DNA of 64,000 nucleotides from Streptosporangium nondiastaticum (GTDB lineage: Bacteria; Actinomycetota; Actinomycetes; Streptomycetales; Streptomycetaceae), in NCBI RefSeq assembly GCF_003011965.1, contig NZ_PXWG01000001.1, positions 62,001 to 126,000 on the forward strand, given 5' to 3'. The notes under the pieces are model-generated. The model worked only from the letters and a program-made list of their open reading frames with translations. It ran no database searches and was not told the DNA's origin. The position numbers and the translations under genes were made by a program. Numbering within the stretch: the stretch's first letter is position 1; the number at the start of each line of letters is the position of its first letter. Shown piece after piece: positions 1 to 64,000 of the stretch.

Positions 1-223
1 CCTTCGCCGCCACCGGCTCCCGGATGCCGCTCACCAGCCCGGGGGTGGCGGTGCGCTGCCCCGGGATCACCTCTCCCGGGCCCGCGGGCGCCACCGGCGC
101 GGCACTGGCTGCCGGAACTGCGGAAACGACGAGTGCGGCAACGCCGATCAGCGTTGCCGCACCTGTTAAGCCGTTTCGTGGCGATCTGTATGTTCTGCAT
201 GTTCTGAATGTTCTTGGACGCAT
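1..223 (-). CDS. Secreted protein, N-terminal part only (runs off left edge)
   Basis: An ATG preceded by a G-rich ribosome site opens a frame that stays open to the window edge (74 codons seen). The first ~20 residues are rich in Arg and Thr, then a hydrophobic stretch with Ala-rich end (around GVAALVVSAVPAASAA) forms a classical Sec signal peptide with an AxA-type cleavage site. The mature part starts Pro/Ala rich. The function cannot be told because the catalytic or binding domain lies outside the window. A secreted hydrolase would be a common product in this kind of genome, but that is a guess. Confidence 0.55.
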   Translation of the reverse strand, partial: MRPRTFRTCRTYRSPRNGLTGAATLIGVAALVVSAVPAASAAPVAPAGPGEVIPGQRTATPGLVSGIREPVAAK

Positions 224-417
224 GATTCCCCCCATCTGCGGTATATCGGCAATCCATGCAAGCGGGTGGCGTGTGCGCCGGGCAATGCGGGGGATGAAAG
301 TACGTGGGTGAGTTTCGGACTGGTGAGGTTGTGCCGATCCGGGTCACGTGAGGCGGCGATCGGCCGTTGCCGGCGGGCTCGTCCGTCCCGGGCGGGCCGG
401 CCTGAACCGGTCCTTCG

Positions 418-2070
418 TCAGCGGCGCAGTGGCTCGGTCAGCAGGCGGAGCTGTGCTCCGTCACCCGGGTTGAGCAGGATGTCCACGTCGGCGGGCGCGA
501 TCTCCGGCAGAGCCCTCCCCAGTACGCGCTCCCAGCGAGCGGGCGGCAGGCGCCGTGCGTGGAGGGCCGCGGTGACGACCGGCAGACACGGCGTCCCGTC
601 CGGGGCGGATACCAGGAGCGGTTGGCCTTGATCGTCGCAGGCGACCTCGAGGACGGTGTGGCGCAGCAGTGCTTGGAACCGGTCGACCGAGCCCTGGCCT
701 TTGCCCTGGGCGAAGAGGCGCAGCAGCGCGTGCAACGGATCGGTCGGCTTCGCCGCGCTGTCCGGCACGTAGTGAGGATTGGGCTCGAAGGGCCCGCAGC
801 GCCCGTCCTCGTCGAGCCGCCACCCGCCGACCATCAGCTCCGTAGGCAGGTCCTGGTTTCCCTGTGTTTCTCGGAGTGCGAGGCCTTGCTCCGGCAGCAG
901 GTACCACTGTCCCTGCCGGATCGCGTCCGGCAAGGGCGGGCCGTTCCCGTCGGACGTGTTCGTGAGGGTCTGTTCGTCCGAGTCTCCGGGTTCGGCCCCG
1001 GTGAGCCCGGCCCACATCATGTCCTCGTCGTTCCGGGCTTCCTCCTCGTTGAGGTCCATGCATTGCAGAACGGCCTCGGGCACGCGAGCCCTTGCGGCCA
1101 GGCGCAGCCAGCGCAGTCCCTCCTCGGTGTCGCCTTCCTCACCATGAAGCCGGCTCAGGAAATACGCGGCCTGAGCTGACGGCGAGGATCCGGAGGGCCC
1201 GGGTACCCGCATCGTGAAGTCATCGCCTCCGGTCGGCCGTGGTCCGCCCTCCTGCCTCATGCCGTTCCCTGGTTTGCCCTGCCTGGGTTTGTCCTGCCTG
1301 CCGAGCTTCTCGGCGGCGCGGGTGAGCCATCGCCGGGCCTGTTCGCGGTCACCGGCCGAGGCCAGCAGCCGCCCCAGCCGCAGTTCGCTGCCGGTGTCGC
1401 CCGAGCGTGCCGCCATGGTGAGCCAGTGCCGTGCGGCCGGCAGGTCCTGCGCGGGTGTCTCTTCCGCCAGGAAGGAGCCCAGCAGCGCGGCGGCCGGCAG
1501 CTCACCGCTCTCGGCCGCCGTGCGCAGCCGGTCGTGAGCCTCGTGATGGCGCCCGGTGCCGTGCAGGATGGTGGCGAGGTTCAGGACGGAGGCGAGGTCC
1601 CCGGCCTCCGCTGCTCTCGCGCAGAGCCGTTCGGCGCCCTGTGGATCCCCGCGGCGCAGGAGAAGGGCGGCCAGGTTGGTGGCCGCGAGGGGGCTGCCCA
1701 GCTCGGCGCCTCTGCGGAGCACGGGTTCGGCCTCGTCCAGCCGGTCCGACATGAGCAGTGCGACGCCCAGGTTGGTGACGGTCTCAGCGAAGGGTGCTTC
1801 GTCCTCGGCGGAGAGTGCTTCGTCGCCGGCCAGGCGCAAGGCTTCGCGTAATACCTGCGCGGCCTCCTCCGGGCGTTCCTGCCGCAGCAGCTTCTCGCCC
1901 ACAGCGCTCAGGGTGCGCGGGTTCGGGGACTGAGCCAGCCGGCGCAGCAGGGTGTCCGCCTGGGGATGCTCGCCGAGCACACGCAGCACGTCCTCGTGGA
2001 TCAAGGCGAATTCCTCCGGCGTGCGGGCCCCGTGGTGGTCCGTCCGGGATGGTGACGTCTCTTCGGTCAT
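418..2070 (-). CDS. TPR/Sel1-like repeat protein with SseB-like C-terminal domain
   Basis: This 550-residue cytoplasmic protein is the last gene of the CHAT operon. Residues ~40-330 are degenerate helical repeats of the TPR/Sel1 kind (recurring A-A-x-NLA and L-x-x-AAExG patterns), usually protein-binding scaffolds. The last ~150 residues resemble SseB-type domains (LLVSAPDGTPCLPV, then ILLNPG). The start is the ATG at 2070, which overlaps the upstream stop as TGATG, so translation is probably coupled. A longer frame extends upstream but lies inside the membrane-protein gene. Its role is unknown; by context it may be an adaptor for the CHAT protein. Confidence 0.75.
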   Translation of the reverse strand: MTEETSPSRTDHHGARTPEEFALIHEDVLRVLGEHPQADTLLRRLAQSPNPRTLSAVGEKLLRQERPEEAAQVLREALRLAGDEALSAEDEAPFAETVTNLGVALLMSDRLDEAEPVLRRGAELGSPLAATNLAALLLRRGDPQGAERLCARAAEAGDLASVLNLATILHGTGRHHEAHDRLRTAAESGELPAAALLGSFLAEETPAQDLPAARHWLTMAARSGDTGSELRLGRLLASAGDREQARRWLTRAAEKLGRQDKPRQGKPGNGMRQEGGPRPTGGDDFTMRVPGPSGSSPSAQAAYFLSRLHGEEGDTEEGLRWLRLAARARVPEAVLQCMDLNEEEARNDEDMMWAGLTGAEPGDSDEQTLTNTSDGNGPPLPDAIRQGQWYLLPEQGLALRETQGNQDLPTELMVGGWRLDEDGRCGPFEPNPHYVPDSAAKPTDPLHALLRLFAQGKGQGSVDRFQALLRHTVLEVACDDQGQPLLVSAPDGTPCLPVVTAALHARRLPPARWERVLGRALPEIAPADVDILLNPGDGAQLRLLTEPLRR

Positions 2071-2999
2071 CAGTGGGGCTCCGGTGCGTCGGGCGATGAG
2101 GTGAAGACGGGGACCGGCGCGTCCGAGCCCCGCCACAGATAGGCGGTGAGGAGCCTGCCCGACTCGCGCTCGTGCGCCGGGTCCGTCGGCAGGGGCCAGC
2201 GCAGTGCCGTGTACAGGGCCGTGCGGTGCAGGTCGTACGACGCCTCCAGAAGATCCGCGAGTACCGCGCACGGGCGGCGCAGAGCCCCGTGGTACACCGC
2301 CGTCGCGGCCACGGCGGCGACGGGCGCCGCCCATCCGGCCCATGGTGTCCAGACGACGAATCCGGCGGACCAGATCAGCGCGGAGACCGCGGAGTCCAGC
2401 GCGGCGCGGGCCCGGGCGATCTGGTCACGGGCCTCGGCGGGCAGCACCAGCCAGAGGTGGGGCCAGCATTTCACCGCGTCCAGGCCGTACTTCTGGTAGG
2501 GCCGCAGTTCCGCCGCGCGCAGGGTGTTGCCGACCCAGGTGGGCAGTTGCCGTTCGGGGGCACCGGGTATGCGCCGCAGGGCGGCATCGGTCCGTGCGAA
2601 GGCGTCGTACGTGTCCGGGGCGACGGGCTGCGCCGCGCCGCCGAGGGCGGCGTGCAGTCGCTCCCAGCGTTCCCGCAGCCGGTACCGGCGGGCTTCCTGA
2701 CGTGCTGTCCCGTAGCGCCGCAGCCGGCCGGGCCAGCCGTATCCCTCCAGGAAGGTCAGGACGACGGGGGTCAGCCGGCGGACGGCGGCCCCGGACAGCA
2801 CGAAGGCGAGCAGCACCGCGGACGCGATGAGGGCCTGAGCGCCTGGTGCGAGTGCGTGCAGGCGGTCGGCGGGGGAGCGGCCGGTGCCCCAGGCCACGGC
2901 GGCGAAGCCGCCCGCCCAGAAGACCAGCGACTGGGCGCCGATCACCAGCCATTCCTTGGCCAGGCGGTCCGCCACCGCGTCCAGGAAACGGTTCAGCAC
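2070..2999 (-). CDS. Membrane protein of the CHAT operon
   Basis: The 309-residue protein starts at a GTG that overlaps the stop of the preceding gene (GTGCTGA arrangement). Two hydrophobic segments lie near residues 15-40 and 55-85 and two more near 200-235, with a soluble Arg-rich helical section between them. The C-terminal ~70 residues are soluble. No known family was recognised. It sits between the Asp/Glu/Ser-repeat protein and the TPR protein with overlapping ends on both sides, so all are likely made in fixed proportion. A plausible role is the membrane partner or effector of the CHAT system, by inference only. Confidence 0.7.
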   Translation of the reverse strand: MLNRFLDAVADRLAKEWLVIGAQSLVFWAGGFAAVAWGTGRSPADRLHALAPGAQALIASAVLLAFVLSGAAVRRLTPVVLTFLEGYGWPGRLRRYGTARQEARRYRLRERWERLHAALGGAAQPVAPDTYDAFARTDAALRRIPGAPERQLPTWVGNTLRAAELRPYQKYGLDAVKCWPHLWLVLPAEARDQIARARAALDSAVSALIWSAGFVVWTPWAGWAAPVAAVAATAVYHGALRRPCAVLADLLEASYDLHRTALYTALRWPLPTDPAHERESGRLLTAYLWRGSDAPVPVFTSSPDAPEPH

Positions 3000-3541
3000 G
3001 ACGGAGGGTCCTCCCGTACGAGGGGGTGGCCGTGGGTCGGGCAGCGGGGCGGGGACTCGTCGAGGAAAGCCCGGTACCAGGCGAAGTCGCGATCGGGGCA
3101 GGAGTACCGGGTGGCCGGGACCGCCTCGCCGGAGCCCGGCAGCGGCTGGTAGTCCCCCCGCTCGGTGTACCGCGGCGGGTTCCCGGATTCCAGGAAATGG
3201 GCTGTCCAGGTGCGGAGTTCCGGTTCGCTCTGCAGCACCAGAAGGATCCGCTCGACGGTGCCGACGTCGCCGGGACGGGCCAGGGCCTGTGCCAAGCGTG
3301 CGTCCAGCTCCCGGCTGCGCTCGGCGGCGAGCGGGCCGATGAGCCGGGGAAGCTCCGCGCGGACGGCCCGAGCGCATTCGAGGATTCTCTCGTCGGACTC
3401 GTCGGACTCGTCGGACTCGTCGGACTCGTCGGACTCGTCGGACTCGTCGAGTTCATCGGACTCATCGGACTTGCTGAATTCATCGAATTCGACGGATTCT
3501 CTGGACTCGTCGGATCCGCCGGACTCATCGGTGGGCGTCAT
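2993..3541 (-). CDS. Small acidic repeat protein with Cys-rich C-terminus
   Basis: The 182-residue product begins 3 nt after the CHAT gene stops. Residues ~10-50 are low-complexity Ser/Asp/Glu, encoded by a 9-base tandem repeat (unit gtcggactc on the plus strand, about 3389-3450). The middle is helical. The C-terminus carries a paired-cysteine motif, SCPDRDFAWY followed by RCPTHGHPL, which looks like a small metal-binding knuckle. The acidic tract is probably an unstructured linker whose length can vary by slippage. No function is known; tight linkage suggests a partner of the CHAT protein. Confidence 0.7.
   Translation of the reverse strand: MTPTDESGGSDESRESVEFDEFSKSDESDELDESDESDESDESDESDESDERILECARAVRAELPRLIGPLAAERSRELDARLAQALARPGDVGTVERILLVLQSEPELRTWTAHFLESGNPPRYTERGDYQPLPGSGEAVPATRYSCPDRDFAWYRAFLDESPPRCPTHGHPLVREDPPSC
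3389..3450. repeat. 9-bp tandem repeat (gtcggactc) inside the acidic protein gene
   Basis: Six or more near-perfect copies of gtcggactc in a row, with degenerate copies continuing to about 3530. The unit is a multiple of three, so copy-number change alters the length of the Ser-Asp-Glu tract without shifting frame. Confidence 0.9.
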
Positions 3542-3544
3542 CTC

Positions 3545-6500
3545 TCACACTCCCGCGTAGCCGAACGCCGCCCAGTGGACGGGATGTTGATAAGGACGGG
3601 TTGTCTCCCAGAAGCGCCTCGCCGCCGGCGAGGCGGGTGGCGTGCCGCCCAGCTCGCCGTTGGTGACGTCGCGAAGCCACAGCTGGGCCTTGCGCAGCGC
3701 CTCGGCGGGATGCGAACAGGAGCCGGAGCGCCACAACTGGTAGAAGCGGTCGATCAACAGGCTGCTGCTCTCGTCAGGCGCTCGCCACATGCTGCTCACG
3801 ACGCCGCCCACGCCCGTACGCAGCAGGGCCTGCACCAGTGAGCCCGTCGGCCGGGGGCCCAGGAAGAAGATTCCTCCCTGGCCGAGGGAGCACGCGGAGA
3901 GCACCAGCAGGCGGGTACCCGAAAGGGGTTGCTCCAGCAGCTCGGCCATGCTGAGGGTCTCTTCGCCGGCCAGGACCAGCTCGCTGACGAGGGGGCGGAG
4001 CGGGTCGGTGCGGCCGTGGGTGGCCAGATGGACGACGTCCGCTCCCGGGAGGGCGGCGAGAACCGCGGTGCGGCGCGCGTCCGTGCCCGTCAGCAGGGTG
4101 GAACGGGCGAAGTGGAGCACCGCTCTTTCGGCCTCGCGGCGGGCCCCGGGCAGCGGCTGTTCGCGCATGGGCTCCGGATCGGCGACCGCGAGGATGCTGC
4201 CCGGTTCGCCGGGATACGGCTCGCCCGCCCTCGGCCGCCTGGCGCCGCTCGCGACGGTGACCAGTACAGCGTCCGCGACGTGGCGTCGTCCCTCCGGCAG
4301 TGCGGGGTCCGGCCACCACGCGGCGTGCAGGGGCAGCGATCCGAGACGCGCGCCGTGCGGAATCACGCAGAGCCAGGAGGCGGGCCACTTCTCCAGCACA
4401 GGTTTCAGTAGACGCTCGCCCGCCCAGCCGGCGAGTACGTCCACCGTCTGCCGGTACCAGGCGGGGTCCGGGGTGTCGCCCTGGGCCAGTCCCGAGAGGC
4501 CCGCCTGGCCGGTCACGTCCTCGCCGGAGACGGGGAGCCACAGGGCCTCGGTCCGGCCTGAAGCGTCCACGCCCAGAGCGAGGATGTTCGCCCCGTGTGA
4601 GGCACACAGGTGGACGACGACGCATCCTTCGGGAGGCGGCCGCAGATCCGGACCCTCTCCGGGCCCCGAAGTGCGCGGGGACCCGACGGTTTCCAGGCTC
4701 CGCAGTGCCGTTGCCAGGTCGCCGGCATGGACCGCGCTGAGGGCCGCCTGGACGGCGATGACCTCGGCGTCATGGATCTGTGCGAGCCGGTCCTCCAGGC
4801 TGCCGCCGGCATCCTCCAGGCGGGTCAGGGCCCGCCGGAGAGCGATCTGCGCCGCCGTCGATGCCTCCTCCCACGCCCCCGCGCCGGCCGCGCTGCGGGA
4901 CCAGTCGGCGGCGGCCTCCGCGGACCCCTCGGAGTCATCCAAAGTGGCCCACTCGCGGATCAGCCGCAGCCCTTCCTCCGAGCGCCTGTCCCGGATGAGG
5001 AGCAGCAAGCCCAGCTGCCGGGTGCCGTCCCGGTGATGAAGTCCCCCTGCCGGCAGCATGTTCCGTGCGCCGCGGGCCAGTTCGATCGCCTCCTCCAGAT
5101 CGAGCGGGCTGCCGCTGCTTTCGTACCGCGCATGCCAGCAGCGGGCGATCTGCGCCAGCAGTGCCGCACGCCGAGCGCTGCCCTCCGGCTGCGCCGCGGC
5201 CGCCCGTTCGAGGACGTCCATCGCACGTCCGAGCGCCAGCGAGCAGGGCCGGTGCGGCAACTCCCTCAGCAGTGCCGACGCCAGGATCAGCGCGTGATCC
5301 GCGGCCATGACGGGATCCAGGCCGTCTCCGGCCCCCAGCCGGCCCAGCAGGGTGAGCGCCCGCGCGACCAGTTCCTTCCCGAAGACGCCCCGGGCGCTGT
5401 CCAGCAGGCCCTGGGCGGCGGCCAGCACCTCCGCCGGGTCGGCCCGGGGATCGGGCTCGTGGAAGTCGTCGGGATGGATCAGATCCAGGACAGGGCCGCT
5501 GCCCGGGGACGCGAGACGGCACGTCATCAGGTGTGCTGCAGCGTCGCGGTGGTCGTGCGAGTCCCGTGCGGAAAGCTCCATGATGCGCCGGAAGCAGACG
5601 GCGGCCTGTTTCAGATCGGCCAGGGAACCGGTCTCCTCGGAGTAGCGATGCTGCAGCAGGATCCCGATCGTATGAAGGGCGGGCACGAGGCGAGGGCTGT
5701 CGTCGGTGAGCGTCGTGAGCGCCGCCTCGGCGTGTGCAAGGGCCGCCGCTGCCGCACGCCGGTCCGTTCTGCTGCTGCCCTCCCACCACCGCACCAGCAA
5801 CTGCGTCACGAGTTCCGGCAAGTGGGAGTCTGAGCGGGAGCCTGCGTCGGAGGCCACCTCGTGGTGGACGCTCTCGTGCAGGAGCGGCAGCATGCGCTCG
5901 ATCTGCGCGTCGGGGAGGTTCTCGTTCTTGCTCAGGCACATCAGTGCGGTCAGCGCCCAGTCGAAGGAGTACAGGCGATGATCGTCCGATCCCGGCTCGC
6001 AGTGGGCGCAGGCCTCCGCCGCCAGATTCAGAGCCTTCCGGGCGTATTCCTCACCCGCACCCTCACCAGGGTGATCGGCCAGGGCCAGGAAGCGCGCGGC
6101 CGCGGTCTTCAGGAGACGCGCGGCGTCCTCCCGGTCCTGCTCCACCGCGATCCGCGCCGTCTCCTCGGCGATTTCCGCCACGGCAAGGCGGTCCCCCTCG
6201 TGCTCGCGCCTGCCCAGCCGCTCCTCGTAGGTGAAGAGGAGAGCGACCATGACGTCGAAGTTCCGGGCACCACCTCGGATGGCGTCGCGTTCCTTCAATT
6301 CCCGCAGCAGAATGAGGGCTTCGGTGAGTTCGCCGAGATCGTGCTTCGGTAGCAGGCGCAGCAAGAGGCGGCAGGCTGACGCCAGGCCAGTTGTCATCGC
6401 TTCGTCGTCGCACAGGGGGAACGCCTCGTTCAGGTGGCGCATCGCCTGGAGCACCGCGTGCACGGCACCGGTGCGCGCGCTCCGCGCGTACCAGACCCCG

Positions 6501-6691
6501 GCCAGGTTTCCTAGAGCTGCAGCGCGGTAACGGTCACGGGTGGTCTCCGGGAGATCCGCGGGAACGGACCGAAGGGCGTACGTGAACGCCTTCTGCGCGA
6601 CATCGGCCTGCTCAGGCCTCCCCTCGCGTTCGTACGCCTCCAGAGCTCGCACGCCATGACCGAAGTGCTGCGCGTAGTCGGTGCCGGTCAT
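3545..6691 (-). CDS. CHAT domain (caspase-like) protease with TPR-like N-terminus
   Basis: A 1048-residue protein. The N-terminal ~700 residues are helical, TPR-like repeats (many Ala-rich amphipathic pairs). The C-terminal ~300 residues form a CHAT domain: the catalytic His is in HLATHG (His892) and the Cys in LSACSLG (Cys934), the expected dyad order of separase-like/caspase-like peptidases. The ATG at 6691 is preceded by GGGGGAAG; an upstream in-frame extension has no good start context. First gene of a four-gene operon (CHAT, acidic repeat protein, membrane protein, TPR/SseB protein) with gaps of 3 nt or less. CHAT proteins in actinobacteria are often parts of conflict or cell-death modules; that role is inferred here. 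Confidence 0.85.
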   Translation of the reverse strand: MTGTDYAQHFGHGVRALEAYEREGRPEQADVAQKAFTYALRSVPADLPETTRDRYRAAALGNLAGVWYARSARTGAVHAVLQAMRHLNEAFPLCDDEAMTTGLASACRLLLRLLPKHDLGELTEALILLRELKERDAIRGGARNFDVMVALLFTYEERLGRREHEGDRLAVAEIAEETARIAVEQDREDAARLLKTAAARFLALADHPGEGAGEEYARKALNLAAEACAHCEPGSDDHRLYSFDWALTALMCLSKNENLPDAQIERMLPLLHESVHHEVASDAGSRSDSHLPELVTQLLVRWWEGSSRTDRRAAAAALAHAEAALTTLTDDSPRLVPALHTIGILLQHRYSEETGSLADLKQAAVCFRRIMELSARDSHDHRDAAAHLMTCRLASPGSGPVLDLIHPDDFHEPDPRADPAEVLAAAQGLLDSARGVFGKELVARALTLLGRLGAGDGLDPVMAADHALILASALLRELPHRPCSLALGRAMDVLERAAAAQPEGSARRAALLAQIARCWHARYESSGSPLDLEEAIELARGARNMLPAGGLHHRDGTRQLGLLLLIRDRRSEEGLRLIREWATLDDSEGSAEAAADWSRSAAGAGAWEEASTAAQIALRRALTRLEDAGGSLEDRLAQIHDAEVIAVQAALSAVHAGDLATALRSLETVGSPRTSGPGEGPDLRPPPEGCVVVHLCASHGANILALGVDASGRTEALWLPVSGEDVTGQAGLSGLAQGDTPDPAWYRQTVDVLAGWAGERLLKPVLEKWPASWLCVIPHGARLGSLPLHAAWWPDPALPEGRRHVADAVLVTVASGARRPRAGEPYPGEPGSILAVADPEPMREQPLPGARREAERAVLHFARSTLLTGTDARRTAVLAALPGADVVHLATHGRTDPLRPLVSELVLAGEETLSMAELLEQPLSGTRLLVLSACSLGQGGIFFLGPRPTGSLVQALLRTGVGGVVSSMWRAPDESSSLLIDRFYQLWRSGSCSHPAEALRKAQLWLRDVTNGELGGTPPASPAARRFWETTRPYQHPVHWAAFGYAGV

Positions 6692-6928
6692 GCTTCCCCC
6701 GTTCGGTTCCTGATGAACCGGCTCCTCATGAATCGGCCGGCGGGTCTGACCGGTGGCGGCCTGACAGGCCGGCGTCGAACACCAGATCCTTCCCAGCACG
6801 ACGCTACCGGCGGCGCGCGGGTTCAGAGGCCGGATCCCGGAGAACATCCGCCCAGGACACGTGGCGCCTCGCGCGCGCGGCGGACGGCAGCGCGGATGGG
6901 ACCGCTGGGCTGGACGGGGCCAGAGGGC

Positions 6929-7696
6929 TCACCGGGGTAGTGCCTTCACTTTGGTAGGGGGTGTCAGTGAAGCCAGCGCACCGGGTTGCACTGCGTCGGC
7001 TGCAACCGAGCCGCGCAGGAGTTCGGTCAGGTCGTGGGGCTGTGCCTGTTCCGTGGTGGGAGTTGCTGCTGCGATGCGGTCCAGGCGGAAGCCTCGGCCG
7101 GCCTGTCGGGTACGGCACCAGGCGATGAGGTACCACCGGCCTCCGGCGGTGAGCAACCCGGCAGGTTCCACCACACGCTCACTCTCGCGCCCTGTGGCGT
7201 CGACGTAGGACAACCGCAGCACTGTGTTGGTGGTGAGGGCCTGCTCCACGGCGATCCGGGCCGTGGACTCGGACGGCGAGGACGGCGAGGACGGCGAGGA
7301 CGGCGAGGACGGCGTGACGATCCGTGCGGCGAGCTTCGACGCCGCCGCCGAGGCGGGGCCGGTCATCGAGGCCGTGATCTTCTGGGCTGCTGTGCGGGCC
7401 GCACCGGCGTAAGGGGCGCAGGCATCGATTGCGGCGAGAGCGACGGCCACCGCCGAGGCTTCGTCGGCGGTGAAGCGGATCGGGGGCAGGGTCATTCCCG
7501 GATCGATCGACCAACCCCCGCCTCGCCCGGGGGTGGTGCGCACCGGGACACCGGTCTCCATCAGCGCCTGGAGGTCGCGCTGCATCGTGCGCGTGCTCAC
7601 CTCGAAGCGCGCGGCGAGCGCCGCGACCGTCAGCGGTCGCGGCGCCGCCGCGCGCAACTCTTCCACCAGTGCGTACAGCCGGGTCGTGCGGTTCAT
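6929..7696 (-). CDS. WYL-domain transcriptional regulator (YafY/DeoR-like)
   Basis: 255 residues: an N-terminal winged helix-turn-helix (RFEVSTRTMQRDLQAL, residues ~28-43) followed by a WYL sensor domain with the diagnostic GGRWYLIAWC near residue 190. Between them a Ser-Pro repeat (SPSSPSSPS) is encoded by a 9-bp tandem repeat at 7272-7313. It lies 10 nt downstream of an esterase gene on the same strand, so the two are probably co-transcribed and the regulator may control that gene. WYL proteins are ligand-responsive repressors or activators; the ligand is unknown. Confidence 0.85.
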   Translation of the reverse strand: MNRTTRLYALVEELRAAAPRPLTVAALAARFEVSTRTMQRDLQALMETGVPVRTTPGRGGGWSIDPGMTLPPIRFTADEASAVAVALAAIDACAPYAGAARTAAQKITASMTGPASAAASKLAARIVTPSSPSSPSSPSSPSESTARIAVEQALTTNTVLRLSYVDATGRESERVVEPAGLLTAGGRWYLIAWCRTRQAGRGFRLDRIAAATPTTEQAQPHDLTELLRGSVAADAVQPGALASLTPPTKVKALPR

Positions 7697-7706
7697 GCCG
7701 GCGACG

Positions 7707-8657
7707 CTACCGTCCCGCGACGGACAGGAAGTCCTGCTCACGCTGCAGTTCCCGCTCGGTGACAGTCAGTGGGAACAGGGTGAAGCCATGCATGGCGCCG
7801 GCGACGACACTGAGCTGCACGGGTGAGCCCGCCGCCTGCCACCGCCCGGCCAGGAACAGGGAGTCGTCCAGCAGTGGATCCTCGGCGCCGACGACGATCC
7901 GCGCCGACGGCAGACCGGTGAGGTCGGCGAACAGTGGTGAGACCTCGGGGCTGCGGCGCTGCTCCGCCCCCATGCCGGGTGTGAACAGCTCGTAGGTCCG
8001 CCGCAGCGCCTCGGTGTTGCTCAGCAGTCGCCTTGATCCGAACGATCGCTGACTTGGTGTCATTGACAGGTCGTAGGGGCCGAAGAGTAGGTGGGCCGCC
8101 CGGAACGCGCTGGTGATGCCGTGCCGGTCACGAAGGCGAAGCAGTGTCATGACACTCAGGTGGGCACCGGCCGATTCGCCCCCGATGAGCAGCCGCTGAG
8201 TGCCGAACTCGGCCGCCGCGCGCTCCACCAGCCATCGGGCGGCCGCCTCGCAGTCGTCGGGTCCGGCGGGGAAGGGGTGTTCCGGCGCGAGGCGGTACTC
8301 GACGCTGATCACGGCCAGCCGTGCTTGCTCGGCGAGGCGCCACAGCCTTTCGTCCTGTCCGTCCGCGGAGCCGAAGGCCCAGCCACCGCCGTGGATGTGC
8401 AGATACACGCCGTCGACGCGGTCGGGTACGAACGCGCGGACCTTTACCCCGCCGGAAATGACGCGGTCTTGGCCTTGCGGCAGTCGCACGGGCGGTGTGT
8501 CGCCACCGAGCCGGTTGCGCCGGAGGGCGGCCAGCACGGTTGCGTCCGGCGCCCCTTCGCGTGCCGGGCGGGTTGCGGCAGCGGCCTCGAATTCCTTGTT
8601 GAACGCCAGGGTCTCGGCGAGACAGTCCTCGTCAGTGATCATCATGCCGTCGACCAT
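7707..8657 (-). CDS. Alpha/beta hydrolase, HSL-family esterase/lipase
   Basis: 316 residues in the hormone-sensitive-lipase fold (alpha/beta hydrolase 3). The oxyanion motif HGGGW and the nucleophile elbow GESAG (Ser162) are clear, with a plausible acid in EDPLLDD and the His in MHGF near the end. There is no signal peptide, so it acts in the cytoplasm on short-chain esters or related substrates. The chosen ATG has a GAGGG ribosome site 5 nt upstream; a TTG further upstream is possible. It is followed closely by the WYL regulator gene. Confidence 0.85.
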   Translation of the reverse strand: MVDGMMITDEDCLAETLAFNKEFEAAAATRPAREGAPDATVLAALRRNRLGGDTPPVRLPQGQDRVISGGVKVRAFVPDRVDGVYLHIHGGGWAFGSADGQDERLWRLAEQARLAVISVEYRLAPEHPFPAGPDDCEAAARWLVERAAAEFGTQRLLIGGESAGAHLSVMTLLRLRDRHGITSAFRAAHLLFGPYDLSMTPSQRSFGSRRLLSNTEALRRTYELFTPGMGAEQRRSPEVSPLFADLTGLPSARIVVGAEDPLLDDSLFLAGRWQAAGSPVQLSVVAGAMHGFTLFPLTVTERELQREQDFLSVAGR

Positions 8658-8712
8658 CGCAGCCCTCGGCGACAACCCCCTGTCACCGTTTACTCATGAG
8701 CCGCATCACACT

Positions 8713-8752
8713 CGTCGAGCGAGGTCACTTCTTCGAGCGAGGTCACTTCTTC
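8713..8752. repeat. 18-bp direct repeat (two copies)
   Basis: Two adjacent copies of a unit reading tcgagcgaggtcacttct, sitting just past the 3' end of the secreted-protein gene that terminates at 8743. The repeat overlaps the last codons and the stop. Confidence 0.7.
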
Positions 8753-9360
8753 CACGGGGGCGACGGCAGCTCGGCGTGCTTGACGGTGTAGCCGCCCTTG
8801 ACGACGGGCGCGTACGGGGCCGGGGCCATGCAGGTGCCGACGGGGACGTCCTGGCCCTTGTCGTCCAGGTTCAGGCCGTTCCAGGAGAAGCCGACCCGGT
8901 CGGGCTCGCCCTTGCCGCCGTCCTGGACGCTGAAGCCCATCCGCTTGCCCACCCAGTCCGGTCCACCGGGGCTGACCTTGGTGATGACCGCCGTCAGGGT
9001 CGCGGTGTGCGGCGAGGTGACCAGGCAGTCGACCCGGCCCTCGGCGGTGTAGGTGACGTTCTGGCCGGCGACGTAGTGCGAGACCTTGACCGTGCCCTCG
9101 GCGTCGAAGGGCATGCCTTGGGGTCCGTTCGGCAGGGCGTGCGTGTACGGGGTGCCGTGCGCGTCGAAGCTGAACGAGCGGACGTCCTTGTCCTTCCAGT
9201 AGGGAAGCTCGAACGTCGCGCTTCCGGTCACGCTCGCGACGGCGGGTTTGCGCGCCTCGTGGTGGTCGGCGTGGGCGGAGGCGGTGGAGGCGCCGGCCAG
9301 GGTGACGGTCACGGCGAGGGCGGCGAGTACGGCGGCGGCCTTGCGGCGGGAGGAAATCAC
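8743..9360 (-). CDS. Secreted protein of unknown function
   Basis: 205 residues beginning at a GTG with AGGAG five bases upstream. Residues 1-33 form a Sec signal peptide (SSRRK, then a long Ala/Leu/Val core, ending ASAHA). The mature part is beta-rich with two cysteines (in GRVDCLV and VGTCMAP) that could form a disulphide. No catalytic motif was seen. It is flanked by an esterase gene and an HxlR regulator gene but is not obviously in an operon with either. Confidence 0.7.
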   Translation of the reverse strand: MISSRRKAAAVLAALAVTVTLAGASTASAHADHHEARKPAVASVTGSATFELPYWKDKDVRSFSFDAHGTPYTHALPNGPQGMPFDAEGTVKVSHYVAGQNVTYTAEGRVDCLVTSPHTATLTAVITKVSPGGPDWVGKRMGFSVQDGGKGEPDRVGFSWNGLNLDDKGQDVPVGTCMAPAPYAPVVKGGYTVKHAELPSPPWKK

Positions 9361-9601
9361 GGTGGCTCCTGGGGAGTTGTTCGCTGTCCGACGTGATCCA
9401 TCCTGGCCGCCGAGCCACCCCTTGATCATCGCCCCTGAGGACCGACCTGCTTCCTCCGCACGGGTGAGCCGTCCTCGGCCTGGAGAACTACCGGCCCCGC
9501 CGCGCCGTCCCGGCGGGCTTCTCGGCCGTGTACGAGGCGACTGGACGGTGACCTTCGATCACCGGGCCTCCACCGGGCCTCCACCGGGCCTCCGGCTCGG
9601 G

Positions 9602-10054
9602 TTACCGGGTGGGGACCTTGTGGACGGTGGTGTCGTCGGGGTTCAGCCGTCGTCCGTCCGCGGACAGCACTTCCACCGCACGGAGAGGCTGTCCTTGCCG
9701 GCGGTCGACCAACTCTGAGTGCGGTTCGCCGGGACCGAAGAAGTGCTGTTCGCCCCACTGCCGCAGTGCCACGATGACGGGGAAGAGCGCCTCGCCCTTC
9801 GGAGTCAGTACGTACTCGCGATAGGCGCTGCCGTCCGAGGCGGGGACGGATTCGAGAACGCCGCCGGCGACCAGGGTGCGCAGGCGCGTGGTGAGGATGT
9901 TCTTCGCCACGCCGAGGCTGCGCTGGAACTCCCCGAAGCGCCGGCTTCCGTCGAAGGCGTCCCGCACGATCAGCAGGGACCACCAGTCGCCGATCGCGTC
10001 GACCGACCGGGCGACGGGGCATTCGCTGTCGTCGAAGCGTGTCCTGGTGACCAT
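9602..10054 (-). CDS. HxlR-family transcriptional regulator
   Basis: 150 residues with the family hallmarks: an N-terminal CPVARSVDAIGDWW segment (redox- or effector-sensing Cys17 region), then a winged helix (FGEFQRSLGVAKNILTTRL) and a wing ending YVLTPKGEAL. GAGGG precedes the ATG at 10054. It is transcribed divergently from an MFS exporter with a 96-bp gap, the usual arrangement where the regulator represses the exporter and itself. Confidence 0.85.
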   Translation of the reverse strand: MVTRTRFDDSECPVARSVDAIGDWWSLLIVRDAFDGSRRFGEFQRSLGVAKNILTTRLRTLVAGGVLESVPASDGSAYREYVLTPKGEALFPVIVALRQWGEQHFFGPGEPHSELVDRRQGQPLRAVEVLSADGRRLNPDDTTVHKVPTR

Positions 10055-10086
10055 GGCGTCCCTCACTCTCACAACGGTTGCAACAT

Positions 10087-10119
10087 GCTACCAACAAAGT
10101 TACCGTCGCTACTGGTAGC
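10087..10119. promoter_or_regulatory. Inverted repeat, likely HxlR operator
   Basis: Arms GCTACCA and TGGTAGC (7 bp, perfect) separated by 19 bases lie in the gap between the divergent HxlR regulator and MFS genes. Position and symmetry fit a dimeric winged-helix operator. Confidence 0.5.
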
Positions 10120-10150
10120 AAGATGAAACCGAACATGTGGGGGAGTGCTG

Positions 10151-11494
10151 ATGCCTGACTGCGATGAAGCCCTGTCACAACAGACCGATGCCGGGACCGA
10201 GGTTGGGGCCGGGACCGGGGCCGGGACCGAGCTCCGAAGCGGGGAAAGTCCCGCGTTCGTCCTGTCCCGTGGCCTCGTCCTGCTGTTCGCCGTCGCCTGC
10301 GGGGCCGCGGTGGCCAACGTCTACTTCTCCCAGCCGCTCCTGGTCACCATGGGGCACGACCTCGGCATGAGCCCGGCACTTGTCGGCAGCGTGGTCACCC
10401 TCACGCAGGTCGGATACGGACTGGGGCTGTTCTTCCTCGTCCCGCTGGGCGACGTGACCGACCGCAGACGGCTCATCGTGGCCCAGTTACTGCTCCTGGT
10501 GGTGGCGCTGACTGTGGTGGCTGCCGCCCGTACGGCGGTGATCCTGCTTGCGGGCATGGCCGCGACGGGGCTTCTCGCGGTCGTCACGCAGACGCTGGTG
10601 GCCTTCGCGGCATCACTGGCCCCTCCCGCCGGGCGCGGACGCGTCGTCGGTCTGGTCACCAGCGGCGTGGTCACCGGAATCCTGCTCGCCCGCACCGCAT
10701 CCGGCCTCCTGGCCGATCTCGCGGGCTGGCGCTCCGTCTACCTCGCCTCGGCATCGCTCACCGCTCTGCTCGCCCTGGTCCTGTACCGCGTGCTGCCGCG
10801 CCACAGCAGCGACGTCGCGCCGGCAACGCTGAGCTACGGACAGCTCCTGCGCTCCACGATCACCCTCTTCGCGCGGGAACGACTGTTGCGGCTCCGGGCC
10901 CTGTTCGGACTGCTGATTTTCGCTGCCTTCAGCACCCTGTGGAGCAGCGTTGCACTGCCGCTCAGCGAAGCGCCGTACTTCCTGTCCCACAGCGCGATCG
11001 GGGCGCTGGGGCTGATCGGTGTCGCCGGCGCTCTGGCCGCGACCGTGGCGGGCCGCTTGAACGACGGCGGACATTCCCGGCGGACCACCGGCATCGCCCT
11101 GGCGCTGCTCGCCGCCTCGTGGCTGCCCTTGGCCTTCACCCGCAGCTCACTCTGGGCCCTGTTCGCCGGGGTGATCCTCCTCGACCTCGCCGTGCAGGCG
11201 GTCCACGTCACCAACCAGAGCCTGATCTACGCGCTGCACCCGGACGCGGGCAGCCGGCTGATCGGCGGATACATGGTCTTCTACTCCATCGGCAGCGCCA
11301 CCGGCGCCATCGCCGCGACCTCCCTCTACACGGTGGCCGGCTGGGGAGCCGTATGCGCGCTGGGTGCCGCGTTCAGCTGCCTCGGGCTCGTGCTGTGGGC
11401 GTTCACGCGCCCACCGTCCTCATTCAAGGCCGGCACCCGGCACGAGCCTTCGGCTGAGGCTGATCACTTCTGGCGCGGCGGCGTCCAGCCGTGA
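10151..11494 (+). CDS. MFS transporter (drug/sugar efflux type)
   Basis: 447 residues with about twelve hydrophobic segments. The signature GDVTDRRRL between segments 2 and 3 is the conserved MFS loop, and LVGSVVTLTQVGYGLG is typical of the YdeE/AraJ-like efflux group. The ATG at 10151 follows GGGGAG by 6 nt. The cytoplasmic N-terminus holds a short Gly-Ala-Thr repeat encoded by a tandem repeat at 10191-10230. The divergent HxlR regulator suggests inducible efflux of an electrophile or antibiotic. Confidence 0.85.
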   Translation: MPDCDEALSQQTDAGTEVGAGTGAGTELRSGESPAFVLSRGLVLLFAVACGAAVANVYFSQPLLVTMGHDLGMSPALVGSVVTLTQVGYGLGLFFLVPLGDVTDRRRLIVAQLLLLVVALTVVAAARTAVILLAGMAATGLLAVVTQTLVAFAASLAPPAGRGRVVGLVTSGVVTGILLARTASGLLADLAGWRSVYLASASLTALLALVLYRVLPRHSSDVAPATLSYGQLLRSTITLFARERLLRLRALFGLLIFAAFSTLWSSVALPLSEAPYFLSHSAIGALGLIGVAGALAATVAGRLNDGGHSRRTTGIALALLAASWLPLAFTRSSLWALFAGVILLDLAVQAVHVTNQSLIYALHPDAGSRLIGGYMVFYSIGSATGAIAATSLYTVAGWGAVCALGAAFSCLGLVLWAFTRPPSSFKAGTRHEPSAEADHFWRGGVQP

Positions 11495-11565
11495 TGTCAA
11501 TCATTCTTATCCCCGAATGGCGCATGGACCGGTTGGTCCGAATGGGTGATGACAGTGACCGACTC

Positions 11566-11581
11566 TTCAAGAAATCTTGAA
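11566..11581. promoter_or_regulatory. 16-bp palindrome upstream of secreted-protein trio
   Basis: TTCAAGA-AA-TCTTGAA is a perfect 7-bp inverted repeat with a 2-base centre, 63 bp before the first of three tandem secreted-protein genes. It could be an operator. Confidence 0.35.
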
Positions 11582-11644
11582 ATCAGCGGACTCTCGCATC
11601 AAGGCCCTTCGCGTCGGTGAAGGACCGGAAGGGGGAACGCGCCC

Positions 11645-11989
11645 ATGGACACCTTGAGGCGGGCCTTGCAGCGTACGGCGAGACCGGTCGCGGCCTTCGG
11701 CGCGGCGCTCGCCCTCGTCGCCGGACTCTCCGCCCAGGCCCAGGCGGCCAACGGCACGCTGAGCTACCGGGATTCGAACGGAATCGACCACGCGAAGGAC
11801 AATCCGACCGACGGCGTCTGCTACAGCTTCACCGCGGAAGCGGTCAGTGTCGCCGACTTCACGGACACGGACGGCAGGCTCTTCACCGGCAGTCTGTGCG
11901 AGGAGAGCACCTTCCTCATCAACATCCACGCCGGAACGTCCCTGGTCTTCGGCGGGACGAAGCCCCGTAGCGCCAAGTTGGGGGGCTGA
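11645..11989 (+). CDS. Small secreted two-cysteine protein, paralog 1
   Basis: 114 residues. A signal peptide (twin Arg-rich start, hydrophobic core, cleavage near AQAAN) precedes an ~80-residue mature domain that opens with GTLSYRDSNG and has two cysteines (GVCYSF and SLCEES). GGAAGGGGG lies before the ATG. It is the first of three consecutive genes of the same design: Gly-(V/T/S)-(L/F)-(S/T)-Tyr at the mature N-terminus, an N-P-(P/T) turn before Cys1, and Cys2 about 40 residues later. No known family was recognised. Confidence 0.7.
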   Translation: MDTLRRALQRTARPVAAFGAALALVAGLSAQAQAANGTLSYRDSNGIDHAKDNPTDGVCYSFTAEAVSVADFTDTDGRLFTGSLCEESTFLINIHAGTSLVFGGTKPRSAKLGG

Positions 11990-11995
11990 CCGGCC

Positions 11996-12322
11996 GTGCG
12001 CGCCACACTGGAACGGGCCGGGCGGGCGGCGCTGGCCCCGGCCATGTCACTGGCTCTTCTCCTCGGATTCCCGGGCACGTCCCCGGCGGCCACCGGCGTC
12101 CTGACGTACGCGGACTCACAGGGGGTGGAGCACCGGCGGGAAAATCCGCCGGACGGTTCCTGCATCTTCTTCGAATCCCCGGCGGTGAAGGTCAGCAACG
12201 GCACCGGGACGGATGCCGCGCTGTACCGGGACCAGAATTGCACGGAATTCCTCGTGTTCGTGTTCAAGGGGACGAGGCTGGAATTCGGCGGCGACCGGCC
12301 GCAGAGCATCAAGTTCGGCTGA
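11996..12322 (+). CDS. Small secreted two-cysteine protein, paralog 2
   Basis: 108 residues from a GTG only 6 nt after the previous stop, so certainly co-transcribed. Signal peptide to about ATSPAA, mature part starting GVLTYADSQG. Cysteines are in GSCIFFE and QNCTEF. Its ending (LEFGGDRPQSIKFG) matches paralog 1 (LVFGGTKPRSAKLG), supporting recent common origin by tandem duplication. Confidence 0.7.
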   Translation: MRATLERAGRAALAPAMSLALLLGFPGTSPAATGVLTYADSQGVEHRRENPPDGSCIFFESPAVKVSNGTGTDAALYRDQNCTEFLVFVFKGTRLEFGGDRPQSIKFG

Positions 12323-12344
12323 CCACAAGGATGGTGCGTAGACC

Positions 12345-12677
12345 ATGAACGCAGTACTCTCCCGGGCCGGCCGGGCAGCCCTGGCCCTCGGCACGGCCCT
12401 CGTTCTCGCCACGGGCCTCTCCACCAGTGCCCACGGTGCCAGCGGCTCGTTCACCTACCGGAGCACCGGCGGACTGGTGGGCAACTTCGTCGACCCGCCC
12501 AACAACACGTGCTTCTTCTTCGAGTTCCCGGCGTCCAGGGCCGAGAACAACACCAATACTCAGGCGAAGGTCTACGACAGCACGGTCTGCGGCAGCGGCG
12601 CCGTCCGGAACGTTCCGGCCCACGGCGTCGTGGACGTCGGCAGCGATTCGCTCAACAGCGTGCAGTTCGTGCCCTGA
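12345..12677 (+). CDS. Small secreted two-cysteine protein, paralog 3
   Basis: 110 residues, the third and most diverged copy. The signal peptide ends near SAHGAS; the mature part starts GSFTYRSTGG and has cysteines in NTCFFFE and TVCGSG. The end (SDSLNSVQFVP) is the counterpart of QSIKFG in paralog 2. A strong hairpin follows the gene, so the three form one transcription unit. Confidence 0.7.
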   Translation: MNAVLSRAGRAALALGTALVLATGLSTSAHGASGSFTYRSTGGLVGNFVDPPNNTCFFFEFPASRAENNTNTQAKVYDSTVCGSGAVRNVPAHGVVDVGSDSLNSVQFVP

Positions 12678-12704
12678 CCTTCCCCCTGGCCTTCCCATCG
12701 CTCG

Positions 12705-12735
12705 GCGGGCCGCTCTCCCTGGGGAAGCGGCCCGC
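12705..12735 (+). terminator. Terminator of the secreted-protein trio
   Basis: GCGGGCCGC and GCGGCCCGC arms (9 bp) with a 13-base loop, 28 bp after the last stop. Confidence 0.6.
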
Positions 12736-12827
12736 TACCAGGTACGGGGTCTGGACCGAAGGCCCTCGGCTCCCAGAGCCGTCCTCCCTGAGGGCTGCGC
12801 GCGGCTGGGCCGGGCAGCCCTACCAGG

Positions 12828-13370
12828 TCACTGGATGTACTTCAGGGTCCACTTCTGATTCGGCTGTCCCTGGTTGTCGTTGGTCACGACCGGCGAGCGG
12901 TTCGCCCCGCTCCAGCCGCGGTCGGGCTCAAGGACGCGGCCGAAGAGGTTCGCGATGCGCGCCGGGCCCGACTGGGTCGCGGGGTCGACGTACCAGAGCT
13001 GGTCGACGTTGGTGAAGCTGTTGTCGCAGGTTGACAGCCACGTGGCCCAGCCGCTCGGACCCTGCGCGTAGCCCGCGAGGCATTCGCCGTTCCTGCGATT
13101 CACCATGTGGTAGCGACCCTTGCCGTCGGCGACCAGGTCCCAGAGCTGGTACGCCTCCGTAGTGCAGTCCCACACCCGCACGCGGTCTTCGCCGTAGGGG
13201 AAGCCCATGCAGCGGCCGGTGCCTTGGTTCCTGAACTGAAACGGGCCGACCGCGGCCGGCGCCGTCTTCGCGCGTGCCTGTGCTTCGGCCGCCCCGGCGC
13301 CCGGGGTTGCTACGGCGAAGGTGGTGGCCAGTGCCGCGACGAGCACGGCAAGTCGTTTGCGTGGTCTCAC
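12828..13370 (-). CDS. Secreted ricin-type beta-trefoil lectin-like protein
   Basis: 180 residues with a signal peptide (RKRLAVLVAALATTFAVA, cleavage near AGAAEA). The mature domain is a single RICIN/beta-trefoil: repeated Q-x-W type strands (YQLWDLV, DQLWYVD, NQKWTLK) and cysteines in GRCMGF, WDCTTE, GECLAG and STCDNS, matching the two-disulphide pattern. It lacks an attached catalytic domain and has no obvious operon partner, so it is likely a free carbohydrate-binding protein. Confidence 0.75.
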   Translation of the reverse strand: MRPRKRLAVLVAALATTFAVATPGAGAAEAQARAKTAPAAVGPFQFRNQGTGRCMGFPYGEDRVRVWDCTTEAYQLWDLVADGKGRYHMVNRRNGECLAGYAQGPSGWATWLSTCDNSFTNVDQLWYVDPATQSGPARIANLFGRVLEPDRGWSGANRSPVVTNDNQGQPNQKWTLKYIQ

Positions 13371-13514
13371 GATTCTTCCCCCTGTTCGACTGTCCCCGAG
13401 GTCGTGAGCGCAGGCTCTCGCACCCGTACCCCGCTCGAATGGGGTTTCGCTGTGAAACAGCTCTAACGGGTGATGCGGGAGTCGCCGTGGTGCTGAGATG
13501 CGTGGCGACTTCTG

Positions 13515-13556
13515 TCTTCCGACTCCGACTTCCGACTTCCGACTCCGACTTCCGAC
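13515..13556. repeat. Tandem repeat (ttccgactccgac units)
   Basis: Alternating ttccgac and tccgac units for ~40 bp in the gap between the lectin gene and a MarR pseudogene. No gene is seen in 13371-13607. Confidence 0.7.
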
Positions 13557-13607
13557 GTTCGGCGGTGCAGCCGGTGCGCGGCCTTGCCGGCTGAGGGCGG
13601 CAGGCGA

Positions 13608-13922
13608 TCAGCCGAGCGTGGTGTCGCCGTGGGCTTCGAGAAGCCTGCGCAGCTCTGAGTTGAGGTGCTTGCGTTCCCCCGAGTTGAGGGGGCCTGGTCG
13701 AGCGGGTACGGGAAAGCACCGACCGGCGCTCGGTGCAGATCCGCCTCACCGAACACCCGCGGAGAGCGTGTAGGGCGGTCCCGAGCGGCGGAGCGTGAAG
13801 AGCATGTCGATCTCGCCCAGATTCAGGCCGAACTCCTCGTACAGCTTCTTGAAGTGCTGGTCGAACACCCGCTGCATGCGGGAGATGCGCGCGAACAGCT
13901 CCACCGCCTCGTGACTGGTCAC
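13608..13922 (-). pseudogene. MarR-family regulator remnant with an inverted internal segment
   Basis: From a GTG at 13922 the minus strand encodes a MarR N-terminus (FARISRMQRVF, then LNLGEIDMLFTLRRSGPPY) until a TGA at 13746-13748. The same frame resumes with a MarR C-terminus (LNSGERKHLNSELRRLLEAHGD) ending at 13608. The missing wing, GLVERVRESTDRRSVQIRLT, is present but on the plus strand at 13691-13750. So the gene appears to have lost its recognition helix and had about 60-70 bp flipped in place. MarR N- and C-parts in one frame around an inverted wing are hard to explain as chance. Confidence 0.65.
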
Positions 13923-13940
13923 CGGGTGTTCTCTCTAACC

Positions 13941-14120
13941 CTGGTGGTGGCGACACCGCTGATGGCGACGCTGCTGCGGCGGCGCGGGACGCGCCCCACG
14001 CTGTGGCTCGCCGCCGGCTTCGTCGTCCTGTGGCGTAGGCGCATCAGCCGGCTCGGACAGCAGCATGCGGAGGTGCCCGGGTCCGAAGAGGCCGGGCTTC
14101 ACCCGTCGGGCAGGCCGTAG
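13941..14120 (+). pseudogene. MFS transporter fragment
   Basis: The plus strand reads LVVATPLMATLLRRRGTRPT and LWLAAGFVVL, a transmembrane-loop-transmembrane piece typical of MFS drug exporters, then loses resemblance. It starts 19 bp from the MarR remnant in divergent orientation. Together they look like a dead MarR-controlled efflux pair. Confidence 0.45.
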
Positions 14121-14675
14121 CCCTCCTCGGGCGCCGTGATCCCGAGGTCGACCCGCATCACGTGGCGCATCCGCCACAGGGCATCCCACGCCACGGTCAT
14201 GCACTCCCGCGCGGTTGCCACGTCCTCTTCCGGTTCGGCTGTGCCCCTGTCGAGCCGCATCAGCAGGCCGTACAGGTCACCGAGGTGGCGGTTCGTGGTG
14301 CCGGCCGCCGCCATCACGGCGTCGGGCACCAGCGCCTGGGCCTCCGCCGTGGCGCAGGCGGTGCTCGCGCCGTGCCCGGTCCAGCTCCGAACGGAGTTCA
14401 TCAGCGACCTCCCGGCCCTCCAAGGCGTGGAGGAAGGTGGTCGCCGCGTTCATGAAGTCGCGGGTACCGGCGTTGAGCGTCGCGTAGCAGGCGCGCTGTG
14501 CCTCGAGTTGGGCCTGGCGGGTGGCGTGCTCGCGCTCGCCCGCCTGGACTTGCCGCGTGTGCTGCAGTTCGCGGTCCCTGGCGCGGTTGGCGCTGCGCTG
14601 GGTGAGCAGGGCGGATGCGAGAGTGCCGCCGATGCCGAGAGCCGCCACCAGTATCCGGACGACCAAGCTCCCCAT
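14099..14675 (-). pseudogene. Membrane-anchored hypothetical protein, frameshifted
   Basis: The ATG at 14675 (G-rich ribosome site) starts a protein with one N-terminal transmembrane helix (VVRILVAALGIGGTLASALL) followed by a charged coiled coil (RSANRARDRELQHTRQVQAG). Near 14360-14400 homology to a single continuous protein moves to another frame, where helical sequence (TAEAQALVPDAVMAAAGTTN) runs to the stop at 14099. The full length of 577 nt is not divisible by three, so a one-base indel is inferred. Function unknown; single-helix coiled-coil proteins of this size are common in streptomycetes. Confidence 0.5.
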
Positions 14676-14936
14676 GTGACCCCGCCCCCGGCGCCGATGC
14701 GTTCGCGGGGACTCTACCGGCTGCCGGGCGGGCGGTCCTCGAGGTCGAGGGTGTCTTTGGCCCGGCCTCGCTGGGCGAGGTCGCATCCCCGCCCCGGGAC
14801 GCAGCAGCCACGCCGGATTCTCCTGCAGCGGCGCCAGTTGGTCGGGGGCCGTCAGGCAGATGAGCATTGAGACATCCACTCCGTTGTGCGAAGCAGTATT
14901 TTGTGCCCTCTTCCACAGGCCCATACGGTCGGATTC

Positions 14937-16388
14937 ATGGAGTGGAACTTTTCGACAGCCGAGCAACTCGCGGCTGCGCTGCGTGCCGGTGAAGTGACCT
15001 CGGCGGAATTGACCGACGAGGCGATCGCCCGTATCGAACGGGACGACGATGCGATCAACGCGATCTGTGTGCCGGACTTCGACCGCGCACGGGCCGCCGC
15101 GCGCGATGCCGACCAGGCGCGCGCCCGCGGTGAGGACCGGCCGCTGCTGGGCATTCCGGTGACGGTCAAGGAGTCGTACGACATTGCGGGGCTGCCCACG
15201 ACCTGGGGTATGCCGCCGCACCGGGACTACATGCCGGCCGAGGACGCGGTGCAGGTGTCGCGGCTCAAGGCCGCAGGCGCGGTGGTGCTCGGCAAGACCA
15301 ATGTGCCCTTTGGACTGCAAGACATACAGAGCTTCAACGATATCTACGGCACCACCAACAACCCGTGGGACCACCGTCGTACGTCGGGCGGATCCTCCGG
15401 CGGCTCGGCGGCGGCCCTGGCGTCCGGATTCGGCGCGCTGTCCATCGGTTCCGATCTCGCCGGTTCGTTGCGCACCCCCGCGCATTTCTGCGGCATTTAC
15501 GCGCACAAGCCGACGCTCGGGGTGGTGGCGAGCCGCGGCATGGTCCCGCCGCCCGGGCCGGCCCTGCCGGTCGAGCCCGACCTCGCCGTCGTCGGTCCGA
15601 TGGCGCGTACTGCCCGCGACCTCACACTCCTGCTCGACGTCATGGCCGGGCCGGACCCGCTGACGCTCGGTGTGTCGTACGACTTGAAGCTGCCGCCCGC
15701 GCGCCACGAACAGCTCCGCGACTTCCGGGTCCTGGTCCTCGACGACCATCCGCTCATTCCGACCGCGTCCGCCGTGCGGGCGGGTGTGAACCGGGTCGCC
15801 GACGCGCTTGCTGACAGCGGCGCCCGCGTTGAACGGCACAGTGCTCTGCTGCCCGATCTGACCGAAGCCGCGATGCTTTACAGGACGTTCCTGTTCTCAG
15901 GCTCCGTCGCCCGTTTTCCTGTCGAAGCGTACGAGCAGCTGCAGGCCCACGCCGCCGCGCTGAGCGCAGACGACCAGAGTCTCGATGCGGCGATGCTGCG
16001 CGGCATGGTGCTCAGCCACCGCGACTGGATCGAGGCGAACAGCCGTCGCGAGCTCCATCGCCACGGCTGGCGGCAGTTCTTCGCCGAGTACGACGCCGTG
16101 GTGTGTCCCGTCACGCCCACTCCCGCGTTCCCGCACGACCACAACCCCGATCCGAGGGAACGCCGGATCGACATCGACGGCGTCGCGTACCCGTACTTCG
16201 ACCAGCTCGTCTGGGCCGGTCTGGCCACTATGCCCGGTCTGCCCGCCACCGCCGTACCAGCGGGCAGGTCCCCCGAGGGCCTGCCGGTGGGAGTGCAGCT
16301 CATCGGTCCGATGTTCGAGGACCGCACCCCGCTGCGGCTGGCAGAACTGCTCGAGCAGAAGATCGGCGGCTTCCAGGCACCGGAGTAG
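14937..16388 (+). CDS. Amidase (amidase-signature family)
   Basis: 483 residues of the amidase-signature hydrolase family. The Ser-cisSer-Lys triad is visible: Lys78 in VTVKESYD, and the Gly/Ser-rich signature TSGGSSGGSAAALASGFGA with the nucleophile in SDLAGSLRTPA. The C-terminal LPATAVPAG segment is also typical. It is cytoplasmic and would hydrolyse a small-molecule amide; the substrate is not predictable. The ATG at 14937 has only a weak ribosome site. A convergent reductase gene follows after a strong terminator. Confidence 0.85.
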   Translation: MEWNFSTAEQLAAALRAGEVTSAELTDEAIARIERDDDAINAICVPDFDRARAAARDADQARARGEDRPLLGIPVTVKESYDIAGLPTTWGMPPHRDYMPAEDAVQVSRLKAAGAVVLGKTNVPFGLQDIQSFNDIYGTTNNPWDHRRTSGGSSGGSAAALASGFGALSIGSDLAGSLRTPAHFCGIYAHKPTLGVVASRGMVPPPGPALPVEPDLAVVGPMARTARDLTLLLDVMAGPDPLTLGVSYDLKLPPARHEQLRDFRVLVLDDHPLIPTASAVRAGVNRVADALADSGARVERHSALLPDLTEAAMLYRTFLFSGSVARFPVEAYEQLQAHAAALSADDQSLDAAMLRGMVLSHRDWIEANSRRELHRHGWRQFFAEYDAVVCPVTPTPAFPHDHNPDPRERRIDIDGVAYPYFDQLVWAGLATMPGLPATAVPAGRSPEGLPVGVQLIGPMFEDRTPLRLAELLEQKIGGFQAPE

Positions 16389-16483
16389 GGCGTACTGGGA
16401 GCGGGGCGTACCACCGGGGTATCCGTCGACGGCGAGGTGCTGATCACCACCCCAGCCGGACCCGCCGGTTTGTGATGACGGCC

Positions 16484-16516
16484 GCTGTCGGGGCCCCTCA
16501 CCGGGGCCCCGACAGC
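16484..16516. terminator. Bidirectional terminator between amidase and SDR genes
   Basis: A perfect 14-bp stem (GCTGTCGGGGCCCC and its complement) with a 5-base loop lies between two convergent genes, 96 bp after the amidase stop and 7 bp after the SDR stop. Confidence 0.8.
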
Positions 16517-16522
16517 GTGGCG

Positions 16523-17374
16523 TCAGGCGGGCCGGCCGGCGTTGTCGAAGTCGGTGGAGGCCGACAGTTCGGCCCATGCCTGCATGTTGTGCTCGAAGGC
16601 GTCGCGTCCGGCCTGGACGAGCCGGAGTGCGTCGGTGCCGAGCAGCAGGCGCGCGGGCGGCTGGTGGGCCGCCACGATGTGCAGCACGGCGGCTGCGGCT
16701 TTGTCCGGGTCGCCCGGCTGGGTTCCTCGGCCGTGGATGCGCCGGGCGCGCAGCGGCTCGAACAGTTCGTCGTAGTCGGCGATCAGACGGGGTGTGCGGG
16801 TCATCGAGCGGCCGGACCAGTCGGTGCGGAAGCTGCCCGGTTCGACGGCGGTGACATGGATGCCGAAATCGGCGACCTCTTTGCCGAGTGTTTCGAGGAT
16901 GCCCTCCACGGCGAACTTGCTGCCGTGGTAGAAGCTGAGGCCCGGCATGGTGACCAGCCCGCCCATCGAGGTGACGGCGATGATGTGGCCCGAACGGCGC
17001 TCGCGCATGTGCGGCAGCACGGCCTTGATCACCGCTACGGTTCCGTAGACGTTCACCTCGAACTGACGGCGAAGGTCATCCATCGACGACTCCTCGAACA
17101 GGCCCTCATGGCCGTACCCGGCGTTGGCGACGAGTACGTCGACCGGGCCCAGCTCGCGCTCGGTCTCGTCCACGACCGTGTTCACCGCGTCATGGTCGGT
17201 CACGTCCAGGATGCGGGCGTGCGCGTCGCCGGTGAGCGCCTCAAAGGCCCGTGCATCGGCGGGCGTGCGCACCGTGCCCACCACCCGGTGGCCCGCGGCC
17301 GCCGCCGCGTGTGCGAGTGCGCGGCCCAGGCCGGTGCTGACGCCGGTGATCAGGAATGTCTTGGTGTCCGACAC
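16523..17374 (-). CDS. Short-chain dehydrogenase/reductase
   Basis: 283 residues of the classical SDR fold. The cofactor motif is TGVSTGLG (TGxxxGxG), followed by NAGYG, and the catalytic residues are in TSMGG and YHGSK (Tyr-x3-Lys). The start is set at GTG 17374, with AAGGGA just upstream; an ATG 5 codons earlier is the alternative. It faces a divergent MmyB-type regulator, a common pair in streptomycetes where the regulator controls the reductase. Substrate unknown. Confidence 0.85.
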   Translation of the reverse strand: MSDTKTFLITGVSTGLGRALAHAAAAAGHRVVGTVRTPADARAFEALTGDAHARILDVTDHDAVNTVVDETERELGPVDVLVANAGYGHEGLFEESSMDDLRRQFEVNVYGTVAVIKAVLPHMRERRSGHIIAVTSMGGLVTMPGLSFYHGSKFAVEGILETLGKEVADFGIHVTAVEPGSFRTDWSGRSMTRTPRLIADYDELFEPLRARRIHGRGTQPGDPDKAAAAVLHIVAAHQPPARLLLGTDALRLVQAGRDAFEHNMQAWAELSASTDFDNAGRPA

Positions 17375-17583
17375 AGGAGTTCCCTTCATACGATGCGAAC
17401 AGAGGCCGCCGGCCGGGGTGGTCGGGCCCCTGCCGGCGGCGGCACGTTCCACTTCAGCACCGGAATCGGCGGCTGACCGGCTTCCGGGGGGTCCGCCTCA
17501 CCCCGGGGACAGCCGGACCGGGGGACTGTCCGACCCCCCTTTCACGGGCCGTCGGGGCGATCTCGGGCCCTATCGTGAACGGC

Positions 17584-18456
17584 ATGGACCGCAACACAGC
17601 TCTCGGTGAGTTCCTCCGCTCCCGGCGGGCACGGATCACCCCGCGCCAGGCGGGTTTGTCCGGCGACGGCGGCTCTCGGCGAGTGCCGGGACTGCGCCGC
17701 GAAGAGGTCGCACAACTGGCGGGCGTGAGCGTCGACTACTACGTACGCCTGGAACGCGGACGCCGGCTGAACGTCTCCGAGACCGTGCTGGACGCCATCT
17801 CCCGCGCGCTACGCCTCGACCCCGTCGAACACACCCATCTGCTCCAGCTCGCCAAGCCCGCCGCGGGCAGGCCCCGCCGCACAGCGACGCGTCCGCAGCC
17901 GGTCCGCCCGGGGCTGCGCGATCTGCTCCGGATCCTCGAACACACCCCAGCCCTGGTGCTGGGGCGGCGACTGGACGTACTGGCGTCCAACCAGATGGCA
18001 CGTGCGCTGCTCACCGACTTCGACGCGCTGCCGCACCGCGAGCGGAACCTAGTGCGGTTCATGTTCTGCGACGAGACCGCCCGCTCGCTGTACACCCACT
18101 GGGACACCCACGCCCGGGACATCGTCGCCTCGCTCCGGCGTGACGCCGGACGCCATCCGCACGATCCGCTGCTGGCCGAACTCGTCGGCGAACTCTCGAT
18201 CACGGACGAGGACTTCCGCCGCTGGTGGGCCGACCAGAACGTGTACCGGCACACGCATGGGACCAAACACTTCCACCACCCGGTCGTCGGCCCGCTCACC
18301 CTCAATTACGAGTCCCTCACCCTGCCCGCCGACCCGGACCAGCGGCTGAGCGTCTACACCGCCGCGGCAGGCTCCAGCTCCGAAGAGGCGCTTCGGCTCC
18401 TGGCCACGTGGGCACGGCAGCCCGAGACCGCGCACGGCCGGCACGCAGATCATTAG
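17584..18456 (+). CDS. XRE-family regulator with MmyB-like ligand domain
   Basis: 290 residues. An N-terminal helix-turn-helix (PGLRREEVAQLAGVSVDYYV, residues ~37-56) is followed by an MmyB-like PAS-type domain (ILEHTPALVLGRRLDVLASN near 115, then LVRFMFCDE and RWWADQNV). Members bind fatty acid-like ligands and usually regulate an adjacent SDR gene; here the SDR lies divergently 209 bp away. Confidence 0.85.
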   Translation: MDRNTALGEFLRSRRARITPRQAGLSGDGGSRRVPGLRREEVAQLAGVSVDYYVRLERGRRLNVSETVLDAISRALRLDPVEHTHLLQLAKPAAGRPRRTATRPQPVRPGLRDLLRILEHTPALVLGRRLDVLASNQMARALLTDFDALPHRERNLVRFMFCDETARSLYTHWDTHARDIVASLRRDAGRHPHDPLLAELVGELSITDEDFRRWWADQNVYRHTHGTKHFHHPVVGPLTLNYESLTLPADPDQRLSVYTAAAGSSSEEALRLLATWARQPETAHGRHADH

Positions 18457-18591
18457 ACGCCCGCCGGTCCACGAGGAGCGGTCGGCCGAACGCGCCCGTC
18501 GCAGCGTGTGCTGAGGCGGGTGCGCAACTGTGAGGGCGAGGGCTCCGAAGACGCCGGTGATGCTGCGGCGAAGACGCATGGAGCAGGCCCC

Positions 18592-19425
18592 ATGACATGG
18601 CGGGACTACCAACGGCCCGGCCTTTCCGCTGCCCGGATCCATGGTGATCTAGCCTTCGGGAGCCCCTCGCACGCCGTCGTACGGGCCCCGCGCCGCGCCC
18701 ATGAACGCGGCGCACGCGTGGTCAGCATCTGCTCCGGGGCCTTCGCCCTGGCCTACGCGGGGCTGCTTGACGGCCGCTCAGCAACCACGCACTGGGCGCT
18801 GGCGGACGAGTTCGCCGCGCGCTTTCCCGCTGTCCGCCTCGACCCGGACGTGCTGTACGTGGACCACGGCGACGTGGCCACGAGCGCGGGTGCCGGAGCC
18901 GGGATCGACCTGTGCCTGCACCTGGTGCGCGCCGACCAGGGCGCCGGACACGCCGCGCACATCGCCCGGACCATGGTCATGCCGCCGCACCGTGAAGGCG
19001 GGCAACTGCCATACGCGGCGCCTCCGCACCCCGCCCGGATCGACGGCTCGCTCGCGCCGCTCCTGGAGTGGGCGAGCGGCAGGCTCGACGAAGAGCTGAC
19101 CGCCGATGACCTTTCCGGCCACGCCGGTTGCTCCGCCCGTACGCCGGCCCGCCGCTTCGCGGAGCAGGTCGGCACCAGCCCGGGACGGTGGCTGCTCTCC
19201 CAGAGGATCAACGCCGCACGGGAGCTGCTGGAGTCCTCAGACCTCCCGGTCGACGCCGTCGCCCGCCGCGTCGGGCTCTCCTCCGCCACCAACCTCCGCA
19301 GGCGCTTCCTCAGCGCGTTGGGCACAACGCCGGGTGCCTATCGCCGGGCATTCCATCAACGCTGTGCAACGAAATCCTTCCGTGCACCCGGCAGCGCCGC
19401 GATACGAACAGGGTCCGACCGGTAG
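18592..19425 (+). pseudogene. GlxA-type AraC regulator lacking its N-terminus
   Basis: From ERGARVVSICSGAFALAYAG onward the sequence is a GlxA-like regulator: the end of a DJ-1/PfpI domain followed by an AraC DNA-binding domain (WLLSQRINAARELLESSDLP, then RVGLSSATNLRRRF). Full-length members have about 90-100 more residues in front, including the first half of the DJ-1 domain. The best start here (ATG 18592) gives 277 residues with an unrelated lead-in, so the gene is probably 5'-truncated. DNA binding may survive; ligand control likely does not. Confidence 0.6.
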
Positions 19426-19563
19426 CCCGTAGCCCGCACCGGTCCGGACCAGCATCCGGTCGGAACCGCCCCTTCACCCCGGGAACCGTGACCCGTGTAC
19501 TCTGCGTCGATAGATTTTGAACGTGTTCGAAATGATCAAGGGGAGTGCGTGAGGAAGGGACGG

Positions 19564-20061
19564 ATGGGGAAGCGAAGGCTGTCTGTGTGGGCGGCCTCGG
19601 CGTCGTTGCTCGTTGCGGTGCCGCTGCTCGGGGGGTGTGTGCACAGTCGTCAGGAGGTGCTGGACGCGATGGACCTGAAGATGCCTGACTGCCCCGTGAA
19701 GATGCACACCTACCAGGCGGATCAGTTCTGGTGGCCACCGGGCACCGTGGAGATGAGCTATACCGCACCGAAGGGCTGCATGGATGACTACCTGACGGCC
19801 CAAGGCGTCGATGATCTCGGCAAGCCGTTCCTGAGGTGGCCGACCGGAGTGAGCGGTTTCAACGGCGACCGCGAGATCAAGCCGACCGACCCGCCCTTCC
19901 CCTCCGACATCATGAAGCGATTCAGGCTGCACTTGGATGCTTCAAGGACATATCCCATCCACACGTTCATGACAGCGAACAGGTCGTCGTTCAGGGTCCT
20001 GCTGGACGAGAAGGGCGACACCACCACCGCCTACCTGACAGGCATGAACGGAAGAGTCTGA
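19564..20061 (+). CDS. Small lipoprotein of unknown function
   Basis: 165 residues with a lipoprotein signal: basic start (GKRRLSVW), hydrophobic core, and lipobox LLGGC, so Cys is acylated and the protein sits on the outer face of the membrane. The mature part has two further cysteines (PDCPVK, KGCMDD). The ATG with GGAAGGGA upstream was preferred to a GTG 15 bp earlier. No known domain was recognised. Confidence 0.65.
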   Translation: MGKRRLSVWAASASLLVAVPLLGGCVHSRQEVLDAMDLKMPDCPVKMHTYQADQFWWPPGTVEMSYTAPKGCMDDYLTAQGVDDLGKPFLRWPTGVSGFNGDREIKPTDPPFPSDIMKRFRLHLDASRTYPIHTFMTANRSSFRVLLDEKGDTTTAYLTGMNGRV

Positions 20062-20109
20062 AGCCGGGCCGTCGAAGTGCTCGGTAAAGTCGGCAGCTGA
20101 GGCGGCGCC

Positions 20110-20132
20110 TGACCGGCGCGGGCCTCCGGTCA
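20110..20132. terminator. Possible bidirectional terminator
   Basis: TGACCGG and CCGGTCA arms (7 bp, 9-base loop) between the convergent lipoprotein and P450 genes, overlapping the P450 stop. Confidence 0.4.
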
Positions 20133-21320
20133 CGCGTCCCAGGTGACCGGGAGGCTCTTCACTCCGTAGATGTCCGCGGTCTCCGGGCGCAGGGCGACTT
20201 CTTCGGCCGGTACGGCCAGGCGCAGGGTGGGGAAGCGGTTGAGGAGGGCGGGGAAAGCGACCTGCATCTCGATGCGGGCCAGTTGCTGGCCCAGGCACTG
20301 GTGGATGCCGTGGCCGAAGGCCAGGTGACCACCCTGCTGCCGGTGGAGGTCGAGTACGTGGGGGTCGGGGAAGCGCTCGGGGTCACGGTTGGCGGTGTTG
20401 TACGAGAGGATCACCGTCGTGCCGGCCGTGATGGTCTGGCCGCCCAGCTCGATGTCCTCCAGCGCCGTCCTCATGAACGTCTTGGCGACGCTCAGATACC
20501 GCAGCAGTTCTTCCACGGCCTGGCCGGTGAGCGCGGGGTCGGCGCGCAGCGCGGCCAGTTGCTCAGGGTGCTGAAGCAGGGCGAAGGTGCCCAGGGACAG
20601 CATGTTGGCGGTGGTGTCGAGTCCGGCCACCAGCAGGATCAGGCTGATTCCCTGTAGTTCCTCATCGGTCAGGTCGCTGTCGGTGAGGTCGCTGAGCACG
20701 TCGTCGGTGGGGTTCGCGCGCTTGGCGGCCACCAGCTCCGCGAGGTAGTTCTGGGTCGCGGTGTAGGCCGCTATCAGCTCCTCCTCGCTGGTCTCCCCGC
20801 CGAGGAATAGGTCGATCTGCTCCTGGAAGGAGCCGCGGTCCTCGTACGGCACGCCCAGCAGCTCGCAGATGATGATGGTGGGGATGGGCTTGGCGAAGGC
20901 GGTCACCAGGTCCGCCGACGGCCCGGCCTGCTCCATGGCGTCCAGGCAGTCGGCGGTGATCTGCTCGATGCGCTCGGTGAGCTGCCGCATGCGCCGCACG
21001 GTGAACTTGCCCGCCAGCGGTTTGCGGTAGCGGCGGTGCTGCGGGTCGTCCATGAGCAGGAACTCGCCCGGCGGCGGCGGAGGAACCTCGAAGTCGCCCA
21101 CGTTCAGGAGCTCCTTGCGCGCGCTGAACCGCGAGTCTGCCAGGACCGACCTGACCATGTCGTACCCGGTGATCAGCCAGCCGGGCTTTCCGCCGACGTG
21201 GGTGCAGCGGCTGATGGAGCCGTGCCGCTGAGCGTCGGTCAGCTCTGCCGGCGGGTCGAAGGGGCAGCCGGGCTGACGCGTCGTCGGGAGCGTCGTGACG
21301 GTGTGGACGGGTGCACGCAT
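20130..21320 (-). CDS. Cytochrome P450 (CYP105/107-like)
   Basis: 396 residues, a usual length for bacterial class I P450s. I-helix motif AGLDTTANM supplies the Thr for oxygen activation, the ExxR pair is in EELLRYLS, and the haem loop is FGHGIHQCLGQQLAR. GAGGAACG precedes the ATG at 21320. No ferredoxin or pathway gene is adjacent, so it must use redox partners from elsewhere. The upstream gap holds inverted and direct repeats that may be regulatory. Confidence 0.85.
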   Translation of the reverse strand: MRAPVHTVTTLPTTRQPGCPFDPPAELTDAQRHGSISRCTHVGGKPGWLITGYDMVRSVLADSRFSARKELLNVGDFEVPPPPPGEFLLMDDPQHRRYRKPLAGKFTVRRMRQLTERIEQITADCLDAMEQAGPSADLVTAFAKPIPTIIICELLGVPYEDRGSFQEQIDLFLGGETSEEELIAAYTATQNYLAELVAAKRANPTDDVLSDLTDSDLTDEELQGISLILLVAGLDTTANMLSLGTFALLQHPEQLAALRADPALTGQAVEELLRYLSVAKTFMRTALEDIELGGQTITAGTTVILSYNTANRDPERFPDPHVLDLHRQQGGHLAFGHGIHQCLGQQLARIEMQVAFPALLNRFPTLRLAVPAEEVALRPETADIYGVKSLPVTWDA

Positions 21321-21370
21321 GACCGTTCCTCATCTCGCGATAGTACGTGTTTGGTGTAACTCGAAAGCTA

Positions 21371-21478
21371 CGTTGCGTTCAGAGGTCGGTCAATCAACTC
21401 AGAAGCATTTCTCCAGGTGGAGGGCGGTAAATTGATGCAATGATGCTGCGCTCGAACGCAACGCTCTGTTGCAATGAT
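21371..21478. promoter_or_regulatory. Inverted and direct repeats upstream of the P450 gene
   Basis: CGTTGCGTTC (21371-21380) and GAACGCAACG (21454-21463) form a perfect 10-bp inverted repeat. TGCAATGAT occurs at 21436 and again at 21470. The stretch is less G+C-rich than its surroundings and lies 50-160 bp upstream of the P450 start, so an operator/promoter is likely. Confidence 0.4.
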
Positions 21479-21536
21479 TGGCGGCGAAGGCAATGCTGAC
21501 GGCACCGCTATGGGCGGGCCGGGCGACGGGGAAAGA

Positions 21537-21556
21537 GCCCGGCCGAGAGGCCGGGC
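21537..21556 (-). terminator. Terminator of the aldolase/CMD operon
   Basis: GCCCGGCC-GAGA-GGCCGGGC, an 8-bp perfect stem with a tetraloop, 30 bp past the last stop of the operon. Confidence 0.65.
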
Positions 21557-21586
21557 CCCGCTCTCATGCCCGCCGCCGACCGTCGC

Positions 21587-22027
21587 TCAGAGCCGGACCG
21601 GGCCGCCGGCACGATCTGATGGCCGCTCTTCGCCGTCGTCCGCGTGCGGCGCGAGTTCGGCGATGATCTCGGTGCCGAGTGCGTACGCCGGTACGCCCGC
21701 GGTGATGAGTGCGGTCTCGGCGACGCCGATGAGATCGGTGATGCCTGCTCCGGCGTGGAGTGCGCCCTGGGCGTGGATCCGGGCGGGGTGCGCCCGGCCG
21801 AGGGCCAGCAACTGCCCGAAGTGGACGAGCTGCTGCACCCGCGCTCCCAGCGGACTGCCGGTCAGGACGATGTGGCGCAGTTCGGCTATTGCCTCTTCGG
21901 TCGGCAGCCGGTCGAACTCCCGGGCCAGGCGCAGCCGCTCCTGGACCCCGCCGGGAACGGTTCCGAGGGTGGAGCGGTAGCGGTCGCGTACGGCCTCCGT
22001 GCGGGAGGCGAGGGCGTCGTCGGTCAT
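21587..22027 (-). CDS. Carboxymuconolactone decarboxylase-like protein
   Basis: 146 residues of the CMD/AhpD-like all-helical fold (RLPTEEAIAELRHIVLTGSP, HFGQLLALGRAHPARIH). The CxxC of peroxidase-type AhpD is absent, so a decarboxylase- or cyclase-like role is more likely. The ATG at 22027 overlaps the aldolase stop (ATGA), implying coupling and a shared pathway. Confidence 0.7.
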   Translation of the reverse strand: MTDDALASRTEAVRDRYRSTLGTVPGGVQERLRLAREFDRLPTEEAIAELRHIVLTGSPLGARVQQLVHFGQLLALGRAHPARIHAQGALHAGAGITDLIGVAETALITAGVPAYALGTEIIAELAPHADDGEERPSDRAGGPVRL

Positions 22028-22689
22028 GACGCGGCCCGGGCGATCGCGGCGCGCACGGCCTCCTGGGCGCCCGGGGGAAAGTCCACGGCCCCGCCGATCG
22101 CCGCGGCGGCGATCTCGGCTTCGGCGCTCTCCTCGATCGCCACCACGAGGTGGGCGGTGGCCGCCGAGTCCGGGCCGAACGCCAGGAGGCCGTGGTTGGC
22201 CAGCAGGACGGCGGCCGTCGTCGGGCGCTGCTGCAGCACGTCGGCGATACCGCGTACCGACACGTCCGATCCGCGGGGGCCCCAGGGGACCACGGGGACG
22301 TCCTCGGCCTGTCCGAAGCGCAGCATCGGCTCCGTACGGCAGGGCAGCGGCCGGTGGGCCACGGCGAAGGCGGTCGCGGAGGGCGAGTGGGTGTGGATGA
22401 TGGCGCCCACGTCGGGGCGGGCCTTGTACACGACGCTGTGCATGGCGATGATCTCGGCGCTGACGGACTGGAGCTCGCCTTCGAGGACCTGTCCGTCGAA
22501 TCCGACGGTCGCCAGCTGTTCGGGCCTCAGGCCGCGGACGTACCCCGGGGTCAGCAGGAGGCGCTCGCCGTCGAGCCGGGCGCTGAGGTTGGCGTGCCCC
22601 GAGTGGGACATCACCCCGGCCGCGAAGAGCTTCTCCGCGGCTTCCACCAGCCGGCCGGCCCGCTCGTTCCGTATGTCCCTGTCGCTCAT
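22024..22689 (-). CDS. Class II aldolase/adducin family protein
   Basis: 221 residues with the metal-binding IIHTHSPS and a later ANHGLLAFG typical of class II (zinc) aldolases such as fuculose-phosphate aldolase and related decarboxylases. The catalytic Glu/Asp region is near SAEIIAMHS. First gene of a two-gene operon with the CMD-like protein and divergent from a MerR regulator. Confidence 0.8.
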   Translation of the reverse strand: MSDRDIRNERAGRLVEAAEKLFAAGVMSHSGHANLSARLDGERLLLTPGYVRGLRPEQLATVGFDGQVLEGELQSVSAEIIAMHSVVYKARPDVGAIIHTHSPSATAFAVAHRPLPCRTEPMLRFGQAEDVPVVPWGPRGSDVSVRGIADVLQQRPTTAAVLLANHGLLAFGPDSAATAHLVVAIEESAEAEIAAAAIGGAVDFPPGAQEAVRAAIARAAS

Positions 22690-22756
22690 GGCGGTATCTC
22701 CAAGGGTGCTGCCAGCGGCTCTCGTTTGCCGCTGTCCACGTGCCGACCACTCTTCA

Positions 22757-22776
22757 ACTTAAACTAAGGTTTAAGT
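22757..22776. promoter_or_regulatory. MerR-type operator
   Basis: ACTTAAAC-TAAG-GTTTAAGT: perfect 8-bp arms around a 4-base centre, 20 bp in all, AT-rich in a G+C-rich genome. It lies between the divergent aldolase operon and the merR-type gene, where MerR proteins bind within a long -35/-10 spacer. Confidence 0.65.
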
Positions 22777-22830
22777 CAAATACCCGGATCGACTACCCGG
22801 ACCGACGAGGAGCAGGAGGAGGAGCGGAAC

Positions 22831-23223
22831 GTGCGCATGACGATCGGCCGGCTCGCCGAGATCACCAAGGTGCCCGCTTCGGCCATCCGGTACTGGGAGC
22901 GCCACGGCCTGCTGCCCGAGCCCGAGCGGGAAAGCGGGCAGCGGCGCTACCCGCCCGAGGCGGCCGAGCGGATCACGGTGCTGCGCAAGTGCCAGCAGGC
23001 CGGGCTGAGCCTGGTCGAGATCGGGGAGTTCCAGCAGGAGCAGCCACGCAGAGAGGCCATGATCCGTGCCAAGATCACCGAGATCCAGCAGCGCATGGTC
23101 GATCTCGAACACGCCCATCAGCTCCTGACCCACGCCCTCAAGTGCAGTGAAGAGGACATCGTCAGATGCCCGAAGTTCCGGGAGCAGATGGCGGCCTGGC
23201 GGACACCGGATCCGACGCCGTGA
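22831..23223 (+). CDS. MerR-family transcriptional regulator
   Basis: 130 residues: helix-turn-helix RLAEITKVPASAIRYWERHG at the N-terminus, then a long dimerisation helix (RREAMIRAKITEIQQRMVDL) and a C-terminal CxxxxxxxxC pair (KCSEEDIVRC) that may bind metal or sense redox. GTG start chosen because GGAGGAG lies 8 nt upstream. It likely controls itself and the divergent aldolase/CMD operon through the palindrome at 22757. Confidence 0.85.
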   Translation: MRMTIGRLAEITKVPASAIRYWERHGLLPEPERESGQRRYPPEAAERITVLRKCQQAGLSLVEIGEFQQEQPRREAMIRAKITEIQQRMVDLEHAHQLLTHALKCSEEDIVRCPKFREQMAAWRTPDPTP

Positions 23224-23253
23224 ACGGCCCGGGCCGGGGCCCGGGCCGTTCAC
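23220..23253. terminator. Strong hairpin terminator overlapping the merR stop
   Basis: A perfect 16-bp stem with a 2-base centre (starts GTGAACGGCCCGGGCC) between convergent genes; it begins inside the last codons of the regulator gene. Confidence 0.8.
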
Positions 23254-23298
23254 GTACGCGCTTTCTTCCAGGATCGTCCGAGCCCGGTGAGGGACCGG

Positions 23299-24054
23299 TC
23301 AGGGTTCGTACCAGAGGACTCCCTCTCCACCCTCCTGGGCGATGGTCTTCGTCATGATGTTGCCGTCCTGCTGGTACTTGGGGTGCTGGGCGAGGAAGCC
23401 GCCGATGGACGCCAGCGCCGTGGCGTCGCAGACCCCGTCGGTGCGAATGCAGAAGCGCTGCACCGGGATGCCGTCGAACTTCTCCGGGCCGGGCCCGGGA
23501 GAAGTGAACCCGAACGCACTCCAGCCCTTGGGCAGCTTGGCCCAGATGCCGGTGCCCGGCTGCATCGGGTCGGAGTAGAGCTTGCCGCTCACCAGCGAGC
23601 GGGGTATGCCGGTGTTGCCGGCGGCGATCGTCTGGAGCACCTGGTCGGCCGCCTGCGCACCCTGCGAGTAGCCGACGATCGTGAGACGGGCGCCGGGATC
23701 ACGGCGGTGGGTTTCCTCCGCGGCGGCCAGCAGGTTGCGGTAGCCCTCGCGCACGCTGGTGTCGAAGCTCGGCGCGGACGGGTCCGGGACCTGATTGCGG
23801 CCGTTGAGCCAGGGACCGGCGCTCGCCGGGTAGCACACCGGAACCGCGATGCCCCCGTCGAGGTGCTGGTTGGCGAAGCCGTAGCTGCCGGTGCAGCCGG
23901 GTGCGGGCGCTGCGGCTCCGGTGCCGCCCAGCTCCAGGTAGTAGTGGTGCACCGGATCCGCGTGGGCGGCGGTGGGCACGGCGGTCGTGAGGGCCACCAT
24001 GACCGTTGCCGCCCCGGCCACGATCGCCTTCCGCCAGCTGCGGGCCAGGGTCAT
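23299..24054 (-). CDS. Secreted PE-PPE/cutinase-like alpha/beta hydrolase
   Basis: 251 residues with a Sec signal (RSWRKAIVAGAATVMVALTT, cleavage after AAHA). The mature part resembles PE-PPE-domain serine esterases: opening HHYYLELGGTGAA, nucleophile elbow GYSQGA (Ser130), and paired cysteines in PGCTGS/VPVCYP and RFCIRTDGVCD. AAGGAG precedes the ATG. Members hydrolyse short-chain esters outside the cell. Confidence 0.75.
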   Translation of the reverse strand: MTLARSWRKAIVAGAATVMVALTTAVPTAAHADPVHHYYLELGGTGAAAPAPGCTGSYGFANQHLDGGIAVPVCYPASAGPWLNGRNQVPDPSAPSFDTSVREGYRNLLAAAEETHRRDPGARLTIVGYSQGAQAADQVLQTIAAGNTGIPRSLVSGKLYSDPMQPGTGIWAKLPKGWSAFGFTSPGPGPEKFDGIPVQRFCIRTDGVCDATALASIGGFLAQHPKYQQDGNIMTKTIAQEGGEGVLWYEP

Positions 24055-24160
24055 GTGTTCTGCTCCTTCTTGCGTCGAGGTGGAACGTGCTGAGGCGAGT
24101 CGCGCCGAGACGACGCACAACCATTGAGGCGACGCGCAACCGCCGTGAACCACCTGGACG

Positions 24161-24952
24161 TTAGGTGCTGCCGTTGACATCGTGATGAAATCGCTCACCG
24201 GGCCCCTGGCCGAGGCGCTCGACGAGTGCGCGGAGGACGGGGAGATTGGTGATGCCGGGGCCCTCGGGTCCCAGCTCGTGCCACGTTCCGTCGATGTCGA
24301 GCCCGACGGCTCCCGGCCCGGTCCGGAGACGCCGCACCCGTGGCCACTCCGCGCGCACGTCTCCCCACCCGATCCCCTCCCCGGTGAGCCGGACGGCGCC
24401 GAAGGCCAGGCGCTCACCCTCGGCGAGTGCGGCCAAGGCACGGGGCAGCTGGGCGCGGATGACGCCCTGTTCGATCTGCGACCACCATGCGGGCGCATCA
24501 CCATGCTCCGGGCCGGCGCGCAGCATGACCCGCCGCCCGTCGACGTCGGTGAGTACGCAGGTCGCGCCCCCGCGGCCCCCACCGCCCGGGTGCGCGGGTT
24601 CCGTTTGCGGCATAGAGATAGAGGTGGTGTCGTAGCGGACGACGTGGATCCGGTGCTTGACGGCAACCGTCATGCCGTTCTCGTACAGGTCCAGTCGCGC
24701 GGCGTCGCGCGCGCTCGCCGCCCTGGTGGGATCTGCGGGCCTGCCGGGGTGCACGAGGGCCGGCAGGCCGCGGATCCCCCGGCCGATCAGGGCTGTCACG
24801 TGCGCCGTGTGTGCCCTGCGTGGCCCGCGTGCGGTGTGTGCGGCCGTCATGTAGACGGCGCGCCGTCTGCCGAGCCGCTCGCGGCCGGCCGCCGCCGAGA
24901 TCCTCGCCAGCAGGAGTTCCTCGCTGCGCGTCCGCCGCGCCGGGTCGCTCAC
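24161..24952 (-). CDS. Conserved hypothetical protein
   Basis: 263 residues from a GTG that overlaps the SARP stop (GTGA), so it is translationally coupled. The N-terminal ~90 residues are Arg-rich; the rest is a beta-rich domain (LYENGMTVAV, IHVVRYDTTSI, GTWHELGPEG) resembling PH-like domains of streptomycete hypotheticals. No signal peptide. It may be a partner of the regulator, by context only. Confidence 0.55.
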   Translation of the reverse strand: MSDPARRTRSEELLLARISAAAGRERLGRRRAVYMTAAHTARGPRRAHTAHVTALIGRGIRGLPALVHPGRPADPTRAASARDAARLDLYENGMTVAVKHRIHVVRYDTTSISMPQTEPAHPGGGGRGGATCVLTDVDGRRVMLRAGPEHGDAPAWWSQIEQGVIRAQLPRALAALAEGERLAFGAVRLTGEGIGWGDVRAEWPRVRRLRTGPGAVGLDIDGTWHELGPEGPGITNLPVLRALVERLGQGPGERFHHDVNGST

Positions 24953-26022
24953 CGCGTGGTTCCGGTGAGGCCGGGGCGGATGTCGTGCCCGCACAGAATC
25001 GTCCGGTGCACCTGTTGCAGCAACCGGCCGGGGGAGACTCCCAGCTCGTCGGCCAGACTGCGGCGGGCGCGGTCGTACACGGCCAGCGCGTCGGCCTGCC
25101 GGCCGCTGAGGTACAGCGCGCGCATCAGCATCGCGGCAACGGGTTCGTTCAGGGGCTGCGCCACGGTCAGGGCGGACAACTCGACGATCGCCTCGGAGTG
25201 CCGGCCCAGCCGCAACTGCCAGTCGAGCTTCCGCTGGACGAGGACGATCCTGCGCTCGGTGAGCCGCAGCCGCTCCAGCTCGGCGAACGGCCCCGGCAGG
25301 CCGGCCAGTGGCTCACCGCGGAAGTGCTCCAGTGCTTGGGAGCAGGCACGGACGGCCTCGGCCGGATCGCCCGCCCGTTCGGCCGCGCCGGCCGCGGCGA
25401 CCAGTCCCTCCATCTGAGACAGGTCCACGGTGACCGCGCCGGGGAGCAGCCGGTAGCCGCTCCGGTCCCGCTCGATCACCGAGTCCGGGCCGCCTGCCGC
25501 GTCCAGGATCTTGCGCAGCCGGTAGATGTACACCGGCACCACGTTCGTGTTGGGCGGTTCCTCCCCCCACACCCCGTCGGTCAGCTCCTGCCGGCTGACC
25601 GACCGGCCCGGGCACAGGGCGAGCGCCGCCAGTACGGCTTGCTGGCGCAGGTGTCCCAGGTCCAGGGGCTGTCCGTCGTACCACGCCCGCAGCGAGCCGA
25701 GCACCGAGATCCGTAAGCGCGGTCCGGAGGTGTTGCGGGCGGCGGCCCGCGGCGACGGGCCCGGAGACTTCCTGCGGGGGCCGCGGCCGGGGGAGACCAG
25801 GCCGCAGTCGAAGGCGTGGACGATGGCGGCGGCCCGGTCGCGCAGCCCGAGCGCGGCGAGTATCCGTGCGAGGTGGCCGGCCACGGCTTCCTCGGGGAGG
25901 GCGAGGGTGGCGGCGATCTCGTCATCCCTCAGACCGCAGCCGACCGCGTAGAGGATGTCGCGCTCCTGGCGCCCGAGTGTGGTGGCGGCGGCTTGCCGGC
26001 CTGTGGTCGTGATGATCGGCAT
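24949..26022 (-). CDS. SARP-type regulator with LuxR-like N-terminal HTH
   Basis: 357 residues. Residues ~15-72 look like a LuxR/GerE helix-turn-helix (LGRQERDILYAVGCGLRDDE, then VAGHLARILAALGL). Residues ~105-190 are an OmpR-type winged helix (ISVLGSLRAWYDG, LTDGVWGEEPP, YIYRLRKIL), and ~195-345 a bacterial transcriptional activation (BTAD) domain. SARPs activate secondary-metabolite genes. Two DNA-binding modules in one protein are unusual. It diverges from the NACHT gene with ~160 bp between. Confidence 0.75.
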   Translation of the reverse strand: MPIITTTGRQAAATTLGRQERDILYAVGCGLRDDEIAATLALPEEAVAGHLARILAALGLRDRAAAIVHAFDCGLVSPGRGPRRKSPGPSPRAAARNTSGPRLRISVLGSLRAWYDGQPLDLGHLRQQAVLAALALCPGRSVSRQELTDGVWGEEPPNTNVVPVYIYRLRKILDAAGGPDSVIERDRSGYRLLPGAVTVDLSQMEGLVAAAGAAERAGDPAEAVRACSQALEHFRGEPLAGLPGPFAELERLRLTERRIVLVQRKLDWQLRLGRHSEAIVELSALTVAQPLNEPVAAMLMRALYLSGRQADALAVYDRARRSLADELGVSPGRLLQQVHRTILCGHDIRPGLTGTTR

Positions 26023-26184
26023 CGTGCTCCCCGAGCGTCGGGCCGCTGTCCGCGGCGGGTCGGCGTCGACGTTGGTCCCGGGGCCGGAAACCGGACAGGC
26101 CAGGAGACCGGCCGTTTGCGGCCGGTGGCCGCGCTAGAGTCCGTCACCTGGGGAAACACATGTCCGAGGGGGAGGCCGTGACCT

Positions 26185-28809
26185 GTGGCCAGTGAGTTCA
26201 GCGCGCTGTTACGGCGGCTGCGGCACAAGGCGGGTATGACGCAAGAGGTCTTGGCGGAGCGTGCCGGTGTGGGCGTGCGCACCATCCGTGGGCTGGAGAC
26301 GGGCGAGCGCGCCGACCCCAGGGTGACCACGGTGCGGCTGCTGGCCGACGCGCTCGGGCTGGCACCGGCGGAGAGCGAGGAGCTCTTGGCCGCCGCCGTT
26401 CGCCGGCCCGGGTCCACGGCCCGGCCCGGCGGCCGACCGGACGAACGACCGGGCTTCGCCGATCCGGCCGCGGGGCCGTCGGCTGCGGCCGGACGGGCCG
26501 CGGGGCCGTGGGCCTTCGCCGGATCGGTCAGCGTGCAGTCTGGTCCGGTGGATCCGGTGGATCCGGTGGATCCGGTGGATCCGGTGGATCCGGACGCCCG
26601 GCAGCCGGTCTCCGCCGGACCTGTCACCGGATGGTCAGATTCCGTTCCACCGGCTCCCGGCTGTGCTCCGCCGGCCCGACCGGTTTCCGGTCACCCTCCC
26701 CCCGCCCGGCCGGCCCCCGCTCACCCTCCCTCGACCCTGCACGGCACCCTCGCCGACGTCGCCGAGCAGCTCGCCCACACGGTGGCCTCGCGCTGGCAGC
26801 GCGAGGAGGAGCAGCGACAGGTGCACGACCCCTACCCGCTGCCCGTACGCTGGCGGCCCGTGCCCGAGGAGCTGACCGACCACTGGGCCAACATCCGGCG
26901 CCTGCCCGCCGGAGGCATGCGAGGCACGCACGGTCCGCTGGACCTCAGCGGGCGTCTGGACGGGATCGTGGACGTGTACCGGCGGATCCCCTCCGGCCGG
27001 CTGGTGGTGCTGGGCCGGCCCGGTTCCGGGAAGTCGATCCTCACCACGCGGTTCGTCCTCGACCACATCACGTCGCGGACCCGTACCGATCCCGTACCGG
27101 TGATCTTCAGCATCGGCACCTGGGACCCCACCGCCATTACGTTCCGGGACTGGCTGACCGCCCAGCTGATCCGAGACCACCCCGGTCTCGCCGGAGCGGC
27201 GCCCGGCAGCGGGAGCCTGGCCGCCGCGCTGGTCGAGGCCGGCCGGGTGCTCCCCGTACTCGACGGCTTCGACGAGATCGCCGGGGGACTGCACCGCCCT
27301 GCCATGGAGGCGCTCAACACCACCACGCTCCCGCTGCTGCTGACCAGCCGTCCGGCCGAGTACACCACCGCTGTGGCGGAGACCGACGTGCTCACGTCCG
27401 CCGCCGCGGTGGAGCTCACGGACCTCACCCTGGACGACCTGGCCGACTACCTGCCGCGCACCACGCGCAAGGCCCGCGGCGGGGACGCCGCGACGACCGC
27501 GTGGGACCCCGTGCTCGGCGCGCTGCGCGAGCGGCCGCGGAGCCGGGGCGGCGACGCCCTCGCCGAGGTGCTGACCACCCCGCTGATGGTCACGCTCGCC
27601 CGCGCCGTCTACAGCGACACCCCGGGCCGCGACCCGGCCACGCTCCTGGACACCCGCAGGTTCGGCGGCCCCGGGGAACTGGAGGACCACCTCCTCGAGA
27701 ACTTCACCACCACCGCCTACCGCCTCCGGCCGGAGCACGGCCCGGACGGCGCTTCGGGCCACGGCTTCGACCCGGAACGCGCCCGTCACTGGCTCGGCTA
27801 CCTCGCCCACCATCTGACCCGGCTCGACACCCCCGACCTGGAGTGGTGGCGACTGGGCTCAGGGCTGCGCCGCGCCACGCGCACCCTGGTGACCGCGCTG
27901 ATGACCTGTCTTGTCGTCGGGGTCGTCGACTGCGTCGTCGGCACCCTCTTCGACTCCCTCCGCATCCAGATCGCGGAAGGGCTGACGACAGGGCTCCTCT
28001 CCGGGGTCATCAGCGCGCTCTCCTACTGGTTCCTGGTCGCGCGCAGGAACACGGCGGTGGCCCCGTCCGGCGTGCGCATGAAGCTGTTCGGCAGGGGCAG
28101 GGGCAGAGCCGGCCCGCCCCGCCGGAGGGCAGGCGCCCGCGTCGTACTGGGGTTGCTGTGCGGACTCGTCTTCGGCCTCGGCTACGGTTTCGAGCACGGA
28201 GTGCTCAAGGGCCTCCTCTGGGGCACCGGTCCGCTGGCCATCCTGTCTTTCGGCCTGTACGACGCCGCGTTCTTCGGGTTCGTGTTCGCGCTGGGAGGCG
28301 GCGCCGCCCTGGGCATCCTCACGCTCTTCGAGAGCCCCCTCGACATCAGGTCCGCCGTCAATCCGGTCGGCCTGCTGCGGACGAACCGCCGGACGACCAC
28401 CGCCCAGTTCCTCGTCTGGGTACCCGCCTTCGGGCTGTTGGCCGGCATCGGCTCCGCGCTGGCGGCCCTGCCCCTGTCGCTGCTCCTGGGACCGCTCGTC
28501 TGGGGCTTCGGGGCCTCGCTCAAGCTCGGCCTCATCAGCGGGCTCGGCTGCGCCCTCGGCTACGCCCTCACCCTGACCGCATGGGGCCAGTGGGTCGTGC
28601 TCTCCCGGATCTGGCTGCCGCTGACGGGGCGGCTGCCCTGGTCCGTCGTCGCCTTCCTCGAGGACGCCTACCGGCGGGGCGTGCTCCGGCAGGCCGGCGC
28701 GGTCTACCAGTTCCGCCACGCCCGTCTCCAGGACCACCTCGCTCGTACCTACCGGTCGCGCGGCGCCGCCCGGCGGTCCGCCGAGCCGGGCGGTGCCGCG
28801 CCCACGTGA
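26185..28809 (+). CDS. XRE-NACHT NTPase with C-terminal membrane domain
   Basis: 874 residues. An N-terminal XRE helix-turn-helix (residues ~1-65, RAGVGVRTIRGLETGER) is followed by a Pro-rich linker containing Asp-Pro-Val repeats, a NACHT NTPase (Walker A GRPGSGKS with Lys283, Walker B LPVLDGFDEIA), and about six hydrophobic segments from ~residue 565 to 830. GTG start with GGGGGAGG upstream. NACHT proteins act as stress or phage sensors that oligomerise; here the effector would be the membrane region. The HTH suggests self-regulation or nucleic-acid sensing (inference). Confidence 0.75.
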   Translation: MASEFSALLRRLRHKAGMTQEVLAERAGVGVRTIRGLETGERADPRVTTVRLLADALGLAPAESEELLAAAVRRPGSTARPGGRPDERPGFADPAAGPSAAAGRAAGPWAFAGSVSVQSGPVDPVDPVDPVDPVDPDARQPVSAGPVTGWSDSVPPAPGCAPPARPVSGHPPPARPAPAHPPSTLHGTLADVAEQLAHTVASRWQREEEQRQVHDPYPLPVRWRPVPEELTDHWANIRRLPAGGMRGTHGPLDLSGRLDGIVDVYRRIPSGRLVVLGRPGSGKSILTTRFVLDHITSRTRTDPVPVIFSIGTWDPTAITFRDWLTAQLIRDHPGLAGAAPGSGSLAAALVEAGRVLPVLDGFDEIAGGLHRPAMEALNTTTLPLLLTSRPAEYTTAVAETDVLTSAAAVELTDLTLDDLADYLPRTTRKARGGDAATTAWDPVLGALRERPRSRGGDALAEVLTTPLMVTLARAVYSDTPGRDPATLLDTRRFGGPGELEDHLLENFTTTAYRLRPEHGPDGASGHGFDPERARHWLGYLAHHLTRLDTPDLEWWRLGSGLRRATRTLVTALMTCLVVGVVDCVVGTLFDSLRIQIAEGLTTGLLSGVISALSYWFLVARRNTAVAPSGVRMKLFGRGRGRAGPPRRRAGARVVLGLLCGLVFGLGYGFEHGVLKGLLWGTGPLAILSFGLYDAAFFGFVFALGGGAALGILTLFESPLDIRSAVNPVGLLRTNRRTTTAQFLVWVPAFGLLAGIGSALAALPLSLLLGPLVWGFGASLKLGLISGLGCALGYALTLTAWGQWVVLSRIWLPLTGRLPWSVVAFLEDAYRRGVLRQAGAVYQFRHARLQDHLARTYRSRGAARRSAEPGGAAPT
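26546..26592. repeat. 9-bp tandem repeat (gtggatccg) in the NACHT gene
   Basis: Five copies of gtggatccg in frame, encoding Asp-Pro-Val repeats of the linker between the HTH and NACHT domains. Confidence 0.9.
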
Positions 28810-28916
28810 TGACGCACCGTCACGTAACGCCTCACGTAACCCGTCACGTAACGCCTACGTACCGGCGGTCACCTACTGCCGGTTACGTCCCACCCGTCAC
28901 GTACCGACGTCACGCG
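28810..28916. repeat. Cluster of cacgtaac-type direct repeats
   Basis: The sequence (c)tcacgtaacgcc/(c)gtcacgtaaccc recurs at least four times between the convergent NACHT and ketosynthase genes, with weaker copies up to the ketosynthase stop. No hairpin terminator was identified with certainty here. Confidence 0.65.
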
Positions 28917-30226
28917 GCACCGAACACCACCGCCGAGTTGTGCCCGCCGAATCCGAAGTTCTGCTTGACGGCGACACCGATCGGGGCGGGTCGGCCCACG
29001 ACCGGGGTGTAGTCCAGATCGCAGTCGGGGTCGGGGTTGTCCAGGTTCGCGGTGGGCGGCACGTACTTCTCCCGGATGGCACGCAGCACGCCGACGCTCT
29101 CCAGGATCCCGCACGCGCCGCACGCGTGCCCGATGACCGACTTGGGCGCCGTGATGGCGACGTGGCGCGCGTGAGCACCGAACGCCCGCTTGATGGCCGC
29201 GGTCTCGGCCCGGTCGTTGAGCGGTGTCGAGGTGCCGTGCGCGCTCACCAGATCCACGGCCGCGGTGTCGAGGCCGGCGTCGGCGCAGGCCAGCTCGATC
29301 GTCCTGGCCGCCACCGCTCCGTCCGCCCGCGGTGCCACGGGGTGGTGGGCGTCGCAGGTGGACGCGGCGCCGAGCACTTCGCCGTGCACGGTCGCGCCGC
29401 GGCGCAGCGCGGACCGCTCGGACTCCAGGACAAGCACGGCGGCGCCCTCGGCCGGCACCATGCCGTCGCGGTCGCGGTCGAACGGCCGGGACGCGACCGC
29501 CGCCTCCGCCGCGGGGCGTTGGGAGAGCGCGTCCAGCAGGCGGAACGACGCCAGGGCCGGTATGTCCAGCCAGCTCTCCACGCCGCCGACGAGGACCACG
29601 TCGGCGGTGCCGTCGCGCACCGCGCGCAGGCCCGCTCCGATGGCGTCCGTCGAGGCCGCGCATGCGGTCGAGAGGGTGAGCACCGGGCCCGTGACGCCCA
29701 GTTCCTGAGCGACGAGTCCGGCGGCCTGGTTGGGCAGCAGGCGGAGCAGCCCGAGGCGGTCCATCCGCGGCCAACCGCTGTGGTTCATCACGGTCACGAG
29801 CCGTGCGGTCTCGTCGAGCCCGCCGCCACCGGTGCCGACGTACAAGGCGTCCGGTGCGGTGCGCAGCCGCGCGTCCTCGCGCGCCTTCATCGCCGCGGCG
29901 AACAGGAGCTGCTGGAAGCGTGAGGTGCGGCGTACCTGCTGGGCGGACAGGTGGTCGCGGGGGTCGAACCCGTGGATCACACCACCGACATGGCAGGGCA
30001 GGGGCGCTTCGAGCTCCAGCGGCGAGATCGCGGGACGTCCCGCGGCCAGGGCGCCCCACAATTCGTCCGGTGTGCCGCCCGCGCACGACTCGACGCCGAT
30101 GCCGGTCACCAGCACGCGGTGGCGCGCCGCCCGAGGAGCCACCGCGGGACTCACCACGGGGCTTACATCGGGGCTCGCAGTGGGAGGCATCGCGGGCCTC
30201 GCGGCGGGTCTCGCAGCGGGAGTCAC
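28910..30226 (-). CDS. Beta-ketoacyl-ACP synthase (KAS II/type II PKS-like)
   Basis: 438 residues. The thiolase-fold Cys-His-His triad is intact: Cys189 in STACAAS, His330 in HGTST and His367 in IGHACGA, plus the glycine loop NFGFGGHN. It is a condensing enzyme acting on the ACP encoded just upstream; the GTG start overlaps the ACP stop (GTGA). The N-terminal ~30 residues are a Pro/Ala/Val repeat. There is no chain-length-factor partner, KR or DH gene nearby, so it probably performs one or few condensations. Confidence 0.85.
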   Translation of the reverse strand: MTPAARPAARPAMPPTASPDVSPVVSPAVAPRAARHRVLVTGIGVESCAGGTPDELWGALAAGRPAISPLELEAPLPCHVGGVIHGFDPRDHLSAQQVRRTSRFQQLLFAAAMKAREDARLRTAPDALYVGTGGGGLDETARLVTVMNHSGWPRMDRLGLLRLLPNQAAGLVAQELGVTGPVLTLSTACAASTDAIGAGLRAVRDGTADVVLVGGVESWLDIPALASFRLLDALSQRPAAEAAVASRPFDRDRDGMVPAEGAAVLVLESERSALRRGATVHGEVLGAASTCDAHHPVAPRADGAVAARTIELACADAGLDTAAVDLVSAHGTSTPLNDRAETAAIKRAFGAHARHVAITAPKSVIGHACGACGILESVGVLRAIREKYVPPTANLDNPDPDCDLDYTPVVGRPAPIGVAVKQNFGFGGHNSAVVFGAA

Positions 30227-30492
30227 AGCGCTCCCGCCATCGCGTCGACCACGTCCCCGACCGTGCGGAGGTCGGCGATCCGGATGCCCGTGTCCGCCAG
30301 CTCGACCCCGAATTCCCGCTCCAGGGCGGCGATCAGCTCCAGCGCCTCCATGGAGTCGAGGCCGAGCACCGGCTGGCCGGGGTCGGCGGCGTAGAACAGC
30401 GCGGAATCGCGGGTGATGGCCGCCCCGGACCCGTCCAGGTCCGGCCGGATTGTGGCGATGGCCCGGCTGACCACGTTCCATACCTCGGTCAT
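30223..30492 (-). CDS. Acyl carrier protein
   Basis: 89 residues, acidic and helical. The phosphopantetheine site is Ser47 in LGLDSMEALEL, the canonical (D/L)S(M/L) motif. ATG at 30492 with GAAAGGAAG upstream. It lies between the methyltransferase and ketosynthase genes in one operon, so it carries the acyl chain they act on and perhaps donates it to the divergent condensation-type proteins. Confidence 0.9.
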   Translation of the reverse strand: MTEVWNVVSRAIATIRPDLDGSGAAITRDSALFYAADPGQPVLGLDSMEALELIAALEREFGVELADTGIRIADLRTVGDVVDAMAGAL

Positions 30493-30514
30493 GACGCTTC
30501 CTTTCGTGAGGGTT

Positions 30515-31354
30515 TCAGGCCTGGGTCGCGGAGAAGTACACACAGCGCCGCGTGATGGTGAACGGGGCGCGCTCGTGCAGTTCCTGCATCGTTTCGGTGA
30601 GCAGTTCCGCGGCGGTGTGACGGTCGACCCCGGGCAGCGCGGCGGCGGCGAACATCGGGGTCGAGCACAATGCGGTGAGAAAGCGCGGGCCGAAGGTGAA
30701 CTCCCGCTCGGTGGTGACGACGCCGGTGAAACCGGCCTCCGCAAGGGCCGCCCGGTAGTCCCCGGCGGTCCTGCGCAGCCCCGAAGGCCGCCCGGCCCCC
30801 GACCGGGTCAGCGGAAGCCCGCGCCCGCGGGCGGTGCTCCGGGCCGCGCCGACCAGCTCGGCGTACAGCGGCAGATCGGCCGGGGACTCGGCTCCCGAGT
30901 AGAACGCCGAGTTGAACACCAGGCGTCCGCCGGCGGTGAGGACCTGCCCGATCGCGCCGAGCGCCTCGGCGAGGTCCGGGACGAGGTGGACGCAGTTGGC
31001 CAGCACGACGACGTCGAAGACGTCCGGCGGGAACAGCCGCGACACGGAGGACGCGTCCCCCTCGGCGAACCGGGCCCGGCCGCCGAGCCGGGCCCGCGCC
31101 GCCCCGAGAAGGGCCGGGTCGGGGTCGACGCCGACCAGGGACATGGCCGCGTCGCGCGCCAGCAGCCGCTCGCTGACGGCCCCGTCCCCGCACCCCAGGT
31201 CGAGCACGGTCGGCGCGGAGCCGACCGGCACCAGGTCCAGCAGCGCGTTGTTCAGCTCGGCGTATTCCGGGTCACGACGCAGCGCGGCGTAGTCCGAAGA
31301 CGGTCGCGCGTCGTCCGTGGACCGGCCGGTCCGGATGTCTGCCCGTGCATTCAT
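30515..31354 (-). CDS. SAM-dependent methyltransferase
   Basis: 279 residues, class I Rossmann methyltransferase. Motif I is VLDLGCGDGAVSE, motif II acidic Asp in VGVDPDP, motif IV VVVLANCVHLV. GGAGGG precedes the ATG at 31354. First gene of the operon with the ACP and ketosynthase genes. The C-terminal part (DYRAALAEAGFTGV) is usual for small-molecule O-, N- or C-methyltransferases; the substrate is likely the ACP-bound or released acyl product. Confidence 0.8.
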   Translation of the reverse strand: MNARADIRTGRSTDDARPSSDYAALRRDPEYAELNNALLDLVPVGSAPTVLDLGCGDGAVSERLLARDAAMSLVGVDPDPALLGAARARLGGRARFAEGDASSVSRLFPPDVFDVVVLANCVHLVPDLAEALGAIGQVLTAGGRLVFNSAFYSGAESPADLPLYAELVGAARSTARGRGLPLTRSGAGRPSGLRRTAGDYRAALAEAGFTGVVTTEREFTFGPRFLTALCSTPMFAAAALPGVDRHTAAELLTETMQELHERAPFTITRRCVYFSATQA

Positions 31355-31578
31355 GAATTGACCCTCCGTCGGCACGGCCGAGAAATAGGGCGGTGCGGAT
31401 CGAATGACGGGGGCAGACGCTAGCAGCGCGTTTGGCGAGCAACAAGAGAAGTGCTCCCCAGGGCAGTTGCGCAAGCCTGGTGATCAGCGAAAACAACGTC
31501 CTTTCATTTTTGCTTCATCACCCCGGGATAGCTTCCGCGAGCCGTATCGAAAGGCTATTGAGGGGGGAAATTTCGACG

Positions 31579-32949
31579 GTGGAATTCACAGAATTGGGCG
31601 ACAGCACGGTTCCCGCCGGCCGACTGGTGTTCTGGACACCGTCCGCCCCGGCCTCGGCCTGGGCCGACGACCCCCGGGCGCCTGCCCTCGTCCACGAGTA
31701 CCATGTGCGCGCCGCGGCCGCCCGCGGGCCGGGGCACAGGGAGCCGGCCTGGATCGGGGTGTCGTTCGGCGTGGGCCGGACCGGCCGACAGCGGGCCGGT
31801 GCCGCGTTCTCGGCCTGGCTGCGCGACCACGAGCACCTGCGCAGCAGACTGGTGCCGGCCCCCGGGCGCTGCAGGCGCCGCACGCTCCCCGCGAGCGCCG
31901 TCACGCTGCGGCAGGAGGACGTCGGTGTCTTCGCCGACGGCGCCTCGGTCCGGCGGCAGATCGAGGCCTTCTTCGACCGGAGCACCAATCCGCTGGGCTG
32001 GCCGCAGGTGGTCTTCGCGACGGTTGAGGGCGAGGGCGGCACGACGGTGTTCGCCGGGGCGGACCACGGCGTCATGGACGGCTATACGCTCGCCATGATC
32101 CCGGGACAGATCCGGGACGCCCTGGCAGGCCGTGCCGAGGGCCCGAACGGTCCGACCGGTCCGACCTACCTGGACTTCGGAGCCGAGGAACGGAACCTGA
32201 CCGGACGGCTGCCGAGCGGACCCGAGCACACGGCCCCCTGGCGGACCCTGCTCGGCGACACTCACGGCGCGACACCTGCCTTCCCCCTGCCCCTCGGCGC
32301 GTCCGGGGCGCCGGCGGCGCAGCGCAGCGCCTACCGCTGGCTGCTCGACGCGCCGGCCGCGACCAGGTTCGCCGCAGCGTCACACACGGGCGGAGGCACG
32401 ACCGCCGCCGGGCTGCTCGCCTGCCTCGCGCTCGCCACGGCGAGGATCTCGGACGCGCGGCACCTGTCCGTGATCAGCCTCGCCAACGCCCGGCCCGGCA
32501 AGTGGCGGTCGGCGCCGGGCTGGTTCGTCGGCCTGCACCCGGTGCGGATCCCGGCGGCCCCCAGGGCCGACTTCGCCGGCACCGTCACCCTCGCCGCCGC
32601 CGAACTGCGCCGCCGAGGACCGGGACCGGGCAGCTCACTGCCCCACATCAGCCGGATGCTGCGCCGCGAGATCCACCCCCGCTTCGTCGTGTCCTACCTC
32701 GACGTACGCCGCGTGCCGGGCACCCCGCCCCAGCCGCGGGACACGATGCTGCGCAGCCGGATCCACAGCCCGGCCGAGGTGTACGTGTGGCTGACCCGAA
32801 GCGACCTCGGCGTGCACTTGTCGGTGCGCTTCCCCGACACGGCCGTGGCACGCGCCAACGTCGGCCGCTTCGTCCAGGCCGCCGCATACGCCGCCACCCG
32901 CGCTGCAGACGGCCACCGGGCGAGCGAAGCCGTGCCCACGCCCGCCTAG
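31579..32949 (+). CDS. Condensation-domain-like acyltransferase A
   Basis: 456 residues of the CoA-dependent acyltransferase/condensation superfamily. The active-site HxxxDG is HGVMDG (His163, Asp167). Second-half motif YVWLTRSDLG resembles the DFGWG-like region but is degraded. The GTG at 31579 follows AGGGGGGAAA; the frame is open further upstream without a good start. Free-standing C-domain proteins transfer acyl groups from carrier proteins to an amine or alcohol. It pairs with the next gene 37 bp downstream. Confidence 0.75.
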   Translation: MEFTELGDSTVPAGRLVFWTPSAPASAWADDPRAPALVHEYHVRAAAARGPGHREPAWIGVSFGVGRTGRQRAGAAFSAWLRDHEHLRSRLVPAPGRCRRRTLPASAVTLRQEDVGVFADGASVRRQIEAFFDRSTNPLGWPQVVFATVEGEGGTTVFAGADHGVMDGYTLAMIPGQIRDALAGRAEGPNGPTGPTYLDFGAEERNLTGRLPSGPEHTAPWRTLLGDTHGATPAFPLPLGASGAPAAQRSAYRWLLDAPAATRFAAASHTGGGTTAAGLLACLALATARISDARHLSVISLANARPGKWRSAPGWFVGLHPVRIPAAPRADFAGTVTLAAAELRRRGPGPGSSLPHISRMLRREIHPRFVVSYLDVRRVPGTPPQPRDTMLRSRIHSPAEVYVWLTRSDLGVHLSVRFPDTAVARANVGRFVQAAAYAATRAADGHRASEAVPTPA

Positions 32950-32986
32950 CCGAGCCGCCCGTTCCCCAAGGAGAAGGAGACCCGCT

Positions 32987-34369
32987 GTGCGCATGACCCA
33001 GATCCTCGACTGGAGACCCGAACCGGGCGAAGTGGTCGAGTTCGCGCCGACCACCGATCAGACACCCGTACCGCACGACGTTCCCGCATCACACTTCCAA
33101 CAGGCACACCTGTGCCTGGCGGCCGCCCACCGCGCCGCCGGACGACGCCAGTCGCCCTGGGTGGCGATGGCCTTCGACCTGGAGGGCCGGGCCGATCTCG
33201 GCGCACTCGCCCAGGCGTGGCAAGGGCTCGTACGCCGGCACGAGGCGTTCCACACCTGGTACGAGCCGGAGACCGAGCCCCTGATGGGGTTCCGTACACC
33301 TCCCGGGTCCCTCACGATGCGTCCGGCGCACGTCGGCGACTTCACCAGCACTGCCGACCTGCGTGCCCACGTGCACCGGCGGATCGACGAACAGACCTCG
33401 GTGAGCCGGCTGGGACTGCTGGCCGGAGTGATCCGACGGGACACCACATCCACCGTGTACTTCGCCATCGACCACGCCTACACCGACGGCCACTCCCTGG
33501 CACTGCTCTTCCACGAACTCCGCGCCCGCTACCACGCGGCCCTCACCGGCACCCCGCTCGACCTGCCTCCGGCACCCGGCTACCTCGACCACAACCGCCG
33601 CGAACGGCAACGCTCCGCATCACTGACGAAAACCGCGCCGGAGCTCGCCGCATGGTCGGAGTTCCTGGCCGCGAAGGACGACGCCTTCCCCGCCTTCCCC
33701 GTCGACCTCGGCAACAGCACCGGCGACCTGCTGCCCGCCACCCGGCTCGAATACCCGGTGTTCACCGGTGACGAAGCACGCGCCTTCCGCGCCTACTGCG
33801 CCCGGCACGGCGGCGGGCTCGGCGCGGGCTTCTTCGCCGCGCTGGCCCTCGCGCAAGGGGAGTTCACCGGAAACGACGTCTACCGCGTACTCACCGCCGT
33901 GTCGACCAGGTCCTACCCCCGGCTGCTCCGCGTGCACGGCTGGCTCGTCAACCTCGTGCCGCTGTTCTTCCGGCTGCCCGGCTCACCCACCCTCGCCGAT
34001 GCGATCCCCCTCGCACAGCAGGCCTTCCAGCGGGCCCGCGAAGGATACGACGTGTCGCTGCACCGGGCACTCGAACTGCTCCTCGACGACGCGGACGCCG
34101 GCGTTCCCAGCATCCCGCCCATGGCGTCCTACGTGGACGGACGGTCAGCGCCGAGCGCCCGTGACTATCTCGGCGCGGACGCTACAGTCCTGACCGGCCC
34201 GGACAACGCCGGAGGGGTGTCGCTGTGGCTGAACTGGTTCCCCGACCGGGCCGACCTCGTGGTCAGCATGCCCGACACACCGGAGGCCGCGGCGGGCGTG
34301 CCGAAGTACCTCGACCGCGTCAGGGAGCTCATGCTGGGCGCCTCGGGCAACGCCCACAGGGCCCACTGA
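32987..34369 (+). CDS. Condensation-domain-like acyltransferase B
   Basis: 460 residues with HAYTDG (His163, Asp167), the canonical HxxxDG, and a C-terminal SLWLNWFPDRADLVVS strand region. AAGGAGAAGGAG precedes the GTG start. It is a paralog of the previous gene with the catalytic His at the same position. Two such enzymes with one ACP and one ketosynthase suggest two acyl transfers, or one catalytic and one structural/heteromeric subunit. Confidence 0.8.
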   Translation: MRMTQILDWRPEPGEVVEFAPTTDQTPVPHDVPASHFQQAHLCLAAAHRAAGRRQSPWVAMAFDLEGRADLGALAQAWQGLVRRHEAFHTWYEPETEPLMGFRTPPGSLTMRPAHVGDFTSTADLRAHVHRRIDEQTSVSRLGLLAGVIRRDTTSTVYFAIDHAYTDGHSLALLFHELRARYHAALTGTPLDLPPAPGYLDHNRRERQRSASLTKTAPELAAWSEFLAAKDDAFPAFPVDLGNSTGDLLPATRLEYPVFTGDEARAFRAYCARHGGGLGAGFFAALALAQGEFTGNDVYRVLTAVSTRSYPRLLRVHGWLVNLVPLFFRLPGSPTLADAIPLAQQAFQRAREGYDVSLHRALELLLDDADAGVPSIPPMASYVDGRSAPSARDYLGADATVLTGPDNAGGVSLWLNWFPDRADLVVSMPDTPEAAAGVPKYLDRVRELMLGASGNAHRAH

Positions 34370-34380
34370 CAGCGCCCCGC

Positions 34381-34402
34381 CCCGGTCTCCCATTGCACCG
34401 GG
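34381..34402 (+). terminator. Possible terminator after the condensation genes
   Basis: CCCGGT and ACCGGG arms with a 10-base loop, 12 bp past the stop. Weak stem. Confidence 0.3.
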
Positions 34403-34419
34403 TCGCCGGCTTCTCCACA

Positions 34420-34459
34420 GAGTGCGACGACGGGCATGAGAGTGCGACGACGGGCATGG
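34420..34459. repeat. 19-20-bp direct repeat (agtgcgacgacgggcatg, two copies)
   Basis: Two adjacent copies in a gene-poor stretch between the condensation genes and a gene fragment. Confidence 0.7.
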
Positions 34460-34527
34460 GCGGACGTACACGCCCATGCCCGCGCTCAGGCAGGAGAGCC
34501 GAACCGCTGGAGCCTCGGCCGGAGCCG

Positions 34528-34690
34528 CTACGAGGTGAACTGGATGGTGCGGCAGATGCCGGCCAGGATTTCCACGTAGTGCTCCCAGTCGGGAATGTTC
34601 TCCGTGGAGATCGAGAAGTCCGCCATCGCCGTGCGCCCGGGGATCGGGACGAAGACGTGCAGCTGGCGAACGCACGACCTGGCGCTGACG
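34528..34690 (-). pseudogene. C-terminal fragment of an unknown protein
   Basis: The minus strand reads VRQLHVFVPIPGRTAMADFS then ISTENIPDWEHYVEILAGIC before a TAG at 34528. It has the composition of a real protein end (amphipathic, non-repetitive) but no matching N-terminus is found upstream. Likely the tail of a deleted gene. The rest of 34691-34934 holds nothing recognisable. Confidence 0.35.
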
Positions 34691-34934
34691 TGGTCCCTCC
34701 GGACCATCGGGTGGGACGACCGGATTTCGTCGATGCAGGTCGATCGGAATCGCAATTCCGGCTGGTCCGAGGCAGGGAGCGGAGACTGTCGCGTTCCCTG
34801 ACCGACACCGTGTCGGCGTAAACGCATCGCCGAGCCCGGTGTCGGCGCCCGGCCGGGCACGAGCCCGCAGCAGCGAAGGCGGGAGGGCCCGACGGCGCGT
34901 CGTGTCTGCGGAGCAGACCGCGCCTCTGCGGCTA

Positions 34935-35510
34935 CTAAAGCAAGGCTTGGCGGGCCACGCGGTAGCGGAGGTAGAGGACTCCGGAGCTGAAGGTGCGGGT
35001 TTCGATGAGTTCGAGATCCACCCGGCGCTCGCGCGGGGGAAAGAACGGAATGCCACCGCCGACCAGCACCGGGTAGACCCTGGCCCGGTACTCGTCGATC
35101 AGACCCGACGCGGCCGCCTCGGCGGCGAGCGTCGCGCCGCCGATCGCGATGTCGCCCTTCCCCGGCTCGGCGCGCAACCGCTCGATCTCCTCCACCGGCC
35201 CGCCGGAGGCCAGGCGGGCATTGCCCTGCACTGTCGACAACGTGGTGGAGAACACCACCTTCGGGAGCAGCTTCCAGATCCTGGCCCACTCAAGCATCGA
35301 CGCGTCGAGCGACGGATCCTGGTCGGCGGTCTCTCAGTACAGCATCGTCTCGTACAGCCGTCGCCCCAGCAGGTACACGCCGACCTGCCGGATCTCGTCG
35401 GTGACGAAGCGAAAGACCTCCTCGTCGGGTGCCGTCCAGCGGAAGCCACCGTCCGGCCCGCAGATGTAGCCGTCAAGGGAGACGCCCATCGAGTAGGTCA
35501 CGCTGCGCAT
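34935..35510 (-). pseudogene. Dihydrofolate reductase-like (RibD C-terminal domain) gene with in-frame TGA
   Basis: The ATG at 35510 (GGAGGAGGA upstream) begins MRSVTYSMGVSLDGYICGPD, a typical opening of RibD-C/dihydrofolate-reductase-like proteins. After LLGRRLYETMLY a TGA (35334-35336) interrupts, then the same frame continues ETADQDPSLDASMLEWARIW to a normal end with GGGIPFFPP. In this family a Trp commonly stands at that place (YExMxxW), so a TGG-to-TGA change is the simplest reading. Total length 192 codons. A shorter product could restart at an internal ATG. Confidence 0.7.
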
Positions 35511-35574
35511 CAGAAGTCCTCCTCCGGGAACAGGTCCGCTTCACAGCACGAGCTGCCGGCAGTCGCGGTGTCGA

Positions 35575-36090
35575 TCACGGCGAGGTCGACCGTGGGCCGC
35601 CGACCCATGCGGCGAGGTCCGCGGCCGTCCCGGCGGCGGAGCGGCCGCTGGTGGTGAAGCCCCGTTCGACGACGCCGCGGAGCTCGGCCGCGTCAGCGAG
35701 CGCGCTCTCGATCTCCGAGGCGTCCCAGCCGCGCGCGGCCAGGCGCGCTCGCCGGTCGGCGTCCTCACAGTCGAGCCGTCCCCAGACGGCCTCCGGCACG
35801 CCCTCCGCGCCCGCTGTGCCGTCCTTCCATTCGTCCGGTGTCAAGGGGCACATGACCAGTACGGGTTCGCCGGCGCGTAGCAGCAGGGCGGTGATCTTCA
35901 CCCACAGCCGGTTGTAGCCGGGCCACACCCGGCTCGCCGACGAGGACCTGACGTCCATGCCCAGGAGCTCGCCGATGGGGTCGATCAGTTCGTCGAAGTC
36001 GACGGTGGCGAACGGATACGGCGCAAGGTGTTCGATCAGTGTGGACTTTCCGGCGCCCGGGGCGCCGGTGAGGAGGTGGAGCGTCGGCAT
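35575..36090 (-). CDS. Small P-loop kinase/ATPase
   Basis: 171 residues with Walker A GAPGAGKST right at the N-terminus (residues ~8-16) and an acidic Walker B-like pair in FATVDFDELID. The size and architecture match the AAA_33/zeta-toxin-like small-molecule kinases common in streptomycetes. GGAAGG precedes the ATG. No partner antitoxin gene is adjacent. Substrate unknown. Confidence 0.7.
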   Translation of the reverse strand: MPTLHLLTGAPGAGKSTLIEHLAPYPFATVDFDELIDPIGELLGMDVRSSSASRVWPGYNRLWVKITALLLRAGEPVLVMCPLTPDEWKDGTAGAEGVPEAVWGRLDCEDADRRARLAARGWDASEIESALADAAELRGVVERGFTTSGRSAAGTAADLAAWVGGPRSTSP

Positions 36091-36265
36091 GCCGGGCCTT
36101 CCTGGTCTCCGGTGGCGTGGGTCCCGTACGTGCCGGTCATCGTATGCCCGCACGTACGGGACCGGTGTTCCGGGCCGCTGTCCCGGGCCGGTGCCGGCTC
36201 CCGCTCGCGGGCTCTTCACCGCCCGGTCGAAGCCCCGTCCTTCTCCATGCACGCGCTGCGCGCGC

Positions 36266-37318
36266 TCAGGCGAGGAGTTCGGCGAGTCGGGCCATCTCGG
36301 TGGGTGGGTCGATCACGGGTTGGATGAGGAGCTCGTCGACGCCCGCCTGTTCCAGAGCGGTGATGCGGGTGCGCAGGTCGTCGCGGGTGCCGACGAGGGC
36401 CAGGCTGTTCATCAGCGAGGGGAGGACCAGGTCCCGGTCCTGCGGTGCGATGCGTCCGAGGTAGTTGGGGTAGATCTTGGTGTACCGGTCCGGCGCGGTA
36501 GCAGTGGTGCCACGCCGGTCGAGGAGTCGTCGCACCGCCTCGCGCTGGTCGGGGCCGAGCCGCCCGGCGAAGGCGGGTGTGTCGGCGGCGAAGTCCAGCA
36601 GCGACAGGACGAGGTGACCTGTCGTGTCCCGTACCACGTCGCTGTCAAAGCCCTCGTTGCCACTCAGCACGTGGAGCGCGGTGACCACGTAGGAGTCCGC
36701 GGAGGAGCCGGGGTCGCGGAGCGTTGCGTGGGCTGCTTGACGGCTGGCGTCGTGCAGTGCGCGCCAGGCGGCGGGGTCGAGCAGGCCGAAGGAGATGAGG
36801 CCGGCGCCGCGGCGGCCGGCGACTCCGGCGGCTCTGGGCCCGAGCGCGGCCACGGCGAACTCGATCGGATCAGTGGTGTTCACGTGCGCCCCGGCGTGCA
36901 GGAACCGGATGTCGCGGACCCGGTCTCCTTCGCGGTACTCGGTCGACCGCCCGGCACACAGATCCTGCAGCGCCGTGGTGAAGTCCTCCAGCGCAGCCGC
37001 CGTGGTGGGCTGCATGCCCAGAGTGCGCCGAGCGGTGTTTCCGGTGCCGACCCCGCAGATGATCCGGCCCGGCGCCAGGGCATTGAGGCTGGCGAACCCG
37101 CTCGCCGCGGCGGGGGCCGAGCGCAGTGCCGGAGAGGTCACGCCGATGCCGAGCCGGATGCGCCGGGTGGCTTTCGCACACAGGCTCAAGGCGACGAAGG
37201 GGTCACCGTGGACCATGGGGGTGTCGTTGACCCAGAAGCTGCTCAAGCCCAGCTCCTCGGCCTGCACGGCGAGATCCTCCACACCGGGGTGCGCGGCGAC
37301 CACGACGCCTGCACGCAT
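36266..37318 (-). CDS. LLM-class (F420- or flavin-dependent) oxidoreductase
   Basis: 350 residues of the luciferase-like monooxygenase TIM-barrel family: VQAEELGLSSFWVNDTP near the start, IRLGIGVTSP, and the GLG-like GRIICGVGTGN. Streptomycete members often use F420. GGGAGG precedes the ATG at 37318. It lies just downstream of the MMPL gene on the same strand but 146 bp away with repeats between, so membership in the steroid operon is possible rather than shown. Confidence 0.75.
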   Translation of the reverse strand: MRAGVVVAAHPGVEDLAVQAEELGLSSFWVNDTPMVHGDPFVALSLCAKATRRIRLGIGVTSPALRSAPAAASGFASLNALAPGRIICGVGTGNTARRTLGMQPTTAAALEDFTTALQDLCAGRSTEYREGDRVRDIRFLHAGAHVNTTDPIEFAVAALGPRAAGVAGRRGAGLISFGLLDPAAWRALHDASRQAAHATLRDPGSSADSYVVTALHVLSGNEGFDSDVVRDTTGHLVLSLLDFAADTPAFAGRLGPDQREAVRRLLDRRGTTATAPDRYTKIYPNYLGRIAPQDRDLVLPSLMNSLALVGTRDDLRTRITALEQAGVDELLIQPVIDPPTEMARLAELLA

Positions 37319-37390
37319 CAGACCTCCCACGTACGAGGACCGGATCGGGCTTGCTCATGGTGGCAGGTCTCAGGGCTGAAGCCCATGGCA

Positions 37391-37464
37391 TCGATGCCAT
37401 CCGACCCGACCATCCGACCCGACCATCCGATCCGCATCGTCCGATCCACATCGTCTGACCCATG
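37391..37464. repeat. Tandem repeat (catccgacccgac-type units)
   Basis: Five or so diverging copies of a 12-13-base unit fill most of the gap between the LLM gene and the MMPL gene. The repeat sits immediately downstream of the MMPL stop. Confidence 0.75.
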
Positions 37465-39750
37465 TCAGCCGTCCCCGTGGGCCTCAGCCCGCTCATCAGC
37501 CGTGCACCGAGTGCCCCGCACTGCCCGCACCTCCCGCGCCCCCGGCAGCCACCAGTTCGCCCGGCCCGCCAGAGTCATCAGGCCGGGGACCAGAGCCCCC
37601 CGCACCACTACCGCGTCCACCAGGACGGCCAGAGCCAATCCGACCCCGGTCAGTTTGAGCGGGGTGACCTGAGAGGTCGCGGGGCCGGCCATGGCGGTGG
37701 CGAAGACGAGGGACGCTGCCGTGACCAGCCGGCCCGTACGCCTCATTCCCGCGACGACGGCCGAAGTGTTGTCGCCTGAGGCGAGGTACTCCTCCTTGAT
37801 GCGGGCGACGATGAAGACCTCGTAGTCCACGGACAGGGCGTAGGCGGTCGCCAGCAGGAAGACCGTGCTCGTGTCGATCAGGTACCCGGGGGCGTGGAAG
37901 TCACCGAGGACACCCCGCAGGTGCCCGTCCTGGAACACGTGCACGAGACAGCCCAGTGTTGCCGCCAGGCTTGCCGCAGCCACCGCCACGGCCTTGAACG
38001 GCACCAGCAAGCTGCGGGTGAACAGCGCCATGAGCACGAACGTCGCGGCCGCAATGAGACCGAAGCACCAGGGCAGGGCACGCCGGATGGCCGACTGGGC
38101 GTCCACCGCCTCGGCTGCTTCCCCGGCTACGAGGACATGACCGTGGGCAGGAAGAGTGCGTAGCTGCTTCACCAGCGCCGCCGATTCCGCCGTGCCGGCG
38201 GGGAAACGTGAGGTGACGGTCAGCAACGGGCCGCCCGGTGAGTCCTCGTGCGCGTCCGACGGGCCCGGCGCCCCGGTCTTCGCGCCGCCGCGGTACTGAC
38301 CTGTGAAGGTGCGGACGGCTGCTGTCTGGCGGAGTGCCGAGACGGTGCGGGCGTAGCCGTCGACGTCCTCACGCGGTGTCCCTTTCGGGAGTCCGACGAT
38401 CAGTCCGCGTTCCGGTGCCGAGGCGAAGTCCTGACGGATCGCCACTCCGGCCGTACGGGTCTTGCTGTGCTGCGGGAGGTCGTCCACGGCGGACGGGCCG
38501 AGGGCGACGTGCCATGCGGGAAGGGACATCACGGCCAGCACGCAGGTGGCGACGAGCGCTGCCACGGCGGGCCGCCGGGTGACGGCCAGGGTCGCCCGCC
38601 GCACGCCCGGGCTTCCCTCGGGGCCGGAAGCGCCGGAGCTGCGGAGGCGTGCGAACAGGTCCAGCCGGTCGATGCGGTGTCCGAGGAGGGCCAGCAGGGC
38701 CGGGATCACGATGACGGAAGCGGCTGCGGAGAAGACCACCACGGCGATGGCGGCCCAGGCGGCCGAGCGCAGGAAGACGAAGGGGAAGAGCAGCAAGGCG
38801 GAGAGGGAGGCCAGCACGATGCTCGCCGAGACGACGACCGCACGGCCCGCGGTGCGGACACTTCGGGCGATGGCCTCCTGCAGGGGTGCCCCTGCCATGG
38901 ATTCCTCGCGGAAGCGAGCGACCATCAGGATGCCGTAGTCGACCGCCAGGCCGAGTCCCAGAGCGGTGGCGATGTTCGAGGCGTAGACCGAGACCTCGGT
39001 GAGGGAGGACAGCAGCCGCAGGAAGGCCAGGGTCCCGGCCGTGGAGACCAGTGCACTGACGACCGGCAGCAGCGCCGCGACGAGGGAACGGAAGACGAAA
39101 AGGAGGATGAGGGCACACGCCGGCGCGGAGATGAGTTCCGCCCTGAGCAGGTCGGCGCGGTTGTCGTCCAGGAATTCGGCACGGGTCCAGGCCGCTCCGG
39201 TGGGCGTGATCGTCACTGGCCCGCGGTGTGCGCCGAGGGCGGTGACCAGCCGTTGGGCGGTCTTGGCCCGGAACGCCTCGTCTCCGGTCAGCTCGGCGGT
39301 GACCAGTGCCGCGTGCGTGTCCCGGGAGAGCAGAGCGGAATCGCTCGTGCTCCAGTACGAGGCGACCGTCCCGACGCCCGGCGCGCGCCGGATGTCGCTC
39401 TCCACCGTGCGGCCCGCCGCCGTGACTTCTGGTGTGCGTACGTCTGATGCGGCGCGCAGGAGCAGGACCAGGTCCGGGGCGGAGGAGCCGTAGCGTTTCG
39501 CGAGCGTGGTGCTGTCCCGGGTGGCGGGGGCTCCTGAGGGGACCGCGCCGGTGATGCTGAGCCGGTCCAGGCCACCTGTGCCGAACAGGCCCAGGGCCAC
39601 GGTGCCGAGGACGCATGCGGCCAGGGTCAGGCGAGCGCTGTGCCAGGGCCGCCAGCGGGTGACGGCTCGGAGGAGACGCAGGCGGCCCCGGGCCGGACGA
39701 GGACCGCCCCGGGCCGCCGCGTCGCCGTGAAAGCTGTGCCGACGGTGCAC
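37465..39750 (-). CDS. MMPL/RND-family membrane transporter (candidate steroid exporter)
   Basis: 761 residues. Topology is typical: one N-terminal helix, a large extracytoplasmic loop (~residues 60-200), a block of five to six helices containing the family signature GLAVDYGILMVARFREE, a second loop (~410-520), and a second block with LSVDYEVFIVARIKEEYLA. GTG start with GAGGAGGA upstream. It is the last gene of the minus-strand steroid operon, 16 nt after the squalene-epoxidase-like gene. RND-superfamily proteins include hopanoid (HpnN), mycolate (MmpL) and bacterial sterol transporters, so export or trafficking of the steroid product is a reasonable inference. Confidence 0.85.
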   Translation of the reverse strand: MHRRHSFHGDAAARGGPRPARGRLRLLRAVTRWRPWHSARLTLAACVLGTVALGLFGTGGLDRLSITGAVPSGAPATRDSTTLAKRYGSSAPDLVLLLRAASDVRTPEVTAAGRTVESDIRRAPGVGTVASYWSTSDSALLSRDTHAALVTAELTGDEAFRAKTAQRLVTALGAHRGPVTITPTGAAWTRAEFLDDNRADLLRAELISAPACALILLFVFRSLVAALLPVVSALVSTAGTLAFLRLLSSLTEVSVYASNIATALGLGLAVDYGILMVARFREESMAGAPLQEAIARSVRTAGRAVVVSASIVLASLSALLLFPFVFLRSAAWAAIAVVVFSAAASVIVIPALLALLGHRIDRLDLFARLRSSGASGPEGSPGVRRATLAVTRRPAVAALVATCVLAVMSLPAWHVALGPSAVDDLPQHSKTRTAGVAIRQDFASAPERGLIVGLPKGTPREDVDGYARTVSALRQTAAVRTFTGQYRGGAKTGAPGPSDAHEDSPGGPLLTVTSRFPAGTAESAALVKQLRTLPAHGHVLVAGEAAEAVDAQSAIRRALPWCFGLIAAATFVLMALFTRSLLVPFKAVAVAAASLAATLGCLVHVFQDGHLRGVLGDFHAPGYLIDTSTVFLLATAYALSVDYEVFIVARIKEEYLASGDNTSAVVAGMRRTGRLVTAASLVFATAMAGPATSQVTPLKLTGVGLALAVLVDAVVVRGALVPGLMTLAGRANWWLPGAREVRAVRGTRCTADERAEAHGDG

Positions 39751-39766
39751 GGGCGCATCCTCCTCT

Positions 39767-41086
39767 TCACCAGCCCCAGCTGTGTCCCGGGGGACGGCTC
39801 ATCCACCGCAGCCAGCTGAGGTAGTCCCCGCACGCACATACGGACGTGCGCCATGTCGTGCGGCACCGGCCTGCCACCAGTTGATCGCGCACGGCGTGAC
39901 CGGCCACGTGCAGGACGGCGCCCGCCAAGGGGAGGAGGCCGAGTTCTTCCGCGCACAGCAGCCGCATCATGCGTTCGCGTTCGCTGCCGCTGGCGCGCAG
40001 GACCGCGTACATGCTGCGGCGCAGGTCCCTGGTGGGCCGGCCCGGGTCGCAGAAGATGCGGTGCATGGCGGCGGCGAGGTGTTCGTGGGCCCGCACCGCC
40101 GCCCGGCGGCGCCGGCCGTGGGCGGCGACGTCCTCGGTGCGGGCGAGGCATTCGGCGTCGCGCAGGCCGATGGTCAGTCCGGAGGCGGTCAGCGGGTGGC
40201 ACGTGCCGACCGCGTCACCGACCAGGGCGTAGGGCCCGCGGCCGTGGAAGGCGCGCAACCGGATCCGGTTGGCCGCCCACTGCACCGCCCTCTGCTCCAG
40301 GGCCGCGCACAGGGGCCCGGACAGCGAGGCGGGAAGGAACCGTGCGTAGCCGCGCTGGACGTAGGACGGCAGGTCCGGGGAACGCCGCGATGACAAGGGA
40401 ACGTCGATGGTGACCCGGATGGTGTCGTCGTCCAGCCGGTAGGCCAGTACGGGGCCGGGGCCGCCCGCGAAGACGTGACCGTATCCCTCTGCGGGGAGGG
40501 TGAGGCCGCGCAGCAGTACGCCGGCCGTGCGGGAGACGGTCGTCGCCGGGGCGGTGGTCGTCGCCGGGGTGGTTGTCGCCGGGGCGCCGGAGTGGATCGC
40601 GCGTCGCACCAGGGAGGCCTGCCCGTCGCTGCCGACGATGCGCCCGGCCCGTACGTGCTGTTCGGGACCTCCTTCCCGCGTGTAGACGACCGTGGTGTGC
40701 CGGATGGAGGTGACGCGCGCCCCCAGCGTGAGGGTGATGGCGGGGTGATCCGCAGCGACCGCCCGCAGAGCGGCGACCAGTTCGCAGTGGCGTACGGTGG
40801 CGGCCCGCCCGCCGCGCGGGCAGGCCAGCGTGATCGGCGGACTGCGGTCCTCGGGGTGCAGGACGAAGCCCAGAGCCGGGCGGGAGAGGGGCGCGGGCAT
40901 GCCGACTCCGAGCCTGTGCAGCACCGCGATTCCGCCGGGGTGGATCCACTCCCCGGCCAGCCGGGTGGGCGGCCGGCGCGAGGCCTCCAGGAGCAGGACG
41001 CGCCGGCCGGCGCGGGCGTGGGCGAGCGCGGTGGCGCAGCCGGCCGGGCCCGCACCGATGACGGCGACGTCGCAGGGCGCGGTCAT
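39767..41086 (-). CDS. Squalene epoxidase-like FAD monooxygenase
   Basis: 439 residues. FAD-binding GAGPAG (residues 11-16) opens the protein; LAGEWIHPGGIAVLHRLGVG matches the squalene epoxidase segment (V)GELLQPGG. The second FAD motif is VGDAVGTCHPLTASGLTIGL (Gly290-Asp291), the counterpart of LGDAxNMRHPLTGGGMTVAL in eukaryotic enzymes. A Thr/Ala/Pro repeat (ATTTPATTTAPATT) is inserted near residue 170. Expected reaction: squalene + O2 to 2,3-oxidosqualene using FAD and a reductase partner. It starts 6 nt after the P450 stop, in one operon with the cyclase. Confidence 0.8.
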   Translation of the reverse strand: MTAPCDVAVIGAGPAGCATALAHARAGRRVLLLEASRRPPTRLAGEWIHPGGIAVLHRLGVGMPAPLSRPALGFVLHPEDRSPPITLACPRGGRAATVRHCELVAALRAVAADHPAITLTLGARVTSIRHTTVVYTREGGPEQHVRAGRIVGSDGQASLVRRAIHSGAPATTTPATTTAPATTVSRTAGVLLRGLTLPAEGYGHVFAGGPGPVLAYRLDDDTIRVTIDVPLSSRRSPDLPSYVQRGYARFLPASLSGPLCAALEQRAVQWAANRIRLRAFHGRGPYALVGDAVGTCHPLTASGLTIGLRDAECLARTEDVAAHGRRRRAAVRAHEHLAAAMHRIFCDPGRPTRDLRRSMYAVLRASGSERERMMRLLCAEELGLLPLAGAVLHVAGHAVRDQLVAGRCRTTWRTSVCACGDYLSWLRWMSRPPGHSWGW

Positions 41087-41092
41087 CGGGGT

Positions 41093-42460
41093 TCATCGAT
41101 TCCTGCGGCGGTAGCGCACCGTGCACGGCCGGCGGGGCTTGTGCCGCATGGCGGTGACGGCTCCGCGAGCCCGGGCCTCGGCGAGTTCGAGGTCGAAGGC
41201 GCGCAGGAGGACGCTCCAGATGATCTTCATCGTCTGCTGGGCGAAGGACATGCCCAGGCAGGGGTGCCGGCCTCCGCTGAAACCGATCAGGGCGTAGGGC
41301 GTGGCGCGGTGTTCCCTGCGGTCCGGAAGGTATCGGTCGGGATCAAACGTGCCGGGCTCGCGGAAGACGCCGGGCAGGCGGTGTGATGCTCCCGGCGAGA
41401 CACACACCAAATGGCCGCGTGGTACACGGTAGCCGTGGATGCACAGGTCGCGTGCGGCGGTGCGGGCGAGCAGCCAGACGGCCGGGTGCAGGCGTTCTGC
41501 TTCCAGGAGGCAGTGGTCCAGGCGCTCGAGTTTGTGGAGTGCGGAGAGGGTGGCCGGCGGGTGGTCGGTGAAGGCGGCTTCCTGTTCCGCGCGCAGGACG
41601 GGGAGCCACTGGGGGTATTGGAGCAGGAGGATTCCCGTCCAGGCGGCGTGGATCGGGGTGGAGGCCGCGGCGAAGAGCCAGCCGAGCATGAGGGAGGCTG
41701 CGGTGTTCTCGTCCAGGGAACGGCCATCCGGTCCCACCGCGCACATGAGGTCTTCGAAATGGCTGTGTTCGCTGCCTTCGGGGCAGTCGTGGGGAGCGAT
41801 CTGTTTGATGGCCCGGGTGAGGGTCTCGCGAGCGCGGTCGGCTCGGCGGTGCTGGGGCAGGAGGGCTCGGGAGCCGGTCATGAAGGTCGCGAAGGCGGCG
41901 GACTCCAGCTGGTTGAGCAGCGTGGGAAGGGCCGGTCCGACCGTACGGGCGAAGCGTGGTCCGATCAGGCAGTGGGCGGTGATGCGCGCGGTCAGGTCAC
42001 GCATGACCGTCATGAGTTCGAAGGTGCCGCTCGCCTGCCACGGGGTGATGTACCGCTCGACCTGGTCGAACATGGCCTGGGCATGCCGGGCCAGGGCATC
42101 TCGTCGGATAAGGGGCAGCAGCAGGGAGTCGTGCCAGGCTTTGACGTCGGCGGGGACGTTGAAGACCACTCCCGGGCCCAGTAGGGGAGTCACGAGCGGT
42201 TCGTAGACGGGGCGGCGGTCCGCTTCGGAGTCGTCCAGGCCCAGGACCACGGCATTGGCCTGAGGCCCGCAGAACGACGCCACCCGTCGGCCGGGAAGCG
42301 AGAAGGCCACGGCTTCGCCCCGCCTGCTGTGCGCACGCAACAGAAAATCCACGGGGTTCCGGACGAAGGGGATCGCGTGACCGATCAGCGGCAGCCCTCC
42401 CTCGACAGCGGGGAGTTCCCGTCCTCCGGGCGGGGACGTGTTCCGGGTTCGGTCGGTCAT
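41093..42460 (-). CDS. CYP51-like cytochrome P450 (diverged)
   Basis: 455 residues. The N-terminal GLPLIGHAIPFVRNPVDFLL and LLGPGVVFNVPADVKAWHDS follow the sterol 14-demethylase pattern; the haem loop is FSGGRHPCLGMSFAQQ (Cys401), the ExxR is EAERL, and the end (PCTVRYRRR) is CYP51-like. The I-helix stretch that reads AGQHTS in CYP51 is FAAASTP here, so the conserved His/Thr pair is altered. The ATG overlaps the cyclase stop (ATGA). It probably oxidises a cyclised triterpene, perhaps at a position other than C14. Confidence 0.8.
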   Translation of the reverse strand: MTDRTRNTSPPGGRELPAVEGGLPLIGHAIPFVRNPVDFLLRAHSRRGEAVAFSLPGRRVASFCGPQANAVVLGLDDSEADRRPVYEPLVTPLLGPGVVFNVPADVKAWHDSLLLPLIRRDALARHAQAMFDQVERYITPWQASGTFELMTVMRDLTARITAHCLIGPRFARTVGPALPTLLNQLESAAFATFMTGSRALLPQHRRADRARETLTRAIKQIAPHDCPEGSEHSHFEDLMCAVGPDGRSLDENTAASLMLGWLFAAASTPIHAAWTGILLLQYPQWLPVLRAEQEAAFTDHPPATLSALHKLERLDHCLLEAERLHPAVWLLARTAARDLCIHGYRVPRGHLVCVSPGASHRLPGVFREPGTFDPDRYLPDRREHRATPYALIGFSGGRHPCLGMSFAQQTMKIIWSVLLRAFDLELAEARARGAVTAMRHKPRRPCTVRYRRRNR

Positions 42461-44610
42461 GGTGTCCCCTCGGGTCCTTCGGGCGCGATCCGTTCGGTGG
42501 GGGTGGCGGGGGCTGATGGAGCGACGGCCCGTAGGTAGTGGCCCACGGCCATGGCCGGGAAGTACACCGGGTAGAGGTGGTAGACGAGCATCATCGTGGT
42601 GAAGAAGACGCCGTTGACGTGGCCACCGGCCCAGGAGCCGTCCGCCTGCTGGTGGGTGCACAGCCAGCGGACGCCGTTCTCGACGGCGGGGTGCCGGGGC
42701 CCGAGCGTGTCCAGCCCGGCCAGGACCGCCCAGGCGGTCATCTCGGGCAGACTTCTGTCCAGGGCGAGGTAACGGTGTTCGAGGCAACTGCGCCAGTCCT
42801 CTCCCCAGCCGCCGTCCTTGAGCTGGGTCTCCCGCAGCCAGCGGCCCAGTGCGATCAGCGCGGGGTCGTGGGCCGGGACCCCCGCGGCGCGCAGTCCACG
42901 GGCGGCGTGGAAGGCGGCGTAGGTGTAGTTGATGCCCCACGTTCCGCTGAAGGACCCGTCGTGGTGCTGGGACGCGCGGATGTAGGTGACGCCTCGCGCG
43001 ACGGCCTTTCCGGCGCGGCGGCGCGGGGCCGGGGCCATCAGGGGCAGCATCCGGCCCAGGGCCGTGAGGACGGAGCCGGTGCATTCGACGGAGGACGCGT
43101 CGACCATGCACCCGGCGAACATCTCCGTCGGGTTGAGCGCCTCCAGCCAGTCGCCGGCACGCCGGCGGTCGAGGGTGCCGAACCCGCCGTCGCGGTTCTG
43201 CCGGTCCAGCATGACCTCCATCGCGCCGTGCAGAGCCCGCCGGTCGAGGTGAGCGTGCGCCGGAACCCGGTGGCTCCCCCCGAGGCCGGTCGCCTCCTGC
43301 GCGCGCACCAGGGCGCCCACGGCTTCGGCCGTGCAGTCGCTGACGGGCCAGCGGCTGTGACCGTCGGAGAACGCCCAGCCGTGGCGGACGGTGCGCAGGG
43401 GCGGCACATGCCCGGTGTACGTGGTGATCTGTGCACCGCGCAGGAAGGCGTGCGCCCGGTCGACGGCCGGGGCCAGCCGGGGGGCCGGTTCCTGCTCCTC
43501 GTACGCGGCGTCTCCCGACAGGAGCGCTTCCACAGCGAAGGAGGTGTCCCACACGATGGACCGGTCCCCGCAGACGCGCAGGCCGCGCTCATCGTCCTCC
43601 CAGCACCAGTAGCGCAGGCGGGCGACGGCGTCCTCCAGCAACGGGTGGTGCCGGTCCCGGGCGAACAGCACCAGGCACTCCACCAGCGCGTTCACCGAGG
43701 ACAGGCCGTGGTGCGGCGAGGCGTGCTGCTCGTCGACGACCGCGCGATGGCAGCGCTCCAGCGCGGCGCGGCGCAGGCGCCGGCTGTGCACCCGCTCCCA
43801 GGCGCGCAGGGTCCTTTGCAGGACGCGCAGGGCGCGGCCGCCGGTGACGTACACGTCGGTGCTGTGAACGGGTGGGGAGCCATCGCCCGAGCCGGCACCA
43901 GTTCCCGAGTCGGCCCCGGCCCCTGAGCCGGTTCCCGATTCCGGGGCGGTACGGGCTCCCGAGCCGGGGCCGGGAAACAGCTCACGGCGGATGTCGCGGG
44001 TGACAGGGCCCGGGTCCGCGCGGAACTTCACCCCGTACAGGTAGGCCATGGCCTGGTAGAGCATCCGCGTCCAGCCCAGCAGCCGTTCGGGGTGCAAGGG
44101 CGCCCACCTGGGAAGAAGCATCACCTCAGGGGGAACCGGCGCCACCTGCCGGTAGGGCACCAGGCCCAGGATCGCGAGCCAGAAGAACCCCCATTGCGGA
44201 ACGGCTCGGACACCGCCCGGCTGTGCGTGGATCCACTGCCGCGCGCCGGCGGCGAGGGGGTCATGCGGACCGGTGCCGAGCAGGCGCAGGGCCACGTAGG
44301 CCAGCGTCGTGGCGTAGGCCGACGGCGGTGCCTGCGGGTGCATGCCCCAGCATCCCCCGGCCGTACGGGTCGCCCGGAAGCACTGGAGGATCGCCTGCCG
44401 GGTCGGCTCGTCCGGGGGACGTTCCAGGATGTGCAGGACGATGACGTACTGGGAGAGGATCATGGTGCTCCACTCCATCTCGCCCTCCCACGCACCGCTT
44501 TCGTGCTGGAGGCCGAGCAGATGCGCGCAGGCGGCCTCATAGGCGCGGTGCGCGCCGGGCACCGGCGCGAAGGCCGTGGAGTCACCGGTGGCGGTGCGGG
44601 GTGTCGCCAC
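42457..44610 (-). CDS. Oxidosqualene cyclase (triterpene cyclase, OSC type)
   Basis: 717 residues. The initiating-acid motif is PVSDCTAEA (Asp425), the form used by oxidosqualene cyclases, not the DxDD of squalene-hopene cyclases. QW-type repeats are frequent (DGGFGT, DGSFSGTWGINYTYA, DGGWGEDWRS, DGSWAGG) and LNPTEMF, VECTGSV and GVFF match OSC landmarks. Aligned on these, human LSS His232, Tyr503 and Thr381 correspond to Trp180, Leu480 and Gly348, so the product may differ from lanosterol. A ~35-residue Gly/Ser-rich insert lies near residue 215-250. GTG start with AGGAGGA upstream. First gene of the operon. Confidence 0.88.
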   Translation of the reverse strand: MATPRTATGDSTAFAPVPGAHRAYEAACAHLLGLQHESGAWEGEMEWSTMILSQYVIVLHILERPPDEPTRQAILQCFRATRTAGGCWGMHPQAPPSAYATTLAYVALRLLGTGPHDPLAAGARQWIHAQPGGVRAVPQWGFFWLAILGLVPYRQVAPVPPEVMLLPRWAPLHPERLLGWTRMLYQAMAYLYGVKFRADPGPVTRDIRRELFPGPGSGARTAPESGTGSGAGADSGTGAGSGDGSPPVHSTDVYVTGGRALRVLQRTLRAWERVHSRRLRRAALERCHRAVVDEQHASPHHGLSSVNALVECLVLFARDRHHPLLEDAVARLRYWCWEDDERGLRVCGDRSIVWDTSFAVEALLSGDAAYEEQEPAPRLAPAVDRAHAFLRGAQITTYTGHVPPLRTVRHGWAFSDGHSRWPVSDCTAEAVGALVRAQEATGLGGSHRVPAHAHLDRRALHGAMEVMLDRQNRDGGFGTLDRRRAGDWLEALNPTEMFAGCMVDASSVECTGSVLTALGRMLPLMAPAPRRRAGKAVARGVTYIRASQHHDGSFSGTWGINYTYAAFHAARGLRAAGVPAHDPALIALGRWLRETQLKDGGWGEDWRSCLEHRYLALDRSLPEMTAWAVLAGLDTLGPRHPAVENGVRWLCTHQQADGSWAGGHVNGVFFTTMMLVYHLYPVYFPAMAVGHYLRAVAPSAPATPTERIAPEGPEGTP

Positions 44611-44965
44611 GTGCCGTCCTCCTGTGTCGGTCTGCCGGTCGAGGAAAGGGGCGATGGCCTCAGTGCGAAAGGGGGAGCGCGGGCGAACACGGAGGATTCT
44701 TCCTTCGGCTTCTGATCGATATGCCGTACCAGTGCATCGAGGTCAGAACCCTCCATAAAACCGAAGTCGTATCGTCGGACAATAGGACTCGTTATATAGA
44801 GAGGTGCGGGCGAATTCGCACGCCCTTTCCGAGTACCCGTGCGACCCTCGGCACGAGGTTTTGAGTCGACGGGCCGGGAAGCCTTCTGTGGATCCCCATG
44901 CGGCGGCGATCGCCGTATTGATGTTGTGGCGCGAACGGCTTTGACGGCGGTAGGGGAGGAGGGCC
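44611..44965. promoter_or_regulatory. Divergent promoter region of the steroid cluster
   Basis: 355 bp separate the divergent cyclase and SDR-CYP51 genes. A patch at about 44755-44805 (cataaaaccgaag, aataggactcgttatatagag) is unusually AT-rich for this genome and is the likely site of both promoters. A short inverted repeat GTGCG...CGCAC follows at about 44803-44820. On the minus strand an ATG at about 44758 opens MEGSDLDALVRHIDQKPKEE, which could be a leader but runs into the cyclase frame region and is not called as a gene. Confidence 0.5.
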
Positions 44966-47557
44966 GTGATTCTGGTGACCGGCGCAAGCGGCCATCTCGG
45001 CGCGAACCTGGTGCGGCGTCTGCTGGCCGACGGCCAGGACGTCCGGGCCCTGGTGCGGCCCGGATCGCCTGCCGGGGCACTGGCCGGACTCGCCGTCCAC
45101 CGGACGGCCGGGGACCTGCGGGATCCGGCAGCGGTCGCGGCCGCCGTCGAAGGCTGTGAGAGCGTCTATCACTGCGCGGCGCGCGTTTCGACGGCGGCTC
45201 GCGGACACCGCGAGATCCATGCGGTCAACGTGCTGGGCACGCGCAACGTGCTGGAAGCCGCGCGGCAGCACGGCGTGGGCCGGGTCGTGGTGACCGGGTC
45301 GTTCAGCGCGACGGGCCAGGCTCCGGGACGGGCCGGTACGGAGCGCGACCTGCACTACCCCTTCGGGCCCCACACCCCGTACACGCGCAGCAAGGTGCTG
45401 GTCGAGCACGAGTGCTGCAAGGCCGCGGCCCAGGGCCTGGAGGTGGTGGTCGCGGTGTCGACGGCGATCATCGGCCCGCACGACTACGTGCCGTCCCGGA
45501 TGGGGCGTGTGCTGCTCGACTTCGCGCACGGACGGCTGCTTGCCTACATCCCCGGCGGCTTCGAGTTCGTCTCCGTCCAGGATCTCGTCCAGGGCCACCT
45601 GCTGGCGATGGCGCGCGGCCTGCCGGGGCACAAGTACTTGCTGTCCACCGAGTTCTGCACGGTCGACCGGATGATGGACCTCTACGCACAGGTCACCGGG
45701 CGCCCCAAGCCGCGCCTGCGGATGCCCGCACCGGCCATGGAGACGCTCGCCCGCCTCGCCGAAGGACCGCGGTCGGTGCTGACGCCGCACCGGGAGGCGC
45801 GCTTCACTCCGGCGGCCGTTCGCTTCCTGCGCTCCGAGCGGCGGGCCGACTGCACCCTCAGCCGCGAGGTCCTGGGCTACCGCCCCACCAGCATTGCCAC
45901 CGCCGTCGAGCAGGCCTACCGCTGCTTCGCGGACCGCGGCCTGGTGGAACGGCGCGGGGTGGCGAGTCCCGCGCCCCGCCCCACCGGGCGGCGCGGGCGG
46001 GAAGCGGAGCCGGAGCCGGAGGGGGCCGCGATGGCGACCGAACCGACCGAAGCGACCGAAGCGACCGAAGGCATTGAGGCAGGCGTTGAGGCAGGCGTTG
46101 AGACGGGCGTTGAGACGGGCGTTGAGACGGGCGTTGAGACGGGCGTTGAGACGGGCAACAGGAAGGCCATCACCGCACCCCGCCTGCCGGCCCGCCACCT
46201 GCCGTGGCTGGGCCCGCTGCCGGCGTTCCACCGCGACCCGGTCGCCATGCTGCGCGCCGCACGGGAACGGGTCGGCGACACCTTCGCCTTTCCCCTGCTG
46301 GGCCAGGAAGTCGTCTTCGCCTGCGGACCCGGGGCGCATGCCGAGGTGTTCGAAGCGGACGAGGCGATCCTCAGTCAGCGCGAGGCGTATCGCTTCATGG
46401 CTCCGGTCTTCGGCCCCGGCATCGGCTTCGACGCCGCCACCCCGGAAGATATGGACGCACAGATCGCCCCCATGCGGTCCGCACTCGGCTCCCGGAACCT
46501 CGACGCATACGTCCGTACCATGGAGGCGGAGGTACGGGCCCGGACGGCGCACTGGTCGACGCAGGGCGAGATCGACCTGCTCGCCGAACTCAACCGGATG
46601 ACCGCGGCCATCGCCACGCGCTGTCTCATTGGCGAGGAGTTCCACCGCCGCATGGGCCCGGAACTGCCCCGGCTCTACCGAGAACTGGAAAGCGGCATCC
46701 GGCTCGCGGGCATGCTCAGCCCCAAGGCACCGATCCCCGCCTTCCGGCGCCGCGACCGGGCCCGCGCAGCCATCGCCGAGGCCATCGGCCAGGTCATCGC
46801 AGAACGCCGCAGGCGGCCTCCGGGAGACGAAACCGCCGTCCCTCCCGGCTCTTCTGCCGGTGCCACCGGCGGACAGGACATGCTCGCCGTGCTGCTCGCC
46901 GCCCGCACCCCGGACGGCGACCCGATGCCCGACCACATCGTGACCGGCATCCTGATCGGCATGATCGTCGCAGGCCAGCACACCAGCGCGGTACTCGCCA
47001 CATGGACCGGCGTGCTGCTCATGCGCCACCCCGACTACGTACCGCTGCTGCGCGCCGAGCAGGAGGAGACGTGGGCTCCCGGCAGCTCGCTCGGCACCCG
47101 GACCCTGCGTCGCATGGAGCTCCTGGACAATTGTGTGCGCGAGGCCGAACGCCTGCACCCACCGCTGATCCTGCTGATGCGCAAGGCGCTGAGCGACACC
47201 ACGATCCGCGGCCACCACGTGCCGGCCGGCTCGCTGGTCATGATCTCCCCCGCAGTGGCGCACCGCATGCCCGAGGTGTTCGCCCATCCCGATCGCTTCG
47301 ACCCCTCCCGGTACGGCACCGGGCGCGCCGAGCACCGCCGCCCCTACGCCCTCATCGGCTTCGGCGGGGGCAAGCACCGCTGCATCGGAGTCGCCTTCGC
47401 CTACCTGCAGGTCAAGACGGTGTGGAGCGTCCTGCTGCGCGAGGCGGACTTCCGGCCCACCCGGTCCGCCTACCCGCCGGACTACTCGACCTTCGTCCCC
47501 GCGCCGGCCGCCCCCTGCACCGTCCGCTACCGCAAGCGCTCCACCACGTCGTCGTGA
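44966..47557 (+). CDS. Fused 3-beta-HSD/C4-decarboxylase-like SDR and CYP51
   Basis: 863 residues in one uninterrupted frame. Residues 1-~335 are an extended SDR: TGASGHLGANL binds NAD(P), and Tyr139-x3-Lys143 (YTRSK) is catalytic; relatives are 3-beta-hydroxysteroid dehydrogenase/C4-decarboxylases (NSDHL, bacterial SdmB). Residues ~336-405 are a linker with Val-Glu-Thr-Gly repeats. Residues ~406-863 are CYP51: FGPGIGFDA, AGQHTS (669-674), and FGGGKHRCIG (Cys806). GGGGAGGAGG precedes the GTG. It would couple C14-demethylation with C3 oxidation/C4 decarboxylation. An internal ATG in the linker (about 46031) preceded by GGAGGGGG might also give free CYP51. Confidence 0.85.
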   Translation: MILVTGASGHLGANLVRRLLADGQDVRALVRPGSPAGALAGLAVHRTAGDLRDPAAVAAAVEGCESVYHCAARVSTAARGHREIHAVNVLGTRNVLEAARQHGVGRVVVTGSFSATGQAPGRAGTERDLHYPFGPHTPYTRSKVLVEHECCKAAAQGLEVVVAVSTAIIGPHDYVPSRMGRVLLDFAHGRLLAYIPGGFEFVSVQDLVQGHLLAMARGLPGHKYLLSTEFCTVDRMMDLYAQVTGRPKPRLRMPAPAMETLARLAEGPRSVLTPHREARFTPAAVRFLRSERRADCTLSREVLGYRPTSIATAVEQAYRCFADRGLVERRGVASPAPRPTGRRGREAEPEPEGAAMATEPTEATEATEGIEAGVEAGVETGVETGVETGVETGVETGNRKAITAPRLPARHLPWLGPLPAFHRDPVAMLRAARERVGDTFAFPLLGQEVVFACGPGAHAEVFEADEAILSQREAYRFMAPVFGPGIGFDAATPEDMDAQIAPMRSALGSRNLDAYVRTMEAEVRARTAHWSTQGEIDLLAELNRMTAAIATRCLIGEEFHRRMGPELPRLYRELESGIRLAGMLSPKAPIPAFRRRDRARAAIAEAIGQVIAERRRRPPGDETAVPPGSSAGATGGQDMLAVLLAARTPDGDPMPDHIVTGILIGMIVAGQHTSAVLATWTGVLLMRHPDYVPLLRAEQEETWAPGSSLGTRTLRRMELLDNCVREAERLHPPLILLMRKALSDTTIRGHHVPAGSLVMISPAVAHRMPEVFAHPDRFDPSRYGTGRAEHRRPYALIGFGGGKHRCIGVAFAYLQVKTVWSVLLREADFRPTRSAYPPDYSTFVPAPAAPCTVRYRKRSTTSS
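46071..46157. repeat. 12-bp tandem repeat (gttgagacgggc) in the SDR-CYP51 linker
   Basis: Seven in-frame copies, the first two slightly diverged (gttgaggcaggc), encode the Val-Glu-Thr/Ala-Gly linker. A preceding gcgaccgaa repeat encodes Ala-Thr-Glu. Confidence 0.9.
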
Positions 47558-47586
47558 ACGGCGACCCCCGGCGTGCACGGCCTGCG

Positions 47587-47652
47587 CGCCCGATCCCGCC
47601 CCGCCCGATCCCGTCCGGCCAGATCTCGCCCCGCCCGATCCCGTCCCGCCCC
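47587..47652. repeat. 15-bp-type tandem repeat (ccgcccgatcccgtc)
   Basis: About four copies between the SDR-CYP51 stop and the Rieske ATG. The stretch is open in the Rieske frame from a GTG at 47554 that overlaps the CYP51 stop (GTGA), so it could be a 50-residue Arg/Pro/Ile N-terminal extension rather than a spacer. Confidence 0.75.
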
Positions 47653-47703
47653 CCGGCATTCGCCGAGGCCCGCGGCAAGCGCACCCGGGCGCGGGCAGCC
47701 GGC

Positions 47704-48756
47704 ATGGATCCCGACTACTGGTACGCCGTCGCTTACGAGAGCGAACTGCCGCGCGGGGCGACCCTGGCCACCCGCTTCTGGGGCCACCCCCTCGTGGTCT
47801 ACCGCGGTACGGACGGCAGCCTGCACGCCCTGGAGGACCGCTGCGCGCACAGGCAGCTGAAACTCTCCGGCGGCGAGGTCAACGGCTGCCATCTGACCTG
47901 CACTTATCACGGCTGGACCTACGACGGTGGCGGCAACGTCGTGCACTACGCGCACGACCTGTTCGGCCGCGCCCGGCCCGAGGTCAAGGTGCCCGGCTAT
48001 CCGGTGACCACCCGGCACGGCCTGATCTGGGTCTTCCCCGGTGACCCGGCCCTGGCCGCCGAGCGGACCATCCCGGCCATCCCGGAGCTCTCGGGGAGCA
48101 GGCCGTGGGCCCGGCTCGACGCTTCGTTCACCTGGCAGGCCCACCACTCGATGATCATCGACAACGTCAGCGACTTCACCCACAGCTATCTGCACCGCCG
48201 CTTCCGCCCCTTCTGGGACGCCAAGCTCACCCGCCACGAGCTGACCGAGGACCGGGTTGAGCTCGCGTACGAGACGTTCGTGGGCGGCGGACGCCTCACC
48301 TCCCGCTTCGTCGACCGACGCCGGGTGGACACCACCTCCATCGAGCTGGTCTTCGACTATCCGTACCAGTGCTCCGACACCGGGGGATCGATCAAGCACT
48401 GGTGCTTCGTGCTGCCGATGGACCGGCGCACCAGCCGTGTGTTCTTCATCTTCTACTTCGACGCGGTGAAGATCCCCGGCACCCGGTGGACGCTGCCCCG
48501 CGTACTGCTGCAGCCCTTCATGCGCATGGCCGGCGCACTCGTCGTCAAGCCATTGCTGTGCGAGGACGGCGAGGCTGTGGAGGCGGAACAACTCGGCTAC
48601 GAAACCCATTTCACCGCCCCGATCGTCGAACTCAACCCCGCCGTCGGCCTCTTCCAGGACCTCACCATCCGCAAATGGGAGGAATTCCTTGACCGTGACC
48701 GATCCCGTCCCCGCCCCTCAAGCATTGCCGCCGCGGACGGACGCATCGTCCCCTAG
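47704..48756 (+). CDS. Rieske non-haem iron oxygenase (sterol C4-demethylase or C7-desaturase candidate)
   Basis: 350 residues. The Rieske [2Fe-2S] ligands are Cys47/His49 (RCAHRQLKL) and Cys66/His69 (CTYHGW). The mononuclear iron site is in IIDNVSDFTHSYLH (His160, His164, with Asp153/Asp157 as bridge). The opening DPDYWYAVAYESELP matches the usual N-terminus, which favours ATG 47704 over the overlapping GTG at 47554. In bacterial sterol makers a Rieske oxygenase (SdmA) with an NSDHL-like SDR removes C4 methyl groups, while related enzymes desaturate C7; the neighbouring SDR favours C4 chemistry. The electron-donating reductase is not in the cluster. Confidence 0.82.
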   Translation: MDPDYWYAVAYESELPRGATLATRFWGHPLVVYRGTDGSLHALEDRCAHRQLKLSGGEVNGCHLTCTYHGWTYDGGGNVVHYAHDLFGRARPEVKVPGYPVTTRHGLIWVFPGDPALAAERTIPAIPELSGSRPWARLDASFTWQAHHSMIIDNVSDFTHSYLHRRFRPFWDAKLTRHELTEDRVELAYETFVGGGRLTSRFVDRRRVDTTSIELVFDYPYQCSDTGGSIKHWCFVLPMDRRTSRVFFIFYFDAVKIPGTRWTLPRVLLQPFMRMAGALVVKPLLCEDGEAVEAEQLGYETHFTAPIVELNPAVGLFQDLTIRKWEEFLDRDRSRPRPSSIAAADGRIVP

Positions 48757-48784
48757 TCCCGTTCTTTCCGCGATCGCTGATATC

Positions 48785-48862
<78 letters not shown>

Positions 48863-48921
48863 TCGCAAACCCTGCACTGCGCCGTTGAGCTGTGCGGCGC
48901 TCACGACCGGAAAGCACGCCC

Positions 48922-50469
48922 ATGAGCCAGGCGTCCACCCCGCACTTGAGCCAGACCTCCGTCCCCCGTTCCGCCCAGTGGCTGGCCGATCACCGCTGGC
49001 TGTACGTGATTCCCGTCCTGCTGCCTCTGTCCAAGGCATACGCCGTGGCCGGGGCGCTGTCCTCCCGGCTGCTCCGTCGCCGGACGGGCGAACTGCGGCG
49101 CCACCGGCGCCGGGTGGCCCGCATGCAGGCACGTGTGCGGGAGCGTGCACGGCGCGGCGAGGGAGGGCTGATCAGCACCGCCCGTCCGCAGTGGCGGTCG
49201 ATGTCGCCGTCGCGCACCACGTCCTACAAGGACGGAGCCTTCCTGGTGCCGGCGAAGCTGGACGGCATTCTCCAGGTGGACACGGAGCGCCGAACCGTAA
49301 CGGTCGGGCCGGCGGTCACCATGGGACGGCTGACAGCCGCACTGCCGCGGGGCTGGACCCTGCCGGTCGTGCCGGAGCTGGAGGACCTCACCGTCGGCGG
49401 CCTCATCATGGGCTACGGCATCGAGACGTCCTCCCACCGCTACGGCCTGTTCGCGGACAACGTCGAATCCTGCGAGGTCCTCCTGGCCGACGGCGAGGTG
49501 GTGGTCGCGGACCGCACCCACCGCACGGACCTCTTCCACGCCCTGCCCTGGAGCCGCGGAACCCTGGGACTGCTGACCTCCGTACAACTGCGGATGGTCC
49601 CCGCCCATCCGTGGGTCCGCCTCTCCTACCACCGGCTCGGCAGCGCGGCCGCACTCACCGAGTGCATCGCCTCGTACTCTGCCGGCCCCCACCCGCCCGA
49701 CTTCGTGGAGGGCTTCCACTTCTCACCGACGGAAGGCGTCGTGGTCACCGGCACGCTCGTCGACCGCCCGCACGCCCGCGACGGCGTGGTCAACCAGATG
49801 GGACGCTGGTACAAGCCCTGGTTCCACGAGCACGCCCGGACACAGTGCCGGCTGCGGCGCAACACCGAGTACGTGCCGCTGCGGGACTTCTACTTCCGCC
49901 ACAGCCGCAGTATCTACTGGGCGGCGGAAATGCTCGCCCCGAGCACCAACCACCCCCTGTTCCGGTACACCCTGGGGTGGCTCATGCCGCCCAAGATCGC
50001 CTTCCTCAAGCGCTCCGAGACACCGGGGATCCGCCGGCTGTACCTGCAGGCCACGGCCACGCAGGAGGCCCTCGTCCCCGTACGCGCACTGCCGGAGGCG
50101 ATCGAGAAGTGCCGCGAGGCGTTCCACGTGGACCGCATGTGGCTGTGCCCAGTGACACTGCGCCGCTCCGAGCCGGGAGGCATGGTGAGCCCCGGCACCC
50201 CGGACGGCCTCTACATCGACATCGCCGTCGTCTTCGAGACGCCGGAACCGGTCAGGCGCGGCCTGCCCTGGGACGCCCGGCAAGCCACCAGGACGTTCGA
50301 GGCCTGGCTGCTGGACAACGGCGGCTTCCAAGTCCCCTACGTCGCCACGCACATGACGCGCGAGGAGTTCTGGTCCATGTTCGACGGTCGGCCCTACTTC
50401 GCCGCGCGCAAGAAGTACGGGGCGGAAGGCTCGTTCCTCGACATCTACGACAAGGCCGGCTGCAACTGA
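48922..50469 (+). CDS. Delta24-sterol reductase (DHCR24/DWF1-like FAD oxidoreductase)
   Basis: 515 residues, nearly the length of human DHCR24 (516). An N-terminal hydrophobic segment (WLYVIPVLLPLSKAYAVAG) may anchor it to the membrane. The FAD-linked PCMH domain follows (VGPAVTMGRLTAALP, LTVGGLIMGYGIETSSHRYG). The second half tracks DHCR24 closely: FYFRHSRSIYWAAEML, NHPLFRYTLGWLMPPKIAFL, MWLCPVTL and GLYIDIAV. It would reduce the sterol side chain at C24(25), or at C24(28) after methylation as plant DWF1 does. Confidence 0.88.
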   Translation: MSQASTPHLSQTSVPRSAQWLADHRWLYVIPVLLPLSKAYAVAGALSSRLLRRRTGELRRHRRRVARMQARVRERARRGEGGLISTARPQWRSMSPSRTTSYKDGAFLVPAKLDGILQVDTERRTVTVGPAVTMGRLTAALPRGWTLPVVPELEDLTVGGLIMGYGIETSSHRYGLFADNVESCEVLLADGEVVVADRTHRTDLFHALPWSRGTLGLLTSVQLRMVPAHPWVRLSYHRLGSAAALTECIASYSAGPHPPDFVEGFHFSPTEGVVVTGTLVDRPHARDGVVNQMGRWYKPWFHEHARTQCRLRRNTEYVPLRDFYFRHSRSIYWAAEMLAPSTNHPLFRYTLGWLMPPKIAFLKRSETPGIRRLYLQATATQEALVPVRALPEAIEKCREAFHVDRMWLCPVTLRRSEPGGMVSPGTPDGLYIDIAVVFETPEPVRRGLPWDARQATRTFEAWLLDNGGFQVPYVATHMTREEFWSMFDGRPYFAARKKYGAEGSFLDIYDKAGCN

Positions 50470-50527
50470 CCCGCTGTTCCCAGTGTCCCAACTGTCCCAC
50501 CAGAACAGGAGACGAGGAGAAGCCCGG

Positions 50528-51427
50528 ATGACCGAAACGACAGAAGTGGCGCTCGAACGCTACCGGCAACTGGCAGCGGGAAACGACTCCGCGCGCAGCG
50601 GACACTACCGCGACCTCGTGACCTCCTACTACGACCTGGTCACCGACCTGTACCTGGAAGGCTGGGGCCCGTCCCACCACTTCGCCCCCCTCAAGCCCGG
50701 CGACTCCCACGTGGACGCCCTGGCCGCACGCCAGGAATTCCTCGCCGGCCGTGCAGGCCTGTGCCCCGGCATGAAGGTCCTCGACGTGGGCAGCGGGGTC
50801 GGCGGCCCCGCGCTCAACATCGCCGGCATCTCCGGCGCCCACGTAACGGGACTCGACCTCACGCCGGTGCGCGTTGATCACGCCCGTCGGCGCGCCCGCG
50901 ACCTCGGACTGCAGGAGCGGACCACGTTCGTCGACGGCGACGCCATGGACATGCCCTTCGAAGACGCCTCGTTCGACGTCGTCTACGCCTTCGAAGCCAT
51001 CTGCCACACCGCCGACAAGGGCCGCACCCACGCCGAGATCGCCCGGGTCCTCAAACCCGGCGGCCTGTCGATCGGCTACGAATGGCTCGCCGCCGACGGA
51101 CTGCCCACCGCGGCTCTCGACCACCTCATCGAACCGATCTGCCGCTACTACGCCCTGCCCCACCTCGCCACACCCGGCCGGCTCACCCGACAACTGCAGC
51201 ACGCCGGCTTCACCGACATCGTCGTGGGCGACGCCGAGGCCACGGGCGACCTCGCGGCCACCTGGGACTACCTGGACGAGCTGGCCGACCTCGGCGAACA
51301 GTTCGACGACTCCCCGGTCAGGAAGTTCATGGTCGAAGGCGCCCGCGCCCTGACGCGGGCGGCCCGGGAGGGCGCCTTCCTCATCGACTTCTGGGAGGCC
51401 CGCAAACCGGGAACGCCCTCCGAGTGA
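50528..51427 (+). CDS. Sterol 24-C-methyltransferase (ERG6/SMT-like)
   Basis: 299 residues. The sterol-methyltransferase signature YYDLVTDLYLEGWGPSHHFA (near residues 38-57) is almost identical in pattern to ERG6 (YYxxVTDFYEYGWGxSFHF). The SAM motif is VLDVGSGVGGPAL, and YAFEAICHTADKG with VLKPGGLSIGYEW match ERG6 regions III-IV. The C-terminus (FLIDFWEARKPG) matches the ERG6 end, so the protein is complete though shorter. GAGGAGAAG precedes the ATG. It would add a methyl to C24 of a side chain with a C24 double bond, before or instead of DHCR24 reduction. Last gene of the plus-strand operon. Confidence 0.88.
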   Translation: MTETTEVALERYRQLAAGNDSARSGHYRDLVTSYYDLVTDLYLEGWGPSHHFAPLKPGDSHVDALAARQEFLAGRAGLCPGMKVLDVGSGVGGPALNIAGISGAHVTGLDLTPVRVDHARRRARDLGLQERTTFVDGDAMDMPFEDASFDVVYAFEAICHTADKGRTHAEIARVLKPGGLSIGYEWLAADGLPTAALDHLIEPICRYYALPHLATPGRLTRQLQHAGFTDIVVGDAEATGDLAATWDYLDELADLGEQFDDSPVRKFMVEGARALTRAAREGAFLIDFWEARKPGTPSE

Positions 51428-51431
51428 CGCA

Positions 51432-51446
51432 GGGGCGCCGTGCCCC
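51432..51446 (+). terminator. Weak hairpin after the steroid operon
   Basis: GGGGC-gccgt-GCCCC five bases past the stop. Short stem; only a candidate. Confidence 0.3.
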
Positions 51447-51562
51447 GGCCCTACGGGCGGCGGCGTACTTCGCCCCGCCCATGCCCGGCAGTGAGATGGT
51501 GACGGGCCGAACCGGGAGGCAGGCCCCGGAGCGGTGGACCAGCCATATGCAATAATCGTCTA

Positions 51563-51763
51563 CATGACGATAATGGTCTCGGGCGTGATGGCCGACGCAC
51601 GTGACATGGCCGCCAAGCTTGAGGTATCGGTGCGGCGCGTGATCGCCTTCAGAGCCTCTGGCGACTCTCCATCTACGTCGAACTCCTGCGGCGTCTTGAC
51701 GGCTCCTGGACCGTGCAGGCCCAGGTGGAGCACGACGACGCACACTCACTCGTGTTCGGCTGA
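51563..51763 (+). pseudogene. Remnant of a small protein, two frames
   Basis: One frame from an ATG at 51564 reads MTIMVSGVMADARDMAAKLE and VSVRRVIAF, another then reads LWRLSIYVELLRRLDGSWTV and QAQVEHDDAHSLVFG to a TGA at 51763. Both pieces look protein-like and adjoin, suggesting a frameshifted small gene. The remainder of 51428-52028 holds nothing I recognise. Confidence 0.3.
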
Positions 51764-52028
51764 AGGCGTCAGTTGCCAAGTGGCCAAGGGGGCTGTCAGC
51801 GAGCCGGCCGGCCTCGTGCCCGGCCGGGAGCAGAGGAAGCGATCCGGCCTTCTGGCCTCAGCCTCCCCTCAGGACTCGGGCAACGCGTGACCCGGCCGCC
51901 AACAGGCGACCTGGCCGATGATGCCGAGCACATCCGCCAGCATGCCGACGTAGACGCTGGCAGGCACGCCGATGGCGCCGATGAGGCCGTCAGCTTCTTC
52001 AAGAGGAACGAAAGGCTGTGGAATTGCT

Positions 52029-52982
52029 ATGACTAAACCAGCGGGTTTCCGCTTCCCGGTCAGGGGCGAGGTCGCCGTCTTCCGTGGCGAGCTCTACCCG
52101 GCCCGTGGCGCTGTGGGCCTGTGGCCGTGCGTCGAGCTGCTGCCCGAGCCCGGCCGCCCCGCACCCGAAGGGCTCGCGCCGCGCGAGGCCGCCGACGGAT
52201 CGGTGGGATACCCGGTTCCGCTGGAGCGCCTGGAAGCCTGGTATGCCGTGACGTGGACGTTCCGCTGGCGCGGCGAGCTCTTCGAGTGCACCGCCGCCAC
52301 GCCCACCACACTCTCGGGCAACTACCTCGGCTCCGACGAACGCTTCGCCAAGGAGCACCTCAAGCGCCGGATCATCGGCTACCGCGGGGTCTTCCCGCGC
52401 GGCGAAGTCACCGAGCTGGAGCAGCACCGCAAGGATCTCCTCCAGCCCCGGCACGCTCTGGTACGGCGTCTGGCCGAGGTTGACCATTTCCGCCCCAAGG
52501 CCTACGCGGTCCACCGCGGCCGGACGTATCCGGCCGCTGCCGAGGCCGACGCGTCGGGCCTCATCGCTCTGACCACCGGGGACGACCGGCCTGAGGATCT
52601 CATCGCCGAGCCCCGGGACCCGAGCGGCGAGCGCTTCCTGGCCGGCCCGGAGCAACTGGATGCCTGGTACCTGACCCACTGGACCTTCCGCTGGAAGGGC
52701 GGCCCGTTCGACGCGGTCGGGACGGTGGACGGCAGGATCAAGGGCGTCTACACGGGCGGCAGCTGGGGCTTCGCGGACAGCTTTCAACTTGACCCGGAGA
52801 CGGGCCCTGACGGGGTCCAGACCCAGTACACGGTCCAGGCGGGCCTCAAAGGCGTCACCGACCTCGAACAGCATCGCACCGACCTAATGGCAGTGGCAGG
52901 AGTGCCTTTGGATCTGCAGACCGTCGCGCGGGTGAGCCACCCCCACCACACGATCGTCTCCACCGGCGTCCCCAGACCCTGA
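52029..52982 (+). CDS. Hypothetical protein with an internal duplication
   Basis: 317 residues, no signal peptide. Two homologous halves can be seen: EAWYAVTWTFRWRGELFEC ... VTELEQHRKDLL in the first and DAWYLTHWTFRWKGGPFDA ... VTDLEQHRTDLM in the second. Each carries a Trp/Phe-rich strand, a variable loop and a closing LEQHR helix. No known family was recognised. The ribosome site is weak. It is isolated between decayed sequences. Confidence 0.65.
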   Translation: MTKPAGFRFPVRGEVAVFRGELYPARGAVGLWPCVELLPEPGRPAPEGLAPREAADGSVGYPVPLERLEAWYAVTWTFRWRGELFECTAATPTTLSGNYLGSDERFAKEHLKRRIIGYRGVFPRGEVTELEQHRKDLLQPRHALVRRLAEVDHFRPKAYAVHRGRTYPAAAEADASGLIALTTGDDRPEDLIAEPRDPSGERFLAGPEQLDAWYLTHWTFRWKGGPFDAVGTVDGRIKGVYTGGSWGFADSFQLDPETGPDGVQTQYTVQAGLKGVTDLEQHRTDLMAVAGVPLDLQTVARVSHPHHTIVSTGVPRP

Positions 52983-53328
52983 GCTGTGATGGCATCTCGG
53001 TCCGGGCCTCAAGCCGGAGATCCTTCGCATCGTGACCGGGTTTCCGATCGTGGCGGAGGCCGAGCACGGGGAAGCGGTCTTGGAGGGCCATCCCGAGCCG
53101 TTTCTGGGTCCGGCCGGTCACGGTCACCAGGGAGGCCGTCCAGGCCTTGGGGCTCAGTAGCTGTCCCGCCAGGTTCCGCGAGGACGACGGCGGGCTCCTC
53201 ACAGGGGTATCAGCACCACGCCCTTGACAGTGAAGACAGCGGGGCCCGGGCGTAAAAAATGGGATGCCTATACGGCTGACGTCAGCTGAAACTGACACCC
53301 AGCACTGTTGCCAAGAGGAGTTACGCCA
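52983..53328. other. Gene-free stretch, possible remnant on minus strand
   Basis: The minus strand has a partly open, Arg-rich frame (around RTQKRLGMALQDRFPVLGLR, near 53040-53120) that may be debris of an old mobile or hypothetical gene. No start, stop or domain could be fixed. Confidence 0.25.
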
Positions 53329-53778
53329 ATGGGTGCTTACGTGTCGATCAGGGGATGGCTGGAGTGCGACGAGGGACAACTCATCGCTGCGCGAAAGATC
53401 ATATCGTCCCACGAAGACGATCACTATTCGCACGGGTGGGGCGCGCCTCGCCGACACGTCAACTGGACCTATTACCTCTTCTACGGCGCCAACATCCGCG
53501 AGTCGGCCGTGAACTGGTTCACTGGCCAGCTCAGAGAGATAGCCCGGATCTCTGACGCCGACGGATACTTCGTCCGGGGTCTGTTCCTTGCCAGTCACGA
53601 AGTCGCTGGAATGACCGAATGGCAGGTCCGCGAAGGCTGGCTCTTCACCTCGCCAGCCGACACCATACCAGTACCTCGACGAATAGCCCGATCTATGAAT
53701 CGTTGTCCGTCTGCTCGGCGACGCAGACAGTTGCCTTCACCGTACGCTCGGGGCGGGCAGCGCTCACCCCGAGCGTGA
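53329..53778 (+). CDS. Hypothetical protein with probable C-terminal frameshift
   Basis: AGAGGAG precedes the ATG. The first ~115 residues (YVSIRGWLECDEGQLIAARK, NWTYYLFYGANIRES, GLFLASHEVAGMTEWQVREG) form a compact conserved-looking domain found in streptomycete accessory genes near SUKH and other immunity-type genes. After SPADT the frame becomes Arg/Pro-rich and runs to 53778. The +1 frame at the same place reads YQYLDE then TAG (53684-53686), a more natural end, so a one-base indel close to 53665 is likely. Function unknown. Confidence 0.6.
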   Translation: MGAYVSIRGWLECDEGQLIAARKIISSHEDDHYSHGWGAPRRHVNWTYYLFYGANIRESAVNWFTGQLREIARISDADGYFVRGLFLASHEVAGMTEWQVREGWLFTSPADTIPVPRRIARSMNRCPSARRRRQLPSPYARGGQRSPRA

Positions 53779-53866
53779 TCTCGGAAACGGACTGCGACTC
53801 CTCCTGCCCGTCCAAGTACGACAGCAGGACCTGACTCCATATCGTTTCGCCCCGGCCGGCCTTCAT
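53693..53866 (-). CDS. Possible small protein or gene tail
   Basis: 57 codons from an ATG, reading MKAGRGETIWSQVLLSYLDG and then QEESQSVSEITLGVSAARPE. Composition looks coding (not Arg/Pro noise) but there is no ribosome site and no family match. It overlaps the frameshifted tail of the convergent gene, which supports that tail being unreal. Confidence 0.35.
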   Translation of the reverse strand: MKAGRGETIWSQVLLSYLDGQEESQSVSEITLGVSAARPERTVKATVCVAEQTDNDS

Positions 53867-53929
53867 CGATTCACAACGGCCGGCTCGGGTGGACGCCTGG
53901 GATGAGACTGCCGCGGCTCGCCGAGCACC

Positions 53930-54025
53930 GACGACGGGCAGGAACTGATCGCCGGACTCGACAGCCTCCTGAGCCGGATGCTCGAGACACCTCTTGACTC
54001 GTTCTACGGCAGGAGCGCACGCTGA
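53930..54025 (+). pseudogene. C-terminal gene fragment
   Basis: The plus strand reads DDGQELIAGLDSLLSRMLET and PLDSFYGRSAR to a TGA. It resembles the last helix of a longer protein, with nothing coherent upstream. Confidence 0.25.
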
Positions 54026-54036
54026 GAATACGAGGT

Positions 54037-54059
54037 GTACACATCCGATGTATGTGTAC
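54037..54059. promoter_or_regulatory. Inverted repeat upstream of the carboxypeptidase operon
   Basis: GTACACAT and ATGTGTAC (8-bp perfect arms, 7-base spacer) in an AT-richer patch 123 bp before the first ATG. Likely operator or promoter element. Confidence 0.45.
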
Positions 54060-54181
54060 ATGCCGCGCATGCATGCGCCGAGGGCTACACGCTCACCCGT
54101 CCACTCGCCGCGAGCGCGCCGTCCCCGGCCGGGTCGGCACGGCCGATCTCCGAGTCCGACGGCGCCCGAGAGGGGCCCGTC

Positions 54182-54496
54182 ATGTCCAGCGAGTACACCA
54201 TTCTGCGTGTCCGCGTCACGGCCAAGGATGCCGACACCCTGCGCGCCCTGCTGCGCGACTCCCGCCCCGACGTCGGAGGCCAGATCCGTCAGAACGAAGA
54301 CGGCAGCTTCACCTTCGACGCCTACGTGTCCCCCGAGCAGGGCGAAGCCCTGACCCGCGAGGGTGTGTCGGCCGAGGTCATCGAGGACGCCACCGCCACC
54401 GGACGTGCCCGCCAGGCCGAGGTGGGCGAAGGAGACCGGTTCGCCCCCGAGGACGCGGTTCCGCAGGGACTCGCCCTCAAGGTGCAGGGCAGCTAG
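54182..54496 (+). CDS. Small partner protein of the M14 carboxypeptidase
   Basis: 104 residues, acidic, no signal peptide. Opening YTILRVRVTAKDADTLRALL and the strand pattern GGQIRQNEDGSFTFDAYVSP recall small ferredoxin-like folds such as peptidase propeptides/inhibitors. It ends 10 nt before the carboxypeptidase gene in one operon. A role as intracellular inhibitor, chaperone or recruitment subunit of the peptidase is an inference from the fold-like pattern and linkage. Confidence 0.65.
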   Translation: MSSEYTILRVRVTAKDADTLRALLRDSRPDVGGQIRQNEDGSFTFDAYVSPEQGEALTREGVSAEVIEDATATGRARQAEVGEGDRFAPEDAVPQGLALKVQGS

Positions 54497-54506
54497 GAGG
54501 GACGCC

Positions 54507-55580
54507 ATGCCGTACCTGAACATCACCGAGGTCGAATCCGGTGTGACCAGCCTGGCCGCCGCCTTCCCGGCGACGGACCTCATCGAGCTGCCCGAGCCGA
54601 CCTTCGAGGGCCGGACCTGCCACGCCCTGCGGATCGGCACGCACCGCCTGGAGCCGAAGCCCGCCGTCGTCCTGATCGGCGGGGCGCACGCCCGCGAGTG
54701 GGGCAGCTGCGAGATCCTGGTCAACCTTGCCGCCGATCTGCTGCACGCGCACGCCGGCGGCACCGGCCTCGCGTACGGCGGTACGAGCTTCACCTCCGCC
54801 CAGGTGCGCGCGATCATGGAGAAGCTCGACGTCGTCGTCTTCCCGCTCGTCAACCCGGACGGCCGGCACTACAGCCAGACCGTCGACCCCATGTGGCGGA
54901 GGAACCGCAATCCGGCCCAGTCCGGCGGCAATCCGGCCGCGGTCGGCGTCGACCTCAACCGCAATTACGACCACCTCTTCGACTACCGGACCGCCTTCCA
55001 CCCCTCCGCTCCGGTCCAGGTCTCGGACAACCCGGCCAACCCCGACCAGGTCTACCAAGGCCCCGAGCCCTTCTCCGAGCCGGAGCCCCGCAACGTGCGC
55101 TGGCTGCTCGACCACTTCGTCCGCACTCGCTGGTTCGTCGACGTCCACAGCTACACCCAGAAGATGCTCTACGTGTGGGGCGACGACCACAACCAGTCCG
55201 TAGACCCGGCCAAGAACTTCCGCAACCCCCTCTTCGACGGCAAGCGCGGACTGAAGGACGGCCTGCTCTACGCCGAGTTCATCGAGAAGGGCGACGCCGA
55301 CGACTCCGCCGTGCTCGCCGAGAGGTTCTGCGAGGCTCTCAAGGGCGTACGCGGCAAGAAGTACAGCCCCGAGCCGGGCTTCGACCTGTACCCGACCTGC
55401 GGAACCAGCGACGACTACACCTACGCGCGCCACATCGTCTCGGGCCAGGAGGAGGAGAAGATCCTCGCCTTCACGGTCGAGTGGGGAATGGACTTCCACC
55501 CACCGTGGGCGGAGATGGAGAAGATCGTCCTCGATGTCGACGCAGGCCTCGTGCAGTTCTGCCTGACTGCTCTCGCCTAG
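54507..55580 (+). CDS. M14-family zinc carboxypeptidase, cytoplasmic form
   Basis: 357 residues. Zinc ligands: His61 and Glu64 in GAHAREW, His214 in VDVHSYT; the substrate-binding DLNRNYD is present; catalytic Glu325 is in FTVEWG. Unlike most secreted streptomycete M14 enzymes it lacks a signal peptide. TAGGAGGGACGCC places a strong ribosome site before the ATG. Co-transcribed with the small upstream protein. Confidence 0.88.
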   Translation: MPYLNITEVESGVTSLAAAFPATDLIELPEPTFEGRTCHALRIGTHRLEPKPAVVLIGGAHAREWGSCEILVNLAADLLHAHAGGTGLAYGGTSFTSAQVRAIMEKLDVVVFPLVNPDGRHYSQTVDPMWRRNRNPAQSGGNPAAVGVDLNRNYDHLFDYRTAFHPSAPVQVSDNPANPDQVYQGPEPFSEPEPRNVRWLLDHFVRTRWFVDVHSYTQKMLYVWGDDHNQSVDPAKNFRNPLFDGKRGLKDGLLYAEFIEKGDADDSAVLAERFCEALKGVRGKKYSPEPGFDLYPTCGTSDDYTYARHIVSGQEEEKILAFTVEWGMDFHPPWAEMEKIVLDVDAGLVQFCLTALA

Positions 55581-55895
55581 AGGGCGTGGCAAATGGCAGC
55601 CGGGTCGTCGGCGGAGTGGGTTGAGACGGCGGTACGGCGAGCCGGCACGGCCCGCCGCGGAGTCGCCGGAGGACGCTCCACAGTGCGCGTCGTCCCGGGC
55701 TCGGCGTCATCGACCGGAGAGCCATCGGCATCCCGGATTCCGGGGGTCTATGACGACCGTCACGTGCGGGAACGTTGCGATCGCGAAGGCTACGCGGGAG
55801 GGTGCGGGGGTGGGCCTACCGAATGTGAGTGGGCGTTGTCTACCAGGACCGTTCATGCCACTTTGGTGCCTGATTCCGGCTGCTGTTGGCGGGAA

Positions 55896-55921
55896 CCCTG
55901 GACCGATTGCAGGGATTTTTT
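55896..55921 (+). terminator. Intrinsic terminator with T-run
   Basis: CCCTG...CAGGG stem followed by ATTTTTT, rare in such a G+C-rich genome. It lies ~315 bp after the carboxypeptidase stop; 55581-56069 contains no gene I can support. Confidence 0.5.
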
Positions 55922-56001
55922 GATCGCTCGGGTCAGCCTGCCCATTGCGGATCGTAATGTTGGCGTATCGCAGGGTGGGGGCGGTAGCGTCCGGGGCAGA
56001 G

Positions 56002-56040
56002 AAAGGGCCCTGACGGCAGGTCAACCAGTTCAGGGCCTTT
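56002..56040. terminator. Hairpin near the start of a decayed mobile segment
   Basis: AAAGG(G)CCCTGA and TCAGGGCCTTT arms with one bulged base and a ~16-base loop. Confidence 0.45.
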
Positions 56041-56069
56041 CACTGTTCGCTACGATCGTGGAGGGCGCA

Positions 56070-56339
56070 ATGCCTCCTGACCGCATGCTGCCCACGTCCC
56101 GTACGAGGGGCGGGGAACAGCGAGATGACCGTAACACTTCGCGTGCCGGCTGCGCTGGAACACTGGTGGTCCATCACCTGACGTTGACGCTGTCGATAGG
56201 TGGATTCCTCGCGCTGGTGGTCCTGGGCGTGCTTCTGGTGTCGCCGCAGGTCGCTCCCATCGTGCCCGGCATCCTGCTGGCCGTCGTGCCGGCGGCGAGC
56301 AGATCCCGGCTGCACTATCGCTACCTGCGCTCTTCCTGA
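56070..56339 (+). CDS. Small membrane protein, possibly plasmid/integrative-element derived
   Basis: 89 residues with GGAGGGCGC before the ATG. After a charged 35-residue start come two hydrophobic segments (LTLSIGGFLALVVLGVLLV and VAPIVPGILLAVVPAA) separated by a short turn. Small two-helix proteins of this sort accompany transfer genes of actinomycete integrative elements, and the next gene has a plasmid-like zinc knuckle, but the assignment is tentative. Confidence 0.45.
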   Translation: MPPDRMLPTSRTRGGEQRDDRNTSRAGCAGTLVVHHLTLTLSIGGFLALVVLGVLLVSPQVAPIVPGILLAVVPAASRSRLHYRYLRSS

Positions 56340-56531
56340 CCAGCCAGTCGTCGGGCCGGTCGCCCACCGACCGGCCCGACGGCTTCCACGGCCGCCTGCC
56401 CCTGAGACCAGGAAACCTGTGCCCACACCAAGCCCTCGCGGTACCGGCCACCCGTCGTGCTCGGACCCTGGGTGTGGACATCGCCGGCGACACCGTTTCC
56501 TCAGTAGCACACCCCGAAAGGGCCACCTCGA

Positions 56532-57599
56532 ATGACGAACGGCGCGGAGCACGTCTCCTGCCGCAACCCCGGCTGCCCGAACCCGGTCACCCCGTCCACG
56601 GGCTCCGGACGGCCGCGGAAGTACTGCAGCACCGATTGCCGCACCGCATTCCACCGCACCCGCGGCCAGCGACCCGCACCCGACACCACGCGTCATGACG
56701 ACTACGTCCGCCAGATCCTCGACGAGGCCGTTGAGCGCCTCGAGGCACTGCGCGACCTCGCCCACGCGGATCGCACCGAGCTGACCGAGGCTGCCCTGCT
56801 GCGCTCCCACTCGCTTGCCTTGCTCAACGGTGCCGCCGAGCTGGGCAAGGACCTCTCCGACCTCGACGCGGCGATCGTTCAGCAGGCCCGCGACCGGGGC
56901 ATGAAGGTCGCCGAGATCGGCCAGGCCCGCAACATCAGCGCGGACAAGGTCAGTCGCGACTGGCCCGCCGACAGCATCGACCGCCGCATGCAGCAACGCC
57001 GCTACCGGCCCCGCCCCAACCGCCGCCTGCGCCCAAGGATCAACGACTGGAGTGTGCTGGATGACTGCACGTTCCCACCCAGCTTCCTGACGGGGGAGCA
57101 GCCGGAGCCGGGCTCTCCTCCCGACAGGACCGACGCCACCGAGGGCCCTCCGCCTTGGTCGATTCTGAGGAGGCTGGGGGCATGTGTGAAGAGGACGGCC
57201 GTTATGCCGCTGTCGCCCGGCCGTCGATGCGACGGTTCGATCCGGCTGTTCACAAGTGGCGCCGGCCGGGATACACGGACCGCTTCAGGACCGCTTGCCC
57301 CGGGACGGGTACGCGTTTCCTGGGGAGATGATCAGTCCCACCAGAAGTCCCAGCGGGGGTGGGAACCGGTGATCCGCTCGGCGTATGCGGCCAGTGTGTG
57401 CGATCGGCCGCCCTGCCGAATGGCGTCCGGACAGAAGGCGAAGTGCTCGGCCGCAACCAGCGGAGCCTCGTGCTCGCCCACCGGTGGAGTGACGACACTG
57501 AGGCGAAGCGTGGAGAACCCGACTGCCATGACCCGGGCTCCGAAACGATGTTCCCAGTCACGGACGACCTCGGAGAACTTCGGGGTGTCATTGTCGTAG
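56532..57599 (+). CDS. Zinc-knuckle/HTH DNA-binding-like protein, likely with aberrant C-terminus
   Basis: 355 codons. Residues ~8-40 hold paired cysteines (SCRNPGCPNP, KYCSTDCRTAFHR), a knuckle common in streptomycete plasmid and AICE proteins. Residues ~60-155 are helical and include VAEIGQARNISADKVSRDW, an HTH-like segment. After ~residue 200 the frame becomes non-protein-like and lies antisense to a better-supported DUF4253-like sequence (57332-57622), so the true C-terminus has probably been lost. Confidence 0.5.
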   Translation: MTNGAEHVSCRNPGCPNPVTPSTGSGRPRKYCSTDCRTAFHRTRGQRPAPDTTRHDDYVRQILDEAVERLEALRDLAHADRTELTEAALLRSHSLALLNGAAELGKDLSDLDAAIVQQARDRGMKVAEIGQARNISADKVSRDWPADSIDRRMQQRRYRPRPNRRLRPRINDWSVLDDCTFPPSFLTGEQPEPGSPPDRTDATEGPPPWSILRRLGACVKRTAVMPLSPGRRCDGSIRLFTSGAGRDTRTASGPLAPGRVRVSWGDDQSHQKSQRGWEPVIRSAYAASVCDRPPCRMASGQKAKCSAATSGASCSPTGGVTTLRRSVENPTAMTRAPKRCSQSRTTSENFGVSLS

Positions 57600-57972
57600 T
57601 CACAGGGCCCGGCCCATCCCACGGTCGTCAGCGCTTCGGCACCGGACGCCGCGGCGACCAGCCCCAGCCGTGTCTCCGCGCGGCTTGCGAGGAGCGCCCG
57701 TGCGTACTCGGCCGCCGATGGTCGGGGCTCGTCGCCGGCACGTCGCCGCCGGTGCCCCCTGTTCGCCCCAAGTCGGGGTCCGAGAGATCAACTTCTGGAA
57801 TGGTCTGAGTGACGGACGCTAGTACGTCGTGTCGCCGGCCGAGCGGGTCCGGGGTGTGGGCGGTGGGGATCTCCTGCACCGAAGTGACGTCGTCGGGCAG
57901 GCGGAGGAGGAGTACGTCCTGCTCATGATGGCTTTCCGGACAGCAAATTGGGCAGCGATTACGATGAGTCAT
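57332..57972 (-). pseudogene. DUF4253-like remnant joined to another fragment, frameshifted
   Basis: The 3' part reads AAEYARALLASRAETRLGLV, SGAEALTTVGWAGPCDYDND, AEHFAFCPDAI and ends PRWDFWWD, the classical end of DUF4253 proteins. The 5' part, from ATG 57972, reads MTHRNRCPICCPESHHEQDV and VTQTIPEVDLSDPDLG, which does not look like a DUF4253 N-terminus. The two are in different frames, meeting near 57740. This is a degraded or chimeric gene. Confidence 0.5.
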
Positions 57973-58289
57973 GTCAGGCTGATCTGATCTTTGGGCGACC
58001 GCGGCCGGAGCACTTCTGTAGGCGGCGGATTGCGCTGGCGAACCCGGAAGGTGCGGTGGACCGGCTCCTGGACAGTGTGGGGGTCGCGCGGGGCGACCGG
58101 CCGGTGAAGCCGCTCACGCGTCGGCGGGGAAACGACGTGAGCTTGGAACGGCTGGCCCGGTACCGCCGGGACGGTTCAACGTGACCACTGTCTCCGTGAG
58201 ACACGTTGTGCCGACCCGGGATTCGGACGGGGCGAGTCTCAGGTGATGGCGCCGGGGGAGGGGGCTCCGTTTACGCCCGGGGCTGGTCA

Positions 58290-58680
58290 CGGAGAGTGCG
58301 AAGGACAGGGTGATACCGGCCCGAGTGACGATCATGTGGCTTGCATCCTCGTATTGGGGGCGGCCTCCGGTGAGGTAGCGCGGAACGTCGAGGATCTTGA
58401 TCCACTCCAGAACCGCTCCAGGGACCTGTTCGTGCAAGATCCCCGCGATGGAATCGCGCACTGCGACGGCGGGCTGTTCACCGAGCGAGTCCAGCCAGGA
58501 CTTGGAATCCGTGAGCTTGGCGACGTCGTCCTTGGGCGGGCCGTAGTTCGGATTCTCCACGAATTCGCCGGTCAGCTGCCCGTCCTCGCCGACCTGCCGG
58601 ACACCCTTGACCGCTTCCCCCGGGGACGTAGCCGTTGGGATCGCTGATGAGGTCAAGGCCGGTCACCGCGACCGACCCGG
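58290..58680 (-). pseudogene. Fragment of a larger protein (possible polymorphic-toxin tail), frameshifted
   Basis: Two adjoining frames read GLDLISDPNGYVPG and then EAVKGVRQVGEDGQLTGEFV, KSWLDSLGEQPAVAVRDSIA, PGAVLEWIKILDVPRYLTGG. The first phrase resembles the junction of RHS/polymorphic-toxin proteins with variable tails. The rest has no recognised fold. No proper start is present. Confidence 0.35.
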
Positions 58681-58968
58681 ATTCGCTGCCGCCTTCGCGA
58701 CGAGCTCGGGTGGAGTTGACTGCAGAGTGCGACGCCGCTCGGCTGATATGTCCCCCATGTGGGCAACCCTTTGCCTGGTTCCTCCAAGGAGGTCAGTACC
58801 ACCCCGCCTGGGGCATATTTTCCGTGTGCGCTGTCGGTTGACGTCTCAGGGGCTGGGTTGAGCTGCTTCTCACTGCGGATCACGCGGCGGAGGCTGGTGC
58901 GAGCGATCCACGCCCTTTCCGCGGGTCCCTCGCTCGGCGCAACGCCGACCTCCCGCATTCGTAGTCCT

Positions 58969-59310
58969 ATGGCTGAAGCATCCAGTAACCCGTGCGTCGT
59001 CCCCGAACGCGTCACCAAGGCCGGTCGCCAAGGCCGCCGCATCGACCTCTCGGGCGGGATCCTGGCGGACTACGAGCCGGAGGAGCTCGAGCAGGTGCGG
59101 GCCCGGATCGGCGAACCGTACGCGGTCTATGTGTCGTGCCGGTCCATGGACGCGGCCCGGGCCTTCCTCCACGACGTCCTGCCTGGTGTGGACGGTCTTG
59201 TCGACACCAACCACCGAGAGATCCTGCAGACGAGTGACTACGTCACGCTGACGGACCGTTACCCAGGATGGGACTGGCGTCGCCGATCGAGCGCATACCT
59301 CCATAGGCCG
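58969..59310 (+). pseudogene. Hypothetical gene cut by an IS fragment
   Basis: From an ATG the frame reads DLSGGILADYEPEELEQVRA, GEPYAVYVSCRSMDAARAFL and TSDYVTLTDRYPGWDW, convincing protein sequence, then passes directly into the antisense of a transposase end at about 59315. The C-terminus is therefore missing. Confidence 0.45.
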
Positions 59311-59328
59311 GCTCACATCAGTCTCCTG

Positions 59329-59450
59329 TCAGCTGCGGGTCCAGATGATGATGACGGCCAGGTGCAGTGCGGCCTGGTAGGCGACAGCAACGTTGTCCGT
59401 CCGCCTTGGCGAGGCCCGCCACGTTTGATCCGAGTGATGCAGCGACCCTT
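59329..59450 (-). mobile_element. 3' end of an IS5-type transposase gene
   Basis: The minus strand ends with RTDNVAVAYQAALHLAVIII followed by WTRS and a stop, the standard C-terminus of streptomycete IS5-family transposases. The rest of the transposase gene lies ~740 bp away at 60190-60711. Confidence 0.6.
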
Positions 59451-59459
59451 TTATGTAAT

Positions 59460-59487
59460 CTGTCCGGTGAGTTTCCTCACCGGACAG
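59460..59487. terminator. Perfect 12-bp hairpin
   Basis: CTGTCCGGTGAG-TTTC-CTCACCGGACAG, directly next to the transposase 3' fragment. It may be a terminator or a structural element of the insertion junction. Confidence 0.5.
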
Positions 59488-59604
59488 CGGCAGGCGGGCA
59501 CCCTGATTCCCGGCCGTGTCTCTTGGAGCAGCCTGACTCGGCCATGGCGCTGGGGAGCGCGTGAGCGGATCGATGGTCTGCATAACGCGGGCTAGGCTCG
59601 CCCC

Positions 59605-60195
59605 ATGACAGAGCCGCCCCTCACTGAAGCCGAGATCGTCGAGGCCGAGCGTGAACTCGGTGTGTCCTTTCCCAAGGAATATCGGGCGTATCTGCGCGAG
59701 GTGAGCGCGGGTGGGGAGCTCTTCCGGCTTGAGCGGACCGGATGTGGTTGGTGGTGGGCCGGCAATGATGAGTGGCGACGGGAGCTGCTGGCTGTTCCCT
59801 TTCCGCATCCCGACTCCTATGCCGAGAGGGACGACGAACTGATGGCACGTGAGCCACAGGCTGAGGCATTCGAGGACGATGCCGCGTATCGAACAGCCTG
59901 GCGTGCCTGGGACCACGAGGCCGACAGGTTCGAGGACCAGAAGACGGCCGGTGCGGTCGTCGTCCAGGAGCACGGCTGCGGCTTCTCCACCCTGTTGGCG
60001 CTGACCGGCTCGCTGGCCGGCACAGTGTGGTGGGACGGACGGGCTACTTGTGATCGGATCGTACCGCTCTCTTTGGACCACGCCACTGGCGCCCGGCCCG
60101 TCCAATTCCGGGAGTGGTTGGAACACGGCTCGTGGGCTCTGTTGCCGCCGGGCTGGGGGCCACGCCTTGCGCCGGGCCCTGTTGTTCACCGCTAG
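59605..60195 (+). CDS. SMI1/KNR4 (SUKH)-family protein
   Basis: 196 residues opening LTEAEIVEAERELGVSFPKE YRAYL, the SUKH signature, with a Trp/Asp-rich core (GCGWWWAGNDEW) and a C-terminal FREWLEHG helix. SUKH proteins commonly neutralise polymorphic toxins. The gene is complete and sits between the two halves of an IS5-type transposase; its last few residues (APGPVVHR) may derive from the IS junction. No intact toxin gene is adjacent. Confidence 0.75.
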   Translation: MTEPPLTEAEIVEAERELGVSFPKEYRAYLREVSAGGELFRLERTGCGWWWAGNDEWRRELLAVPFPHPDSYAERDDELMAREPQAEAFEDDAAYRTAWRAWDHEADRFEDQKTAGAVVVQEHGCGFSTLLALTGSLAGTVWWDGRATCDRIVPLSLDHATGARPVQFREWLEHGSWALLPPGWGPRLAPGPVVHR

Positions 60196-60711
60196 GTTCT
60201 GTCCTTTGGCCGGCATGCGGGACATCACCGTCCCGAAGGCGGGTGCATCACCTGCCTGGCCTGCGGTAACGGTGAACGCGAGAGGCCATGCGCGGCCGTC
60301 TGCTGCCAGGTGGACCTTGGTGCTCAGCCCGCTGCGGGAGCGTCCGAGAGCGTGATCGGCGGGCTCGCCGGGGTGGCGCGCCCCCTTTTGAGTGCTTCGG
60401 CAGCGTGCTGGTGGGCCCGGACGACTGTGGAGTCCACTGCCACCGTCCAGTCGATGTCGTCGTCGGCGTCCGCAGACGCCGAAGCGGCGGCGAAAATCAT
60501 CTCCCAGGTGCTGTCTGGCCCATCTGATCAGCCGCTTGTGAGCGGCCTGGAATGAGCCGAGCTCCTCGGGAAGGTCCCGCCAGGGCGAACTTGTGCGGTA
60601 CTTCCAGGCGATGGCTTCCAGGGTGCGACGGTGGTCGGCCCATCGCCGCCCGCGGACCGGATCTGCCGGCATCAGCGGCTCGATCCGGTCCCACATCGCA
60701 TCAGTAATCAA
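60190..60711 (-). mobile_element. 5' part of an IS5-type transposase gene, multiply frameshifted
   Basis: From ATG 60711: ITDAMWDRIEPLMPADPVRG, ITWKYR-like segment AIAWKYRTSSPWRDLPEELG, then in a second frame STWEMIFAAAS, DIDWTVAVDSTVVRAHQHAA (the catalytic DSTVVRAHQH region), then in the first frame again HALGRSRSGLSTKVHLAADG and AFTVTAGQAGDAPAF. At least two frameshifts, so it is not functional. Confidence 0.75.
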
Positions 60712-60763
60712 TAATCGGACGGATATATCCGATCAACTGGCCAACCCAGCAAAGAGACATGCG

Positions 60764-61417
60764 CTATCCCCGGCGGCGGAACCAGCGGCGGACGCCGGAG
60801 CCGGAGGGGCCGGCATCGAGGTCGCTCGCAGAGACAAAGGGCGGCAGCGCTTTGAACTCCTCGTGCAGGGTCAGGGTGGGAGTTATTCGTTCGAGCGTGG
60901 TCCGTACGCGGGTGAGTGGATGGTCGGGGAAATGCGCGTCCCATTGCTCGTGGTCACCGACGTGGTAAGGCAGGCCGCCGGTGATGTCCGGGCCGTACGG
61001 GTGAGGACCGGAGCACTGCTCCGGTTCCGTCCGGCTGAAAGTGACGGCCTCACGCACACCAGTGATCCCGCCCTCGGCGGCCTGGACCTTCACCACGGTG
61101 CTGCACCCGGCTCTCGGCACCGTCCACGCCCCGAGGAACACCAAGCCGTGGCCGCCGGCCGGCGGGATCTTGATGAACTGTCGGACGGCCGGGAGGGTGT
61201 CCACCTCGCCGAGTACGGCTTCGATCAGACCGCCGCCGACCTGGACGGCGAATCGGGCCAGGCCGTACCGGAGCCGGTCCAGTTGTTCAAAGGGAGCGGG
61301 CAGGTCCGGAGCGATGTCGAAGAAGTGGACGGAGAGGACGAGGCCCTGCTCGTCGGTCCACACCCCGGGCTCTCGTTCCGTGAAGCCGGTGAGGTCCATG
61401 CCGGTGATCGGTGTCAT
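60764..61417 (-). CDS. Conserved hypothetical protein
   Basis: 217 residues, no signal peptide or membrane segment. Opening TPITGMDLTGFTEREPGVWT and ILxV-type strands (GLVLSVHFFDIAPDLPAP, HGLVFLGAWTVPRAGCSTVV) are recognisable from unnamed streptomycete proteins. An AGG lies before the ATG. No neighbour gives a functional clue. Confidence 0.65.
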   Translation of the reverse strand: MTPITGMDLTGFTEREPGVWTDEQGLVLSVHFFDIAPDLPAPFEQLDRLRYGLARFAVQVGGGLIEAVLGEVDTLPAVRQFIKIPPAGGHGLVFLGAWTVPRAGCSTVVKVQAAEGGITGVREAVTFSRTEPEQCSGPHPYGPDITGGLPYHVGDHEQWDAHFPDHPLTRVRTTLERITPTLTLHEEFKALPPFVSASDLDAGPSGSGVRRWFRRRG

Positions 61418-61700
61418 GGGCCTCATCATCCGAGCCTGGTCACGATCGGACATTGAAGATCGAAAAACCTGTGCGTCGTCACGGCTCACCCGCGCCGAGC
61501 ATCGGGGCCGTCGTCGGGTGCGAGACGCGTGTATCGAAGACGACCAAGCTACGGCGCTGAAACGACCCCGTTGGGTGCGGGACGACGTGTCACCAGGCGT
61601 TGAACAGGTTCCGGTGGCTGGACGGAACATCAGGAAGACGGCTCAGCAGGTGTCAGGCAGGCCCCGTGCAGCAACCACCGGAACAGAGTGGCAGCTGACA

Positions 61701-61790
61701 GTGGCCAGTTAGTTTTCCCCGCCCGCGGCCACTTCAGCTCCCCGTCGTGACCACTCGAATTCCCCACTGACGGCCACTGTGTCTACGGAG
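61701..61790. mobile_element. IS21-like terminal repeat cluster (remnant end)
   Basis: Imperfect copies of a g(g/a)ccactt(c)-agctcccc motif recur at 61701, 61725, 61747 and 61771 about every 23 bp. Such serial subterminal repeats mark the ends of IS21-family elements; no istA/istB gene remains nearby. The rest of 61418-61830 shows no gene. Confidence 0.4.
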
Positions 61791-61830
61791 CGTGACGTCA
61801 CGGCCGTGGCGTGGGCTTGGCTGCCCTCGT

Positions 61831-62382
61831 TCATGACGGCCGCCCACCGAACTGCCAGTTGTGCACCTCGATGTCGGCGTACCGGTCCAGTGTCAGGACG
61901 GCACGTGCCGCATCCGGGTCCTGCGCCCGGACCAACGCCGCCGTGCCCAGCCAGGTGGCGCCGTCGTCGGACAGCAGCGGCCCGTAGGCGATCAGCTCGT
62001 CCCGGTCGAATGGCAACGCGAGGTCGGCGGCCTGCCCCGTAGCGAGGCCGAGCACGAGGTACCGGTTGCCTCCGGTCCGGCCGCCGGGGAAGTCCCACAT
62101 GGTGCGCCCCAGCGTGTTGCGCCACCGCCGCAGCAGCACGTCTCGGTAGGCACCGGCCTGGTAGTTCGGCTCGTCAAAGGCGAACGCGCGGGCAGCAGCG
62201 GGATCGGGCAGGTTGACGATGTGCACACTTCCGGTGAGCGTGTCGCCGTCGTCGGCGAAGGTCGGCCCCCGGGCGATCATCTCCTCCGCGTACCCGTCCA
62301 TATAGGCCCAATGCTCTTCGAGCAACTCCTCACGCAGCGGCAGGGAGCCGGTCCGGTCGCGGTGATAGCAGAGGAAATCCAT
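61831..62382 (-). CDS. YCII-domain protein (duplicated YCII fold)
   Basis: 183 residues. Both halves look like YCII-related ferredoxin-like domains: the first with LREELLEEHWAYMDGYAEEM and GSVHIVNLPDPAAARAF, the second with LPFDRDELIAYGPLLSDDGA and ARAVLTLDRYADIEVHNWQF. The His/Asp pair of YCII proteins is present (HWAYMDGY, GPTFADDG). Likely a small cytoplasmic enzyme or binding protein; role unknown. Confidence 0.75.
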   Translation of the reverse strand: MDFLCYHRDRTGSLPLREELLEEHWAYMDGYAEEMIARGPTFADDGDTLTGSVHIVNLPDPAAARAFAFDEPNYQAGAYRDVLLRRWRNTLGRTMWDFPGGRTGGNRYLVLGLATGQAADLALPFDRDELIAYGPLLSDDGATWLGTAALVRAQDPDAARAVLTLDRYADIEVHNWQFGGRPS

Positions 62383-62585
62383 GCCCGCAGTGTCCCTTTA
62401 AGGAGGTGACAAGGGCGAGCGGGTTTCACTGCGATGACCGCTCGACGGCCTCATCCGAGGTTAGCCAGGACCGAGACTACTGAGTGTGACTGCCAGATGG
62501 GGAATCGAGCTGGCCGTACGCGGGGATTTTCCACTGGCCGCCGACAGGCAGCATCAATGTCAGACCCTGCAGGCATGCTGTGGCC

Positions 62586-63806
62586 ATGCGGATACTCTTC
62601 CAAGGCGAATTCCACGTGGCCTACGGCCAGATGTACATCGATGGCCGGACCCGTGCCGAGTTGGACGAGGGGCCTGAAGCCGGCCTCCACGACTGTTTCA
62701 TGGGGCAGAAGGCAGGGCTGTGCGGAGCGGCCGTCCCCGGGTACCTGCACCTGTCGACCGGTATGCACACCGGCTCCGTCCCCTTCACCGTCGAACTGCA
62801 TCAGAAGGAGCCGCCTTTGGACTCTGACAACTGGGAGGACATCGTGGAGGCGTCGTTCCGTACAGCTTCCGATGACACGAGCCTGAACGACTGGGACGGA
62901 GGATGGCGGGACCTCGGCCTGCCCTCGGGTACGTACCGGGCTCGCTACCACTGCCGGGGCATGGAGGAGGCCCGGGCCTGCGTGCGCAGTGCCGGTGAGC
63001 CCGTGCTGGACGAGTACCTTCTCCAGTTCTGGCCTGCCATGCCCGAGCCCGACCGTGTCGTGAAGGAGACGACCCGCTCGGCCGCGTACTGGCACGGGTG
63101 GGCGAGCGAACTGCCCCCGGCGCCCACACCTGAGGAACTGGCCGAGACAAGGCGTCTCGCCCGCGAGAGGGAGGAGCGAGAAAGGCAGGAACTGATAGAG
63201 CGTGCTGAGAAGAGGCAATGGGGTGGGCGCCTGCCCAGCGACCGGCTACGGAACGTCGGAGGCAACGTGGCCGGGATGGTGGACCTCGACGTCGCCCTCG
63301 TGCACGCGATCGACGAGGCCGGCCCGGACGTCCAGCGCGCGATAGCCCGCTGGGCCGCACACCAAGCCTGCGACGTGGCCGGGCTCAGCAGCGTGGACTG
63401 GATCGCCCGCGGCCTGGCGGAGCTGGTCCAGGGCGTGTCCTTCACCCCACCGCTGAACGACACACAGCAGTCATGGGATCTCCTCCTTTCCGATCCCCAG
63501 GTTCCCAGCACCACCATCACGCTGCCCCACGGCACCCCTAACGCCTCTCAGCAGGCCATGGCCTTCCCCGCCCTGACCGGGGCGGCAGACCCCGACCCGC
63601 TCCGAGCCGCGCTGGACGCGCTGTACGCTGCCTCCATCGCCTACGAAACCCGGTGGTATGACCTCTTCTCCGAGGTCCGCACCGCGTTCCCGCATACCGC
63701 CCACGCTCCACTGCCACCAGAGGACCACCCTCAGCGCCACGCAGCGGCCGCCAAGGCGAACTGCATCGTGTGGCGGCAGTCTCATGAACCGCCGCACAAG
63801 CACTGA
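62586..63806 (+). CDS. Conserved hypothetical protein with central coiled coil
   Basis: 406 residues. The N-terminal ~165 residues form a beta-rich domain (ILFQGEFHVAYGQMYIDG, HLSTGMHTGSVPFTVELH). A charged coiled coil follows (ETRRLAREREERERQELIER), then a helical C-terminal domain (LVHAIDEAGPDVQRAIARWA). No signal peptide. It resembles unnamed streptomycete accessory-genome proteins; no function can be assigned. Confidence 0.65.
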   Translation: MRILFQGEFHVAYGQMYIDGRTRAELDEGPEAGLHDCFMGQKAGLCGAAVPGYLHLSTGMHTGSVPFTVELHQKEPPLDSDNWEDIVEASFRTASDDTSLNDWDGGWRDLGLPSGTYRARYHCRGMEEARACVRSAGEPVLDEYLLQFWPAMPEPDRVVKETTRSAAYWHGWASELPPAPTPEELAETRRLAREREERERQELIERAEKRQWGGRLPSDRLRNVGGNVAGMVDLDVALVHAIDEAGPDVQRAIARWAAHQACDVAGLSSVDWIARGLAELVQGVSFTPPLNDTQQSWDLLLSDPQVPSTTITLPHGTPNASQQAMAFPALTGAADPDPLRAALDALYAASIAYETRWYDLFSEVRTAFPHTAHAPLPPEDHPQRHAAAAKANCIVWRQSHEPPHKH

Positions 63807-63971
63807 CCCGCGGCCGCGACGCGTCAAAGACAGGCCGCCACGTCGTATGCGCTGCTTGGCGGGTCGTGTTACCCGGCGCGAGGTGAGTGACGGGCGTGGT
63901 CCCGGCTCGGCCGAGGCGGGGAGCGAGCCTCGGGTGCCGTCGCCTCGGCCGGCGTCCGCCGTCGACGAAGC

Positions 63972-64000
63972 TGGTGCCAGTTGTGCCAGTTGCGCCAGCC
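63972..64000. repeat. 9-bp tandem repeat (gccagttgt/c) at the right edge
   Basis: Three copies running off the window. No gene is supported in 63807-64000. Confidence 0.7.

What the first reader, a model, noticed from the sequence alone, without database searches (positions are those of the whole stretch)
37465..51427. A divergent two-operon steroid biosynthesis cluster in an apparent streptomycete
Seen in sequence: an oxidosqualene cyclase (PVSDCTAEA), a squalene epoxidase-like flavoprotein (GDAxxxxHPLT), two CYP51-type P450s, an NSDHL-like SDR, a Rieske oxygenase, a DHCR24/DWF1-like reductase, an ERG6-like methyltransferase and an MMPL transporter, in two tightly coupled divergent operons. 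Established: sterol synthesis in bacteria is rare and known mainly from Methylococcus, Gemmata and some myxobacteria. Inference: this is a dedicated pathway making a tailored, probably C24-alkylated, steroid-like triterpenoid, and may be undescribed for this group.
Basis: partly seen in the sequence, partly recalled or inferred. Interest (0 to 1): 0.96.

Follow-up and report, generated by a model that had tools for sequence, protein, structure and literature searches.

The report
Streptomyces sterol cluster with rewired cyclase
A Streptomyces bacterium carries a compact gene cluster that is predicted to make and probably export its own sterol-like lipid, and its ring-forming enzyme has replaced residues that its relatives outside one small Streptomyces group almost always keep, so the product is likely to be unusual.

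Summary
At 37465-51427 two divergent operons encode an oxidosqualene cyclase (OSC), a squalene-epoxidase homologue, a canonical CYP51, a degenerate CYP51 paralogue, SdmA and SdmB homologues (bacterial C-4 demethylation), a Delta24-sterol reductase, a short SMT-like methyltransferase and an MMPL pump. The cyclase groups with OSCs, not squalene-hopene cyclases. (1) Streptomyces mashuensis carries the same cluster plus C-14 reductase (ERG24-type) and EBP-type isomerase genes; two further genomes of the genus carry an ancestral-looking version. No convincing copy of either gene was found in the window's genome. (2) The OSC keeps its catalytic machinery but belongs to a 17-sequence clade that replaced His232 (mostly by Trp), Tyr503 (Leu) and residue 449 (mostly Ser); the other 103 of the 120 listed best hits have His, Tyr and His there. 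So it is an OSC in a sterol pathway, but plain lanosterol is uncertain. Sterol genes in actinobacteria have been mentioned in print (PMC10202945, PMC12004948); ten full-text searches of one open library gave no description of this cluster, its pocket change or its P450 paralogue. No chemistry is shown. Verdict: real; new variant of a known kind.

The parts
37465..39750 (-). MMPL/RND-family membrane pump, likely exporter of the product
   Evidence: PF03176 201 bits; also in the clusters of S. mashuensis (70.7% identity) and G187 (66.6%). Its match to the sterol transporter model BstA is far below cut-off (35 of 1400 bits).
39767..41086 (-). squalene-epoxidase-like FAD monooxygenase (SQE)
   Evidence: PF08491 59.6 bits, cut-off 20.1; best PDB hit human squalene monooxygenase 6c6n, E 6.5e-18; the only PF08491 match found in the genome.
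41093..42460 (-). P450A, degenerate CYP51 paralogue: heme Cys kept, GQHTS I-helix motif and FG/YD of the B-C signature lost
   Evidence: Best PDB hits CYP51; motif alignment; ATGA overlap with the OSC stop inferred from the translation.
42457..44610 (-). oxidosqualene cyclase (OSC) with DCTAE and Cys533 kept, His232->Trp, Tyr503->Leu, 449 Ser (human numbering)
   Evidence: TIGR01787 406.6 bits, cut-off 322.7; human lanosterol synthase E 1.1e-95; tree; residues; model.
44611..44965 (.). divergent intergenic region between the two operons
   Evidence: no sigma-70-type promoter match, two terminator-like hairpins on the + strand.
44966..46031 (+). SdmB-like SDR part of a fused open frame
   Evidence: NF052578 SdmB 309 bits, E 5e-92, below its 600-bit cut-off.
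46032..47557 (+). P450B, canonical CYP51 (14alpha-demethylase), in frame with SdmB; internal ATG at 46032 preceded by GGAGG
   Evidence: PDB CYP51 E 4.8e-92; AGQHTS and YRFMAPVFGPGIGFD kept; sequence of the junction; separate gene in S. mashuensis.
47560..48756 (+). SdmA-like Rieske oxygenase (C-4 demethylation)
   Evidence: NF052579 364.8 bits, E 4.1e-109, below its 600-bit cut-off; PF00355 + PF19112.
48922..50469 (+). DHCR24/DWF1-type Delta24-sterol reductase (open frame from 48892)
   Evidence: (named Delta(24)-sterol reductases among the hits), tree.
50528..51427 (+). short SMT-like C-methyltransferase without PF08498 (open frame from 50483)

Best explanation
This is a sterol-type biosynthesis and predicted export cluster in Streptomyces whose oxidosqualene cyclase keeps the catalytic residues of lanosterol synthase but has changed residues expected to steer the product, so it likely makes a tailored sterol that differs from plain lanosterol derivatives. 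Shown: the genes, their families, the same cluster in S. mashuensis, the residue changes, and that searches found no ERG24-type gene and no convincing EBP-type gene in this genome. Inferred order of steps: squalene (probably from two squalene/phytoene-synthase-family genes near the genome's hopene cyclase gene) is epoxidised by SQE; the OSC folds it to a 4,4,14-trimethyl tetracyclic alcohol; CYP51 (P450B) removes the 14alpha-methyl; SdmA with SdmB removes one or both C-4 methyls; the short SMT adds carbon at C-24 and the DHCR24/DWF1-type enzyme saturates the side chain; the CYP51 paralogue P450A adds an oxidation elsewhere; MMPL moves the product to or across the membrane. Without ERG24 and EBP the ring double bonds would stay where the OSC and CYP51 leave them, unless another enzyme acts.
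For: OSC identity. Sterol tailoring genes in the cluster: P450B with CYP51 signatures, SdmA/SdmB homologues, Delta24-reductase, SMT positions GWGxSxHF, C-H and YEW, SQE. Syntenic relatives supply more of a textbook pathway: S. mashuensis has two PF01222 ERG4/ERG24 genes and an EBP gene; G187 and G143 have ERG24, EBP, CYP51, SdmA, SdmB, SQE, SMT, OSC and MMPL together. Squalene source: two PF00494 genes at C331:168281-169995 near an SHC. Constraint: dN/dS 0.22-0.54 for nine gene pairs, no stops. Pocket change: residue 232 is Trp in 15 of 16 and Arg in 1 of 16 of P0001-P0016, residue 503 Leu in 16 of 16; of the other 104 of the 120 listed hits, 103 have His232/Tyr503/His449 and the exception, P0017, groups with this clade. 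Of 9 further OSCs outside the clade, 8 have His232/Tyr503 and one (plasmid, YIM 121038) Tyr232/Tyr503. The ERG24 query rings in 3 of 3 cluster-bearing relatives and not in this genome.
Against: No product, transcript or enzyme assay. The altered dyad could mean a non-lanostane, incompletely cyclised or weakly active cyclase; Val453 would instead predict ordinary lanosterol by the published rule. Streptomyces with the same cyclase clade but only OSC+SQE (L006) or OSC alone with more pocket changes (L007) show that the OSC is not always tied to a sterol pathway. NCBIfam cut-offs for SdmA, SdmB and TIGR03463 are not reached, though the H/Y-type G187 proteins miss them too. SMT activity is not proven; P450A's role is a guess. 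Loss of ERG24/EBP could be early decay: S. klenkii L014 holds mostly broken pieces of the cluster. The EBP search gave one 38-residue stretch at E 0.0046 and had no whole-genome positive control.
Confidence: 0.68

Rival explanations
1. The cyclase makes ordinary lanosterol despite the replaced dyad, and the cluster makes an ordinary C-24-alkylated bacterial sterol; the pocket change is tolerated drift.
For: Val453, the residue that tracked lanosterol versus cycloartenol in tested bacteria (PMC4919349, passage read), is Val here. A canonical CYP51 and, in S. mashuensis, ERG24 and EBP genes accompany the same cyclase type, which fits a lanostane-type substrate.
Against: Joint change at 232, 449, 503, 381 and 700 on a long stem branch of 0.64 changes per column, where 103 of the 104 other listed hits agree at 232, 449, 503 and 381.
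Confidence: 0.3
2. The OSC makes a non-sterol triterpene skeleton (protostane, dammarane, isomalabaricane or similar) and the cluster is a secondary-metabolite pathway that reuses sterol tailoring enzymes.
For: Dyad loss. Tyr510 mutants of the fungal lanosterol synthase Erg7 (the residue equivalent to human Tyr503, equivalence recalled) make an isomalabaricane trienol beside lanosterol (PMC8228503, passage read). P450A has lost CYP51 motifs. A minimal OSC-SMT-P450A-SQE cluster with no CYP51 in the fetched 22 kb exists (L005).
Against: P450B is a canonical CYP51, and 14alpha-demethylation does not suit a protostane skeleton (established chemistry, recalled). S. mashuensis keeps ERG24 and EBP next to the same cyclase type.
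Confidence: 0.2
3. The cluster is a decaying relic: transferred sterol genes that no longer make a product here.
For: ERG24 not found, EBP only as one doubtful 38-residue stretch; broken pieces in S. klenkii L014; an OSC in only 4 of 199 sampled genomes of the genus at E<=1e-100; SdmB and CYP51 frames run together.
Against: All window genes open; dN/dS 0.22-0.54 against S. mashuensis; catalytic residues kept in the OSC and heme Cys in both P450s.
Confidence: 0.12
4. The cyclase is a squalene-hopene cyclase and the cluster belongs to hopanoid metabolism.
For: VIA-align Z for SHC 2sqc (41.2) is tied with human OSC 1w6k (41.3).
Against: OSC DCTAE motif, model TIGR01787 over its cut-off while the hopene cyclase model is below its own, OSC rows separate from SHC-like rows at 99 support, Foldseek E 6e-41 for OSC against 1e-31 for SHC, and a separate SHC with DDTA elsewhere in the genome.
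Confidence: 0.02

Closest known systems
Bacterial sterol pathways of Methylococcus capsulatus, Enhygromyxa salina and Calothrix sp. NIES-4105 (PMC10202945; sections 8 and 10 read)
   Same: OSC, C-14 demethylation and SdmA/SdmB-based C-4 demethylation; a single gene cluster in Calothrix.
   Different: In Streptomyces, with an OSC pocket change, a second degenerate CYP51, an MMPL pump, and no ERG24 or convincing EBP gene found in this genome; no chemistry known.
H/Y-type clusters of two genomes of the same genus (G187 = L033, G143 = L034; found here)
   Same: SQE, SdmB, CYP51, SdmA, OSC, SMT, MMPL homologues in one locus.
   Different: They keep His232/Tyr503, ERG24 and EBP, and no P450A showed in the 20 kb fetched for each.
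Streptomyces mashuensis cluster (L004)
   Same: All nine functions, same divergent layout, W/L-type OSC.
   Different: Adds two PF01222 reductases, EBP and an amine-oxidase-like gene; SdmB and CYP51 are separate genes.
Sterol methyltransferase gene clusters of uncultured bacteria (PMC10070321; section 7 read)
   Same: SMT beside OSC and sdmA/sdmB homologues; most of the tested SMTs alkylated the side chain in vitro.
   Different: The SMT here is about 300 aa and lacks PF08498; that paper's tree used the methyltransferase and C-terminal domains.
Gromomycins, triterpene antibiotics of Streptomyces and Actinoplanes (PMC13010261; part 1 of 7 of the text and passages read)
   Same: Bacterial triterpenes from actinomycetes with Rieske and, in some, P450 genes.
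   Different: Pentacyclic, squalene-independent, made from hexaprenylguanidine by groD/groH/groF; the present cluster has SQE and an OSC instead.

Membership tests
Oxidosqualene cyclase | DCTAE motif with catalytic Asp455 and Cys456/Cys533 (human numbering) | tested here: met
Oxidosqualene cyclase | score over curated cut-off of squalene/oxidosqualene cyclase model TIGR01787 | tested here: met
   406.6 bits, cut-off 322.7
Oxidosqualene cyclase | score over cut-off of 2,3-oxidosqualene cyclase model TIGR03463 | tested here: not met
   645 of 851 bits; the H/Y-type G187 OSC also misses it, 754
Oxidosqualene cyclase | groups with OSCs and not SHCs in a tree | tested here: met
   (OSC/SHC split 99)
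Lanosterol synthase | His232-Tyr503 dyad | tested here: not met
   Trp and Leu
Lanosterol synthase | Val453 rather than Ile453 | tested here: met
   rule from PMC4919349 passage
Lanosterol synthase | makes lanosterol from oxidosqualene | not testable with these tools
   needs expression and GC-MS
CYP51 (P450B) | B-C signature and GQHTS I-helix motif (recalled signatures) | tested here: met
   PDB CYP51 E 4.8e-92
CYP51 (P450A) | B-C signature and GQHTS I-helix motif (recalled signatures) | tested here: not met
   YEPLVTPLLGPGVVFN and AAAST; the nearest solved family is still CYP51
SdmA / SdmB | score over NCBIfam equivalog cut-offs NF052579 / NF052578 | tested here: not met
   364.8 and 309.1 of 600 bits, but the best family match for each; G187 homologues score about the same, 371.9 and 309.7
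Squalene epoxidase | PF08491 over cut-off and nearest solved structure a squalene monooxygenase | tested here: met
Delta24-sterol reductase (DHCR24/DWF1) | falls among named Delta24-sterol reductases | tested here: met
   the tree holds no outside family
Sterol C-24 methyltransferase | GWG-S-HF, ExxCH and YEW positions shared with fungal SMTs | tested here: met
Sterol C-24 methyltransferase | C-terminal domain PF08498 | tested here: not met
BstA sterol transporter (MMPL gene) | score over NF045600 cut-off | tested here: not met
   35 of 1400 bits

The most novel reading that the evidence does not exclude
A Streptomyces lineage turned an ancestral sterol pathway into a secreted-steroid pathway: it replaced the His232-Tyr503 dyad of its oxidosqualene cyclase by Trp-Leu, duplicated and retuned CYP51, dropped the C-14 reductase and the Delta8-Delta7 isomerase, and makes a steroid skeleton or double-bond pattern not known from any bacterium.
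Probability: 0.35. Interest if true: 0.85.

Novelty: new variant of a known kind. Interest (0 to 1): 0.62.

Why it matters
Streptomyces are major antibiotic producers, and the listed searches gave no report of one shown to make its own sterol with these genes (an old report of cholesterol in a Streptomyces is recalled and was not checked). A working pathway would extend de novo sterol making to cultivable, genetically tractable bacteria, bear on the use of steranes as eukaryote markers, and give a natural test of what the His232-Tyr503 dyad does: an OSC clade in which nature changed it, next to a sister clade in which it is intact.

Tried and rejected
Hopanoid reading rejected (separate SHC; OSC models and tree). 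Gromomycin-type pathway rejected (PMC13010261; no prenyl-synthase-type family among the cluster's Pfam hits). Plasmid origin: tblastn against 72,556 plasmid records found no close copy (50 records with a match, all under 60% identity); the best was a Streptomyces plasmid OSC at 43.6%. Promoter scan of the divergent gap: no sigma-70-type site. Printed reports: ten full-text searches in one open library listed no description of this cluster; supplementary files could not be read, so the actinobacterial species behind the statement in PMC10202945 are unknown to me and may include these. A PF01222 family search of the own genome was uninformative because its controls also stayed silent; protein queries were empty too, and with positive genomes replaced them. 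The EBP query gave one 38-residue stretch at E 0.0046, 53% identity, which I take as chance; its whole-genome search had no positive control, but the same query by tblastn rings in L004, L033 and L034 and not in the window.

Rows dropped or wrong: the row called OWN_SHC is a wrong open frame, so its SHC column means nothing (residue registration was checked by eye). In one search the row OSC_L008 is a wrongly chosen frame with a very long branch and is to be ignored; L010-L013 were not found by that script and entered only. The OSC tree used 56 of the 120 listed hits (of 965 found). The SMT tree used 41 of 120 listed hits (of 2304) with one very distant outgroup, so its root is unsure. The DHCR24 tree used 36 of 120 listed hits (of 273), and its chosen outgroup did not hold together. 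In one search only 5 first-look candidates per genome were scored, so its 4 of 199 may be an undercount; the G143 match there showed one TAG, though one search finds an open 689-aa frame.
Full report
What is there. Two divergent operons separated by 355 bp (44611-44965). Minus strand: OSC 42457-44610, P450A 41093-42460 (ATGA overlap with the OSC stop, inferred), SQE-like 39767-41086, MMPL 37465-39750. Plus strand: SdmB-like SDR and P450B in one open frame 44966-47557, SdmA-like Rieske 47560-48756, DHCR24-like 48922-50469, SMT-like 50528-51427. The genome has 8.03 Mb in 431 contigs. It shares its genus code with G035, whose contig length (393,530) equals that of the S. mashuensis record NZ_BNBD01000007.1, so I place it in Streptomyces by inference; the same code covers G187 and G143.

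The cyclase is an OSC. It matches human lanosterol synthase at E 1.1e-95 and passes the squalene/oxidosqualene cyclase model (406.6 bits, cut-off 322.7) while staying below the hopene cyclase cut-off (245.5 of 431.1); it misses the cut-off of the OSC model TIGR03463 (645 of 851), as the H/Y-type G187 OSC does (754). In a tree it sits with bacterial OSCs, split from five Streptomyces SHC-like rows at 99. Its AlphaFold2 model (pLDDT 86.4, pTM 0.88) matches human OSC best (Foldseek E 6e-41 against 1e-31 for SHC); by VIA-align Z the human OSC (41.3, 634 residues) and an SHC (41.2, 601 residues) are tied. A separate SHC with the DDTA motif is at C331, with two squalene/phytoene-synthase-family genes 3-5 kb away, the likely squalene source; whether these are HpnC and HpnD was not tested.

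The pocket is not that of an ordinary lanosterol synthase. In an alignment with human LSS (residues taken), the 16 best hits, the window's own included, keep Asp455, Cys456 and Cys533. At 232 they have Trp (15) or Arg (1), at 503 Leu (16), at 449 Ser (15) or Cys (1), at 381 Asp (15) or Glu (1). Of the other 104 among the 120 listed hits, 103 have His232, Tyr503, His449 and Ala381; the one exception, P0017, shares the altered pocket (and has Thr at 456) and groups with the 16. The clade of 17 has full support, a stem of 0.64 changes per column, and as sister group (96) the H/Y-type Streptomyces cyclases P0042, P0080 and P0105. Outside the list, G187, G143 and L008-L013 have His232/Tyr503 (8 of 9 further OSCs outside the clade) and the ninth, the plasmid OSC of Streptomyces sp. 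YIM 121038, has Tyr232/Tyr503; inside it, L005 and L006 have Trp/Leu and L007 Arg/Leu. The role of the dyad in steering the late cations is recalled from yeast ERG7 work; a passage of PMC8228503 confirms that Tyr510 mutants make another triterpene besides lanosterol. Val453 would predict lanosterol by the rule of PMC4919349 (passage). So the product is open.

The tailoring genes speak for a sterol. P450B has the CYP51 signatures, like the CYP51s of G187 and G143; P450A and its two relatives in S. mashuensis and L005 lack the GQHTS motif. SdmA and SdmB homologues are the best family matches (E 4.1e-109 and 5e-92) although below the equivalog cut-offs, as are the G187 homologues. The SQE's nearest solved structure is human squalene monooxygenase. 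The reductase falls among Delta24-sterol reductases of bacteria, animals, an oomycete and a plant, in a six-sequence clade that also has a long stem (0.68). The methyltransferase shares the SMT motif positions with fungal and bacterial SMTs but belongs to a set without PF08498 (that grouping has support 86 and an unsure root); its nearest solved structures are other methyltransferases such as MitM, not SMTs.

Relatives complete the picture. S. mashuensis (L004) has the same cluster with SdmB and CYP51 as separate genes, an EBP-type gene between DHCR24 and SMT, one ERG24-type gene between SQE and MMPL, and a second one plus an amine-oxidase-like gene beyond SMT. G187 and G143 carry H/Y-type OSC with SQE, SdmB, CYP51, SdmA, EBP, ERG24, SMT and MMPL; several G143 genes lie in pieces. 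In the stretches fetched, L005 has OSC-SMT-P450A-SQE only, L006 OSC-SQE, L007 OSC alone. I infer that the ancestral Streptomyces set had ERG24 and EBP, that the W/L lineage changed the OSC and gained P450A, and that the window's line then lost ERG24 and EBP. The ERG24 query rings in 3 of 3 relatives and not here; the EBP query gave one 38-residue stretch at E 0.0046, without a whole-genome positive control, and does not ring in the window.

Rarity and constraint. An OSC at E<=1e-100 is in 4 of 199 sampled genomes of the genus, own genome included, two of each type; only 5 candidates per genome were scored there, so this may be an undercount. Among 61 relatives, own genome included, it is in 2, both of this genus. 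Against S. mashuensis the nine gene pairs have dN/dS 0.22 (SdmB) to 0.54 (P450A) and no stops; this is a simple count in a very GC-rich genome and only indicates constraint.

What is known. PMC10202945 (sections 8 and 10 read) reports the genes for C-14 and C-4 demethylation in actinobacteria, naming no actinobacterial species in those sections, and PMC12004948 (passages) makes a similar remark. PMC13277303 (section 7 and passages) mentions Streptomyces CYP51 sequences in a tree. PMC10070321 (section 7) tested bacterial SMTs; its main text does not contain the word Streptomyces. None of the passages read describes the W/L pocket or P450A. Hence a new variant of a known kind. Whether it makes any product, and which, is untested.

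Noticed in passing
window 44966-47557: SdmB and CYP51 share one open frame, joined by a degenerate 12-bp repeat linker (GVET), with an internal ATG at 46032 behind GGAGG; in S. mashuensis they are two genes with an ATGA overlap. Fusion protein, read-through or assembly slip cannot be told apart here.
   Followed up: partly
window, about 48786-48850: A GTCGTG-type hexanucleotide repeat fills part of the gap between the SdmA and DHCR24 genes.
   Followed up: no
L014 (Streptomyces klenkii): Only pieces of the cluster remain around the OSC start: an SMT end, the OSC start, part of SQE, and a whole MMPL, next to each other without Ns; a deletion or a misassembly.
   Followed up: partly
L024 14016-18051 (plasmid pSSP121038, Streptomyces sp. 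YIM 121038): OSC (Tyr232/Tyr503), squalene/phytoene synthase and a squalene-epoxidase-like gene side by side on a 968-kb linear plasmid, near Tn3 transposases and recombinases.
   Followed up: partly
NZ_LR882940.1 (Planktothrix agardhii plasmid), 53990-55930: A squalene/oxidosqualene-cyclase-like gene (35% to the window's OSC) on a 62-kb cyanobacterial plasmid record.
   Followed up: no
window 24949-34369: A small neighbouring set: BTAD-type regulator, HTH-NACHT protein, ketosynthase, methyltransferase and two condensation-domain-like proteins (one below the Pfam cut-off); may be a separate biosynthetic cluster.
   Followed up: no
L004 1758-3158 and L034 6823-8181: A flavin amine-oxidase-like gene (56% identical between the two) travels with two of the sterol clusters; role unknown.
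   Followed up: no
   Followed up: no
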